In this document: positions 1-58,639 of the stretch, piece after piece
How positions within the stretch are numbered: position 1 is the first letter of the stretch
Layout: each line of letters begins with the position of its first letter
NCBI GenBank assembly: GCA_000310025.1
Contig: FN649749.1
Span: forward strand, 1,170,497 to 1,229,135
Origin: Ectocarpus siliculosus
Lineage: Eukaryota > Sar > Phaeophyceae > Ectocarpales > Ectocarpaceae
Direction of reading: 5' to 3'
DNA: 58,639 nt
The notes under the pieces: generated by a model
Databases searched by the model: none
What the model was told of the DNA's origin: nothing
The model's input: only the letters and a program-made list of their open reading frames with translations
Program-made: the position numbers and the translations under genes

Positions 1-129
1 GAAGTTGAGGTAGCTCACGGCAAGCTGGTGTGGTTGTGGTTGGTGTTGGTGTTTTGCCCGTGGCATAAGCACGACCAAGGCATCGAGCGGTATACAGCGG
101 GAGGGGGGGGAGGGGGGCTTGAAGCAGTC

Positions 130-310
130 CCTTCCCTTTTCGTCGCGTGTACTCTGGTCTATGCGCCGCGCTTCAAAATAAAAAATTCGGACTATTTGCA
201 CTCCAAAGGGATTCGAACCCACAACCCACAAGGTAACCAATTGACCCACTCAGCCCACCCCACCAGCGTGACCAAGCTGTTAAGCTGTGGTGATATCACC
301 CACGGCTAGT
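130..310 (-). mobile_element. tRNA-derived SINE-like fragment
   Basis: Read on the minus strand this stretch has a pol III A-box-like segment (GGGTCAATTGGTTA) followed closely by a strong B-box (GGGTTCGAATCCC), but the spacing is too short for an intact tRNA because the anticodon arm is missing. It is most simply a tRNA-derived SINE head or a decayed tRNA copy. No poly-A tail or target duplication was found. Confidence 0.45.
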
Positions 311-832
311 GCACACCCTGATGGTTCCGACCGTAATACGGCAGCGTGGAACCCCCTCTGCGCCTACTCTTGTTCTCAGCGCCACGACCGGCCGAGAGCA
401 TGACAGCTAACAACTTGAACCTCAAAAATAATAAAAATAAATCTAAGAACTTGGCCATACGAACAAGGGCTTAGTCAAGAAGCCCACACTAACACCGTGG
501 GGGTACAGTACAGTACTCCGTAGACAAAGTAAGAAACGAGCATCAGCCAAAACAAGAGGTTCTGAAGTGGCGGCGCGTTCGGATTTCACGAACAACCCGA
601 GATGTCACCACGTAAGACACCTCTCGCATGTCTTTCCGTGGTACCACAAACGACAATAACCATGTACCGTACAAGGCAACAACATCAACTCGCCTGATCT
701 CCGTTTGCCGGGTTCCACCGAACGCACGACACCGTGCGCTTGGTCTGGATGCCGTCGGTAGGCTGCAGGTACGCCCGAACCCCCGACTCGAGTGTGCGCT
801 TCACTTGCTGGTTCTGCGCGAGGGAGCAGAAT

Positions 833-957
833 GGTGGGGGGCGTACTCTTATGTTTGCATGCCTTGAGCGGGTAGACCGTTACCCTCGCATCCCTACAAC
901 ACCGGGACTGGAGCACGCCGGGGACTCACCGGGCCAGGCTAGCACACACCAAGCGTG
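833..957 (-). mobile_element. tRNA-like repeat, C-homopolymer family, copy 1 (diverged)
   Basis: Diverged, reverse-oriented copy of a repeat that recurs at 31357, 43919, 47570, 48551 and 58420. Shared words are GCATCCCTACAA, a CCGGGAC core and CACCGGGCCAGGCT. A G run followed by GTACTC marks the same boundary where the other copies carry a C run. A part of the same element may also lie at about 1325-1372. Confidence 0.5.
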
Positions 958-973
958 AAGCGCCGGGAGGCAC

Positions 974-1304
974 CGTAAGAGGCGAGAGATGTCACCCCCC
1001 CTGGAGCGACTTTCAAAGCTCAATTACTCCACAACCAAGCTTGTCTGTACCGTACCGTATACCGTACCGTGGTATTCCGTAAGAGTCGGAGAGATGGCAC
1101 CCCCCCTGGAGCGACTTTCAAAGCTCGATTGCTCCACAACCAAGCTTGTGCCAACACCAAAAGCGGTGGTATTGGGAACATCTCGTCGAGGGGCTTTCCG
1201 TAGACGTATCGGGCTCTTTCCACACCCCCTTGGTTTGTGGAGCAATCAAGCTTTAAAGGCCGGTCTAGGGGGGGGTGACATATCTCCGCTTCTTACGGTA
1301 TGTA
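974..1304. mobile_element. MITE-like inverted-repeat element (family 1) with duplicated left arm
   Basis: The left arm (about 974-1050), with core TTTCAAAGCTCAATTACTCC, is repeated at about 1083-1150. Both are answered by an inverted copy at about 1218-1304 containing GGAGCAATCAAGCTTTAAAG. The arms start with CGTAAGA and carry a C6-8 run, so this is a terminal-inverted-repeat element without coding capacity. Relatives lie at 28169 and 38436, with partial arms at 35817, 42755 and 45250. The extra left arm suggests an internal duplication or a nested partial copy. Confidence 0.6.
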
Positions 1305-1751
1305 TGTGGAACAAGACTTATAGATGGCCGTAGCCCCCCCAGATCGTATACCCTCGCATGCCTGCATCGCCATCTCCGGGTTTCGCATACGGCTCAATTA
1401 AGTGGCTCAAGTCATGAACGAGCTCAAACGTTTCGAAGCATGAATAATTCCCGCCCTCGCCGGTACAGCAAGACCAAAACTGTGGGTGGCATTCTTGGCA
1501 GCCGTAGCTCTCGCATTTTCCTGGTAACCTCTGAATCTCAAGAAGAAGCGGATCCCCCGTATTATTTAGCAAAACCAGCCCTTTACGCCGCCGGAACAAA
1601 GAACGACAATTTCAAACAACAGTTTTCGCGTTCAAACAACGATGTTACGCCCTTTCCCGCCCGCAGGACGCAGTTTACATGCGCCTGGAAACCATGCACC
1701 TGGCAACTACACATGACCACCCACAAAAAACATGCACGAGTCGCGACGAAC

Positions 1752-2118
1752 CTCGGGCAGGTAGCGGTCGAAGTCGTACACCGTGACGTTCTCGCCCCCA
1801 ACGGCGAGCTGCCACCCCACGGAGTCGAACTCCATGCACGACACCCCGCCCGCGATCCTACCCTGCAGGCCCTGGCTGGCCGGGTGCCCCCTCACCACGC
1901 CGGAGCCCGTCCCTGAGTTGGACACGCAACCCATCCTCAGCCGTTGGGTCCTGAGCCCGCTCCCGAGCACCGTTGACAGCGCCTGCCGCCTGAAGGTGTC
2001 CCTGCCGGCGTCTCCGACCCCGACGCCACGGCAGCGTAGCCCCCCCGTCCGCTGCCGTTGGGACAGGAAGAGGGAGGGCGCTCCGCGCCTCCGGCGGCAG
2101 GGCCACGGTCCAACCTGC

Positions 2119-2172
<54 letters not shown>

Positions 2173-3530
2173 CCTGAAGTTTCTCGTTCTTCCTCTGCTG
2201 CTGCTGCTGCTGTTGGTCTACCTGCCGGCGGGAGTCCTTCGGTCCCCTCGACCTCTTCGTCGGCTACGGCGCTTGAGTTAGCAAGTGTATCTTCCGCGCT
2301 TGCCGCTACACCGCCCACCGCCGCTGCTACAGCTGTCTCGGTCTCCTCGCCGACAGCCATCGCCTCGGGAAATAAGCCGCCTGTTGCTGCCGTCGCTCCT
2401 CCGTTCGCGGCCGCTGATCCCAACTGCGTAGCCCCCACTAAGAAGGCGGTATCCGACAACACGATTCCTGACTGCGCTGCCCCCAAGGAACCGGCGCCCG
2501 CCGTCGTGGTGGTTTGCTGGCCCCCTCCCGCATCCGATGATGCCGCATCCGATGCTGCTGCCGCCGCCGCCGCCCTTCTATCCGCCGCCGCCGCCGCTCT
2601 CGCCGCGATCTCTGTCCTCGCTGTCGGCTTGGCAACCGCTTGCGCTTCCTCTGCGAATGCTGTTGGTGTCAATACTGTGTTCAGCGCCGGTGGTTCGCGG
2701 CCTGAAAAATGAATTAACGTCAACAAAAAACAAACGTCGTCGAGTTGTGGGATTTCCGCAAACAAGAATCGGCGGTGGCATTGACTGGCACTCGTGGTAC
2801 TCAATTACGACTAAGGAGACAAGAAAGTGTTCGATGGCCGGGGAAGATGCGTCGTCAGTCCGGGCTTTTGCACGGGTGCGGTCGGAACGCAGTACCAGTA
2901 GGCCAAACTGCTACTCAGCAGTAATAGGATTTCAAGCCAACATATGCTACGTACTGCTGATGGTTCTGGGAATCCAAAAAGACCGCTTTCCAACCATTCA
3001 AACAGAACCTTACCGTCGCCGTCATCGGCCGTGGCTCCAGCACGAGTTCCCCCGCCGCTTCCTCGCCCAGAGCTGCCATCGGACTCCCGCAACCCGCTCT
3101 CCTCTCCGCCCTCCCGCCTGCGGTCATCACCAGGACCCCGGCTGCCCCTTCCTTCGCAATCGCTCTCACCACCGCTGTCGAGATCGCTGGAGTCATCCTG
3201 CGACCGTGGTCTCGCGTACCGCCGCCCCTCGAGGGGTCGGGCATTCCGACGTGCCACACCCGTGGGAATAACCGCACCGTACGAAGATGATAACGGTTCG
3301 CGCCGAACGGGCAGCGTATTGGTCGACCGATACATAACCTTCCGCGGGAAGAACTCCTCCATGCGTCCCGACCGTGAAGGGGCCGCAGCCGCCGCTGGCT
3401 CACGCGCTCGCTCGGAGGCGTTTCGTGCAGAACGGGTGCCTCGGGGAGTTGCTCCTGCTCGTCCTGCCGTCACCGCTCCTGGTACCCTTGTTGTTGTTGC
3501 TGCTGCTGTAGCTGCTGCACCTGGCGTGTC

Positions 3531-3561
<31 letters not shown>

Positions 3562-4421
3562 GCTCGTGGTGTCGCCGCTTCTGCTGACACCCTTGCTGCT
3601 GATGATGATGTTTCTGCTGCTGCGGCGGCGATGGCAGCGGCTGCTGCACCTGATGTTTCTGATGCTGATGCTGATGCTCCTGCTGCTGCTGCCGCTGCAC
3701 CTGCTTTTCCTGTGTCTCCTGCCGCTGGTGGTGCTCCCGATACTTCTGGTGGTGGTGGCGGTGGTGCCGTTGCCACTGGCGTTGCCTGCACAGCATCAGC
3801 AGCAGCAGCAGCAGCAGCAGGAGCCCCGCCGCTACGCCGATCTTGTCGGCCGCTAGGCATGCCGTACCACCCCGCCCGTTCGGCGGCGGCGGCGGCAGCG
3901 GCGGCGAGACGCCGTTTCGACCTGATTCTCTCCGTGACAGTCTTGGGCTTCGAAGCGAGCTGCTGGCGCTCCGCTGCGCTTGATGATGACGAGGCGGCAG
4001 GGGCCCTGTTTTCATCCGGAACGGGCCGGTGCTGCCGTCGTCGGTCCAAATGATTAGAATGACCCCCCAGCAGCGAATTGTCCAACTGCCGTTTCTTGGA
4101 GGGCGGCCTCGCGAGTAATTGCTCTTTCAGGGCCGGAGAAAGGCCGGCAGGCTTCCTGCCGCTCGGCTCTTTGCCACGCAGCTGCTTGAGGGCCATCGGC
4201 TTGTGCTTCTTTGCTGCAGGCTGGGGCCCTGCTTCTCTTGCCGGTCCTCCTGCCGTTGCTCCTCCTTGTCTAGTTGTTGTTGTAGTGCTGCTCTCGCGTG
4301 CCCAGGATGAGCCATTTTCGTTGGAAGCTTCCGCGGCGGTGGACGTTGCGGCAACATCGTCACGTCTCGCGTTGCCTGCCGAGGTTTTCTTCCCGCCCTT
4401 TCGTGTCAGGAACCTGTCCAT
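1752..4421 (-). CDS. Ala-rich protein with C-terminal WD40-like segment (5' part of gene)
   Basis: Two exons fit. Exon 1 is 4421-3014, from ATG (MDRFLTRK) to a GTAAGG donor; exon 2 is 2701-1752, after a TTTTTCAG acceptor. The phases match and give 786 residues without a stop. The N-terminal half is basic and rich in Ala, Ser and Gly. Exon 2 carries an 18-Ala run and ends in a segment (GGVSCMEFDSVGWQLAVGG, then VTVYDFDRYLPE) that resembles one blade of a WD40 propeller, best compared with the first blade of COP1-like or DCAF-like proteins. A GTTCGT donor follows. No further exons were found to the left, where repeats begin, so the propeller is either beyond the edge or lost. The exact family is not recognised. 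The poly-Ala tracts make exon borders near them less certain. Confidence 0.6.
2119..2172 (+). repeat. (GCA)18 microsatellite encoding poly-Ala
   Basis: Uninterrupted trinucleotide repeat of about 18 units inside exon 2 of the minus-strand WD40-like gene. On the coding strand it reads GCT/GCA-type alanine codons. Such a tract is expected to vary in length between strains. Confidence 0.9.
3480..3830. repeat. Imperfect GCT/GCC trinucleotide tracts (Ala-rich coding)
   Basis: Several interrupted CTG/GCT runs inside exon 1 of the same minus-strand gene encode alanine-rich sequence. They also open long reading frames on the other strand (polyAla, polyLeu, polyGln), which are by-products of the repeat. 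Confidence 0.7.
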
Positions 4422-4665
4422 CTTCTACACTCTACAGCAGTGCAAGCGTCGCACGCCCTCTGCCCTCTGTCTGTCTGCCGTCGCTTGAGTTGAGTTGAGT
4501 TGCACAACCTAAGGTTTTTAAATTTTGTCGTGCCGCCTCGAGAACTACATGGAACACCGGTTATTGCCCCCACGCAGAGGAGCTCTGCAACCCCATCCTG
4601 GCGGGACATGTTGATACCTCACAGCGGTGCACAAGAGTGGCAGCGTCAGGAGCAGGGGGGGGGGG
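4422..4665. promoter_or_regulatory. Divergent intergenic region (shared promoter region)
   Basis: Only 244 bp separate the start codons of the minus-strand WD40-like gene (ATG at 4421) and the plus-strand VOC gene (ATG at 4666). Both 5' UTRs and promoters must fit here unless upstream non-coding exons exist. There is a GTTGAGTTGAGTTG repeat near 4488-4502 and no clear TATA box. This is positional inference only. Confidence 0.45.
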
Positions 4666-7600
4666 ATGATGGCAACTCCAGCCAGACTTCTGTCCGCCTT
4701 TTCGTTGTGCCTTGCTGTGTGTGGCAAGCCTGTGGCAGCGTTTCTGCCTGGAAGCTGTCGGGTTTCCGGTGAGGTTCCGACCAGCGGCAACAGCAACTGC
4801 AGGGTGGGCACCCGACGCCAGCAGGCTTTCGCTCCACGCCAGTGGCCGCCTTTGAGAAGGCGAAGGGAGCCAAGATGGTGCCTGTCGGCAGCTGAGGATG
4901 ATGAGGAGGATGAAGAACTGGAAGACGTGACCGGGAAAGGGGTGTATGTCGCAACCGAGGTGAGCGGCAGTGAACTGCAACATGCTACAGAGTACTGCCG
5001 TACGCACACGTTTTGCGCACACGTTTTGATTTGTGCCGTGTGCATGAACCGCCGTATCAACAGGCACACGCTTTGACTTTTTCCACCTACTTCTACTAAG
5101 TACTACCAGAGTTTGCCACCGAGTGCCGATCATGAGACATACATAAAAAACATGCTCGGAATGAACGTCGAAGGTCCTCTTTATGAAGGTGGTACGCGAT
5201 GCCACATGTAGAGCAGAATTCCTACAACGAACGGATGATATTTGTGACGACGTCTTAGACTACAGCAGCCGCTGTAGCTAGAGCAGTACCAGGTACACTT
5301 AAACTTTAGCATGAAAGGAACATCGGCAGGGGGTTGATGCCCTCGGCTACTCCGCAGGACAGGGGTCAGTTTCTGGGATCGATCTCTTAATTCGAGGCGC
5401 CTTTGCTGCCTACCATTTCTGTGAAACGGTTATTATTGGTAACCTATGAACGGCCAAGCACCGATCCGTATGCCCGCTCTGCGTAGTGATTTTCCCGCAG
5501 CCTCTCGCGTGAATTTCGTTTGAATGCGAGCACCACGGACAACAGCGTCATATGCACAAGAAGCAACAACATCGACAACAGTGAGGCGTAGGACGTAACG
5601 CTGCGATCATGTCTTCCCCGCCCACACACTGCAGACACTATTGGACGATCCCAGCCACATGGAGCGAATACTGGCGGCCATGGCGGAGCTCGCGCCGCCG
5701 GTTGCGCCGTTGGAAGGTGTGTTCAAAACGGCCGTCAGCCACCACTGCGCCCTTCGCACGTCGAACATCGTGAGGGCGATGAAGTTCTACTCCCTGCTAG
5801 GCATGAATGAGGTACGTTTTTCCGTCGATGTTTTCTACTTGAATATACAGTCGAGGAACCCTTTTAGTGCCGGTTGAATAGTGCCAGATGCCCGGTATAG
5901 TGCCGGTAAAATCTCTGCACACAGGCGGAGCTCTCAATAGTGCCAGACCGGCACTAATTAAAGCATGCCCGATATAGTGCCGGTTCGGCACTGCTGTCAC
6001 CCCCAATAGTGCCGGTACTCCGCACGCGCGAAACACACACACGCACAACCCAGGGCAGAAAACATAGACTCCACACACAGAAATAGGGTACACGTGCTGC
6101 TGCAGACCCGAACAGCTCTACACAGGGGCGTACCATGCCCTGTGCGGAAGGTGAACTGTGCCAACTACAGGACACCACGCCGCAAGACCCTCATGGTCAC
6201 GGCTGCCAGGGAGGATGTGGCGGGCGACTGCACGGCATTTGCGGCAGTGTGGTTGATGTAGGCAACGAGAATCACCGCATCTGCAGCGCGTGCGCCGCCA
6301 AAGCCGGCAAGCGCAAAGTGTCAGCAGCAGACAGCACTGGGAAGGCACAATCTAAACGCCCGAAGGCCACGAATGGGGGGAGTAACAAGTCTCAGCCTCG
6401 TGCGCAGCCAGATTTCAGCGCCAAGTGTGAGATGCTGAAGCTGATGGAAGGTGACTCATGAGCAGATAGCAGATCGCTTCAAGTGCTCGGAAGGTTGGTC
6501 CGGGATGTGAAGAAGAACAGGAAGAAGTACGAGACCGAGGCTGCTGCAGGACGCGGAGGAAGCAAGAAAAACGTGCGCACAGGCAATAATCCGGAGGTGC
6601 GCTACTCTGCTGTTGTCTTTCAAAAAAATACGCGTAGTTCCCGCGCCTTCTTTGCCTTTTTTTTTTTGCCGGGCCTTGTTTGCAAAGAGTTTTCTTTTTT
6701 GCAAGGACCTTTTTCTGTAGCCTTGTTCGTCTATCTGATGTTCTTGTTCTTTTTTCTTCTTCTCTTGTCAAGTTGTTCCCTGTTCTCTGTTCCCTTCCCC
6801 CATTTTTCTTCTATTTCTCGACTGTTACAGTACTTGTTGAGCTTGTTCCCTCTCGTCGTTCGTTTGTGTCTTTTTTTGTGTTACCTTTTTTTTCAACTTT
6901 CTTCGTTGTTTTATCGTTCGTGCGCTGCTGCGCCAGCATATAAACTGCGAACCAAAAATGTGTAATTGTATTGTACTGTACTGGTACATTACATCACACG
7001 CACACCTATTCTTTCAAACGAGTTACAATACATAAATACACATGCGGATGCAGCGGCGAGCTTCTGTGGTTTTTCAAATGCCCGGAAATGTTTCCTTCCC
7101 ACTACGATGCACTGTGCAACGAGGCTTAATGTTCGAAACTAATCGTGCTATCTTTTGTACCCTCTTTATTGTTTACTCCTCGTTTGACGGTCAATAGGTG
7201 GACGCCATAGCTCTTGACCTACTAGAGAAAGCCCGGAAGACCAAGATGCCCGTCACGCGCGACGTCCTTCGAAGCTTCGGCCGTGCCGCCAGGGCAACCC
7301 TGCTGGCTGATCCAGCAGCTTCTAAGGAAGTGAAGGCGAGGGTCGAGGATTTCAAGGCCGGCGAAAGGTGGGCCAGGAACTTCGTGAAGCGCAACAGCAT
7401 CGACAGCGTGAGACTTCATGGCGAGGCTGGTAGCGTCAACAGGGAGGCCATCAAGGAAGCCATGGAGGAACTCAAGGCCCTTTGCGCAAAGTACCCGGCT
7501 AGGCTCATCTTTAACGTCGACGAGACAGGCCTCCAGTGGAAGCTCATGCCCAGGCGCACGTACCTCTCCAACTTGGAGGATCGGAAGACGGCGCGGGGCT

Positions 7601-10600
7601 CCAAGGGCATGTTCTTCAAGGATCGACTGTCTGCCATCATGTGCGCCAATGCCGACGGCACTGCGAAGGTTGACATGTCCATCATCGGGAAGGCAAAGGG
7701 TCCCCGCTGCTTCAACGACACGCCTTCACCTCTCAAGTACTTCTCGCAGGCCAACGCCTGGTCCGACACCGCGACTTTCCGCAAGTGGTGGTGTGAGGTC
7801 TTCCTCCCGTTCGTTCGGCGCTTCACTCACGAACCTGTGCTGCTTCTGATGGACGGCTGTGCTTCTCACGGTGATCTAGTGGATGATCGGGGGCAAGTTA
7901 CCATCAAGTTCTACCCTCCAAACTGCACCTCCGTACACCAGCCTATGGATCTGGGGATCATCGCCAAGACGAAGTGCAACTACAGGAAGGAGCTGCTCGA
8001 TGTGAAGACATCGACCATGTTGGTGGCTGACACCCTTCGTGCCGAGGCCAAAGCTCGCAAAATGAAGGCCGGGACAATGGGGCTGGCGCAAGGGCACCAA
8101 CCTCACGTGCGGGATGCCGCTGAACTTCTCCAGAAAGCATGGGCCAGCGTCACCGCCCAGGACATCGCCAGGTGAGGTTTGAGCATGTGCAATCGCTGTT
8201 TATAATGTAAACTGTTCAACTCGCGCCTTGGTGCACATAGCTTTGGTGGTACAAAGGTAACGTGGGTAAGGTTGTACGGATAGATTATATTGTTTTCGAC
8301 TGAGTTTTCCAACATCCGAATACATATCTTCTTTGCTTTTCGCAAAAACTTGAATCCTCCCCCGCCTATGAGTCTTTGATCGTCCCTGGGTTCATCTAAC
8401 ATCCGCTTGTTGTCCACCCACAAACGTATGCATGACATTTTCTGCGCTACCTGGGATCAGGTGCTTTGTCAAAGCCGAGACTCTTCCGGACGAGATGGCC
8501 GCTGAGCTCACCAAGCAACACGGAAAGTCCCAGTTCCACGTCGCCGAGCCTACCTTGAAGGCTCTCACGGAGACTCTCAACACGTTGAGCACGAGCGTGC
8601 ACGAGGCGCACAAGCAGGGTACCCAAATCGAGGACGAGGACATCGCCGAACTCATCGCCGAACTCCGCATCGAACCCGGAAAGCCGCTCCTGGAGGAAGC
8701 GGTGAACGCGATTCAAGGGTGGGCTACCATCGAGGACGACGATGAAGTGGTTGAGGCTCTCAGAGAGGATACGGTGGAAGACATGACGGCACAGCTGGCT
8801 GGGACTCGAGTGTCTACCGGCCGCGAGGAGGAGGACGACGAGGAGGACAGCGGCGATGACAACACGGGGCTCGCGCGCCGTGTCCCACCGGCTTATGGTG
8901 AACTGTCGTCTCACTTCGGCGTCCTGGAAGCGGCAGCAGAGGAGAGCGGCAATGGAGACGCGGCGCTCTACCTAGCGAAAGCGAAGATGGCGATGATTGC
9001 AGCGCATTCCAAGAGGCGGGTGCGCCAGGCAGACATGAGGGAGTTTGTTGCTACGGAGTAAGGGCGGGGAACAGCTGTGGCACTAAAAAAACGGTTGTTT
9101 GATTTTTGCGGTGCGCTGCCCGTCGTGCATGTCATTTTTTTTTGTTCTTGCAACATGGAAGCGGGTGCGCTAGGCAAAAAGGAGAGAATTTGTCCCGACG
9201 TACAGTAGTGAGGGCAGGGGTTACAGCTGTGGTAACGGTTGTTTGATTTTTTGCGGTGCGCTGCCTGTCGTGCTTGTCGTTTTTTTTTTCTTGCAACATC
9301 GAAGCGGGTGCGCCAGGCAAACAGGAGAGAAATTGTCCCGACGACAGTACACAAATAAGCAAATAAGTGAGGTGCAGAAGAAAATGAAGAACCAAAGAGC
9401 GCCCCAAGACAACAAAAAGAAAACTCAACTCCCACGCCCATGCTGGAACTTCACTCAACAGTACAGTAATAGTGTCGATCCATTTCGTTCTTTGTTGGCC
9501 CCGTAAGCGTGGGCGCTACACCATAAATCGAACACAACCTCATTAGTGCCGGTATGAGGGATTGGCCAGCCCTCAATAGTGCCGTTTTGGCACTATTCGC
9601 AATAGTGCCGGGTGCCCGATTTAGTGCCGGTGAACGCTCTGTGCACGTACCGGCACTAAAAGGGTCCCTCGACTGTATGTAGCCCTATCATGGTTCGGGC
9701 TTGTGGTCGCGTGCCGTACGACGTTGTATCGCACGCCGTCGGTGGGGGTGGGGGTGGGGGTGGGGGGGCGGTGCAGGTGTTCTCCCTACCCCGTCGAGAA
9801 ACAAGTTCGATTTGTTTATTTTTTCTTCTGTCATCGATGTGCAGCTCAATGAAGTGGAGCCGGGTCTTTGGTGCTCCTCGCCAAGGCCGTCGTGGGACCT
9901 GTGTATGACACGGACCATGCCGCACCCCGGTCGCTATCGTCGTCGTGCTCCGACTCACAATACCGACAACCTCACCCCACCATACGTCCAATCGTCTCGC
10001 TGTTATCATCCACACCCACCAAGCTTCTTGCAATTAAGTCGTCTTTCTGCTGCTGTCGATACCGAACGCGCGATGATTGCTCTTCTAACGCGGACCAGGC
10101 GGCACGGTTCAGGGCGGGGAACGCGAGATGCGCATTTTTGGAGGGTGCGGGCATGCGGCTAGAGCTGATCGAGGTATGTCTAAGCACCGTGTGGTCTTCG
10201 TTGACGCCTTTGCCTTCTCTTGGCGGGAGTTCTATGACCCTTCCTTTCGAGTCCCTTCGCCCGGGCGCCCCTTTGTCAGAACGTGCGTGTTCTGTTTTTG
10301 TTCGTTTGGGGGGCGCCTTCCTTGAATAGTCATTGGTACAACACCGACTGTCTTCAAGCAGGCTGGGGGCAAACGATCCTGGTATACAAAGACTCGTACA
10401 CGGAACGCCCGGAAAGTATACAACAGTGAATGACATGGTCGACGCGGGTTTGTCAGGGGCAAGGAAGGGGTGGCAGCAGCCTACCGCTGTACCCACAGGT
10501 AACGGGCAGGGTAGGGACAGAAACGTTCGGGGGAATATACAAACCCAACAAATCCCGTAGATTGCGAGCAGCAGACGTGAGGGCCAAAGAAACGCGACAA

Positions 10601-12277
10601 GACTCTTCCCAACGCGCCCCAGCCTAACCCAATATGTTCAATAGAGGCAACCCTAACGTACGAATCCGACCCCTCCGTCACTCTTGCGGAGGCGAATGCC
10701 CCAGTCAACTCCCCCTGCAAGCACTGTCCAACCTATCTCAGAGTGATATCTCACCATTTGCCTCGTCAATTTCCGGCGTCTAGAGATCCGACCTAACCCT
10801 ACCACGTCCGTGTTCTCACGAAAGGTGCCCGCGGTGTTGGAGCCCGATGACAAGGCCTTGGACCTCGCGGCCGACATGAGGACGACGGGCCTCAACCACA
10901 TGGCCTTCGACGTTGGGCCGGCTATCGAGGCGGAGGGTCTCGACGGCATGAAGGGGTTCTTGTCGGAGTTGAATCGGCAGGTGACGTCAGCAGCCATCTA
11001 AATAGATGAGCGATTAAATAGGTTAGCACCCGCGACTAAGAAACAAACCTTTTCAGAAACAAAGGCTCAGAGATTGGCGATAAATAAGAAAAACCGACAA
11101 AGAAACACACCTCAGCCGTGGATCCTACACTAAAACTCTATATTATGAAGTACCTATGCTCGATGGTGGTTACGAAATAGAAAATTGAAATTGAGCCTCG
11201 ACCCCCAACTGCGGTTTTGTAAACGCGGGCGCTAGCTGAGAACGCTACTGGGTGAGAGAGGAAGGGGCGGCCGCACTGGCGTTGAAACGACGAAATTTCT
11301 GCGGGAACGAGTTGTTCTTACCGCTTCGATCTCACCAGCCGATCGAATGGTACGACGAGTCGCGAATGACGAGATGCATCACATCGAGCGAGCAATATCT
11401 ACCCCCGTGGACATCCGTATGTTTTCCTGGTGGGACGATCAAAGCGTTAGATTTCATGGTACGTGGCGACGGCAGGCCCGAGAGATCGAGCGTGTGGTAA
11501 TGTTGATATGTGGAAAACTTGCCTGATCATCCAACGCTCCCTCCCGTCTCTTTCCTGGAACGCCTTTGGTCATCGCTGAACAACAACGACTCCCCTTCAT
11601 TGCAGAGCGAGGACGCTTTCGGCATGAGTGTGCGACTGGTCGTCAGTCCGTACGAGCAGGTCAGTTCCGAACCAACCTCCGAACCAGCTTCCGAACAACC
11701 GTACTCTCGCTACACCGAGCGCACGGCGCATGCTACAATCTGCGTCAGAATGAATAGCGTTCCCAATACCGCATCCCTCTATGCAACATCAGTAGCAGTG
11801 GACGCCTTCGATCTAAGAAACAACCCGGGCTTGTCGTTGTGTGCGACAATGTACCCACAGGGGAGATATCACTGTGTGCTGCTCGGGAAATCGTGGAAAT
11901 ACAGGTAGCCTCCGCTGACGCTATGGATTCATTGCTAGTCTATCTTTAGACTCTTTTCTATTGATAGAGATGGATTCGTTGGGCCATATTGCAAAAAAAT
12001 AAAATATAGGTGGTGAGGGAAGGAACCGTTGCGCTGCGCCAGCGGCACGAAGTCTGTGTTTTTCACCAGATTGCTTACGTATACCTATTAAAATAAGCGC
12101 GCATGTTGTCGCTTGAACATGGCTCTCCCTCTCGTGCCTCGCTTCGCTTGTTGTTGTGCACAGCGGATTGGCCAGGATATTTTCGATCTAGCGTTCGTGA
12201 TGGACGCCGACGGGGTGCTTTTGGAGCTGGTGCATAAGAAGGACACCCTCGACATCGACATGCCTCAGGCTTGGTGA
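4666..12277 (+). CDS. Plastid-targeted VOC-superfamily (glyoxalase I-fold) protein
   Basis: Six exons join in phase 0: 4666-4959, 5635-5811, 10099-10173, 10825-10980, 11606-11659 and 12176-12277 (stop TGA), giving 285 residues. Residues 1-26 form a signal peptide (LLSAFSLCLAVCG) ending at AAF-LP, the ASAFAP-type motif of plastid pre-proteins in algae with secondary red plastids. An acidic linker follows. The fold has two VOC halves: SHHCALRTSNIVRAMKFYSL and RLELIE, then TGLNHMAFDV and DADGVLLELV. The usual H-E-H-E metal ligands can all be placed (HHCAL, LELIE, LNHMA, LLELV). The substrate (methylglyoxal-glutathione or another small metabolite) cannot be told from sequence. Intron 2 is enlarged to 4.3 kb by a pogo-like transposon inserted 36 bp after the donor; introns 4 and 5 carry small repeats. 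A second ATG at 4669 would shorten the product by one residue. Confidence 0.88.
6135..9061 (+). pseudogene. pogo-like DDE transposase (three exons, frame disrupted)
   Basis: Exon A 6135-6596 encodes a Cys/His-rich zinc motif (HGHGCQGGCGGRLHGICG then ICSACA) and a helix-turn-helix. Exon B (7198-8171) and exon C (8461-9061) complete the protein; the B-C splice restores DIAR-CFVKAETLP in phase. Exon B holds the CENP-B-type HTH region and the DDE core: NVDETGLQWKL, LLLMDGCASH and PPNCTSVHQPMDLG supply the three acidic residues. Exon C is acidic and ends ADMREFVATE. In exon A the HTH helix EQIADRFKCSE is out of frame with what precedes and follows it, with a stop at 6459: a +1 then -1 shift. The copy is therefore probably inactive or relies on a supplied transposase, unless the shift is a sequencing error. 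The first donor (GTGCGC) is weak. Confidence 0.75.
9013..9350 (+). repeat. About 144-bp tandem repeat at the transposase 3' end
   Basis: The segment AGGCGGGTGCGCCAGGC at 9013 in the last codons of the transposase recurs as GAAGCGGGTGCGCTAGGC near 9158 and again near 9301, followed each time by a CGGTTGTTTGATTTT and GCGGTGCGCTGCC block. Roughly two and a half units of about 144 bp span the stop codon and 3' UTR, so the original 3' end was copied in tandem. Confidence 0.7.
11021..11238. mobile_element. MITE-like element (family 2), copy in VOC intron 4
   Basis: Ends are inverted copies of each other: GGTTAGCACCCGCG on the left and CGCGGGCGCTAGCT on the right. The interior shares CTAAGAAACAAACCTTT and a GGATCCTACACT-like segment with the inverted copy at 31784-31953. 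It has no coding capacity. Confidence 0.6.
11908..12003 (+). repeat. Dispersed ~90-bp repeat with A-rich end (copy 1)
   Basis: Contains CGCTGACGCTATGGATTC and CTCTTTTCTATTGATAGAGA, followed by GTTGGGCCATATTG and an A-rich run. A close copy lies at 37008-37115. It sits in intron 5 of the VOC gene, and the A-rich end suggests retroposition. Confidence 0.6.
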
Positions 12278-14658
12278 CGTACCTACCTGGCGCCGCCCCA
12301 GCAACCGTAGCCCTGACGTTGGGTCGTGATTTGGCGTATTGTACCCCCTCCGCCCCGCCCCAATGGGACATGTTGTGGCATCCATCCCCCCTCGCTCTAC
12401 AGCGAGTGAACCAAGGGTTCGAAGCCACACCCGGAGGGGAAGCTCTTTGGGCGGCGGAGGGAGACTCCTGACGATAGAGTTTGACGTTTTAAAGGTGACC
12501 GCACCGAGAGCGGTGTGGAGTCGATCGATGACGCAGTGACGCACTCCCGGTCGACGTCTTGGGGAGACGCGAGCAGATCAAAGACCTAGAAATCATGACA
12601 GGGTTGCGCAGAATAGGAGGTTTGTAAGTGTGGGCGCACGCTGCTGTAGGCCGAGTGCTTGTTTGAACGCACACGCTGAGGGAAGGAAGCGGCTAGACAG
12701 TATGCTGTGTATGCCGAAAAATGAGGGCATGCAGCCATGCAACGCTGAGGAATCAGGCGCGGCAGGTGCAGTGAATGTGGTTGTCGTTTTTGCTGCTGCT
12801 GTTTTGCTGGAACTACATACGTGGAAGGCGTTCGGGTCGGGAGGGTTTGTTCTAGAGCTTTCCTCTCCCTGCTCTCGCGAAGCTTGCCTACCATTCCACG
12901 GCAACAGCGCACGCTGTCAGGTTGCACACTCTGTTGAAGGGTATTTCGAAACATTTTTTTTCTTTTGGCTACTTCTGAAAAGTACATACAAAGAGCGCCG
13001 GCGTGATCATCCGCCGGGAAGGGATGTCGCAATGACAGTGCGTACGGTTGCGGACTTCAGGAGGGATACCAAATACACGACGATCGTGTCGTACGTATTC
13101 CGCTAGTTTTTGAAATCGCCCTCCTAGGGGGCAGTAGTCTCTCAAATGGCCACAGACAGCAGTTAGTGCTAAAAATACCTCCATCACCCAATAGCAGACT
13201 TGTTACGTGCAGAAGACGAGTAAGCGGTCTGTGGTGACCTTGGCAGGCTTTGGGGGGGAGGTTGTAACCGCTGCCCGAAGATTCTGCTTTTGGGCATTGA
13301 CGTTTCTGCGTCAGGGTTTTCGTGGCGGTTTCAACAAACGCTACCGTTGGCGTTCCCGTCAAGAGGGGTGGGTTGTGCGCAAGACTTGCATACAACGCCG
13401 TTGGTTGCACAGCTTTTGTGATCATTTTCCCGGTCGCAACCTGTTGTAGATAAGAGTCCGTTTCGTCCCTTCACCCCCTCGCTGTTTTTTCGATTTTTTT
13501 CGGCTAGGACGAAAATCGAACGAGAGGACAAGTGACGTGGGTTAGCGGCGAAATAGGCCAGAGAGTGGTGCCCTTTGTTGAGAAATCTCGGACATGCACG
13601 AAGTCTTGGTTGGGTGTTTCGGGCGAGAAGCCGCTTCGCTGGTGTGTTGGCAAAATAGAAAGAATGGGAGGGCAACAAGATTTCTCTTTTGTGTTTGGTT
13701 GAAAGAAGACCAAAGGTGAGTGTGTAGCTCTACGCCTTGGTCAGTCTAGCCAGGACGATTGTTTACTGGTATGGATGTTAGAAAGTGTACGATAATGTTA
13801 TTCGGTTCGTGTTTTTGGTATGAACATGGCGTTTCCGTTGACTCACAAATGCAGAGGCTACAGAGTCTCCGACCGCTTCACACTGGACACCGTTCGGGTA
13901 AGGGGTTTGCCGAGCCAGTCTCTCACGGGAATGGCGTCATGTGCGCTGGAGGGTGCCAGACACAAAAACATTGCCGGGCTCTATGTTGAGGCTACCACTT
14001 GCTCCAGTGGTTGTTGGGGCTACGAGTTGAGAGTTGAGCTCCAAGGGGTGTGGGTGCTGAGAGTTAGGAGGTTGGCAACGCAGCTTGCCTCAGACAACGG
14101 TGCTAGTCCTCCAAGAGATTCTCGTGTTGAGGGTACCACTAGCCCCAGGGGTAGTGGGGACTAAGAGCTAAGAGATGTCCGGGATGAAGGGTATGCTGGC
14201 CCTTCCGACGCGCTGTTGTCTCCGGCGTATGAGGCTGCTTTGTCGACACGTTTCAAGAACGACAACGCATGTTTGGAGGGAGGCTCAACGCAAAGAGGGC
14301 TAAGGCCGATGGTAAAAGAGACTTGTCAAGATAACTGCTACGTGACGAAGTTTGGTTAGGAAAACCCGTCGCCACACGAGGCCTCGCCAAGTTCAACGCT
14401 AAGTGATGATACACACCGAGCAAGATAACATGTTGGAAATGTTCCCCCGTTACTGAGAGAGGTCTCAGCGCCAGTAGGGCGCGACATCCTTCAGGCGAGC
14501 TTCTCAGGCTACGACCGGAGGCCTTCACCAAGTAAAGGAAGATGCACGGTTACCCACCTCAGGTGGAGGAATATAACTACGATTTGAAACGTTTTCCTTT
14601 ACACGGGCAGGTAACGGGTGATTTGGTGCCGTGCATCGTGTGACTACTTGATGTACTT
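12278..14658. other. Convergent intergenic region without recognised gene
   Basis: This lies between the 3' end of the VOC gene (plus) and the 3' end of the kinesin gene (minus), and probably holds both 3' UTRs. Reading frames here are short and show no recognisable domain. A weak tandem duplication of about 140 bp is visible at 13985-14165 (GTTGAGGCTACCACTTGC against GTTGAGGGTACCACTAGC). Confidence 0.5.
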
Positions 14659-17600
14659 CTATTGCAACATAACGAATGCGGCGGCCATGGCCCTAGCTGC
14701 GAAGAGGCCGTCCCCCGTTCGGTTCTGCCTTTCCCGGGCCCGGATCTCGCTCGCCATCGTGTTGCTCGTCGGCCCGCTGCTTCTGCTCTGGCCCCCAAGG
14801 GCACGGTTTGTGTTGCCGCCGCGAAGGCTAAGGCTTCTGAATGACCTGAGGCTGCCTTCTTTGTTGTTGGCAGCTCGTTCCCCAATCGGTGTTGGTCTTC
14901 TCGCTCTCTGCCGAGGAGTGCCCCGAGACCCCTTCCGTCGATCGCGATGGATGACAACGCTGGCGGTAGCGTTGCTTCTCCGTCGTGTGACAATTTCGGC
15001 AGCGCCTTCCTCAGCCGGGTTTGTCCTAGCCAGGCTCTCGCGCGATTTGGCGTTGCTGTCTCCGACTATCACGTCGTTTTCTGGAGGATTTTTGCCTTTC
15101 CTCCTTTGGCGGCTAGCGGACCGGGACAGCTGCCTGCACGTGTGGAACAGACCATGACCGACGTCGAAAGAATCATCATAAGCCCTTCCAGCACTAGCGC
15201 TAACCGTGGACTCCACGGCAGACTTTTTCGTAGTCAGCACCGTATCGTCACCGAGGCTAGCGTCATCGCTTCCCGAGAGAGGTGCCCTAAAACGGCTCAA
15301 ATGTCCGGAGAGTTCTAGACCTCCTTTTCTTCTGCTGCAAATTTGGTCGTTCTTGGCCACCGAAAACAATGGAGCAGCATCCACCACACCAAAGCCGAAG
15401 GCTGTGTCTCCGCTACTGCGCGACGGTTGTTCTGTGGCCGCACATGAGGGTGTAGTGATTCTGGTTTCGATTTCACCCCCGTGCGGGGAGGGTACCGAAA
15501 ACCGCGACGGGGGCGAGCGTGCATCTCCAACAAGCTGAAAGCTGTCTTGCTCTCTTGTCGCAGTCGAATCGCGCCCTCCGGAGCCGCAAAGAAAACACGC
15601 CACGAGCTCATGCCGCTCGCAAGGGTGGTTGCTTGAGCCCCGGGCTCTGCGTATTCCATCGCCGTCGCCTACGCCCGGTACTCTGGTGTTGGTTACAGCC
15701 CCATCGCCGCCGCCGCCCCCGTCCCAATCTTTGCTGGTGGAGTATCTCAACACGGGAAGCGAATTCGACCGCCCAAGGACACCTTGGCGGGCAAAGCCTT
15801 CCCGCCCCCCACCCAAGGTCGGCGATTCCCCCCCGCCTAATGCCGTAGGGGACTTCCGACCATACGACACGGTCGGCGAGAGCATCTTGCACAAGATGCA
15901 GTTGGAAAGAAGATGTCGGTCACAGGGACCGCCGCTGCTACTGGTTCGCGCTGGTGCCCGTTTGCCGGATGTCACATGCGTGGGGACTGGATTTCGTTGG
16001 GGAGGCTTCCAGGTACTTGTGTTGTTGTAATCGCTGTCACTGCCGTTATCCGCTCCGGCAAACATATTCCTAGACGGGCTCACAACGGATTGTGCCGCAG
16101 ATAATGGGTGCGGGCCTTTTCGGAATGTGTTGCTGCTGTCAACGTCCGGCATGATGGTGTTGGAAAACGAAGCTGCAGCAGTGGCCAACGACTTTGACGC
16201 CGTCGGTAGCACGGACCCGAGACACGAGCCGGGCGGCCCATCTCCGAGAAAGCTACTCGTACGACTACCGCAGAGCTTGCACCCGACAATACCGTGCCGC
16301 TCACAGTCGCTCCGTCCACGACTACCACCGTTCCCACTACCGCCCCTTTCTTGGACGTTTGCGGCGTCGACTGGTGCCGGAACGTCCGTGCCCGCAGCTG
16401 CTGGCGACGGTGTAGACGACGCCAACGACGCCACAATTGAAGCCTCCGTGGTAGATAGCCTTGGATTCGTACGTGTTGATGGCCTGGGTCCTGCTCCCGT
16501 GGACGACCCAGAGGTTAGTGTGTTCCAAATCACGTTCGTGTCGGTGGTGCTCGGAGAGGGCACCTCGGCCTCCAGCTTCGAGGCATTTCCCGTCTTTGAG
16601 TCCGCCGCCGCTCGCGCCGAAAATGGCTCTCGTCGTAGCGATGACGGAGGGGTTCCATGCGCGCAGTTCTTCCCTTGCGCGGGGTGTTCGACTGGCTCCC
16701 TCGCCGGCGGCCGAAGCAAGGACTTATTTTCTGATCCCGCTAGACTTGAGCACGGGGACACCGAGGGCGTATTTTTTTCTCGAGGCGGATGCTCATTATG
16801 GCGGTCTCTGCCTTCACAGCAACGATCCTTCTCCGTGTTACCGTTGAAGCCCTCGGGCGCCACCGCGCGTCCGACTCCGCTGGCGCCGGGTGCAACGTAC
16901 GCTCCGTGAGCCCTATCCCCCGTGCTCGGGTCGCTCAACGCCGTCAACGGAACCACTTTCGGGCTCGGGGCGAGATGTTGGATGGGGGACACAGCACGGT
17001 TGCGACGACTGCAAGCGGTATTGGTACCATCGAAATCTCCACTTCGCTTTTGCGTGTGTTGTGGTTTCTCACCAGCACGACTGGTTCCCGCCGTCGCTGT
17101 TGACGTCTCCAGGCTCTTGCACCTGGCCTTCCAGGTCTCTAGCTCGCGCAGGAGCTCGTCTTCCCTGCAAGAAAACCTCTCAATCAACGCCGCCGTGGCT
17201 AGCCGCTTGTCGTCGACGTGCCTCCTCCCGCCCCCCCCCGCTGTTGTCCCCGCCACCGTCGAAACCGCGCACGAGCGCTTCTTATTAACCCTCGCCAACC
17301 CGCCGGAAGAAACAGGGGAACGGGGAGAACAGGAAACGACCGGCTTGTCGCCGGCTTTCGTCAAGAAGGAACCATCAACATGTCTATGTGGCGCTTTACG
17401 CCGTTCTGTTCCCTTCGGCAAGGCTTGCGACGCTTCAACTCGACCGTCTGGGGACTTGCCATGGCGCAGATGCTTGCTTCGATTGCGAGCTGAAGCGGCA
17501 ACCGCCTCAGCGACGGCGGCGGCAGCAGTAGCGGTGGCCGCGGCGGCAGCGGCGGCGGTGGCTATCCGGCCACGGACCACGAGGTCTCCACCCCGTCTTG

Positions 17601-20600
17601 CGTTCAGGAGCGCTTTGGTTTTGGCTTGATGCCCCTCCAGATCATCGCTCGTTTTCTCGTTTGCTGCGGTGGTGCTGACAGGCGTGAACCCTGATCGCCG
17701 CCGCCGACTGTGACTTTCTGTCGCAGCAACCGGCGCCGCCTGCACACGTTTCCCTCTCAGCAACGAAACCTCGCTCCTCGACAGCTGTCTCTGGGACGTC
17801 GACAAGGACGACCCTGTCAACGGCCCCGATGGGCCAAGAGCTATGTGCCCATCACGTTGCCGGCTCTCATCGTCAAGAGTCTCCCGTTTAGGCTCAGATC
17901 TCGTCACCGCTTCCATTTTCAGAACCGACGACACAACGTTGACGGCCGAATTTCTTCGCCTTCGGTCGCCCTCGTCGCTAACGTAGGTGCCACCAACTCC
18001 TTGTGGTTCTGGTCTAGCCGCGTCGCTGCCGTCACGTCCGGAAGCGGAAACTCGGCCACCATTCTCGTCGCGGGCCACAACATCTCTACCATGGGCAACG
18101 TCAACCATCTGCGCTGCCAGACCCAAGGAGAGAGCCTGCTTCGCCACGGTCTTTTGTACGGCCGGAGGGGTGGGTTCGCGCCTGTGGTCGGGCTTGCCGT
18201 CGTACTCCCGGACAGCATCATCGTCCGTCCCATCTGCGCACCCGTCGTCGTCGTGGTTCTCTCCGTCGCCGCCCGGGCAGGGAGGGGGGCGGCGAGGCGT
18301 CTCCACCACACCAGGCGACGGTCTTGCCATCCCCCACAGCTCCGGCAGTTGCTTACCCTCATCTGGGCCGTTATGAGGGTGGGAAGGCGCGGGTGAGCAG
18401 GAAGCGACAGCGGCGGCCGTTTCCGCCTCCGCTAGCCGTCGACGCAGTGTTGTAATCTGCCGCCTCGCTCTTTCCAGGAGAAGGGCGTCGCTGACCACTT
18501 CGTTCACGCGCTGCCTCGAAACGACCCTCATGCAGCGCGCCGCAAAGTTCAGCGTACTGATGCTCTCGTCCTGCGCAAAGCAATCGTGGGAGGGAAGGGG
18601 AAGGGTTGAGTCAAGATTCTTGAGGCTCGTCTCCGAACGGCCGTGCACCCATGTTGTCCAGCGCGACAGTCCTGGCTGCCGACCCGACAGTGCCTGACCC
18701 AGCTCAACGGCGTTGTGTGTTCCCAATTTTCCAGATGCTTCGCTCAATGGACAGGGCAAATTCGAAACAATGAAGGCTCGTTTTCGCGTGATGCCATCGT
18801 CGTACAGGGCGTCGGAAAATCTCTTTCCGCGTATGGTTTTGATCTTTTAGGTTCATCGGCAACAAGCGTTTTGAACTTGCGTTGGGCGACCACAGCGGCT
18901 GGTTTTCTTTATCTTGATCGTGACCTACGCATGTCGTGGACGTGCTTCGTTTTTGGTGAGATGAAAAGCTCAACAAGGTTTCACAACGACTACAACGTTC
19001 TTCGCCATTCCTATTTACCTGGGCGTCGATTGAAGGGCGGATCGTGGCAATGACGACCGTTTTTCCTCCCACAAGCGAGTCCTGGAGAAGCCTGGCAGAG
19101 TTGGCGATGGAGAGGAAAGGTGGGAGTATGGATCTAACAAAGATCCCAGACCAACCCCATAGCTGCGTTTTCTTCTTCTTGTAGGTCAGCGTTCAAGCTC
19201 ACTCCGGCCCCATTGGAAAAAAAAACAGAACAGCAGCAACAATAGCAACGAAAATCACACCTGTGGGTCTGACAGGGGTATGAACGAACGTTACAAGCAG
19301 TGAACTACATTCGCCTCTAACCTTCATGTTCTTCCCCTTCTCAGACATTCCAAAGCTGATGTAAGCGTGTGGTAAAGAAATTCCACGGTGCAGGTGTAGG
19401 CGGAGCGCATGGATCTGTCCTTCCGAACGAGATCCTTCGGGGGTATCCTGCCAGGATACGAGGTCAACACCTGTGGAATGATGCCCCCATTGCTGTCTGA
19501 TACCCCCCTAAACCTTGTGACACTCCAGGCGCAGCTCGTTGCTGGCAGACGCATATTGCTCGTTTACAAAGAAGCCCTCGACACTCCAGTCATAAGTTTG
19601 CTTCTGGCACTCCCCACCTTTCACAACCCAAAGCATTGAACAGACCTCCCCCCTCACTCACCTCGTCAAAGGGCTATCCCGGAAGGGGACGTGCGTTCTT
19701 CGTGCCTCTCCCAGGCACGCAATGCAGTTCGAAAGAGCGCTCAAGCTCGAGTTGATCCTCGATCGCTCCCTCTCCTGAGCCTTCCAGCTGCTTTCGCCTT
19801 GGGGTTGCGATGGCACCCCTTGCGGCCCCAACCCGCCTTGCAACTGCGGTCCGCGTTGCGGTTGGGATCCGCTCGTCTCTTTGCGTCCTCCCGCCACCCC
19901 TGTCTCCGTCCCTGCCCCCCCCTTTTCACTGCCCGCTAGATCCACTAGGCTTAGCTTGGCTCGCGTTGTCACGACAGCGTTGCCGGAGTCCGTTTCGGAC
20001 CGGTGTTCCGGCATCATCATCACGCCAGTGCTATGGTCCCTTCGGCTGTCGCTGCCGTGAGGGCTACTGGTGTGGTCGTGCTTGCCGTGGGCAATTTCGC
20101 CGACAGTGCCATCGCCGTCTCCGATGCTGATTTCCCCGGGATGTAGTAAGACTGTCCTGATCTGGTCTGTTGTGGCTTGAGACTCGTCGGCGGCTACCAC
20201 ACCAACTTCGCTGCTATCTCCCCCACTTGATAGGTGTGGGGCAGGACCCACCCCAGGTTCAGCTGTAGATCGAGTGCTGGTGATGGTGAACTGGACAATG
20301 GTGTGGCTGCGACTGCTGTGTGTGTTCATCTGCATCGAAAGGGGAGACCGAATGTAGTTCAGGAGCAATTTGGTATTGAAAGCGCAAATAGGCGTTCCCA
20401 GGCAAAGGTAAACAGCACAGTCGAATACCGGTCGCTTCTTGCCTTTTTTCCCATCCGTGACGTGTGCAACCATGTCACGTGATTTGAATGGCCACTACAA
20501 AAATATACGTGTTTTACTGCCCGTGAAATGTTTCCCGGCTATTGTGACATGGACGCAGACCTCAGAGCATGCGGAGGAAACTGCAATATGGGAAGACGCA

Positions 20601-23600
20601 TTCAACGGGTATAGTGTACGGCACAAAGCGTCTTGCTCGGCGTGCAGGTTGCGGCATGCACTCTGTCAAACCAACACATGCGGTTCAACATAGCACCTAC
20701 AACACCTCGTCTCCCGTATCATCCCCCACGCACCTCGGTGGATCTGACTCGACGGTTTCGATCTCCCTGCCGGAGGAGCTCCATGACCTGTTCGACGTTT
20801 TTCACCGGGTGAACCGACAGCCCCACGACCCGGCTACCACTTGAGCTACACTCACGGGGCAACGAAGAAGAACCGTAGCTCCTTATCCCCGCTGCTGCTG
20901 TAGAGTTTGCGTTGCTTTTCCTCTCAGCGTCGTGCACCCCCCCGCTATCGCTTTCCCCGACGTGGGCACGGAGGCGCGGCTTCGTCGCCGTAGCCGGCCT
21001 GGCTGCGGTGGCGTGGACCCGGAGTGGCCTCTGTTCGTTGGAGTCCTCGGGCGAAAGGAGGTCGTAAACACGGCCATTGTACACCTGGTAGAAGGGAATG
21101 ATAGGTAGTTCATAATTCGTCGCCATGATATCACGTCGTGCGCTCGGCTAGCGGTTTCTTCCCTAGCCCCCCCTGCTGCGGGTGCCTGTTTTTTTCCGTC
21201 ACAAACAAACCAATGATGATCATGCCTGGTGTTCTCATGCTGGAGAGCGCGCGGGGTAGGGGGTCAGATGTTTATTCGCTCTGCCAGTCTCCCGCGCAGC
21301 CACGAGGAAAACACCAGTGGAAATTCATCAGAGAATATCAATACAACCCGGGTATATATAGGCTAGCAATGTCTTATCCCCCGTGATAGACTGCGCTCGA
21401 AGGCGCACACTTGCCTGCATGTACGAGCACTCCACGTCACATCTGCTGGTTGCCGTTGTCGCTCCCGCCATGCACGCCTCTCGAGCAGAGTTCGAAGGCC
21501 CCTCAACCCCACCGTGCTCCCCCTCTCTTCCGGCAGCAGCGCCAGGCGATTCCGAGCTGTCGGGTGGGATCACCCGTTCTCCGGGATACACTGATGGCGA
21601 TGAATTGTTTTCCTTAGAGCTTCGGGTACGAGGGATGTAGACCGTAGGTTCGTCGAGCGGCCAGTGTGCCGCGGATGGCACCTGTGGTAGAGGCAGGCCA
21701 TCTGAGCAGCTCGATCGACTGCTGCTGGCGCTGTGGCTCGTACCCCCAGCAAACGTGATTGGATCAGAGGTCGAGCTGCCACCGCCACTGCTACTCGTAG
21801 AGCGCGTCTGCTGTTCACTCGTAGAACCACACGGGCTAGAAGGAGAGGCTGTGCCTCGCAAATTGGGTTTGGCCTTGCCGGGGCCGTAGATGCCTGGTGC
21901 TCGATGCAGCGAGCCTTGTTGTCCACCGCCTGGTGTGGGGGAACCTACTTCTTCTGCACCGCCTTGCCTCACGAGCCTAAAAATATCTTTCACAGCGCGC
22001 GGAATCACGCCTGCCCTTTCTCCCCTTGGGACCTCTCCTGTGTTGCTATTGTTGCTTTCCGCCGAGTTTCTTCCCTCCAACGCAGCCTTTTTTGCCGCTC
22101 CGTGTTCTTTCGTCCTTGTTCCAGGAGATGCCAGTCCGCCCAAGGTGTTCCCGTTCGCTGTCAACGACGCTGGCCCTGCGTCGTATGTTTCTTGCTTCGG
22201 CATATCTCCGACCATGGTGTGTGTCTTCCCGGAGCCAGTCTGGCCGTACGCGAAAACACAGGCGTTCACGCCTGACCAAATACAAAGAAAAAAAGCGAAC
22301 AGGTGAAAACAAAAGCACTACTGTTTCATAGTTAAATTCAACGTGCTTGCCGACGCCGCCAGTGCTATCGTAACTGTCAGTGCTTTTGGATTGCGGTGAT
22401 TAGGGGGGAAGTGGGGAACTGTTCGCATTTGCTGGAGACCAATAATGTCGTTTGACAAGGAAACAGCACTATCCAGCTTCCTTTTCACATTCTCTGTTGC
22501 TCAACGTAGGATGGGATTTGAGTCAAAGAGTGTACTGCATTACAAAAGCCAAGAATCCAAATTAATTTGGAAGATGAACATGGGACACAAACGATAGGAA
22601 ACGTTGGTTTACCTGCGAAGGGTAAGCGTACGCATGCTTTGACTTGATCGTACACGTCACCCTGCCCTGCGCTCTCCCCCAGGACGCGATCAAAAGATAC
22701 CTCCAACTCTTTCCAGCTCTCACGGAGACGGCCCTGGTCTAGCTTGTCCTTGCCACCCTTGACTGGTGAAGGCACAACACGCAATGTTCTTCCGTCTGGG
22801 AGTACTGTGGTCGTCCTGCAAAGAGATATATTGGATTGCAGCAGGATAAGAGTACAGGACACCAGGTGTCGTGGTTTACCGATAATCGAATACTTTGCGG
22901 GCAATCCGGTACTACACAATGTTGTAGTCGACCACGACTCAACGAGCTCATATATGTATGGTGTTGAGACACGAAGAATTAGTGTCGTAGAGGGGTCCAT
23001 CGCTCGCGGCCACCGCCCTAGCAATAGAAAACCGTCGTATGTGGAGTGCAGAGCGACAACAGCGTGTCATGTGTTTGAGTGTTTGGTTTTCAAGGAGATG
23101 GTGAGACGAGAAGAAAGAGTTGAACGTGTCGTTGCAGCTGCATAGTCGACAGTCGTTTTTATGCCGAAAATATCTGAGCTAGGTTTATCCGAAGAATACA
23201 TGGTGTGGCGAAGCTCAACTTGCAAGTACCGATCCTGTACCAAGAACTGCAGTATTTGCCGTATGGTTCTCCGAAGATCCAAACCACCATGACGACGTTG
23301 TTCGGCAATCAATGATTCCTTGATTAGACGATACCTTGCGGCCGTTTGTTTGATAGGGCGAATCCTGACGATGACTTGAATCCTTCCATTCAAGTGCAAC
23401 GTCGGTGGAGATGCCTTGCTTAAGGCGGGTGAAGCTGCCGTGCTCGTGGCACCACCCCAGCGGTTTTCCGGCCGATATGTTGTTGCTGCGGAACACCGTT
23501 GTAATTGCTTCGCGTTGCGCAGTTGTTCGTCGGTCGGATTTTTCGACGTCCCCCGCCTATACTGAACGGCGTCACTATTATAACCGGAGATTTCGCCATC

Positions 23601-23630
23601 ACTCCGTGCTGCGTTGACGATCATGCACAT
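14659..23630 (-). CDS. Kinesin heavy-chain protein with expanded motor and Cys/His modules in the tail
   Basis: Seven exons join with matching phases: 23630-23335, 22815-22613, 22271-21415, 21084-20734, 20329-19662, 19091-19019 and 18570-14659, giving 2,119 residues. An in-frame stop precedes the ATG. Motor motifs in order: [10 protein letters not shown] (about residue 83), [14 protein letters not shown] (P-loop, about 174), [17 protein letters not shown] (switch I, about 571), [10 protein letters not shown] (switch II, about 693), then [34 protein letters not shown] and [13 protein letters not shown]. Long Ser/Gly/Pro-rich insertions lie between these blocks, so the motor spans about 750 residues instead of the usual 330-350. 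A short coiled coil follows ([21 protein letters not shown]). The disordered tail of about 1,250 residues carries three C-x2-H-x4-C-x2-C modules. The motor is N-terminal, so plus-end-directed movement on microtubules is expected. The family is uncertain, perhaps ungrouped/ARK-like. Intron 3 uses a GC donor. Confidence 0.9.
15586..16305 (-). other. Three C-x2-H-x4-C-x2-C modules in the kinesin tail
   Basis: Coding segments at 16305-16270 ([12 protein letters not shown]), 15924-15889 ([12 protein letters not shown]) and 15621-15586 ([12 protein letters not shown]) fall near residues 1571, 1698 and 1799. The spacing of four metal-ligand residues is identical in all three, each in a Ser/Pro/Gly-rich setting. 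They are probably small zinc-binding peptides or protein-docking motifs; the function is inferred only from the repetition. Confidence 0.75.
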
Positions 23631-24158
23631 AAGGGTTCACACATTATTGCCGTTGTGCACTGCCTGCCTCTTCTCACTCGTATCCCGCCACCCGCGCGGC
23701 GGGAACTGTACCGGTTCGTCCGGTCAAAAGTTTCGTGCGGCGCAATTAACGCCGGATCTTCGAGTGATCTCCCATCCCCATCTCACGCTCATTGCGTGTG
23801 TTCCCTTTTCTTGCGCATTCTACCAAATCACCGGCCGTGAACGTGTACTCAACATGCCTCCCGCCCTAGTCTCCCAGCCAACGGGCCTGTCTCGACACCG
23901 CAAAGCTGAGATTGTTCTTGCTCTTCACGTCAACGGCGTTCAATATGAGCATGGCAAAAGCAAGTATACTTCCGAACTAATCTTGCCGCATGTGCTGTTG
24001 CAGCTTAGGCGCCATCGTCCCCATCAAGTCATGTATGTATGCAATGCTCCGAGAAAGGAGACTAGGACTCATCAACTGGACTTCGTGTTGTCGTCGTGCA
24101 GATGATGTGCAACTGCTTCTTTCGACCATAAAATCGATATTAACACAGCTACAGAGTT
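23631..24158. promoter_or_regulatory. Divergent intergenic region between kinesin and B-box/SAM gene
   Basis: 528 bp lie between the two outward-reading start codons (23630 minus, 24159 plus). Both core promoters are expected here. No TATA box or known operator was recognised, and short reading frames here carry no domain. Confidence 0.4.
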
Positions 24159-27100
24159 ATGGCACCAATAACTCCCCCCGCGCAGCTCAAACCGCCGTGG
24201 ATGGAACACGACCAACTCCGCAAGCTCAACGACAACCCTGCTCTTGAACGGAACTTGTGTGGTTGCCTTCTGCGCGTGCGCAGTATGCGAGTTTTGTGAA
24301 TGTGGGCCGGCCACGATGCATTGCCCTGACGATGTGTGCGGCTTCATGTGCGACAGCTGCGACGCATACCGGCACCAGAGCGGAGGCAACAAGACCATCG
24401 AGTACACTGACCACGAACGTGCTAAGGTGAGCACAAACAAGACTCCATAGGCGTTCTGCCTATGGAAGCGTCTATGAGCATATGCGCGTACGCTGCGTAT
24501 TCACCTTCTAATGATATGCCTCACCCTTAAAGTGGTCCTGTTTTCGTCATCGGGGTGTTACCGCAGCATGCACCAACAACAAACTTTACCCATGACCCTG
24601 ACTCCGTGGCCGCACGAGAGCATATATATTCAGTTTGTTGGTAGAGGCACAAGGTATCAAGCATGATTCTACTCCATTGTGGGCGCAGCTTTCACTTCAC
24701 TCGACGATTTTGAATTCCTAGCAACGGGATGTTCGTGGCAATACATTCTCCTCTGAGCCAGTAGCATCAAAAAGGTTGAACACCTTCGTATGTACATACA
24801 TACTTTTGTAGATGCATCAAACAAAGTATTTTGTGCCTCACACTCTCTTCAGCGGTACGAAACTGACAAGAATATGGCGGGCTTGCCCCGTCGTCTTTGC
24901 TGGGTTCACAAGAATCATTCTACAGTTGCGTCTTTGCATATCATGGAACAAAATATTTGGTGTATTCAAGAGTCTCCTGTTTGCATTGTTTTCTTGTTCT
25001 TGTCCAAAAGGTGTCGACTCTCACCATCGCGGCGGCGGCCTTCAGGGTCAAAGGCTTCATGCGCTTCGTGTACCACAGGGGAGCAATGAGGCAGGAAATC
25101 CGGAGACAATACAGTCGCTTTTACGATAGCCGGTCCAGAAGACACTACTACAGTTTTCACAGAACTGGAGAGGTACACCTGGCGCTTCCCCCATGTGTTT
25201 GCCTGGAATGTATGGGTCGTAGGCATGGTTTTTCTACCCTTGCCTTCGATAGTTCTTCCTCAATCCTATCGGTAGACCGGTCGTGTGCTTGCACATGTCT
25301 CTTCAGGCACGAGTCGTAGGGCACCCACATTGTTACCCAGGGGGTGATGTTAGCCTGAACATGGTGCTTCCGTCGTTCGTCCGAAAATCCTCCCTCGTTC
25401 ACAACCTTTGTCGAGGCACGACAGTCTGGCAAGTTTGAACAGAAGGCTGCCACAGTAGTTTCACTATTATACACCTATCTCGTCAGTGGAAGCATTTGTG
25501 TGTGTGCTTGTTTGCTTTCGTCGCGTTTACGCTTAGCGCCAGTCTGCACGTTTTGGTTCGTGTTGGACGCACCAGCCGGGGTCACACAAGAAGCAGGCAA
25601 ACAGGTTTCATTTTTTCTCCACCTTCCCTCCCGCAGTACTTGCCTTCGTGAGAACGATTCAGCACTCTCCCACCCCTTTTGGGCGAGACGTCAAGACAAC
25701 GTAGTAGGATTGCGGTTCTACGAGACTACGTGCCCTTAGCGTTCCAAAAACGTGAACAAAAAGATGGTACTACCAAAGCGTCGCTGTCACAAGAACAGAA
25801 TAATGGTGACCCTGCAGGAGAAAGAGCCGTAGCACGCTAGCCTTCCGTATCCATCCACACGTGCCAACTAAGTGTTGGCTGAACAAAAAAAAAACAAGGT
25901 CACCTGGAGCAAGCCGCGCCTGCTGGGAAAGGAAGAGCTCCGCCCCTTTCTCACCGTCAACGAGGCGGCCTTCAAGATGCAGCAGCTGCACCGCAACTGG
26001 AAGGCTAGAGAGATAGCGAGGGACGCCATGCGTGTGGCCTGGAACAGGGTGTACTCCCCGCAGGTACGATTGACTGCTCCCCCCCCCCCCCTCTCTTCAC
26101 TATCAGCCCGTTAGGAGCAGTAGCTACGGCTGGACTAGATGTGTGGTATCCACAAAGCTGAGACACAGAGTTCGTCATGTTTTCTAAAAGAAAATATCGT
26201 GTGTTTACTGCGTGGGGTAGGTCCTCTCTCTCGCTGCAGGCGAACTCTTGCCTCACACGTCTCTGCCTGCTCTGACGACATGGGAGAGGGGGGGCTCTGA
26301 TCCAGATGATACAGCATTGAGTTGCTCATAGGTGTTTCCGACAAAGGGATACTAGATACTAGCAGCAACGAAAAAAAATCGTTAGGAGGTTGGAGGGACC
26401 CCTTCGATACGTGTCACTTCAATTTGGGGGCAAGGGTGGTCCTTGAAACCGTGACACTCCATCGAGGCGAGATGTTCAAGGCCAGGCGCCCAATCGCTAG
26501 CCAGGGCAGTAGAGTTGACGTGTTCGTCACTTTCGGCTGCCGTTGCTATTGCCATGTACTCGTGCCTCTGTACAGGAGCGGCGGTTTTTCTTTTTCTACA
26601 AGGGGGAGAGCCCCCTCGTACTGCCCACGACGGCGAGCTGGACGCAGCCCTGCCGGTGAGTGTGGCAATAGAAGTGAATCAGTGCTGCTGGTGTATAAGC
26701 TTTGCCGAATAGAATAGGCATGTTCGACAATTCACATCTCGGAGGCTCGTCTTCCGGAGCTAGAGGTCGCGTCGAGGCCGCTCGTTTGATGGCACAGCGG
26801 GAATAACGCCTCGCGGTGACATCGCCGAAAACCCCACCGGCGCTCGGCCTTGTCGTTTCCGAGGGTGTTTCGAGCGATGTGAAGGGGGAGGAATGCTCTA
26901 TACATCCTTGGCGCGTAAAAACGCCTCCAGGAACTTCCCGGGGCTCGAGAGACCATGCCTCCCCAGCCGTTACTTTGGCGAACAACGGGAGCGGAAGGGT
27001 CCCCCGCCAGGGCCCCGGGAGCCGCGTTGGTGGCAGAAATATGGATCACTTCCATTTTTTTCTCTATGAAAATATACAAGATCTTGTGCCACGTTTTTTT

Positions 27101-30100
27101 CGACATTTTGTTTTGTTGTATCGTTTGTTCGTAACCACGGAATGAGTCCGCGTCAGTCAGTTTGACCAGTACAGGTATATCAGAAGGTACTGAACGGAAC
27201 CCGGAAGGGTATTTTTTTGAAGGTACTGAGCGGAGACCGGAACGGTTTTAACGTGTGAATACAATCACTGTCACAACGACAAACACAACATCATTTGTTC
27301 GACAGTTCGATCGGAGGCATCTGGGTGTGGCGTCCAGTGCTCTCGGAGCACGTGGCGGCCATGAGGATCCAGAACCTGTGGAGGAATTTCGCGGGCCGCA
27401 GGGATCTGAGGGAACGAGTGCGACAGGTATACCTTCGTACCGGTGGAAAACAGACGATACGTTACCGAACATGAGACGATGGAAATTATGCGTGCAGCAC
27501 CTGTAAGGCAGAAAGCTTCACAGCCCGTGTGCTTCGGATTTCTTCAGGTTCTGTCGTAGCCCTTGTATGACGAGAAATATCATCATCGTAATACGCCGAG
27601 AATAGTTTGGGGCTTTCTGCTACACTTTCAAAATGATCCGTGCCCCCAGACGTAAAACCGTTAATCTTAGGAGGCCCATATTTTCCCGCCCTCTCGCTGT
27701 AGCTCCAAACCAGCCAATACAACGCAAACCGAATATAAATATCGACGAAACATATCGTTGGAAACTGTCTTAGGCTTGAATGAGATAATCATTTCCCTCG
27801 GTACATGTACCATCAAGCTCCAACGCCACGATCGCCACTGAATGTTGTCGCAGATGTACTCTATGGAGCACGACCCCATCACCGGAGCGGAGTGCTACCG
27901 CAACCTCAAGACCGGGGAAGTTTCGGATCGAAAGCCTTTGAGCCTAGGGTCGGAGCGGTGGGACCAGGACGACATGATGTTGTGGACCGTGGAGGAGGTT
28001 TGTGCGTTTTTGAAATTTGGACCGACCGCGCCAGAAGGCTGGGCGACGAAAAACACGTCAGACTTTATTGCCGAATTCCAAGCGCGAACACGCTCTCGAG
28101 CCATAGAGTAATACCGGCAGGGGGGACGCAAGGGTTAACGTCCTACTTCTACAGCGAGGTTTGACAGTACCGTATACGACACAAGATAACACACCCCCTG
28201 GGCCAATTTTCAAAGCTCGATTTATCAACGGCAGAAAGAATCGCAGCGCCGAAAAGTACGGCGCTGCAGCTGTCTGGTCGAGCGCTCTCCGAAAATGTAT
28301 CGTTTCGTCTACGCATCCTCTTCGTCGTGGAGTAGTGGAGCTTTGAAAATCGGTCCAGGGAGTGTGCTATCTTGTGCCGTATTCGGTAAAGTTCACGCCC
28401 CATGCTGGTTGTGTACTGTTTTTTCTGTAGCCTTCTTCTCCAGCAACCCCTGCTGCTCGTGATTGTCGTCACCAAATGGCGAGGTCTTGAGAATCTCATC
28501 CCTGAACAATGTGTAGCTATAATACCTATCGTGTTCTGCTGGTTGCTTCTTTAGGTGGTCATGTTCATCAGGCGCTGTGGGCTAAAGCGCTTCGCCCCGA
28601 AGATTCGGCACTTTAACGTGGACGGTGCTCTGCTGATGACCTTCGACCCTGAGGACTTCCTTCTGCTGGGTCAGGCCGACTCGGTCAACGCGAAAAAGGT
28701 AAACATGCATACTTCGAAGTACGTCGTTTCGCAAAAAGGGTACTGTAGAGGATTTCCTTCTTTCAAGCCGAATCGGTCAAAACGAAAAAGGTACACCAGG
28801 TGTCTCGCAAGTTTTTAAACAATCATAAATACGAACACCGAATAAAGACTACCCGTTCGAGATAATGTACCACAGCCGAGGGCATGCATTGGAGTAGTTA
28901 TAGTGAGTGGAAGAAAAACACATGTTGTTCTTCTATTTCGGTAGATGGCGTTCCTTAGGCCGACCACGTCCACCCAAGCTATGAATCCAAGGCGGAAATC
29001 TGCTTTGGCTCAGTTCGCCGAAAGGATTGCGGTCATTTCGCTTGGCCCCCCTCGACTTATTTTCGACCTCGAGTCAGCAGCCTCGCCTTCAGTAAAGCGT
29101 ACGCGCGAATCTGTGCCAACTAAAGAGGTTGTCATTGGGATACGCTTTGCGACACTCCACTCACACAGCTTTGGCAGCTGCGTAGATACCACAAGGCGGT
29201 GGTCAATTTGGTTTTTGGTTCAAATAAGGTCACTACAAGGTTTTTTGACGCACAATCCACGCCGTTGAGAGCTACTCATTTTTTTTTCCTGCCCTTGGCA
29301 ATTGGTCAACCAAGAGGCTCCCAGCACGAAGAGCGAAGTGCGGCTCGAAGCTGCACTGGGTGGGGCCATGAAAGGAAACAGATTATGCTTGATGTTTACT
29401 GGTAGGCCCTCCACGACAACCAAACGGCCTAGGGGCCTTTCGGCCGGCGCGTCCCCCTGTCGGGGTGCGTGGCCCGCCCTGTTCCGGAAAACGATCGCAA
29501 CGCGTTGCCAAAAAGAAAAAACTCGGCGGTGTACCTAGCTATGGACACGCCCCCACCCTCTTCCCGTGAACTCACGCCCAACCTTCACGCTTGGAGCGGC
29601 GTCGGTTCTGTTCTGGGGTAAACCGCGAGACTCTGTTTGTGGACGTTGTGGTTCTCGGCGCAGATTCTGCTCAACATCGAGAGGAGACCGGCGTTCAGCG
29701 GCTACAACAAGAGGGCCAAGGACTTGCTTCGACGAGCGGCCCTCAGGCAGAGGCACTTGGAAGGGACGCAGGTAGGTGGGCGTGATTGTTGTGTTGGTCG
29801 AAGAGTAAAGGTGGTGCGACCGTGAACGCATTGATCGTTGATACTGAGGACAAGCACAAATCACTGGTACTGTGCGAGTGTTAAAACCTTGTCTAAAGCT
29901 TGTCGATTGCACCCTATTCCTATCAACTCCGGCTTCAACAACTCAACCGTGCCCCGGTCGAAACATAAGTGGTTCCCATGCACAAATCTGTTGTACCACA
30001 GTACACCCAAGTACGCTTGACGTGGGTAGGCCGAGAAGAAATCAAGGTGGCCTTCGCCCCCCGCCCACCACGCCGTCGTACGAAGTTCATGCACTCTTCC

Positions 30101-32433
30101 AGCATACTTGGATCATGAGAACAATGTGGCATTTTTCAATCCTTTCTTCTCGAAATAGAGTGGTGACATGTTTGTATTGTCGCACTTGTTTGTCGGAGTA
30201 TTGGTGTATTGTCAGAACCCCTTGCAGTCGCACCCCAGGGCTTCTTAGTCTGGCCCATGTTGGACAGTCTGGTGGTTCCTTCTGCTGCTACTGTTATTGT
30301 TCTTGTTGCTTTTGACAAGACACGCGTGCCAACCGCCCGCGCACCCGTTAGTTCTTGGCTAACCTGTCCCATCGGGGGGGGCATGTACGGGACAGGCCGA
30401 GAAAATCCAGCGATGGTGGCGCGAGATGATGAGGATAACTCTGCGGGAAATCTGGAAGAAAACGCAAAAGACGGCCAAAGCCATAGAGGAGCGAGAGCAG
30501 AAGAGAAAAGACAGCGAAATGTACGTCCTACTTTGAGTAAGAGCAGAGCTAGACCGATGTTGTTGTTGACTTTCTTACCAAATGGAGGACTTTTAAGACG
30601 TTCCGGTCGCGTCTCGTCGCCCTTACAAGTTAATGTGAAAAACACGATGAACGTGCGACAAAGCGTTTGCGGTGGAGCCTCTCTACTAGCAGTGGCGCAG
30701 GAAGTAACGTTTGTTCGCCTCGAAAATAAAAGATACGTGTCCAGTTGGAGCCCTGTACTCCCGCCTGTCTCACCCTCGCCCGCCTCTAGTGGCTAGCAAC
30801 TCACGAAGGCAGGCGGTCAATTGATTTGGCTCTTGACGTTCCTCGAGTTAGCCGCAGCGGCGAAAACCACCATGTTTTCAAGGAATCCCTGTCCCACATA
30901 CACAACAGTGAATACTACCGAGAGTCTCCCCTCCCACTCTCGTACGGTCGATTTTACGATCAAAACATTCAAGCACCGCGCCCGGGAACGTTTTTGGCCG
31001 GTGGAAAGCACTGATAGGGTTAATGGGGCACGAGTATTAGCAATAACCCTCTGTACAGGTTAGGCCTTCCACCCCACAATAATCAACAACGAATTATTCT
31101 TCGTTATTCTAAGCTGTCTCCCCCCGGTCCTTCCCCCATTCTTCTACCCTCTGGAATCATGCTGGGCGAAGTGAAACGCCCGTAGTATTGTGGTGTAATA
31201 TCTCCCGAGAAGAACAGATAGATGTAGACAAGAAGAATCGGGATTTTCCGGCGTTGAAGACGTTTGCACAGGATCTACCCCATACCCATCAACGACTTCA
31301 CCACTGCTTGCTATCCCCCCCCCCGTGAGCGCAACCCGGCGTGTGCCGTCCTGGCTTAGTGAGCCTGGTCCGGTGAGAACCCGGCGTGCTCCGTCCCGGC
31401 TTTGTAGGGATGCGAGGTCAATGGTCTAACGACTACTGCATGCACGACTATGAGTACCCCCCCCCCCCCCCACTCCTTTCGGCACGATAATGACCAACAA
31501 ACAAACTGTAATGAACATCAGCTGGTGGACAGAGAAGGTTCGAGATTACTCTGGCTTGGACGCCAGCGTGAAGCTTTACGGGCGAAGGTCGAACATCCTC
31601 GGTGTAAGGGGGTGGGGACGTTGGGATACCGTAGGCGATCAGTGGACGCCGACTCCAGAGGAAGTGGGGGCCCCACACAGGAGTCGCATCATGTACAGGT
31701 TTGTCATGTGTCTATACTTTTCGCGGTGTTTCGTCCTAATGTCCATCCCGGGCGCCAGTCGCCAGTCTACTGCGAACTCCGGTACAGTTAGCGCCCGCGT
31801 CTGTTCAAGAAACGTCGTTTTGGGGTCGAGGCTTAAATTTCTTTTTTTGGTCACCGCCGTCGAGCATTGGTCATTATATTGAGTTAAGTGTAGGATCCAC
31901 GACTGAGCCCTAATTTCTCAAAGGTTTGTTTCTTAATCGCGGGCGCTAACTGTTGTATGTGTGTTGACGCACCAGCCGTGGGTGAACGTGATAAATTTAT
32001 CGGATAGGACTCCGCACAGTAGCACAGACGTCGCCTAAACTGCGGTACAGACTTGTACCACCGACACGGGTTCTTTCAAGACCATCGGGGTTTGTCTAGA
32101 GCACTTCCGTGGGAAAAAAGCGACACGCGATGGGGACATATTCAATAAATGCAACATCTCAAACTTTCATCTACAACCAATTGGTGGGAGGCGTAATTTA
32201 GCACGATAAAGTTCTTCAACAAGGTTCTTCATGTGCCGTAAATGCTCTCTTCGTGAAGAATCATGCTCCCGTTTTGGTGCCCCTCCCCCCCCCCTGTTCC
32301 TCAACTCATATATATTCTCAGAGATGCTCCGGATGGAACCGCCGTCCCTGTCCATGCCGTCAAGGAGATGCAGTTCAACGAGGATCAAGCTAGGCGGCGA
32401 GCGAATCGAAGTGGGTTAGGGATTGCCATTTAG
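24159..32433 (+). CDS. B-box-like zinc finger / IQ / WW-like / SAM domain protein
   Basis: Eleven exons: 24159-24426, 25011-25172, 25899-26063, 26576-26655, 27306-27426, 27854-27997, 28555-28698, 29664-29771, 30411-30520, 31522-31698 and 32322-32433 (stop TAG); about 529 residues. Exons 2-11 are consistent in phase. Domains in order: B-box-like Cys/His cluster (VCEFCECG, MHC, CGFMCDSC, YRH); IQ-like helix (AAAAFRVKGFMRF); WW-like module split across exons 2/3 (YYSFHRTGE-VTWSKP); IQ-like (AAFKMQQLHRNWKAREI); WW-like (FFFFYKGES to TASWTQP); IQ (AAMRIQNLWRNFAGRR); WW-like (DPITGAECYRNLKTGE); SAM domain (WTVEEVVMFIRRCGLKRF to ILLNIERRP); basic coiled coil; C-terminal WGRWDTVGDQWTPTPEE. It is likely a calmodulin-binding scaffold. 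Exon 1 has one base too many: MAPITPPAQLKPPWMEH and the B-box are in different frames, changing near 24255-24290. An extra exon near 30856 could not be excluded. Confidence 0.75.
27130..27275 (+). repeat. Dispersed repeat (GAAGGTACTGA family), copy 1
   Basis: Shares TCCGCGTCAGT, GACCAGTA, AGAAGGTACTGA and GACCGGAACGGTT with 33895-34010, in the same order and orientation. In this copy the GAAGGTACTGA..CGGAA part is present twice (27185 and 27218). It lies in intron 4 of the B-box/SAM gene. Confidence 0.55.
28169..28387. mobile_element. MITE-like inverted-repeat element (family 1), intact copy
   Basis: A 219 bp element whose ends mirror each other over about 50 bp: ACCGTATACGACACAAGATA and TTTCAAAGCTCGATTT on the left, their inverted counterparts GAGCTTTGAAAATCGG and TATCTTGTGCCGTATTCGGT on the right. 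It lies in intron 6 of the B-box/SAM gene and has no coding capacity. Target duplication is not clear. Confidence 0.75.
31357..31471 (+). mobile_element. tRNA-like repeat, C-homopolymer family, copy 2
   Basis: Runs from GTGAGCCTGGTCCGGTGAGA through CCGGCTTTGTAGGGATGCGA and GGTCAATGGTCTAACGACTA to a run of about 15 C. On the opposite strand an A-box-like TAGTCGTTAGACCA and a B-box-like GGTTCTCACC stand about 54 bp apart, like a tRNA with a longer variable region. It lies in intron 9 of the B-box/SAM gene. Confidence 0.65.
31784..31953. mobile_element. MITE-like element (family 2), copy in intron 10 of the B-box/SAM gene
   Basis: Perfect 16-bp terminal inverted repeats: ACAGTTAGCGCCCGCG and CGCGGGCGCTAACTGT. 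Inside, AAAGGTTTGTTTCTTAAT is the inverted counterpart of the interior of the copy at 11021. A short non-autonomous DNA element. Confidence 0.75.
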
Positions 32434-33356
32434 TAGAGATGGGATCAGATATGCATGGGCAGGACAGAGATGGAGAGTGCGGGAAAAGGAGAAGAATTTT
32501 CTCGCTCGAGCCGAGGTGCACCTGCCTGCTGTTAGTTGATGCCGAGATTACCGCCAAAACTGCTCGATGTGAGGGCACGTCGGCTCCACGATTTCGCCAA
32601 TTTTGCTTGAGACACGTTTGTTTGGCATCGTAACCCTCTCGATCGCTATTGACTGTTTGAGGACATAGCTACAGCGTGGTTGGAAGGGATAGGGGGGATG
32701 TCCAGGAATCTACCTCTGTTAAAACGTTAAAACAGTGGTGTAGCATATGGAGGGTTAGGGTTAGGGCATCGGTGCTGGACGTTTTATACGAAAAAGAACG
32801 GTTGGCTTGGGCCGTAAATAGCGCCCGTCGGCGGACTCAGGCTCATTTTCTCACCATGGACGAGTTTGGCTTATCACGAGTAGAACGGAGACAAGACGAT
32901 AAAGCCGGGATTGCATAGGACGATAGGTTAGAGCAAGGCACACCGCAGTCTCCTAGCTATCGGGGGTTGAGGTGGCGGCCAAACTAGAAAAAATGAGGAT
33001 ACAAGATGACCCGACGATGTTGTTGAATACTTGGGTCTTCCCGGCCGATCGAAAGCTCCACAAAAAAGTGGAAAGAGCGAGAAGCGGTTCAACCGGCAAA
33101 CATGGCGGGGAGAGGGTAGACTACGACGTGTAGCAGTAGAGAGAAAAATACCGAAGACTCCTAGGCAACCCCTGGGAGTTCGTTCAATAGGCTTCGTGAA
33201 ACCGTCTAGCTTCGTCCTATTCCATACCCCGATCACGTCGGAGGCGTTTTCGTACCCGCGAGGGAAAAGAGGGGTTGGGGGGCTTTTCTGGAAGGAGCCG
33301 AACACTGGTTCACCATGGGGCTTATCGTTGAGAGAGACCAGACTGACTTGGCGTCG

Positions 33357-33480
33357 ACAATAGATGGGATGAGCGTCAGGCGAAGCACTCGACCACGACA
33401 AAAGATGGGATGAGTGGCCGGCAAATCTGTCCAACACGACAACACATGGGATGAGTGGCAGGCAAACCTGTAGACCACAA
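33357..33480 (+). repeat. Minisatellite of about 49-bp units
   Basis: Three adjoining units share GATGGGATGAG, followed by a GGCAGGCAAAC-like part and a CGACCACGACAA-like part. Units differ by a few substitutions. Confidence 0.65.
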
Positions 33481-33894
33481 GGAAGGGCTGATGATGTAGA
33501 GATCCGGTCCCGGCATACTTATCATTGCTCACAGAGGAGACACAGGCGGCGGTGGCGGGCACCTTTACCGGAAACAAAAAAAGGCGTGTGTTGCAGTAAA
33601 CTATGGACGGAGAAGTTCATCCACACACAAGATTCGTCACCTACTACAACTCGCTTGAGAACCAGCACAAAACAAATACAAGCACCTTACGACGTGCTGC
33701 AGTCTACAACTAATTCCGAAGAACAAAGGCAATCAACGTTATGCGCCCACGCAAGATGGGCAGCCACCCCTGTTCAAAAAAGAAGAAAACACAACACCCT
33801 ACCAACGACTCTCCCCGTTCCCCACAACTGAATCGGGGCAGAATCACGACGGCAACATTCTTTTTTTTGGGGAACACACTTACTCGGGACCCCG

Positions 33895-34010
33895 GAAGGA
33901 AGGCGTCCGCGTCAGTTGGACCAGTATACATACGGACATTAGAAGGTACTGAGCGAAGACCGGAACGGTTGTTATCGTAAAGACAACCACAACAACAACC
34001 ACAACGACAC
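33895..34010 (+). repeat. Dispersed repeat (GAAGGTACTGA family), copy 2
   Basis: Counterpart of 27130-27275: GTCCGCGTCAGTTGGACCAG, AGAAGGTACTGAGCG and AGACCGGAACGGTTG in the same order, followed in both copies by an ACAAC-rich stretch. Confidence 0.55.
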
Positions 34011-36007
34011 TGAACGATACGCCGCTGGGAAGCTTGCTCTCTCTTCCTCTGTTTCTATCTCGACCCCACATTTCCAACGTCCCGCTGTTTTTTGACCAAG
34101 ATTGATAGCCTTTGCTGCTAAGTCCATATCGGTCATCGACTTTCGAAAAATCGTTCGTATCGAAAGGGAGGTATCTTGTGGATTTGCCTCCGCCGCCTCA
34201 TGTCGCCGAGTGCAAAGCACCAGCAACCCAAACGCCGCACTCGCTCGTTCTGTATATAGAGCGGTTAGCATGCACTAAACTTATCATGTACGGGCCATGC
34301 CTACTCCTTGTTAACAAGATCGGCCCCTCAAATCCGTATCCTTCCTGCTGGAGGGGTGTCCCCTCATCCAAATCTCTTCATTCCGGGGGTACAAGGGGTA
34401 TCATATCGCGCTCTCATCATGGCGGAAAGCGGTCCTGGCTGCTGAGCAGACAGCGCAACTGTCAAAAACATGCACCTTACGTCGTAGCTACTTGTACGGA
34501 CTGGGGCGACCGTCACCAAGCGCACACGCGAAGAACACCGGCCACCACCGCTTCAAAGAAATCGATCCACAAAGTTAAAGCAGCGCCCCCTTTCAAGCAC
34601 GAGATAAAGAACGGGCAGGGCAGTCCACACACACACAAAAAACAAGAGGCACAAGAGCACGCACAGCGCGTTGCGTTGGCATTGCGGGGGGGGCAGAGCT
34701 CTACACATGAAGGCAACAGCAACTACTACAACCATAGTCAGCGACGGCGACTACAACAACGGCGGAAAACACACAACACCATCAGCGCGCACTGCTCCCA
34801 CGGGCATCACTCTTTCACAAACAACGTGAAACAACCAGCATCCAAAACCGAGACAAACGATCCCATCCCATTTTCTAGCACGTCCCGTTTCGGCGAGCTG
34901 TGGTTCCCCCGCGGGACAAGCAGAAACCCAACACCAAGACTCACTAAACCCTTTTCTTTTGGCTGGCGTAAGATATTTGACTTCTATTCCCCGACACCGG
35001 TCGCTATATTATTCTGCCCGAGCTAAATGGAAAAACTGTATTAAAAATCTTGATGGAATGATTAAAAAAATATATGGTTTCCAACTCTTCCGAAAAAAAT
35101 AGATGACATCGGCGTCGGAATACGCCATTTGGAAGCAAAAACCCCCGAGACCGCTGCGAGCGGCGGCGGCCTGCGACCGCCGCACAAAACGCCAAGCCTC
35201 GGTATTATCTCGCTCTCGGACGCTACACCCAATGCTTGACAGAAAAAAGAAGGTGGCTTCTTTCTTGTCATCCAGGTGGGCGAGGCCAAATTATGTCCAC
35301 ACAAGAGCTACAGTTCGGCGATGGCGCCCAGCGAATCCTCCCCACCCATGCCTCTGGATTGGATGTAGCTGGTCCGAAGTCTCCGTCTTGCGACGTCGCA
35401 GCCTCCGTCATACAGAGTCGCTTCTTTCAGCGGCCCTGTACGCCAGCGACGGCGCGGCAAGAAAACACTGCTGTCGTTGTCCAACCCAAAGCTCAGCACC
35501 TCGCAGGTACTTGGACAAGCCTCCGGTTGGGATAATGCCCCCCAGTGTCGTTGATACGGACCACAAACACCAGTTCCACAAAAAATCAACGTGGGTGTGC
35601 ACTCAAACACAAACGGCACAGAAGGAAGATCGGAGAAAGCGCGCCCACGTTTGGTTGCCGTACGTACGGAGGGTCAACGACGACGGCGGCGTGTTCAAAG
35701 CTCTCCCCACACAAACACATGTGTGACATCGATGCTCGAAAGTTTGCATCCCTACAAGTACAAGCGTTCGTGTTCGTGTTCCATGAGGTATGTACGGTAG
35801 GCGACGCAATATATCACACAGCCTAGAGTGATCTTCAAAGCTCGATTACTCCGCGGCAGAACGAGCGGCGAAAGGGCGGCGTTGGAACCGTCTCGTGGAG
35901 AGCTTTACTATCCGAAAACGCTTGTACATCCCCTTCGCTCGCGGAATCCTTCGAGATTCGAAAATAGGGCATGGCATGTTATTCGTTCTACACGACGAGC
36001 GCTCGTA

Positions 36008-39000
36008 TCATCGCCCCAGCCGAGACACAGCCTCTCTGGGCGCCAGGTAGACCTTGGTCTCTCCCACCCATAGGAAGACCACGCCCATGTAGGCGGTCCT
36101 AGGGACCTGCGCCTTTGTGTCGTCCATGATGCTAAGCTGGCGGGCGATCGACATGAACTCCCGCTCGCTCCCGTACTCGACTACCACCTCCTGCTCGTCA
36201 ACAAAAAAAAAAGGCGATGGGCAGGCGCGACGATCTCTCTAACAATAGCCGGGATTCGTTCGCGATTCCTGGTTCACACGCAGAAAACGACGTCTGAGGA
36301 GAACACTGGGTACGGGTGCACGCCTTGGGTATAGCAACGGAAATGGTGGTCTCGACCACCACCTCCTGCTCGACAAAAAAAGTAACTACATAAATATATA
36401 TGGCCTAGGCCAGGCGCGGCATTTGTTGGCGATGACTGGTTCACACACAGACAACGCGACAAGAAGAGACCTCTCGGTACGGACTTTTCACGGTGCACCT
36501 TTGAATAGTATGGTTGAAACTGCCAACTTAGGGGGGGGTTGGCGCCTGATTTGAGCCTCAACGCTTACCACCAGAACGTCTTACACAACGGCAGCAATTT
36601 TCCCGTTGTATTCCAAGGGTACCGGATGGAAACTAAATGGAATAGTGTGAATTACCGGCAATTTTTTTACTTACGTCGTTTACCGCCGAAAGCGGCTGTC
36701 CCGCCTTATCACCATAGTGCCTACTGGGACGTTATTTTTCAGTGCTACACCCGTTATATTTACCTCACATGTGGAAGAGAGAGAAACAACAACCGTCAAC
36801 AAGGACAAGACTAAACACTCCATTTTGTCGTCGAATCGTCACCTTTTTGGACGTTGGCCAAATGAAGCTCCCGGTGTGTTAACACACCGAACCAAAATGT
36901 ATAGTTGAACCGAGCAACAACTCGTTCTTTCCTTTACCAGAAACGAGGTTCCTTGTGTGTGAATAGACCGAACCAACATAAAGATATGAACAAGGATACA
37001 AAGAGAACTTTCGCTGACGCTATGGATCCATTGCTAATCTATCTTCGACTCTTTTCTATAGATCGAGATGGGTTCGTTGGGTCATACTGAAAACATAAAA
37101 AAAAAACTCAAAAATATGACAAAAAACGACACTTTTTTGCTGCTCACCGAAGACGAGGCACGGCCGGCCTTGACGTTCGCGACCGTCTCAGCCCGGGCAC
37201 TCCTCAATTCGCCGTCGAGCCAACTCCGGAAGGCGTCGGGCATCAGGTACGACACGTCCATTTCTCGGAACGGGACCTGTGCACCAGTTCATAGTTCAAG
37301 GGGGCAAAGAGGTGCTGAAAAGGACAAACCAATGGTACCTTTCGCAGACACGAACAGGGCATTGACGGGGAACTGCTGCGTAGCGAGGTAGTACGATGAA
37401 GAGACTTGCGTCACGTGCGACGTTAGGCGTGCGTTGGTTACAGCCCTCATTCCAGGAAAAAGTTGTTTGTCAAGTTCCGAGGATGAAGAAAACGAAAAAA
37501 AAAACAGGTGCAAAATCAACATCACTTTGGCGGACACCTGACGTAGGAAACACGTTGACCAGATACAGGGTTCAGCACTGAAGCAAGACCCCGAGCTTCC
37601 GCTCGCAAGAACCGTTTCATAATCGGCGGTTTCATCGACTTCTCATTGGCTACGAACACTCGGACCAACCATGATTGGATGACCAAACCACCACTGATCG
37701 ACCAATCAACACCCAGAATCGATATCACACTTTGACATTCGCCGCGGAAGGCTTCGAGATCATTCTGTCGGGTGTTCTGTGCCCTACTGCAGTGCTCGAC
37801 ACTCGGAGGATGGATCGATCGCACTTCCTTGGCCCGCCAACAACTCACCGCTTCTTCGTTGAGCCTGATGTTGTTCAGGAGTTGGCTGAACTGGTTTCGA
37901 GAGGCTCCGGCCTTGTGGAGACAAAAGAGACAAAAAAAAAAAAAAACGAACAAAGATCGGTAGGCCGTGTTACTGCACGGGAGCACTAAAAGCGCACCCG
38001 CTTTTGACAGAAGCAGAGCTTTAGCACAGAGCGACCCGTCGATGATTGGATACCACAGTACGCGAAGAGGACCCTGGTCAATCGGTAGGAAGCTAGGATG
38101 CGACAGGAACATCAAACTGATTGGGATGCGGCACGGAAGACCGACCCTCTCCCACGAACAGAAAAGCACTTCATACAGAATGCACCACAATCTAAGGACC
38201 CTCTCAGGTTACCCTAGGCAGCCCCCCTCCTTATTCCCTCCGTGGGGTAAATCCCAACTACTCGTATTGAGGCTTCGGTGCACAAGGGCGGCGGGGTCCA
38301 CGTCCGCCAGGGCTTCGCCAAAATCAACCAAAATCAAACAACAACGTTGCGAGTGGTGACCACCTTCACCAAATCCTGAAACAACAACGTTTGGGAGTGG
38401 TAGCATAGCGCGTTCCGCACACTTCGCGGTAGAATACCGTAAGGTTGCGAGTCAGCGCACAGGAGTGCGAACGATTGTTGAAAGAGTAATTTCTCCACAA
38501 CCAGGAGGTTACCACTGTCGAGAAGGGCGGTTTTGGAGATATCTCATCGAGAGCTTTCCTGAGAAGCATCAGTTGGCGCTCGCACCCTCCTGCTTGTGGA
38601 GAAATTACGCTATGAAAATCGATCGCACCCCCGAATGCTGACTCGCGAACTTATGGTACCATCAAATATGGTTGGCACCCCCATGGTACGTAAGGTATAC
38701 GGTATAACACCTTCTGGCCGAAGTGGTAGGTCCGACAGACTTCCGGGCGGATGAACTGACGCCCCTTCCGTCTCCGCGGGTCTCTGAGCCAATCGTCCCA
38801 GTAGGCTTCCGGCCAATCAGCGGCAAGCTCGTCCCACACCCTTCGCGGAAGCATCCACCCCAACCCCGGGAAGAAATCGCTCCGGAATAACGCCCTATTA
38901 TCCTGTGGTAAACGTTTCGTGTGGGCGGGAATCGTTGATAAAGAGGGCCCTCACATCGTGCAACACTCGTGTACAACCCCCCTTACGATTGTTTCGGACG

Positions 39001-42000
39001 GATAGTCCTGCTGTATTGTTACATAGAAGAATATCGGAGTATATATTACCGAGAGACTCAATCATGACGGAGGAGTGCGGGGTGGGGGGTGAAAAGCGGT
39101 TCCGGGGGGTGCTCCAATAGACCAATCTCGGGCCAACAATGCAAACTAGAACCGCCAAATCGATCAACTGATCGCATGAAACACGAACAACTTTCTCCAC
39201 CCCCAACAGCACTACTTCCTCCACCCCCAACAGTCACAACAAATCAAAACCACAACTCGCCTTGACGTGGGCGGCCTGACCGTTGTCGTTCCAGGCCGAA
39301 ACCGCCATCAGTGTCTCGTCCGAATCTAGCAGCGGCGCCATCGCCGAAAAGTACTCGAAAAAGTCCGGCGCTGGAATGTGCCGCGGTGGGAGTAGGAGCG
39401 GGGGCGGAGGGGTCGGGGAGGGGGAAGGACGTTGGGGAGGAGGGCGTGGGTGCAATATGTACTATTACATACCACAAGATACAAAATACATTCTGTACTT
39501 GTACGTCGCTCCCAAGGCATGACAGCCATCGGCCCGCCGCAACAATTGATGTTACACCGGTCTTGGGGGTCTTGGGGTGACGGACTACAAACGCTCTTCA
39601 GTTCCAGATACGAGCCGGTTCCGACGCCACCCCGTGTGTCATCACAGTGAAACGGCCGCCAAAAAAACAACAGCCAGCCATGAACCAACCCTAATGATCG
39701 GGTGAAAACAACAAGAAATCATCGCGCAACTACTACGACCAATGGTCATCCTACCGGACTGACTTCCCCCTTTCCCTAGACTACCACCTATTATACTGTG
39801 CTACGATGACAGTAAACGATGGTGTCCTCGAGCTAGAAGTGTTACGGCCAGGGTCGGGTTGTGGAGGATCTCACCTATCTCAAGGTCTTCCTCGAGAATG
39901 ATGGCCTTGTCCACTGCTGCCGAGCTGTAGCCGGTCTGAAACAGCTCGTCAAATACCTACGCGCAGTGAACGCGATCATTTTTGCGTCGGGAAAAGACGG
40001 CAAGTGGGTGGGAGAGGACGAGCACATTTTGTAGGTTGAGGAGAGATGACGACGAGAGAGGGGGGGGAGGAGAGAGAGAGAGATAGAGAGACAGAGAGAG
40101 ACAGAGAGACAAACAGACAGAGAGAGACAGAGCCGGACATGGAAAAGACACCGGTAGAGATAGAAAGACAGACTGGCCGACAGAAAAACACGGAGAGAAA
40201 GCGAGCCAGCCAGACAGCCAGACAGCCAGACCGCAGATATAGACAGATATCGACAGACAGCCAGACAGACAGACAGACATTAAACAAACAGACAGACAGA
40301 CCGACAGGCAGATACAAACGACACCAGAACCCACACCAAAAACAGCAAGGGCACACAACAAACACGAGCGAACCCGACCCCAAACACGCACCACCGAAAC
40401 TACAACAACAAGACGTCGTTACCTGGCTGAGGGCCCACTCATAGTGAGCGGAGAGCTTGAAGTACGGCCGGCTTTCTCGCGGGGCAGGGGTGTGGTGGAT
40501 GTGAGTCACGTGAGCACGTCCCGCCATCGACGTCTGGGACGCGTAAGCATTGCGGCGGCAGCGGTAACGGTGGAGGGGGATAAGATGGGAGCCTCGGGAC
40601 ACACTTAACGCTGGTTTTGCTCGAGGACAGCACCGATAGCTTGCGTCGAAGTGTATCGATCGAATGGCATGCGAGTCACACAATAGCATACCCGACCATC
40701 GGCGCGTGCGACAACCAACCAAATCGCTTCGATTCAAGGACCAACAAACAGAAACCGCAACAACGACGCCCTAACGAGTGCTTCACAACGGTCACCGGGG
40801 AGCCAAACATCGAACCGCGCTGCTGTGCGCTAACTTACGCGTTGCGCTCTATTCGCACCACAAGCTTAGACTGCGGTAACAGGAAATTTCCTTGTGGTAC
40901 CACGCTGGAGTTAAGAAAAGAGAAGAAAATTTCCTTGTGGTAATCTACCACGCTGGAGTTTGGAAATGAAGGAGCAGGGTAGGAATCAGAACCGTCTTGC
41001 AACGCGGAGACAACGTCAGAGCAGCACCAACAGGACGCCTCCATTTCCCTCCAAAAGACCTTTGAGGCCCTCCTTGCACCTGTTCCTTTTCGTGATCTCG
41101 ATGCACTCGTAGAGAACCGAAAAACCCGTCCAATTTCGCACGTCTTCCCCACACACAATTACGCACTTCTGCTGCCGTACCGGTGAGCATATCGGCACGT
41201 GTCATAAATAATCTTTGCTATTGTTGCGCGCGGAATACATCGGTGCCACCCAAGGCCACATCAAGAGCTCGCGTTCTTGCATTCATGTTGGTTCCAGACA
41301 GGCATCGACAATTTCTCCCATGCGCGACAATAATTTTCTAAGCATCGACCACGCGAACATGGCGAACCTTAGAAAGACATCAGACCAGCAGCGGGGCAAA
41401 AAAACACTCACATACTTTTTTTTAACTTTATGTGCCTCCCACACACAAGGCACATCAAGGTTCAAGGAGGTTTGAGCGTTTGATTGTACTTGAAGTAACG
41501 CCGTCGACTGATCATCACACGGTCAGCACTCTCACAGCAAAACACCCGCTATGGGAGCCCCGCATGATCAATACTTAAGAGGCCCACGGAACCACCACCC
41601 ACAACAGACTTGGTTTGTGCAAACATGCCGAAAACCACCAAGGGGGGTCCGTGGATGACCACAACAGATTGTCTGCAAACAGGCTCAAAGAGAAGGCACC
41701 CACTCGCGGCAAGCCTTCCCATCCCTAGCCGTGCCGTACAGCAGGAGGCCGGCCTCATTTTGATGCCAAGCTTTACATCGCAGACGACTCATCCGCAGAA
41801 GAATAATTTCATCCCAAACTTCATTCACATCGCCGACAACTATTCCGCAGAAAAATCATACAACCATCACCCCAAAGTTCACATCGTCGGTCGCCCCGGT
41901 GGTCTAGTTGGTATCCTCGAAACCTTCTAGAGGTCAGGTCAGGTCAGGGGTTCGAATCCCGGCGTAAGCGAGCTTTTCTTGCAAAGTGAGTTTTTCTCTC

Positions 42001-45000
42001 GCTTCCGCTTCTGGCATAGTGGATAGCGCTAGTTCGTGTGTACACAGAGGGAAGAGAGTGCTGAACTCTTCTCGCATTCCTCGCATCAAAAATCGAAGGC
42101 AAAGTACCGCAGGAGGGCAGGGTAGAGAGGGGCTCTTCTGTGTGACCACGGGTTGGAATAAACGGCACTAGTGCTGTGAGCGCTGATTTGAAGTGAAGAC
42201 AAAAAAAAAAAAAAATCGTCGACAACTATGCCGCGGAAAAAATCACTCCATCCCAAACCATACATCGTTGAGAACCATTTCCCATGAAAAACAAAGGGCA
42301 CAAGAACAGAGCACGCTCCCGTTCGTGTAGAGGGGTTCTGGCCTCGCTCACCTTGAACCGAGAGATCACCTCCTCCACGGCACTCGAGGATCCGTCCTGC
42401 GAAATCACCACCGGGATGGCGAACGATGCCCCCCTCGAACTCCCGGGGTGGTACTCGGCCACCGCGTTCAGCGTCCTCTCGAGGTACTCGGGCCTGCTCC
42501 GTAATGAGGGGGGTTGTTGGCGTTGTTAGGGCATTCAGCGATCAGGTTTCATACACGACGATCTCAGGGGAAGCGCCTGACAAGGGTTCGAGATAAGACT
42601 TCGGGTTAGGCCTGGCGTCGGGAGGTAGGAAGGTGGTGAACGCTGGCTTGAAAATCTGATGCCGCCGTCGAGCTCATGGCTGATAAATTTCATCACAACC
42701 GCAGTAAAACGACACCTACACCGTTACAACAGGGGCTGTGGAAGGAGGTGTAGCGAGATTACGCTAGCGGTGTCGGGGGTAACGATGGAGAAACCCGCGA
42801 GCGCACCGGTGTGCGATCCATCGGTTTCGAAAGACAGACTGCTCCGCAACCAAAGAGGGTTGCGAACAAACCGACGACCCACACGTAGCAAGGAAAGCTC
42901 TCGGCGAGATAGTTCTTTCCAGGTCCACCGTTTTCGGCATTGGCAGCAGTTTCTTAGTTGTTGAGAAATCGAGCTTAAAACAAAACACGGTTAAACGCCT
43001 GTGTTTCCGCCTGCGCATGTTACGACAAACGACGAGTCAGTTCGTTGATGTGCCGTTTGGCAAAATAGCAAGTACCACGGACAACGCAGTCAATTTCTGT
43101 CAGGCTGCGGATGCGAAAAGTTCGAAGGCGGGTAGTTGTCGGAATGAGACAAACACGCAAGGGACAAGTAGCCATAACGCCACCGCGACGATACCACCAC
43201 CTAACGCCCCCCCCCCCCCCCCCCCCCCCCCTAAAAAAAAAAACCTAACTCACGCCCCTTTTTTATTTTATAACCTCAACCCNNNNNNNNNNNNNNNNNN
43301 NNNNNNNNNNNNNNNNNNNNNNNNNNNNNNNNNNNNNNNNNNNNNNNNNNNNNNNNNNNNNNNNNNNNNNNNNNNNNNNNNNCTGTTCCCCAGGGGGGGG
43401 GGGGGGGGGGGGGTGGGGGGGTTTCCCCGGGGGGGGGGGGGGGGGTCAGGGGGGGAAACCCGGGGGGGGGCGGGGGGGGGGTTCCTTTGGTTTTAGAAAG
43501 GGGGGGGGTTCCCCCCCCAAGGGGGGGGGGGGAAAAACGGGGGGCCCCCCTGTTAGAAGGGAAGTTTTTGGGGGGAATTTTTTTTCCGGGGCCCCCTTTT
43601 TGGGGTTGGGGGGGGGTTTTTTTGGGGGGGGGAAAGGGGGGTTAAAAAAAAACGGGGTTTAACCCGGTGTTTTTCCCGGGGGGGGTTTTCCCCAAAAGGG
43701 GGGGTTTTTTGGGGGTGGGCCTTTGGGCAAAAAGGGGGTGCCCCGGGGGCGGGGGGGTTTTTTTTTGCGGGGGGGGGGGGGGAAAATTTTGGGGGGGGGG
43801 GTTTTGGGGGTGGGGAAAACCCCGGGGGGGGGGGGGGGGCTTTTCGCCCCGGGGGGGGTTCCCCCCCCTAGGGCCCCCCCCCCCCCCCCCCCTCCCACCA
43901 ACAAACAACAACTCACTCACGCGCTTGGTGATGTGCGAGCCTGGTCCTGTGAGAACCCGACATGCTCCGCCCCGGCTTTGTAGGGATGCGAGGTCAACGG
44001 TCTAACGACTACGGCATGCACGGCTACACCCCCCCCCCAACCAAACAAACAACAACTCCTCGCCCTCTTTACACCTGTTTGCGCAGATTATCAGCACCAC
44101 GGCGTCGGGCCCAAGCATCGGCGTCCTCGCAACCCCCCCCTCCTCCTCGTCCTCCTCGTCCCTCTGCCGCTGCTGCCGCTGCGCCAGCCTCGACAGCTGG
44201 CCTGGCTCCCACCTCGCCTGCCCGTCCCCCGTTCCGTCCTCATCGGCGTTGATGATCACCGGTCTTCTTCTACTCACGTCGTCCTCGCCACCAGCGGGGT
44301 CGGTGGAGAGCTGTAGTGTTGTTGGGAATGAGGAAACAGGTTGTTCTTATTGACAATGAGGAACAGCAGTTGTTGACAATGAGGAACGTTTTTTTCGCTG
44401 CTGGCACGGGGGAACAGTTGATGATGAGGAGGCCCATTTGCTAACGAGGAGCAGGTTTTCGTAATGCATTCTTGATATTGAGGCACATAGTGGTTTGCAC
44501 GCAAAAGCGAAGCACGAACACACGCCGGCACGCGGGCTTTTTGATGATCATCGTACCATCCACCTGCCGCCTCCTTGTAAAATTCCTGTGCGCGATCGAC
44601 CCAACCCACACAGCAGCCTTGAAAATCCGTTGTCGACAGGAACCAATCGCACATACCACCTCTTCTTATATTCTTGAGGTACCTGCACTACCTCATCGTT
44701 TCTTCTCCTCCTTTTCATTGTGTCCCTTCAGGTGTACCTGAGCTAACTCATTGTTCTGCTCCTCCTTCGTTATTTTCTTCACAGGTACGTGAACTCCCTA
44801 AATATCGTTCTTCTCCTCTTGACAGGCCACACCACAACCACCGCTCACCTCCGCACCCCACGACCCATCCCCGACATACGCATCGATGCCGAGCCCAAGC
44901 CCACCCATCCAGCCGCCCCTGATGTAATTGTTGCGGATGCTGTCCTCAGACGAAATGTCTGCTTGCTCAAACCTGTTCGTACGTGTGCGGGCGCATTCAA

Positions 45001-45725
45001 TAGCTCAGACGAAAACGCCCGCTTTCTCAAACCTCTATGCATGTGTGCGGGCGTGTTAATTAGCATCGACCGAGCCAATCCGCGGATCAACGAAAAAGAA
45101 TTCGTACTCGGTGAGCCTTTCGTGGGGCCAGCGGCACACTCTGGCCGTAGGAAAGGCGGGGTATTCAAACAAAAATCAACAACACCGAAAAGCGCTCCTG
45201 GGCGACCATCTTCCCCCCGGCTGGCACGTCAAAACACAAAAGAATGCCATGGGTGACACAATATACCACACCCCTTGTGGATGAATCGAGGCTTGAAATC
45301 GGTCCTGGGGGGGGGGGGTGGTATCTACCGTCATGTCACCTTCGCCGTAATAGATGGGACCAACACACACACGCACGTACGACTTTATAGGTGAACTTGT
45401 GGATCTCTAATAAACTGCCTGGTGCAATTCATGCACACGGCAATCAAGCTGTCTTTTTTACAAAAGTGAAGAGACCTCTCACTTGCTGTCGGAAGAACGG
45501 AAATAATAATAATAAAAAAAAATGTTACGCATGACTGCTGTGTAGGAAAAGAAGCTCACCTATGAAACTTCTTCTTCGCCTTGGCGTGCTCCTCTCGACT
45601 CCCGTTTCGATCGTCGTTTTTTCTCTTAATGAACTCCTTCTTCGTACCCCCGTCGTGCCCCCCACCCCCCGCCCGATGTCGTCCACCCTGCGGGCCCCCC
45701 GCATCCTCACCGTCAAGCGGTGGTC

Positions 45726-45756
<31 letters not shown>

Positions 45757-47456
45757 TTGTTGTGGTGATGATGGCGCAGGTGGCGCCGGTGGCTTCTGTA
45801 ATTGTTCTGGGTGGCGGTGATATGACCAGGTACATACAGAAGAGCGTGATGTGCACAAACAGCAGGTTGTAAAACAATCGGATTTGTTTCCGGGTACCGT
45901 TGATGATGGTTGCCAACAAAGCAAAGGCTTTAATTGTGTGCCCGAGGCCATCTCAACATCGGCGTTTCTGACCATCGTGCTACGACGTTGACCTCAAATG
46001 GTGCTACTACTGTCGCGGAGCTGGGTTTACATGTTACTCCTACGAACAGGAGTTGGGGGGTCAGTTGGGGGTGGTGGTAATGGTCCGCAGTCCCGTGCCT
46101 TCAAACAAACAAGCGTCACACTAAGGGTCAAAGGGTTGAGCTTCGTTTTTCTGCACCCGCGGCCACCGCCGTCTGTGTCTTGCAATAAACAATTTTCCTC
46201 TTTCAACAACTAAAAAAATCTGTCGCACAGGGAAAAGAAACAAAGCCACAAACGAAAAATGACGGCACTACCTGTAGCGTAGATATCGACACCAAAAAAC
46301 GTGGGTCTGTTCGCCGCTGGAGATGCATGAGAAAAACAGCTTGGTCATCATACAGCTACGAGTTCGTCGCTAACATATTCCACACATATTGGCTGTGGGA
46401 GATATGAGTTTGATGTGTGCCTGTAAGAAGAAAACAAAAACATTTAGAAGTACAGCAGTGTTTCGACAGCGACCCACACCTGCATCCCCTCGCGAAGAGT
46501 CGGCCTCCGTATCGTACCGAAACCCCGCCGGGGGCGCTGGTTCCTGAGAAGCCACGATACATGAGAGAAAACAGAGACAGGCGGTCAAGAACAGGAAAAC
46601 ATGAGGGGCAACCAAGAGATGACAACCTAGGAACCAACAAGTGTGACAACAAAGTAGAGAGAGGACGAGACCGACACAAGGAGTACATCGTTTTAGGAAA
46701 CATAAACACAAACACAGAACGACTACAATTGTACCCATTCGAGACATAACCCCAGTCGAACGGGTTGTGTTGGAGTCTGTACAGTGAGTGGAGGGAAACC
46801 GGCCGGGTACTGGGCGTATTTCAAGTCTATTTTATCCTATACACTGCAGATATCGCTTGCGGTAGTAATTATCATCTGGTCTTGTGCTCAACACCCCCAG
46901 TGACCCTGGAGGGGAGTCGGCTCTTGCCAAGGCCGGATGAACCCCCCCCCCAGTGACTACTAGGGAGCGGAGTCGACTACTCCAAAGGTCGGATCAGCAA
47001 GGATGCAGTATCAACTGGGTCGGTTGCGTACTGATTTTCCAAGTGGGGGGTACCGTACAGCGGTTGGCCCGGCTTAGCGGCCCCCTGTGTAGCAACATGC
47101 ACCGCGTAGCGACCACAAAATTGCATGGCACCACTGCACCATGACCACTATGCCGCCAATTGGCGACCTGCCCTAGTTATGGCCGTATCTCCTCCTGACA
47201 TTGCGGGTCGCAAAACCGTGCCTATCACTGCAACTAAAAACACTACCAACAACAACAAGGGGTAGTTCTCCTGCCCGACCATCAGTCACCAGCGGAGCAC
47301 GCGCAACGTCGCGGACAGATGCTGCACTGATGTTACCTTAAAATCATCTCCCCGCGTATGTCCACTCTCTCGTGTTCCGTCCAGGTTGGCCACGCTTGTA
47401 CACAACGTCACCATGGCAACCACCCCCAGAGAGCCAAACACTATTCGTACCAGCAT
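36008..47456 (-). CDS. MGAT1: Alpha-1,3-mannosyl-glycoprotein 2-beta-N-acetylglucosaminyltransferase (GnT-I, GT13)
   Basis: GnT-I adds the first GlcNAc to Man5 N-glycans in the Golgi, the step that opens complex N-glycan synthesis. Twelve exons join in phase: 47456-47337, 46543-46480, 45806-45560, 44269-44075, 42493-42352, 40533-40423, 39956-39875, 39370-39261, 38902-38711, 37911-37849, 37276-37148 and 36190-36008; 545 residues. Exon 1 encodes a type II signal anchor (short MLVR tail, then [13 protein letters not shown]); exons 2-4 form a Pro/Gly/charged stem. Catalytic-domain landmarks: [57 protein letters not shown] (metal-binding acidic triplet), [52 protein letters not shown] and [16 protein letters not shown]. 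All are well conserved, so the enzyme should be active. Intron 8 uses a GC donor (AAG-GCGAGT). Intron 4 holds the assembly gap. Exons 2-4 are less certain because the stem is not conserved. Confidence 0.9.
36181..36480 (-). repeat. Tandem duplication over the last MGAT1 intron/exon border
   Basis: The acceptor and first codons of the last exon (CGAGCAG then GAGGTGGTAGTCGAG, 36176-36197) recur at about 36347-36372 as CGAGCAG then GAGGTGGTGGTCGAG. The following intron sequences also correspond (AGGCGCG, GGTTCACACGCAGA against GGTTCACACACAGA). The period is about 170 bp. Only the copy at 36190 leads into the conserved C-terminal domain. Confidence 0.65.
37008..37115 (+). repeat. Dispersed ~90-bp repeat with A-rich end (copy 2)
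   Basis: Close copy of 11908-12003: CGCTGACGCTATGGATCC, CTCTTTTCTATAGATCGAGA and GTTGGGTCATACTG, then an A-rich run. It lies in the last intron of MGAT1. Confidence 0.6.
38436..38660. mobile_element. MITE-like inverted-repeat element (family 1), copy in MGAT1 intron 9
   Basis: Left end ACCGTAAGGTTGCGAGTCAG then GTAATTTCTCCACAACC; the right end carries the inverted counterparts (GTGGAGAAATTACGC and CTGACTCGCGAACTTATGGT). Arms of about 70 bp, no coding sequence. Confidence 0.7.
40060..40320 (+). repeat. GA / AGAC purine microsatellite
   Basis: About 260 bp of interrupted GAGA and CAGACAGA units (AGACAGAGAGAGACAGAGAG and variants) inside MGAT1 intron 6. The unit changes along the tract, so it is a compound, decaying microsatellite. 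Confidence 0.85.
41765..42275 (+). repeat. About 55-bp tandem repeat hosting a SINE
   Basis: Units share CATCG then CGACAACTATTCCGCAGAA and CATCCCAAAC-like parts: starts at about 41775, 41827, 41881 and 42262. The third unit is split at ATCGTCG by the SINE at 41890-42214 and resumes at 42215. It lies in MGAT1 intron 5. Confidence 0.6.
41890..42214 (+). mobile_element. tRNA-derived SINE with poly-A tail and target duplication
   Basis: The head has an A-box (TGGTCTAGTTGG) and a canonical B-box (GGTTCGAATCC) at tRNA-like spacing; the body is of unknown origin, and the tail is about 15 A. A 7-bp duplication (ATCGTCG) flanks it at 41883-41889 and 42215-42221. It is non-coding and presumably mobilised by a LINE encoded elsewhere. 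Related sequence lies at 48830-49028 (minus, diverged head) and 49340-49500 (plus, body only). It is not a functional tRNA: the anticodon region does not fold well and GTCAG is triplicated in the variable part. Confidence 0.82.
42755..42990. mobile_element. Diverged inverted-repeat element (family 1?)
   Basis: Contains TCGGTTTCGAAAGACAGACT and GCTCCGCAACC on the left, with GTTGAGAAATCGAGCTTAAA on the right, a weak inverted relation resembling family 1 arms. It lies in MGAT1 intron 4. The relation is distant, so confidence is low. Confidence 0.35.
43206..43231 (+). repeat. Poly-C run beside the gap
   Basis: About 25 C followed by an A run, 50 bp before the N gap. Homopolymers like this are a likely reason for the break. 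Confidence 0.85.
43283..43382. other. Assembly gap (100 N)
   Basis: Exactly 100 N, a conventional placeholder for a gap of unknown size. It lies in intron 4 of MGAT1, so the true intron length is unknown, but no conserved MGAT1 block is missing. Confidence 0.98.
43383..43890. other. G/C-homopolymer-rich low-confidence sequence
   Basis: Nearly all runs of G, C, T and A longer than three bases, with no ordinary codon structure. It abuts the gap and looks like poor-quality or collapsed sequence. Open frames here are artefacts of the runs. Confidence 0.75.
43919..44038 (+). mobile_element. tRNA-like repeat, C-homopolymer family, copy 3
   Basis: GCGCTTGGTGATGTGCGAGC, CCGGCTTTGTAGGGATGCGA and GGTCAACGGTCTAACGACTA, ending in a run of C. 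It sits in MGAT1 intron 4, a few tens of bases from the 3' end of exon 4. Confidence 0.65.
44944..45070 (+). repeat. Tandem duplication of about 63 bp
   Basis: Two adjoining units start TCAGACGAAA (44949 and 45005), continue with TTTCTCAAACCT or GCTCAAACCTG, and share GTGTGCGGGCG before ATTAGC or AATAGC. They lie in MGAT1 intron 3. Confidence 0.6.
45250..45345. mobile_element. Partial arm of inverted-repeat family 1
   Basis: CTTGTGGATGAATCGAGGCT then TTGAAATCGGTCCTGG and a G run resemble the right arm of the element at 28169. No left arm is found nearby. It lies in MGAT1 intron 3. Confidence 0.4.
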
Positions 47457-47569
47457 CCAAAATGTCCCGCGTCCCTGGAGAAACGCCACACAGCAGTGGC
47501 GGAGGCGCGAGGGGGAAAGGGGGACGTACTCATGATTTGCATTCCATAGCGGTTGGACCATTGCGCGCC

Positions 47570-47660
47570 CGGGGTGCAGGGTATACTCATAGCCGTGCAT
47601 GCTGTAGTTGCTAGACCATAGGCCTCGCATCCCTACAAAGCCGGGACGGAGGGGGCTGAT
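47570..47660 (-). mobile_element. tRNA-like repeat, C-homopolymer family, copy 4
   Basis: Reverse-oriented copy: TACTCATAGCCGTGCATGC, GTTGCTAGACCATAGGCCTC and GCATCCCTACAAAGCCGGGA. It lies just upstream of the MGAT1 start codon, within about 120-200 bp, so it may overlap the promoter or 5' UTR. Confidence 0.6.
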
Positions 47661-47805
47661 GCGCGCGGGTGGGGGCTTGTGCTGTGCACACCTGGTAAAA
47701 CTCTGTAACGTTTCACCACTTGGGGCAAAAAACGACTTATAAATAAGCCCTGTGTTTTGCCTTCCGCCTATGGCCTCGGCTGGTGCGTCAACCGTACGTG
47801 AATAT

Positions 47806-47905
47806 GCCGAGAGGTGAGCCTCGAACTCACTAGTGAACTGGCGCTCAGGACGTGGGGCATGATGCCCTTCCCAAAGCCAATGGACTGCCTACTGCGGTAA
47901 GATCT
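47806..47905 (-). mobile_element. tRNA-like sequence (degenerate)
   Basis: On the minus strand: a possible A-box (TAGGCAGTCCATTGG), a short hairpin GGGCATCATGCCC where an anticodon arm would be, and a T-arm with B-box-like GTGAGTTCGAGGCTCAC. The acceptor stem does not pair, so this is a tRNA fragment or SINE head, not a functional tRNA. Confidence 0.4.
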
Positions 47906-48550
47906 AAGACGGGAAATACCACGGCGGGTACACAAGACGTTCGAATGCAATCGACCCTGCCGGTCCCGCGTGCGGGCGAGAGAGCAGAGACAACGTACGC
48001 CGGAGCCGACGCGATTAAAAGCAGTAACGCACTGCCTCGGTGCTGTTGTCGTGACGTGGTGGGTGCGGTTCCAGTAATGGGAGTGAAAGGAGGTTCGTGT
48101 GTTCTGTGCAACTTCTCGCTGTGGCAAAGGGTGTTCGTGAGGAAAGCAGTTGCGATTTCCCCTCTCTCTTCGAAAGCTAAAATAATTACCGTGGCTACAT
48201 TTCGTGCGACAGTAGATGGTGGTCTCAACTTGCTGAGAGAGCCGAAAACCACTGCATCGATCTGGAGCGCGCGTGAGGCGGTTTCCCTTGAACGTTTTCG
48301 CGTCTAGCGCAGCTTTCATATACATGCGCTTGCTGTATCCTCTGCCCATGGACGAGTGAGGCAAAGAAGGTCCTTGTGCCAGCAGGTATTGCTCGCACAG
48401 GTACATCCTCTGTGCGGATGGTTGCTGCCAGAGAGAGAGGCGTGCAAATGCTCACATACTTCTGTGCATCATCTCTCTCCTCACATTCCTGCTGTACAGC
48501 AGTTGTACTACTCCTGTTTGCCACCCTTGGATATACCCGCGCCCCCATCC

Positions 48551-48708
48551 CGAACACCTCACGGCGCTTCGCGCTTGGTGATGTGAGAGCCTGGTCCGGT
48601 GAGAACCCGGCGCGCTCCGTCCCGGCTTTGTGGGGATATGCGAGGTCAATGGTCTAACCACTACGGCATGCACGACTATGAGCACCCCCACCACCCCCCA
48701 CCCCCAAT
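48551..48708 (+). mobile_element. tRNA-like repeat, C-homopolymer family, copy 5
   Basis: GAACACCTCACGGCGCTTCG, TTGGTGATGTGAGAGCCTGG, GTCCCGGCTTTGTGGGGATA, GGTCAATGGTCTAACCACTA, ending in an interrupted C-rich tail (ACCCCCACCACCCCCCACCC). Closest relative is the copy at 58420. Confidence 0.7.
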
Positions 48709-48935
48709 CCCTGTGAGCCCCACACCCACACATGAGACTCATCCACACTGCTGTACTATCCTTCCGCCATGAAATCGTGTGCGTTACGCATGCTGCATGA
48801 GCCCCGAGAGCCCGTTGAATGAAGCCAGCAATAAAAAGAGTCAAATCAACCCAGTCAATCAAAAAGTGGGGAAATCAATCAAGCTTTTCTTGAGGAAATA
48901 CTACTGCTGTTGCGGGAAATACATCATTTTGTAAG

Positions 48936-49028
48936 AAAAAGCTCGCTGACACGTGCATTCGAACACCTGACCTGGCCACTACAGTAGTAGAACGTTGCGA
49001 GGATGGCAACTAGACTACCAGGGCGACG
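48936..49028 (-). mobile_element. tRNA-SINE head, diverged copy
   Basis: On the minus strand it matches the head of the SINE at 41890: GGTAGTCTAGTTGCCATCCT, CCAGGTCAGGTGTTCGAATG and CAGCGAGCTTTTTCTT. The body to its left (down to about 48830) has diverged and no poly-A tail is seen. Confidence 0.6.
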
Positions 49029-49339
49029 GGCTCTCACCTTTGATACGCATTCTACACATAAAAGAACACGTGACGTACGTAATGTGTTTTCGCCTAATTT
49101 ATGGCGACAGTCCCCCCATTTTTCGTGGTGAGACGTGTACTACATCTTTTTTCGTACAACTACCAATAGCAATTTTTTCGTAAAAACCAGGGCTTATTAT
49201 TTCTTGTTCATATTATATGTTTATATGCCCCACCTTCCTCCAGGGGCCCTCTGCTGTGCGTGCTGAATTTATTTTTATCGCGAATAGGGTCCAGCCGCCC
49301 CTTCCCCTCTGCATGCTAGCTGTTGCAACTATTCTCAGG

Positions 49340-49500
49340 GAGTTCGACGATGGTTGAGCAAAACAACAATGATTCTTGTGGGCATTCATTTTATGAGTGT
49401 TTCTCTCGCTTCAGTTTCGGTTGTGGAAATGGCGCTATACACATGCGAGGAGAAGAGAGTGCTGCACTTTTCTTCACTTTTCTCGAGAAAAAAACCCAGG
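49340..49500 (+). mobile_element. SINE body fragment
   Basis: Matches the body of the SINE at 41890: TTTCTCTCGCTTC, GTGGAAATGGCGCTATACAC against GTGGATAGCGCTAGTTCGTG, and AGAAGAGAGTGCTGCACT. The tRNA head and poly-A tail are absent. Confidence 0.5.
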
Positions 49501-52030
49501 GCAAGCACCACAGAAGAGGAACCCGTCTGTGGTGTGAACACGGCTTGGAGAGCCAGCTCCTATGCATACCCTACCCGGCATGCTGTCCATAGGCGCGGGT
49601 ACTTTGAAGGTGATGAACAGCTGGTGATGAACAAGAGCAAAATAACAAATGCACCAGAGGTATGCAAAAGAAGAACTCAACGTTAGCTCACGGTCCGGCG
49701 AAGCCGTACGTTGTAGCTCCGTGTACGTACTCGATATTTTTAGATTACCACCTTGCCGCATGTACTAACCAACTACACCGGTTGACGAACACTCACCCGT
49801 GTTGTTGCGACTACATAGTGAAGTAGTGTACTGTAGCTCTCTTGCCCTCCGAAAATAATTTGTACTTCAAGTAGGAAAAACGTTGGATGAAGTAAGTTTC
49901 TCTCGCAAGATGGTCCTTCTACAAGTAGATGAAGGTCGTGTTCGTGTTCGATGTTCCACTTTCAAACACTGAAAAAAGTTCTTGCTCCTCCTGTGGGGGT
50001 ATTTCATGCCTTCCATGTCTAAAGCGCGGTGGGCGCCACTCTCCCCAACACCGAATTCCGCACGCCCTCTCCTTTACGGAAAGTACCTATACGCATACGG
50101 CACAGGGGTGCTACACGTACACATATTACAGATACTGCTGTAGATACATGAGGATTTTGGTGGAGAACTGTGGACTACCTTACAGCAGTACTTCAGCCTC
50201 AAACATAGTCCGGCAGAATACATTAGTGCTCCCACTTTCACAGCAGCCGAGTACGAATAACGGCATGCCACGCTTGGTGGACAACCCTCACAACGCCGCA
50301 GTCCTCGATGCTGGCACTATCACTGTATGCATAAAACGATTGCTATGGTTGCGGGGGGGGATGCTTCCTCATAGAAGACCTCTGCCGCGTGTGCGTCGGA
50401 AGTACGGGCGGGGGTACAATCGATGCGTGTGGTCGACTCGCCGGCGCTCTTGGCCGGCATTCTTTTCTATGCCAAACAAAAAGCAATATAACCCGAGCGC
50501 CTTCACTAGCCCCGTCGTGCGGCAGATTGACTTTGCGTCAGCATCCGCGTGCGCGTGCGGGAGGGTTGATTGCATCACACACCCCTGCCGGGGGTGAGCC
50601 GTAAATTTCATGACGGTTCGGTGTGTCGTGGATGTTACCTATATATGGACAACGGAGGCGTCGGCGGACCGGTGCTATACACCAACGTACGATTTGTTGT
50701 TGGCCGCGTGCAGGCGCAAAAAGATGAAACAGGTCGCGATAGCGGTCTTCGCACCACCTGCTGCCGCTGTCCCCTTTTGGTCGATCGGCACAGAGAGGCT
50801 TCGAAGGTAGCACCTGGGGGTGTGTGCAGCTAGGAAGGGCTAACCCCGCGCGGGGTGAGGCGGGAGGGGCGGCCCAAGGGAATGACCGCTCTCTTCGGGG
50901 AACACGGAAAAATGACAGAATCAAGTGCGCACCGACACACACGAAAATCTTGTATTAAGCAAGAACGAACGCCTGGCACTCACTGCTTTCCTCACCCTGT
51001 TGTGCTTCAGCCGGAACGGGAGCCTGCGATGTCTGACTTCGCTTGCACCACCAACGCCGCCTTGGGAAAGAGCCGCTGTCGTGGTGCCGTTCCCATTCAG
51101 TCGCTTGCTATCCGCCCTCTTCATCTCGTGTGCTTTATCCTTTCGTCAGATGGGCAACCGAGAGAGTTCGCCGGCTTTCTTTTCACCGCTACTCTCTCCG
51201 GCGTGTGGGTAAGGAGCGATGCGATCCTCGCCAAATCAAGCACCTCCGTGTGTTCGCCACTCCTCTCCAGCAACACCCTGCCTGTGTGACGGCGGCCGAA
51301 CCAGTCTAAAATCTCCGAGTCTCCTTTAGAGCGCTACCACTGCCTCTGCGTGCTGCTGCTGTGCAATGCAGACGTGCCGACGGCCCGGTGGCGAAAAAGC
51401 GGCAGAGAGATAGATGGAGGGAGAGAGAGAGAGTTGCGCCGCACATCTCCGAAAGGGCAACCGTTGTGCTGTAATAAGCAGAATAAGTTGCATGCGGTGT
51501 GTTGTAGCAGGTGTTCCCCGTGGTGCGCGATCCATCGTACGCGTAGAAGGTGAACGCACCGCTGTGCTTGCATCGTACAGCACGAGTGCTGGGGTGTATT
51601 TTCAAACAGACTTGACGCCAGATTTGACACGTTTCGGAGAACACACCGGAATCATTTCATTTCAGCAGAGAACGAGGTAGCCTGTCAGGCTAGAGTAGCC
51701 ATTTACATACAAAGGCTTTGGCTGCTTTTGTTCGCGCTGGATAAAGAGCCGAAGGGAAAACCTTGCCAGTTTGATCTGAAGCTTCTTCTCGCAAATCCTT
51801 TTTCGCACAAGAAGTGTCATACCGATGTCGATGGCCTGGCCAAAAATAAAGCGTCTTCACATCGATCACCTGATTCAGGACACAATCCAATCTGATTCTT
51901 CAATAGGACGAAGGGTCTCTGGACTCTTGGTACCTTTGGTAGCTACTCGTAATCGACGGGGTTGCTACACTGTTTCTGATCACAGCTTGCCCGGTTCGAT
52001 GTATGAGCTTGGATATGTATGTTGACAAAC

Positions 52031-55000
52031 GTCGAAGAGCCCGTTGTTCGTGGCCCCACCATGATGGTCTTCGGCACTCTGTGGATCTACATGCAGCAGC
52101 CGCAGCCGCAGCCTCAGCCGCAGCCGGCCCGTACAAGTAGTTGAACACATGAAAGGTAACTTTCCAGAACACAACAAAGGTGGGATAAATCGTCGAGCCC
52201 GTATCTAGCAACAAACGATGGCGTCGTCGCCTGCTTTGCCGACAAAATAAATTATAGATATAGTGCGCACTGGCGCCGCTGCAGGAGGAAGCCTCTCCCA
52301 TTGCGCGATACGAAACACCACACCACCACGATTTACAAAACGACATCCACACTCCGTAGTAAGTCTACGACCGGAGCAAGACTACGCCCGTTCGGGACAA
52401 TGTACAAATCCGATCTTGCCGCGGATCATTTCCGGGAGAGTATTTATAAGCAGGGAACGTGCCGAAAATGCAAACCAGTCCATCACCACAAGACTACGCG
52501 AACGTCACCCCAACTCTCAACCCCCTAGAAGTACTTCTGCTCGCCGAAGAAACCAAAATACTCCATCAACAGAACGGTTGTGCACCGCATCATCATCACA
52601 CCGGGCGGATGACCGGACCATAGCTGCTAGATGGGATCTGATTATCGTCGGTTTCATACACACGTGGGGGCGGACGTGTGCGATATGCGATAGGGAGGAC
52701 AAGGTGGGTTACAAACGGTCGGCAGCGAAGGAGGGAGAGAGAGAGAGAGAGAGAGATGGTGTGATAGAATGGGAATCAGGAGCACGCCACAGAGAAAAAA
52801 AAATGTTTGTTTTCTTGCTTCAATCATAAAGGACGGTACTGCAGTATCCGTTCACCCATCTACGCCTGGGCAGTCAACGCACGAACTCACAACTCACAAC
52901 CCATTCAGGCCGCCACGCTACCTGTAAGACAGCAGTAACCTCTACTTCGAAGTATTACGGAGAAGTGGACCATGCGCAAACACTGACTAGCATCATTACC
53001 ATGCGGTACCCCCCAAAGGACGTCTATCTTACAACCAATCTTTCCATCGGGGGCAGTGTGAGGGGTGAGTACATACGAAGTACGTCCACCGGGATAGGGC
53101 CGAAATGTGAGGCGTGGGACACGCCGAGCCCCCCACCCCCCACCCCCATCCCAACAAAACAATGGGACTACATAACTCACTTTGAAACAATGAAAAGGAA
53201 AAACGGGGGGCTCTTCCATTCTTCACGCACAGAAAAAAGCATCTGCCTATTTGCGTGGCAAGGGTACAATAAAAGTATTGGACTTCATTCGCGACTTGAT
53301 TCGCCGGCACGGACTATTGACGGCTCACCATGGTGTACCCCCTCGCCGCCAGCAGGGCGATATTTTGCGCGTACATGCGCACTTCAGCTAACTGGGGAGG
53401 TTCGTCGGTCCCCGGCGTGACGTCATGAGGAAAAGGGGTGGGGACATCATGTTAAAGTTCGGTTTCGTCGAATGCACGACTTCAAGTCGATAGGCCGCCG
53501 GTTGGAATCAACTGTTATCTTGGCCGAAAAGGTACAGTGGTGAAAGACTTTCGTTCGTTGCCGGGACAACCGTACTCGAACGCAAAACCTCCAAACCTGC
53601 GCCTAGCGTTCCGTTTGCGCTACCGGGGCGCGAGGCCGAAGTTCCACCGCACGTTCCAACAGATGCAAAAAGCCGCCTTCCCTCTCCCCCACCCCCGTCA
53701 ATTTAAGACAACTACGGTCCAAAAAGGGGAGCGGGTGTGAGGAGTAGACCGATCAGCCTAACCCCGCGAAATGAACACGGCGAGAGCATGAAGAACTTTA
53801 TGCATGTTTAGGCCGTCCCACATCGCGCAAGCATAGCTGTGACCCGAGCGAAAACCTTGGCCCACTAGTGTAGATGCCATGACGCTCACGTGTGTCAAGC
53901 GGATACGTTCTGTGCCCAAACGTAAAACTCGACACACGGACGTCATCAACTCATTTCCAAGTGGCAGAAGGTGATGCATAAAAGCAGGCTCAAAATGTAG
54001 TTTGTAGTTTTTCCTTCTTGCCTTATTTGTCCTGAGGTCGATCGTCATGAAAAAAGCCGCGGGGTAGCTGACGTCTTGCTGGAAGCCGGTCTGGGGTGGA
54101 GCAGGGGGGCCCGTGCCGCAGAGCGGGGGGAACGGGTAGGGTGGGTGTCGCAGGGGGAGAGTTAAGGTGTGCAATTTACATGCGTGTCCTGCCCCGAAGG
54201 AATTGAAACAGACGAGCACAACACCCACGTGCGAATGGTCTCAAACACTTTGATGAGCAACTTCACGTTGATACTAAGGCAAGAAAAAGGTGGTGATGCT
54301 TTTCTATGTTGGCCAAGAAGACATCAAGCGGATCGCGATTTGTCCTGGTTGTTTTAGGAAGCCACATAGAAACCCCGGGATATCGTCGTCTCAAATGTAA
54401 AAGAGTGGGTCGCTCCTTCCGTTTCCAATGGGCTTGGGTCGAGGAAGTGCAGCGATGTCCAAGGCAGCAGGGGGAAACCACACAAGCACGACGCAACCCG
54501 TTAGTTGCTGCTGGTGTTGCGGTTGTTGTTACTGTTGTTGTTAATGTTGTTGTAGTAGTTCGAAACAAAAAACCACCTCCTCATGTTCAACCGATAGACA
54601 AGTCAGCATGCGTTTTGACTCTAGATGGAGAAAGCTGAGGCACATCGTCACAGACCAACATAAACACGGTTCACGTTAACAAAATACACAAGTCTCACCA
54701 CCTCCAAGACAGACAACGCCAAGCAGGGAAACCGCGCCAACTGGTGTATGCCATCTAATGAATAGTACAACCGAATATAAAGTGTTGAAGAGATATGCCT
54801 AGACACTGTTTAGGACTCGCTGCCAGAATTGGGCGTGAGCACGGGTTCACAGCCGATTGTCTACAACGGATGGGGGGTATGTACCTGCGCCAAGCGGTGC
54901 CGAGTTGGAAACCTCTTCGGCGAGAACTGTTACAGCGTAACATGAACCATTCGAAAAAATAGAGGCATGAAAACATACCGAAAGGAAAATAAAGGTACGA

Positions 55001-56037
55001 TCATGTGGAAAAAACGAAAAAACAAAAACAGAGGCACGAAAACATGTACTCAGCGTATTTGGTAAATCCCGAAAAATATGTAGGCAAAAAAACACACTGA
55101 GAGGAACGAAAAGTACGCTAATACTCAGAGTTTGTGCAAAAAACAAAAAAATAGAGGCACGAAAACATACCGAAAGGAAGCTGAAGTACGCAAATATGTG
55201 GTACAAAACAAAACTTGTAGAGGCATGAAAAAATACTGAAAAGGAAGGGGAAGTACGCACCTTGAGCGATGTCGCCTTTGCCGTCACCATCGCCTCGACG
55301 CTAAAGTTCACCCTGTCGATCGAGACCAACTGAAAAATATCAAACGAACAAAAAAACAGGCAGAGAGACGATTATTTTTGCTTCCGGCAGACATGGTTAT
55401 AGTGCTTCCCCGATCACACCCAGACTATTGGTATGTGTCGGCACGTGTAAGGCAGAGCGCGGGATAACTCGCTCTCATTCTGAAGGAAGCAAGTCTAGAT
55501 GGCCGCGAGGGGGCTGACAACACTAGGAGCTTAAACTCAAACATGAGCGAATCAGGCAAGTACGCGTCGCCGCAAGGGCGGCACTCTGCTACTCGACCAC
55601 CACCACCTTCTCCGGTGTCAATATTTTCGTGCGCACGGCTGTCCGGTACGGTAACACAACAAAGAAGCGCCCAATCGCGGAAGGGCAGAAGGCAAATGTT
55701 TCTCCCGCACCCAAGCCTCTCCAAAGCGCGGCCAAAGGTCAGTTGCTTGCGTGGCTGTTGAATAAACCCTACATTTTCGCCTACCTGTTTATTGGGCGGA
55801 ACCAAAAGCCTTTCAAAATACACCCATCTTATCTCACATCTCATACTGAAACTAACAAAAGAGAGACTTGGACCGTCTCACCAATCTACTCCTGACTGAC
55901 CACCGCATGGAAAAAACTTGTACAAGAACACAAGTAGGGAATCAACACGGTCTCAATTACGTGGTCACCTTCCCGTCGTGGAGGGAAGTCTCGCCGACGG
56001 TTGTGTCCCCCATGCTGTTCTCGCACGCTAGCCGGTA
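52031..56037 (-). CDS. Candidate multi-exon gene of unknown function (small phase-0 exons)
   Basis: Six candidate exons on the minus strand, each flanked by AG and GT (or GC) and all in phase 0: 56037-55969, 55329-55261, 54926-54885, 54090-54022, 53391-53329 and 52078-52031. They encode YRLACENSMGDTTVGE.., LVSIDRVNFSVEAMVTAK.., FSPKRFPTRHRLAQ, TGFQQDVSYPAAFFMTIDLR.., LAEVRMYAQNIALLAARGYT.. and SAEDHHGGATNNGLFD. Three of the exons are exactly 69 nt. Third codon positions are mostly G or C, as in the recognised genes here. The 54022 exon uses a GC donor (AAG-GCAAGA). The product is not recognised; neither start nor stop was found, and the last exon is weak. Exon length regularity could reflect a repeated protein unit or chance. 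Confidence 0.35.
52732..52758 (+). repeat. (GA)n microsatellite
   Basis: About 13 GA units in unassigned sequence. Confidence 0.8.
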
Positions 56038-56128
56038 CTGCGGACAAGACAGCACGGGACGAAAAAAGAAACGCCCGCGGGGGCGGGAGACTCAGCAAAG
56101 TGGCCATCTTTGCAATGACGCCACGAGC

Positions 56129-57990
56129 ATGTTGGAATTCGTAGGAGGGGTGCCAGGGGGTACCAAGGCACGTGAAGCATTTACATGCCCGTCCGGAGCC
56201 GGAGCAAAGAGTGACCACGACGCGGGTTTGGCAACGAGGAGATCGAGAAGTGCTGCTACTGCTGCCGCCTCGGAGAGCGAGAGGGCGAGAGAGACCTGCA
56301 ACTACTGCGGTTTGCGCCTACCCGTACAAGAGGGAGAGGTACATCATATGCTGGCGTTGGAACCCTAGTCCTGTGTCCCTAAGAAACTCGATGGAGAGGC
56401 AATGGGGCAGACAGCAGGTGAATGAAACACTCGTTGTACTACAGTACGAAGTACAGCATCAGACTTCATGGGGGCGGGGTACGAAGTTCCTTGTTATTTC
56501 ATGTGGGTGGTCCGGGCTACGCTGGGCCAGCGCCGTAATACCCAACCTCGACTGCGTCATACAAAGGATCCCGAGAGATACCCGCTACCACCCTCGTTCG
56601 CATCGACGACGAGACTCAACAACCCCCTCTCGCTCTCGCCGCACCTCATCCTTGGTGACGGTCTGTCCGATTGGCAAGGTGACGCTAGCTGTAGCCACAG
56701 GCAGTCGCAGCACGAAGCGTGCAGGAGAGCGAAAGCGAGCGGGCGAGGAGTAGGTGTTCGGCGCGCACGTTCGCAAGACAAGCGCACGAAAAAATACCCG
56801 AACGCGGTTGTTTTTCGCGTCCCGGGCCCACGCCCACCAGGGCGTTTGATTGGTCGGACACGCGCGAAGACGATCGGCAGAACAATGAACGCAGCAGGGG
56901 AGAGACAAGGGGGGCACGGAAAGGGGCGCATAAGAGGTCTGTTGTTGGGCGACAAGGGGTTGGTAGTATGGGCGTAGGTGTGTTGTGACCAAGATGAGAA
57001 ACATATCCTGGGAATGATGCGACAAATTGGCTCTCGCACATCAACAGCAACCGTCGGGGCTACGACACACGTGCACGCCTCCTCTCTTCGTGCCAGATGG
57101 CAGGTTACTTGACGCAACATCACACGAGAAAATGCATACACTATTCTTCTTCCTGCCAGAACAAACGATGCCTACATGAACACTTTTGGCATGGCTGTTA
57201 CCCGATGCAGACCGCTAGGGAAATGCGGGTTTGAGCTTTCAGTGCACGCACCTTGTTCCGAAAGGGAGTCCATTGTGCAATCGCCTCGACCTGACCGCAT
57301 GTGGGGGGCGGCGCGCGGGGGGGAGATAAGGTATAGCCTTTAGCCATATCCCACTGGGCACGCAAGCCTTTCGAGAAGAAGCAACGCCGCTACTTTTGGG
57401 GTGGTTAAAATCTGCCGGTACTATCTTCCACTTTCATGTGTGAGGCGTCGCGGACGGGGCCATTACTATTGGCGGCGGGGGGGGGGGGGGGGGGGGGTTG
57501 GCGCGGGGATGGTTTCTCTTGTAGGAGCGGGTTAGACGGATAGACACCGCGGGATCAAGCGACTTGCTCCAGATAGTTGGAGTTTGGTGTACGTAGAGTA
57601 GGGTGTACGGGTAAACACATGTCTTGCTTCCCAGCACGGCAGCGCGACGCAATCCCGTGGAGTACAAGTATGCATCCCAGATTTTCCCCAACCAACACGC
57701 CTACCCATCCGATGTGGAAAGCCTTTCTTCACCCGGGGAGCGGTTCTAGAATAGCGTTCTGCACGTGGTTCCGTGGTTAGGTGCATCTCGAGGAGATACT
57801 TGCCCGCACAACACCGGAGCGATGCCATATCTCCGCTTCCGTTGTACGAAGTTTTCAGGAACATTCCGGTCAACGAGTGCGTTCGACCAAGTCGCAAGCA
57901 CCCCTTCTCCGTACGGGTCAACCCGACCAGGAGCACGGTCCCCGTTCTCTCGAGCATTTTCTCTGCGTACTCCTCCCTGCGTTGCCTATC
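56129..57990 (+). CDS. Weak candidate gene with CxxC zinc-like motif
   Basis: A plus-strand frame from ATG at 56129 (MLEFVGGVPGG) runs to ETCNYCGLRLPVQEGE at 56339, where a GAGAG-GTACAT donor occurs. A phase-compatible acceptor at 57780 opens VHLEEILARTTPERCHISA. Joined, the CxxC, His and Cys would form a small zinc-finger-like arrangement. The second segment (57781-57990) is open in several frames on both strands with high third-position GC, so the frame and even the strand are uncertain. Everything between 56340 and 57780 shows no clear exon. Confidence 0.22.
57478..57497 (+). repeat. Poly-G run
   Basis: About 20 consecutive G, next to no recognised repeat copy. Confidence 0.85.
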
Positions 57991-58419
57991 AACAGGTTGG
58001 CTATTCGTGACACGATGCGTGGGTATCCCCTCCCCCCGGTGCTTGCCATCGGGATTGGGTTTTCGTCGCATGGCAACGACGTTGTAAAACAAGCCAATTC
58101 ACTTCGTGAACTCGGCAACCAGGTTACCGTTTTTTTATTACCTCTGTTTTTTTTTTCTTGCGGTAACCATTATGGTGGTCGAGTAGATCATGTTGTGCGG
58201 GGTCGAGAACCCTCACTCCGCGCAAGGGGGATGATCGCACCACGTTGTGTTAAAATGGTAAAGCGCCCTCGAGGCAGTTACACAGTGTTAACTGTCTCTG
58301 GAAGTGAAAGCGCCAGAAAATAAATTAAGTCATACGCAGCTGTCATCCGTACGCAAGGAAGTAAGCACAAGATGCCGAACACCCTTAGCAGGATGCAGCG
58401 CACCCTTCATGCGACTCGC

Positions 58420-58578
58420 CGAATACCTCACGGTGCTTCGCGCTTGGTGATGTGAGAGCCTGGTCCGGTGAGAACCCGGCGTGCTCCGTCCCGGCTTTGT
58501 AGGGGTGCGAGGTCAATGGTCTAACGACTACGGCATGCACGACTATGAGTACCCCCCCCGCCCCCCCCCCCCCCCCCC
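58420..58578 (+). mobile_element. tRNA-like repeat, C-homopolymer family, copy 6 (best copy)
   Basis: GAATACCTCACGGTGCTTCG, TTGGTGATGTGAGAGCCTGG, CCGGCTTTGTAGGGGTGCGA and GGTCAATGGTCTAACGACTA, then TATGAGTA and a C run of about 26 with one G. With the copy at 48551 it defines an element of about 130 bp plus homopolymer. Confidence 0.7.
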
Positions 58579-58639
58579 TAACTCCCCATCCCCCCCGTAC
58601 CTTCCCTGTTGGAGCTCAATAGAGCAAGGGCAACCTGCG

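Follow-up and report, generated by a model that had tools for sequence, protein, structure and literature searches.

Proteins that combine a B-box finger with IQ motifs have already been described from stramenopiles. In the sections of PMC3498115 (2012) consulted here, the Ectocarpus siliculosus protein CBJ49059 carries zf-SNAP50_C, B-box, IQ and WW domains together with one short p25alpha domain, a second Ectocarpus protein, CBN75312, carries a B-box, IQ and likewise a single short p25alpha domain, and B-box with IQ is listed for Phytophthora proteins (e.g. P. infestans XP_002905233). The p25alpha domain is named after the microtubule-stabilising TPPP/p25, and the proteins with B-box and IQ, with or without WW, come from flagellated stramenopiles. 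Multidomain proteins bearing p25alpha are among the longer ones, at 900-1500 aa, and EF-hand proteins are said there to bind IQ independently of Ca2+. Neither a SAM domain nor a threefold unit is mentioned in those sections for the stramenopile TPPP-like proteins.

Here we describe a gene on the plus strand of a 58,639-nucleotide stretch of DNA (the window). As judged from its sequence, it is one protein-coding gene in the nucleus of an intron-rich eukaryote, with a predicted product of about 500-530 residues; its host is probably a stramenopile alga, as the initial annotation held and as the known relatives suggest. The likeness to the TPPP-like proteins described in those sections lies in the apparent union of a B-box finger and IQ motifs in one protein, and with CBJ49059 it extends to WW. 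The difference, comparing description with description, is that their proteins have a short p25alpha domain whereas this one has a SAM domain and a threefold IQ-WW unit. No p25alpha domain is listed for the 530-aa reading in Pfam at E up to 10. Among the titles and abstract openings listed from the open-access literature, none presents B-box, IQ, WW and SAM in one protein, which does not imply absence from print. The initial annotation knew of no characterised protein with this order of domains, a claim that is weakened by the B-box, IQ and WW set of Ectocarpus CBJ49059 as described in the consulted part of PMC3498115. With B-box, IQ and WW in a stramenopile already in print, what appears to be new here is the SAM domain and the IQ-WW triplication, without a detectable p25alpha domain. 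The domain set is thus unusual and not unprecedented: a known kind of system in a new arrangement.

A more distant likeness is to IQGAP, where WW and IQ motifs also lie within one scaffold. IQGAP has calponin-homology and RasGAP-like domains, and no CH or RasGAP domain is listed for the 530-aa reading (Pfam, E up to 10). Searches for homologues outside eukaryotes returned one stretch matching the pattern in IMG/VR (viral) and 37 in prokaryote genomes, none of which was confirmed.

The secure part of the gene consists of the following pieces.

24284 to 24426, plus strand: exon A, secure part; Cys/His finger, B-box/ZZ type
25011 to 25172, plus strand: exon B; putative IQ helix 1 and the first part of WW-like unit 1
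25899 to 26063, plus strand: exon C; last part of WW-like unit 1, putative IQ helix 2
26576 to 26655, plus strand: exon D; WW-like unit 2 for the most part, its first Trp sitting in exon C
27306 to 27426, plus strand: exon E; putative IQ helix 3 (Pfam IQ E 0.011, below cut-off)
27854 to 27997, plus strand: exon F; WW-like unit 3, with Asp in place of its second Trp, and the start of the SAM domain
28555 to 28698, plus strand: exon G; SAM core
29664 to 29771, plus strand: exon H; end of SAM, basic linker
30396 to 30520, plus strand: exon I; fourth IQ-like helix and a charged helix, without Pfam match
31522 to 31698, plus strand: exon J; without Pfam match
32322 to 32433, plus strand: exon K; carries the stop codon

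The initial annotation had proposed eleven exons with matching phases. This stands for exons B to K (10 exons, 25011-32433, plus strand), which share one frame through to the stop codon at 32431-32433, and all 10 introns between exons A and K, the A-B intron included, are GT-AG; it fails in exon 1, which is broken by a stop at 24297. GC content in the gene reading is 0.755 at the third codon position against 0.548 at the first and 0.456 at the second, and the third position is the GC-richest in 10 of the 11 exon pieces, exon K being the exception. A leave-one-out codon test ranks the in-frame reading first in 9/10 exons (all except exon D). A codon score trained on the tail exon of the neighbouring kinesin gene gave no discrimination (in-frame reading best in 3/11, one of these a tie) and was left out as support for the gene. 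Repeat or SAM alignments span five of the ten junctions. Splicing at B-C, C-D and E-F is supported because the repeat alignments pass through these points, each of which is exon-internal in another unit, whilst splicing at F-G and G-H is supported by a SAM_2 match (residues 304-363) that crosses both. Junctions A-B, D-E, H-I, I-J and J-K are without support from the repeat or SAM alignments. Taken together, the exon chain B-K, its splice signals and its codon bias indicate that the gene is real. A tRNA search found none, and an Rfam search at gathering thresholds gave no match.

The alternation of IQ and WW elements reflects the tandem triplication of one unit, roughly 52 residues long. Each IQ-WW unit has an IQ-type helix beginning Ala-Ala-(Phe/Met) and, some 25 residues further on, a WW-like module. 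Neither this threefold repeat nor the frame break in exon 1 was part of the initial annotation. The units lie as follows.

25035 to 25916, plus strand: IQ-WW unit 1, interrupted by the intron 25173-25898
25965 to 26650, plus strand: IQ-WW unit 2, interrupted by the intron 26064-26575
27355 to 27937, plus strand: IQ-WW unit 3, interrupted by the intron 27427-27853

Local alignment scores for unit pairs 1-2, 1-3 and 2-3 are 47, 69 and 48, and each was reached by 0 of 2000 shuffles. The alignment of units 1 and 3 is gapless and 52 residues long; that of units 2 and 3 covers 32 residues, mostly of the IQ part. Since intron positions differ among the units, a recent exon duplication is not apparent. 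The window's 1506 open stretches of at least 25 aa contain no further IQ-WW unit, the best other match having an E of 0.25.

A profile built from the three units was compared with the PDB at E up to 10 and retrieved 31 sequences, 28 of them WW-domain proteins by name and three of them beta-propeller proteins. TCERG1 sequences account for 15 of the 28, and the best match is PRPF40A (E 1.1e-4). The matches fall in the WW half of the unit and the IQ half drew nothing. As a control, one column-shuffled and realigned profile gave one unrelated match at E 1.3. PRPF40A and TCERG1, the best PDB relatives of the WW part, differ from this protein, which has an IQ-like helix ahead of each WW-like part; FF domains are a feature of PRPF40A and TCERG1, and none is listed here. 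The curated Pfam cut-off for WW (PF00397) is not reached, unit 1 scoring 13.3 bits against 26.9 and units 2 and 3 giving no match. As to the standard tryptophans, some of which the initial annotation recorded as lacking, unit 2 has both signature Trp residues, unit 1 has only the second and unit 3 has neither. Units 1 and 2 retain the Tyr/Phe cluster and the W..P pair. For unit 3, AF2 run on the single sequence of exon F predicts a helix and not a WW sheet (mean pLDDT 76.4, pTM 0.41), and this model found no fold match in the PDB. As sequence, the WW-like units are convincing, unit 3 least so, and a WW fold in that unit is doubtful.

The IQ part is fainter. In Pfam IQ (PF00612), helix 3 scores 15.9 bits against a curated cut-off of 20.3 and the other three helices give no match. 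A strict IQ pattern occurs twice, a number reached by 24 of 5000 shuffles. An IQ profile gave six weak PDB matches without a shuffled control, the best being a PPEF2 chain at E 0.14, and we regard these as only suggestive evidence for IQ. The domain assignments originally proposed largely hold, for WW in units 1 and 2 and for IQ weakly.

The SAM domain lies as follows.

27980 to 29681, plus strand: SAM domain, exons F-G-H; Pfam SAM_2, PDB matches to liprin and SAMHD1 SAM domains

As an isolated segment it matches SAM_2 (PF07647) at 23.5 bits (E 6.3e-5, cut-off 20.5), so the clear SAM domain seen initially is upheld; on the full reading the score is 19.3 bits, just under the cut-off, and SAM_1 (PF00536) stays below its own at 20.5 bits against 23. 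Searching the PDB with the segment at E up to 1 returned 28 sequences, among which liprins (best E 1.1e-5) and SAMHD1 stand out, with one unrelated entry, ribosomal uS19, at E 0.32. The SAM assignment is therefore supported by comparison of sequences. Liprin and SAMHD1 are alike in this domain, whereas their remaining domains are unrelated to those of this protein.

We propose, with a probability of about one half, that the gene encodes a self-associating modular scaffold that holds EF-hand proteins in an array on a cytoskeletal structure, which may be flagellar. The predicted order is a B-box/ZZ-like finger, three tandem IQ-WW units, SAM and a further IQ-like charged helix. In such a scaffold the IQ helices would take up EF-hand proteins of the calmodulin or centrin type as their light chains, each helix being trailed by a WW module at what appears to be an almost constant distance. 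The WW modules of units 1 and 2 could bind Pro-rich partners, and unit 3, its second Trp lost, may be structural. Self-association would be driven by the SAM domain and perhaps by the finger too, and the EF-hand proteins would thereby be arrayed on the cytoskeletal, possibly flagellar, structure. We suggest such a role because of the known relatives, one weak finger match (PCR5) and the neighbouring kinesin gene; the latter is compatible with a cytoskeletal role and does not prove it. The first suggestion, that the scaffold could be calcium-responsive, is inference only; EF-hand binding by IQ is Ca2+-independent in the account of PMC3498115 given above. Against the proposed scaffold stand the Pfam scores of IQ, WW and B-box below cut-off, the modest best E of the IQ profile (0.14), the failure of the IQ half of the unit profile to draw PDB matches, and the helix modelled for unit 3, which has no PDB fold match.

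A more elaborate version, which we consider unlikely, is that the IQ-WW unit may be a composite module of its own in which a light-chain helix is rigidly coupled to WW, so that EF-hand occupancy would gate the binding of partners; three such modules would then sit in a SAM-polymerised, stramenopile-specific scaffold. The gene provides an instance of a repeated IQ-WW unit, and with it the B-box/IQ/WW set known from Ectocarpus gains a SAM domain. If the arrangement is common to flagellated stramenopiles, it would represent a lineage-specific scaffold that carries calcium-sensor proteins on the cytoskeleton and a candidate for flagellar or apical structures; if it is not, this is a routine multidomain gene.

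The WW-like parts could instead be ligand-dead spacers, remnants within a long helical rod that binds light chains in the manner of a myosin neck or an axonemal IQ protein. The missing second Trp and the helical AF2 model of unit 3 agree with a rod, as do three of the six weak IQ-profile matches, namely myosin IC, FAP305 and dynein regulatory complex protein 11 (E 0.24-9.5). However, two others, SPC105 (KNL1 complex) and Gp6, look unrelated, units 1 and 2 keep the aromatic cluster and W..P, and the unit profile finds WW domains and not helical proteins. We consider a rod unlikely.

The Cys/His cluster at the N-terminal side, initially taken as a B-box-like finger, does resemble B-box and ZZ domains, but zf-B_box remains below its cut-off. 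An isolated finger piece scores 14.6 bits with zf-B_box (E 0.037, cut-off 24.1) and 15.6 bits with CEBP_ZZ (E 0.019, cut-off 29.8), and across readings the best score for the B-box (PF00643) is 15.3 bits against the curated 24.1. CEBP_ZZ is the top-scoring Pfam family for several finger readings, with a maximum of 21.6 bits against the same 29.8. In the PDB, phmmer with the finger piece finds Toxoplasma PCR5 (E 3.6e-4), CONSTANS-LIKE 2 (0.0028), the CPEB1 ZZ domain (0.0068) and MSS4 (0.31); with the whole 530-aa reading as query the corresponding values are 0.014 for PCR5, 0.093 for CPEB1 and 4.8 for CONSTANS-LIKE 2. Short finger queries match CONSTANS B-boxes at E 0.0014-0.018. A single-sequence AF2 model of the finger is uninformative (mean pLDDT 51.6). 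On these comparisons the finger is best called B-box/ZZ-like, resembling both B-boxes and CPEB ZZ domains.

The finger pattern is thus similar to those of the CPEB ZZ domain, the plant CONSTANS B-boxes and Toxoplasma PCR4-PCR5, and it might be read as the mark of a CPEB- or BBX-type regulator, in which the finger would act in RNA- or DNA-linked complexes and SAM would be an RNA-binding or corepressor module. The leading position of CEBP_ZZ in Pfam for several finger readings fits such a regulator, as does the presence of CONSTANS B-boxes among the best PDB matches. RRM is a feature of CPEB and CCT of CONSTANS, however, and neither these nor any other nucleic-acid domain is listed for the full reading (Pfam, E up to 10); moreover, the IQ-WW repeats are a misfit, and we regard a regulator of this type as improbable. 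As for the remaining match, the parts of PMC12819142 consulted place PCR4 and PCR5 at the core of the Toxoplasma preconoidal P2 ring and describe PCR5 as a likely structural part. According to the same parts PCR5 differs from this protein in having a GTPase-activating domain, which is not listed here, and the words B-box and zinc are absent from the paper's available text.

Upstream of the finger the reading frame breaks. The ATG at 24159 opens 46 codons that end in TGA at 24297-24299, which rules out exon 1 as one frame from this ATG. The finger cysteines lie in the frame one base later, and codon preference changes frame at about 24260-24300. Two candidate 5' pieces are as follows.

23990 to 24032, plus strand: candidate upstream first exon, ATG 23990, donor GTATGT at 24033; in-phase join to 24284
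24159 to 24258, plus strand: alternative 5' coding piece, frame mod 0, favoured here by codon score; frame not continued into the finger

The exon from ATG 23990 is one of five ATG/donor/acceptor combinations obtained with nine donor hexamers allowed. Among 704 GT sites its donor at 24033 ranks within the best 0.7%; the acceptor at 24283 is average, standing at the 44th percentile when compared with 648 AG sites. A candidate 25-nt intron at 24259-24283 has a poor donor (12th percentile). By reading, CEBP_ZZ scores best with this 25-nt intron (21.6 bits), followed by 19.8, 17.7 and 17.1 bits for the other joins at 24284, of which 17.7 belongs to the exon from ATG 23990. Readings without a join at 24284 score 12.6, 7.8 and 8.6 bits, a control with X residues 12.8, the finger alone 13.3 and an isolated 49-residue finger piece without any join 15.6. 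Because the scores vary with how the piece is cut, these differences between 5' readings are suggestive only. Phase also permits an upstream exon that begins at ATG 23854 and is spliced at 24185, but the codon score does not support it; a reading with the same open frame over the finger gives the 8.6 bits above. Upstream of the cysteines in that open frame, a CILP_8th match (14.2 of 27 bits, below cut-off) was put down to chance. The frame break could be explained by an upstream exon, by a 25-nt intron, or by a lesion or sequence error, and both the ATG 23990 exon and the ATG 24159 piece are unproven as the true 5' end.

Were the break a true lesion, the gene would be decaying, a pseudogene or a truncated copy. 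The stop ahead of the finger and the shift in codon preference are what such decay would leave; against it, the other exons are open, their introns are GT-AG, the GC3 bias is present in 10/11 pieces and a canonical, in-phase upstream exon exists. We give decay little credence. Lastly, TRIM proteins (B-box and coiled coil) and NEDD4 (WW) show that both module types serve the ubiquitin pathway, but no RING, HECT or U-box is listed for the full reading (Pfam, E up to 10), and an adaptor in that pathway, argued by analogy, seems very improbable.

The neighbouring kinesin gene (14659-23636, minus strand) is transcribed divergently from the putative scaffold gene and matches Pfam Kinesin (PF00225) at E 4.5e-56 with its pieces joined; its motor region apparently holds long low-complexity insertions. 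Its 5' open frame (23067-23636, minus strand) begins about 0.35-0.5 kb from the candidate starts of the scaffold gene. The C-terminal region, at about 15586-16305 on the minus strand, contains three copies of the motif C-x-R-H-x(4)-C-x-L-C, and the piece bearing them, starting one residue past the first Cys, has no Pfam match at E up to 0.1. Further off, at 7198-8175 on the plus strand, lies a DDE_1 transposase ORF (PF03184, E 6.2e-30) with a Tc5-type DNA-binding match below cut-off (18.1 of 22.2 bits). Homopolymer runs and undetermined bases at about 43200-43480 probably mark an assembly gap. Downstream of the scaffold gene lies a tandem array at 33355-33466, made of 2.7 copies of a 41-base unit.
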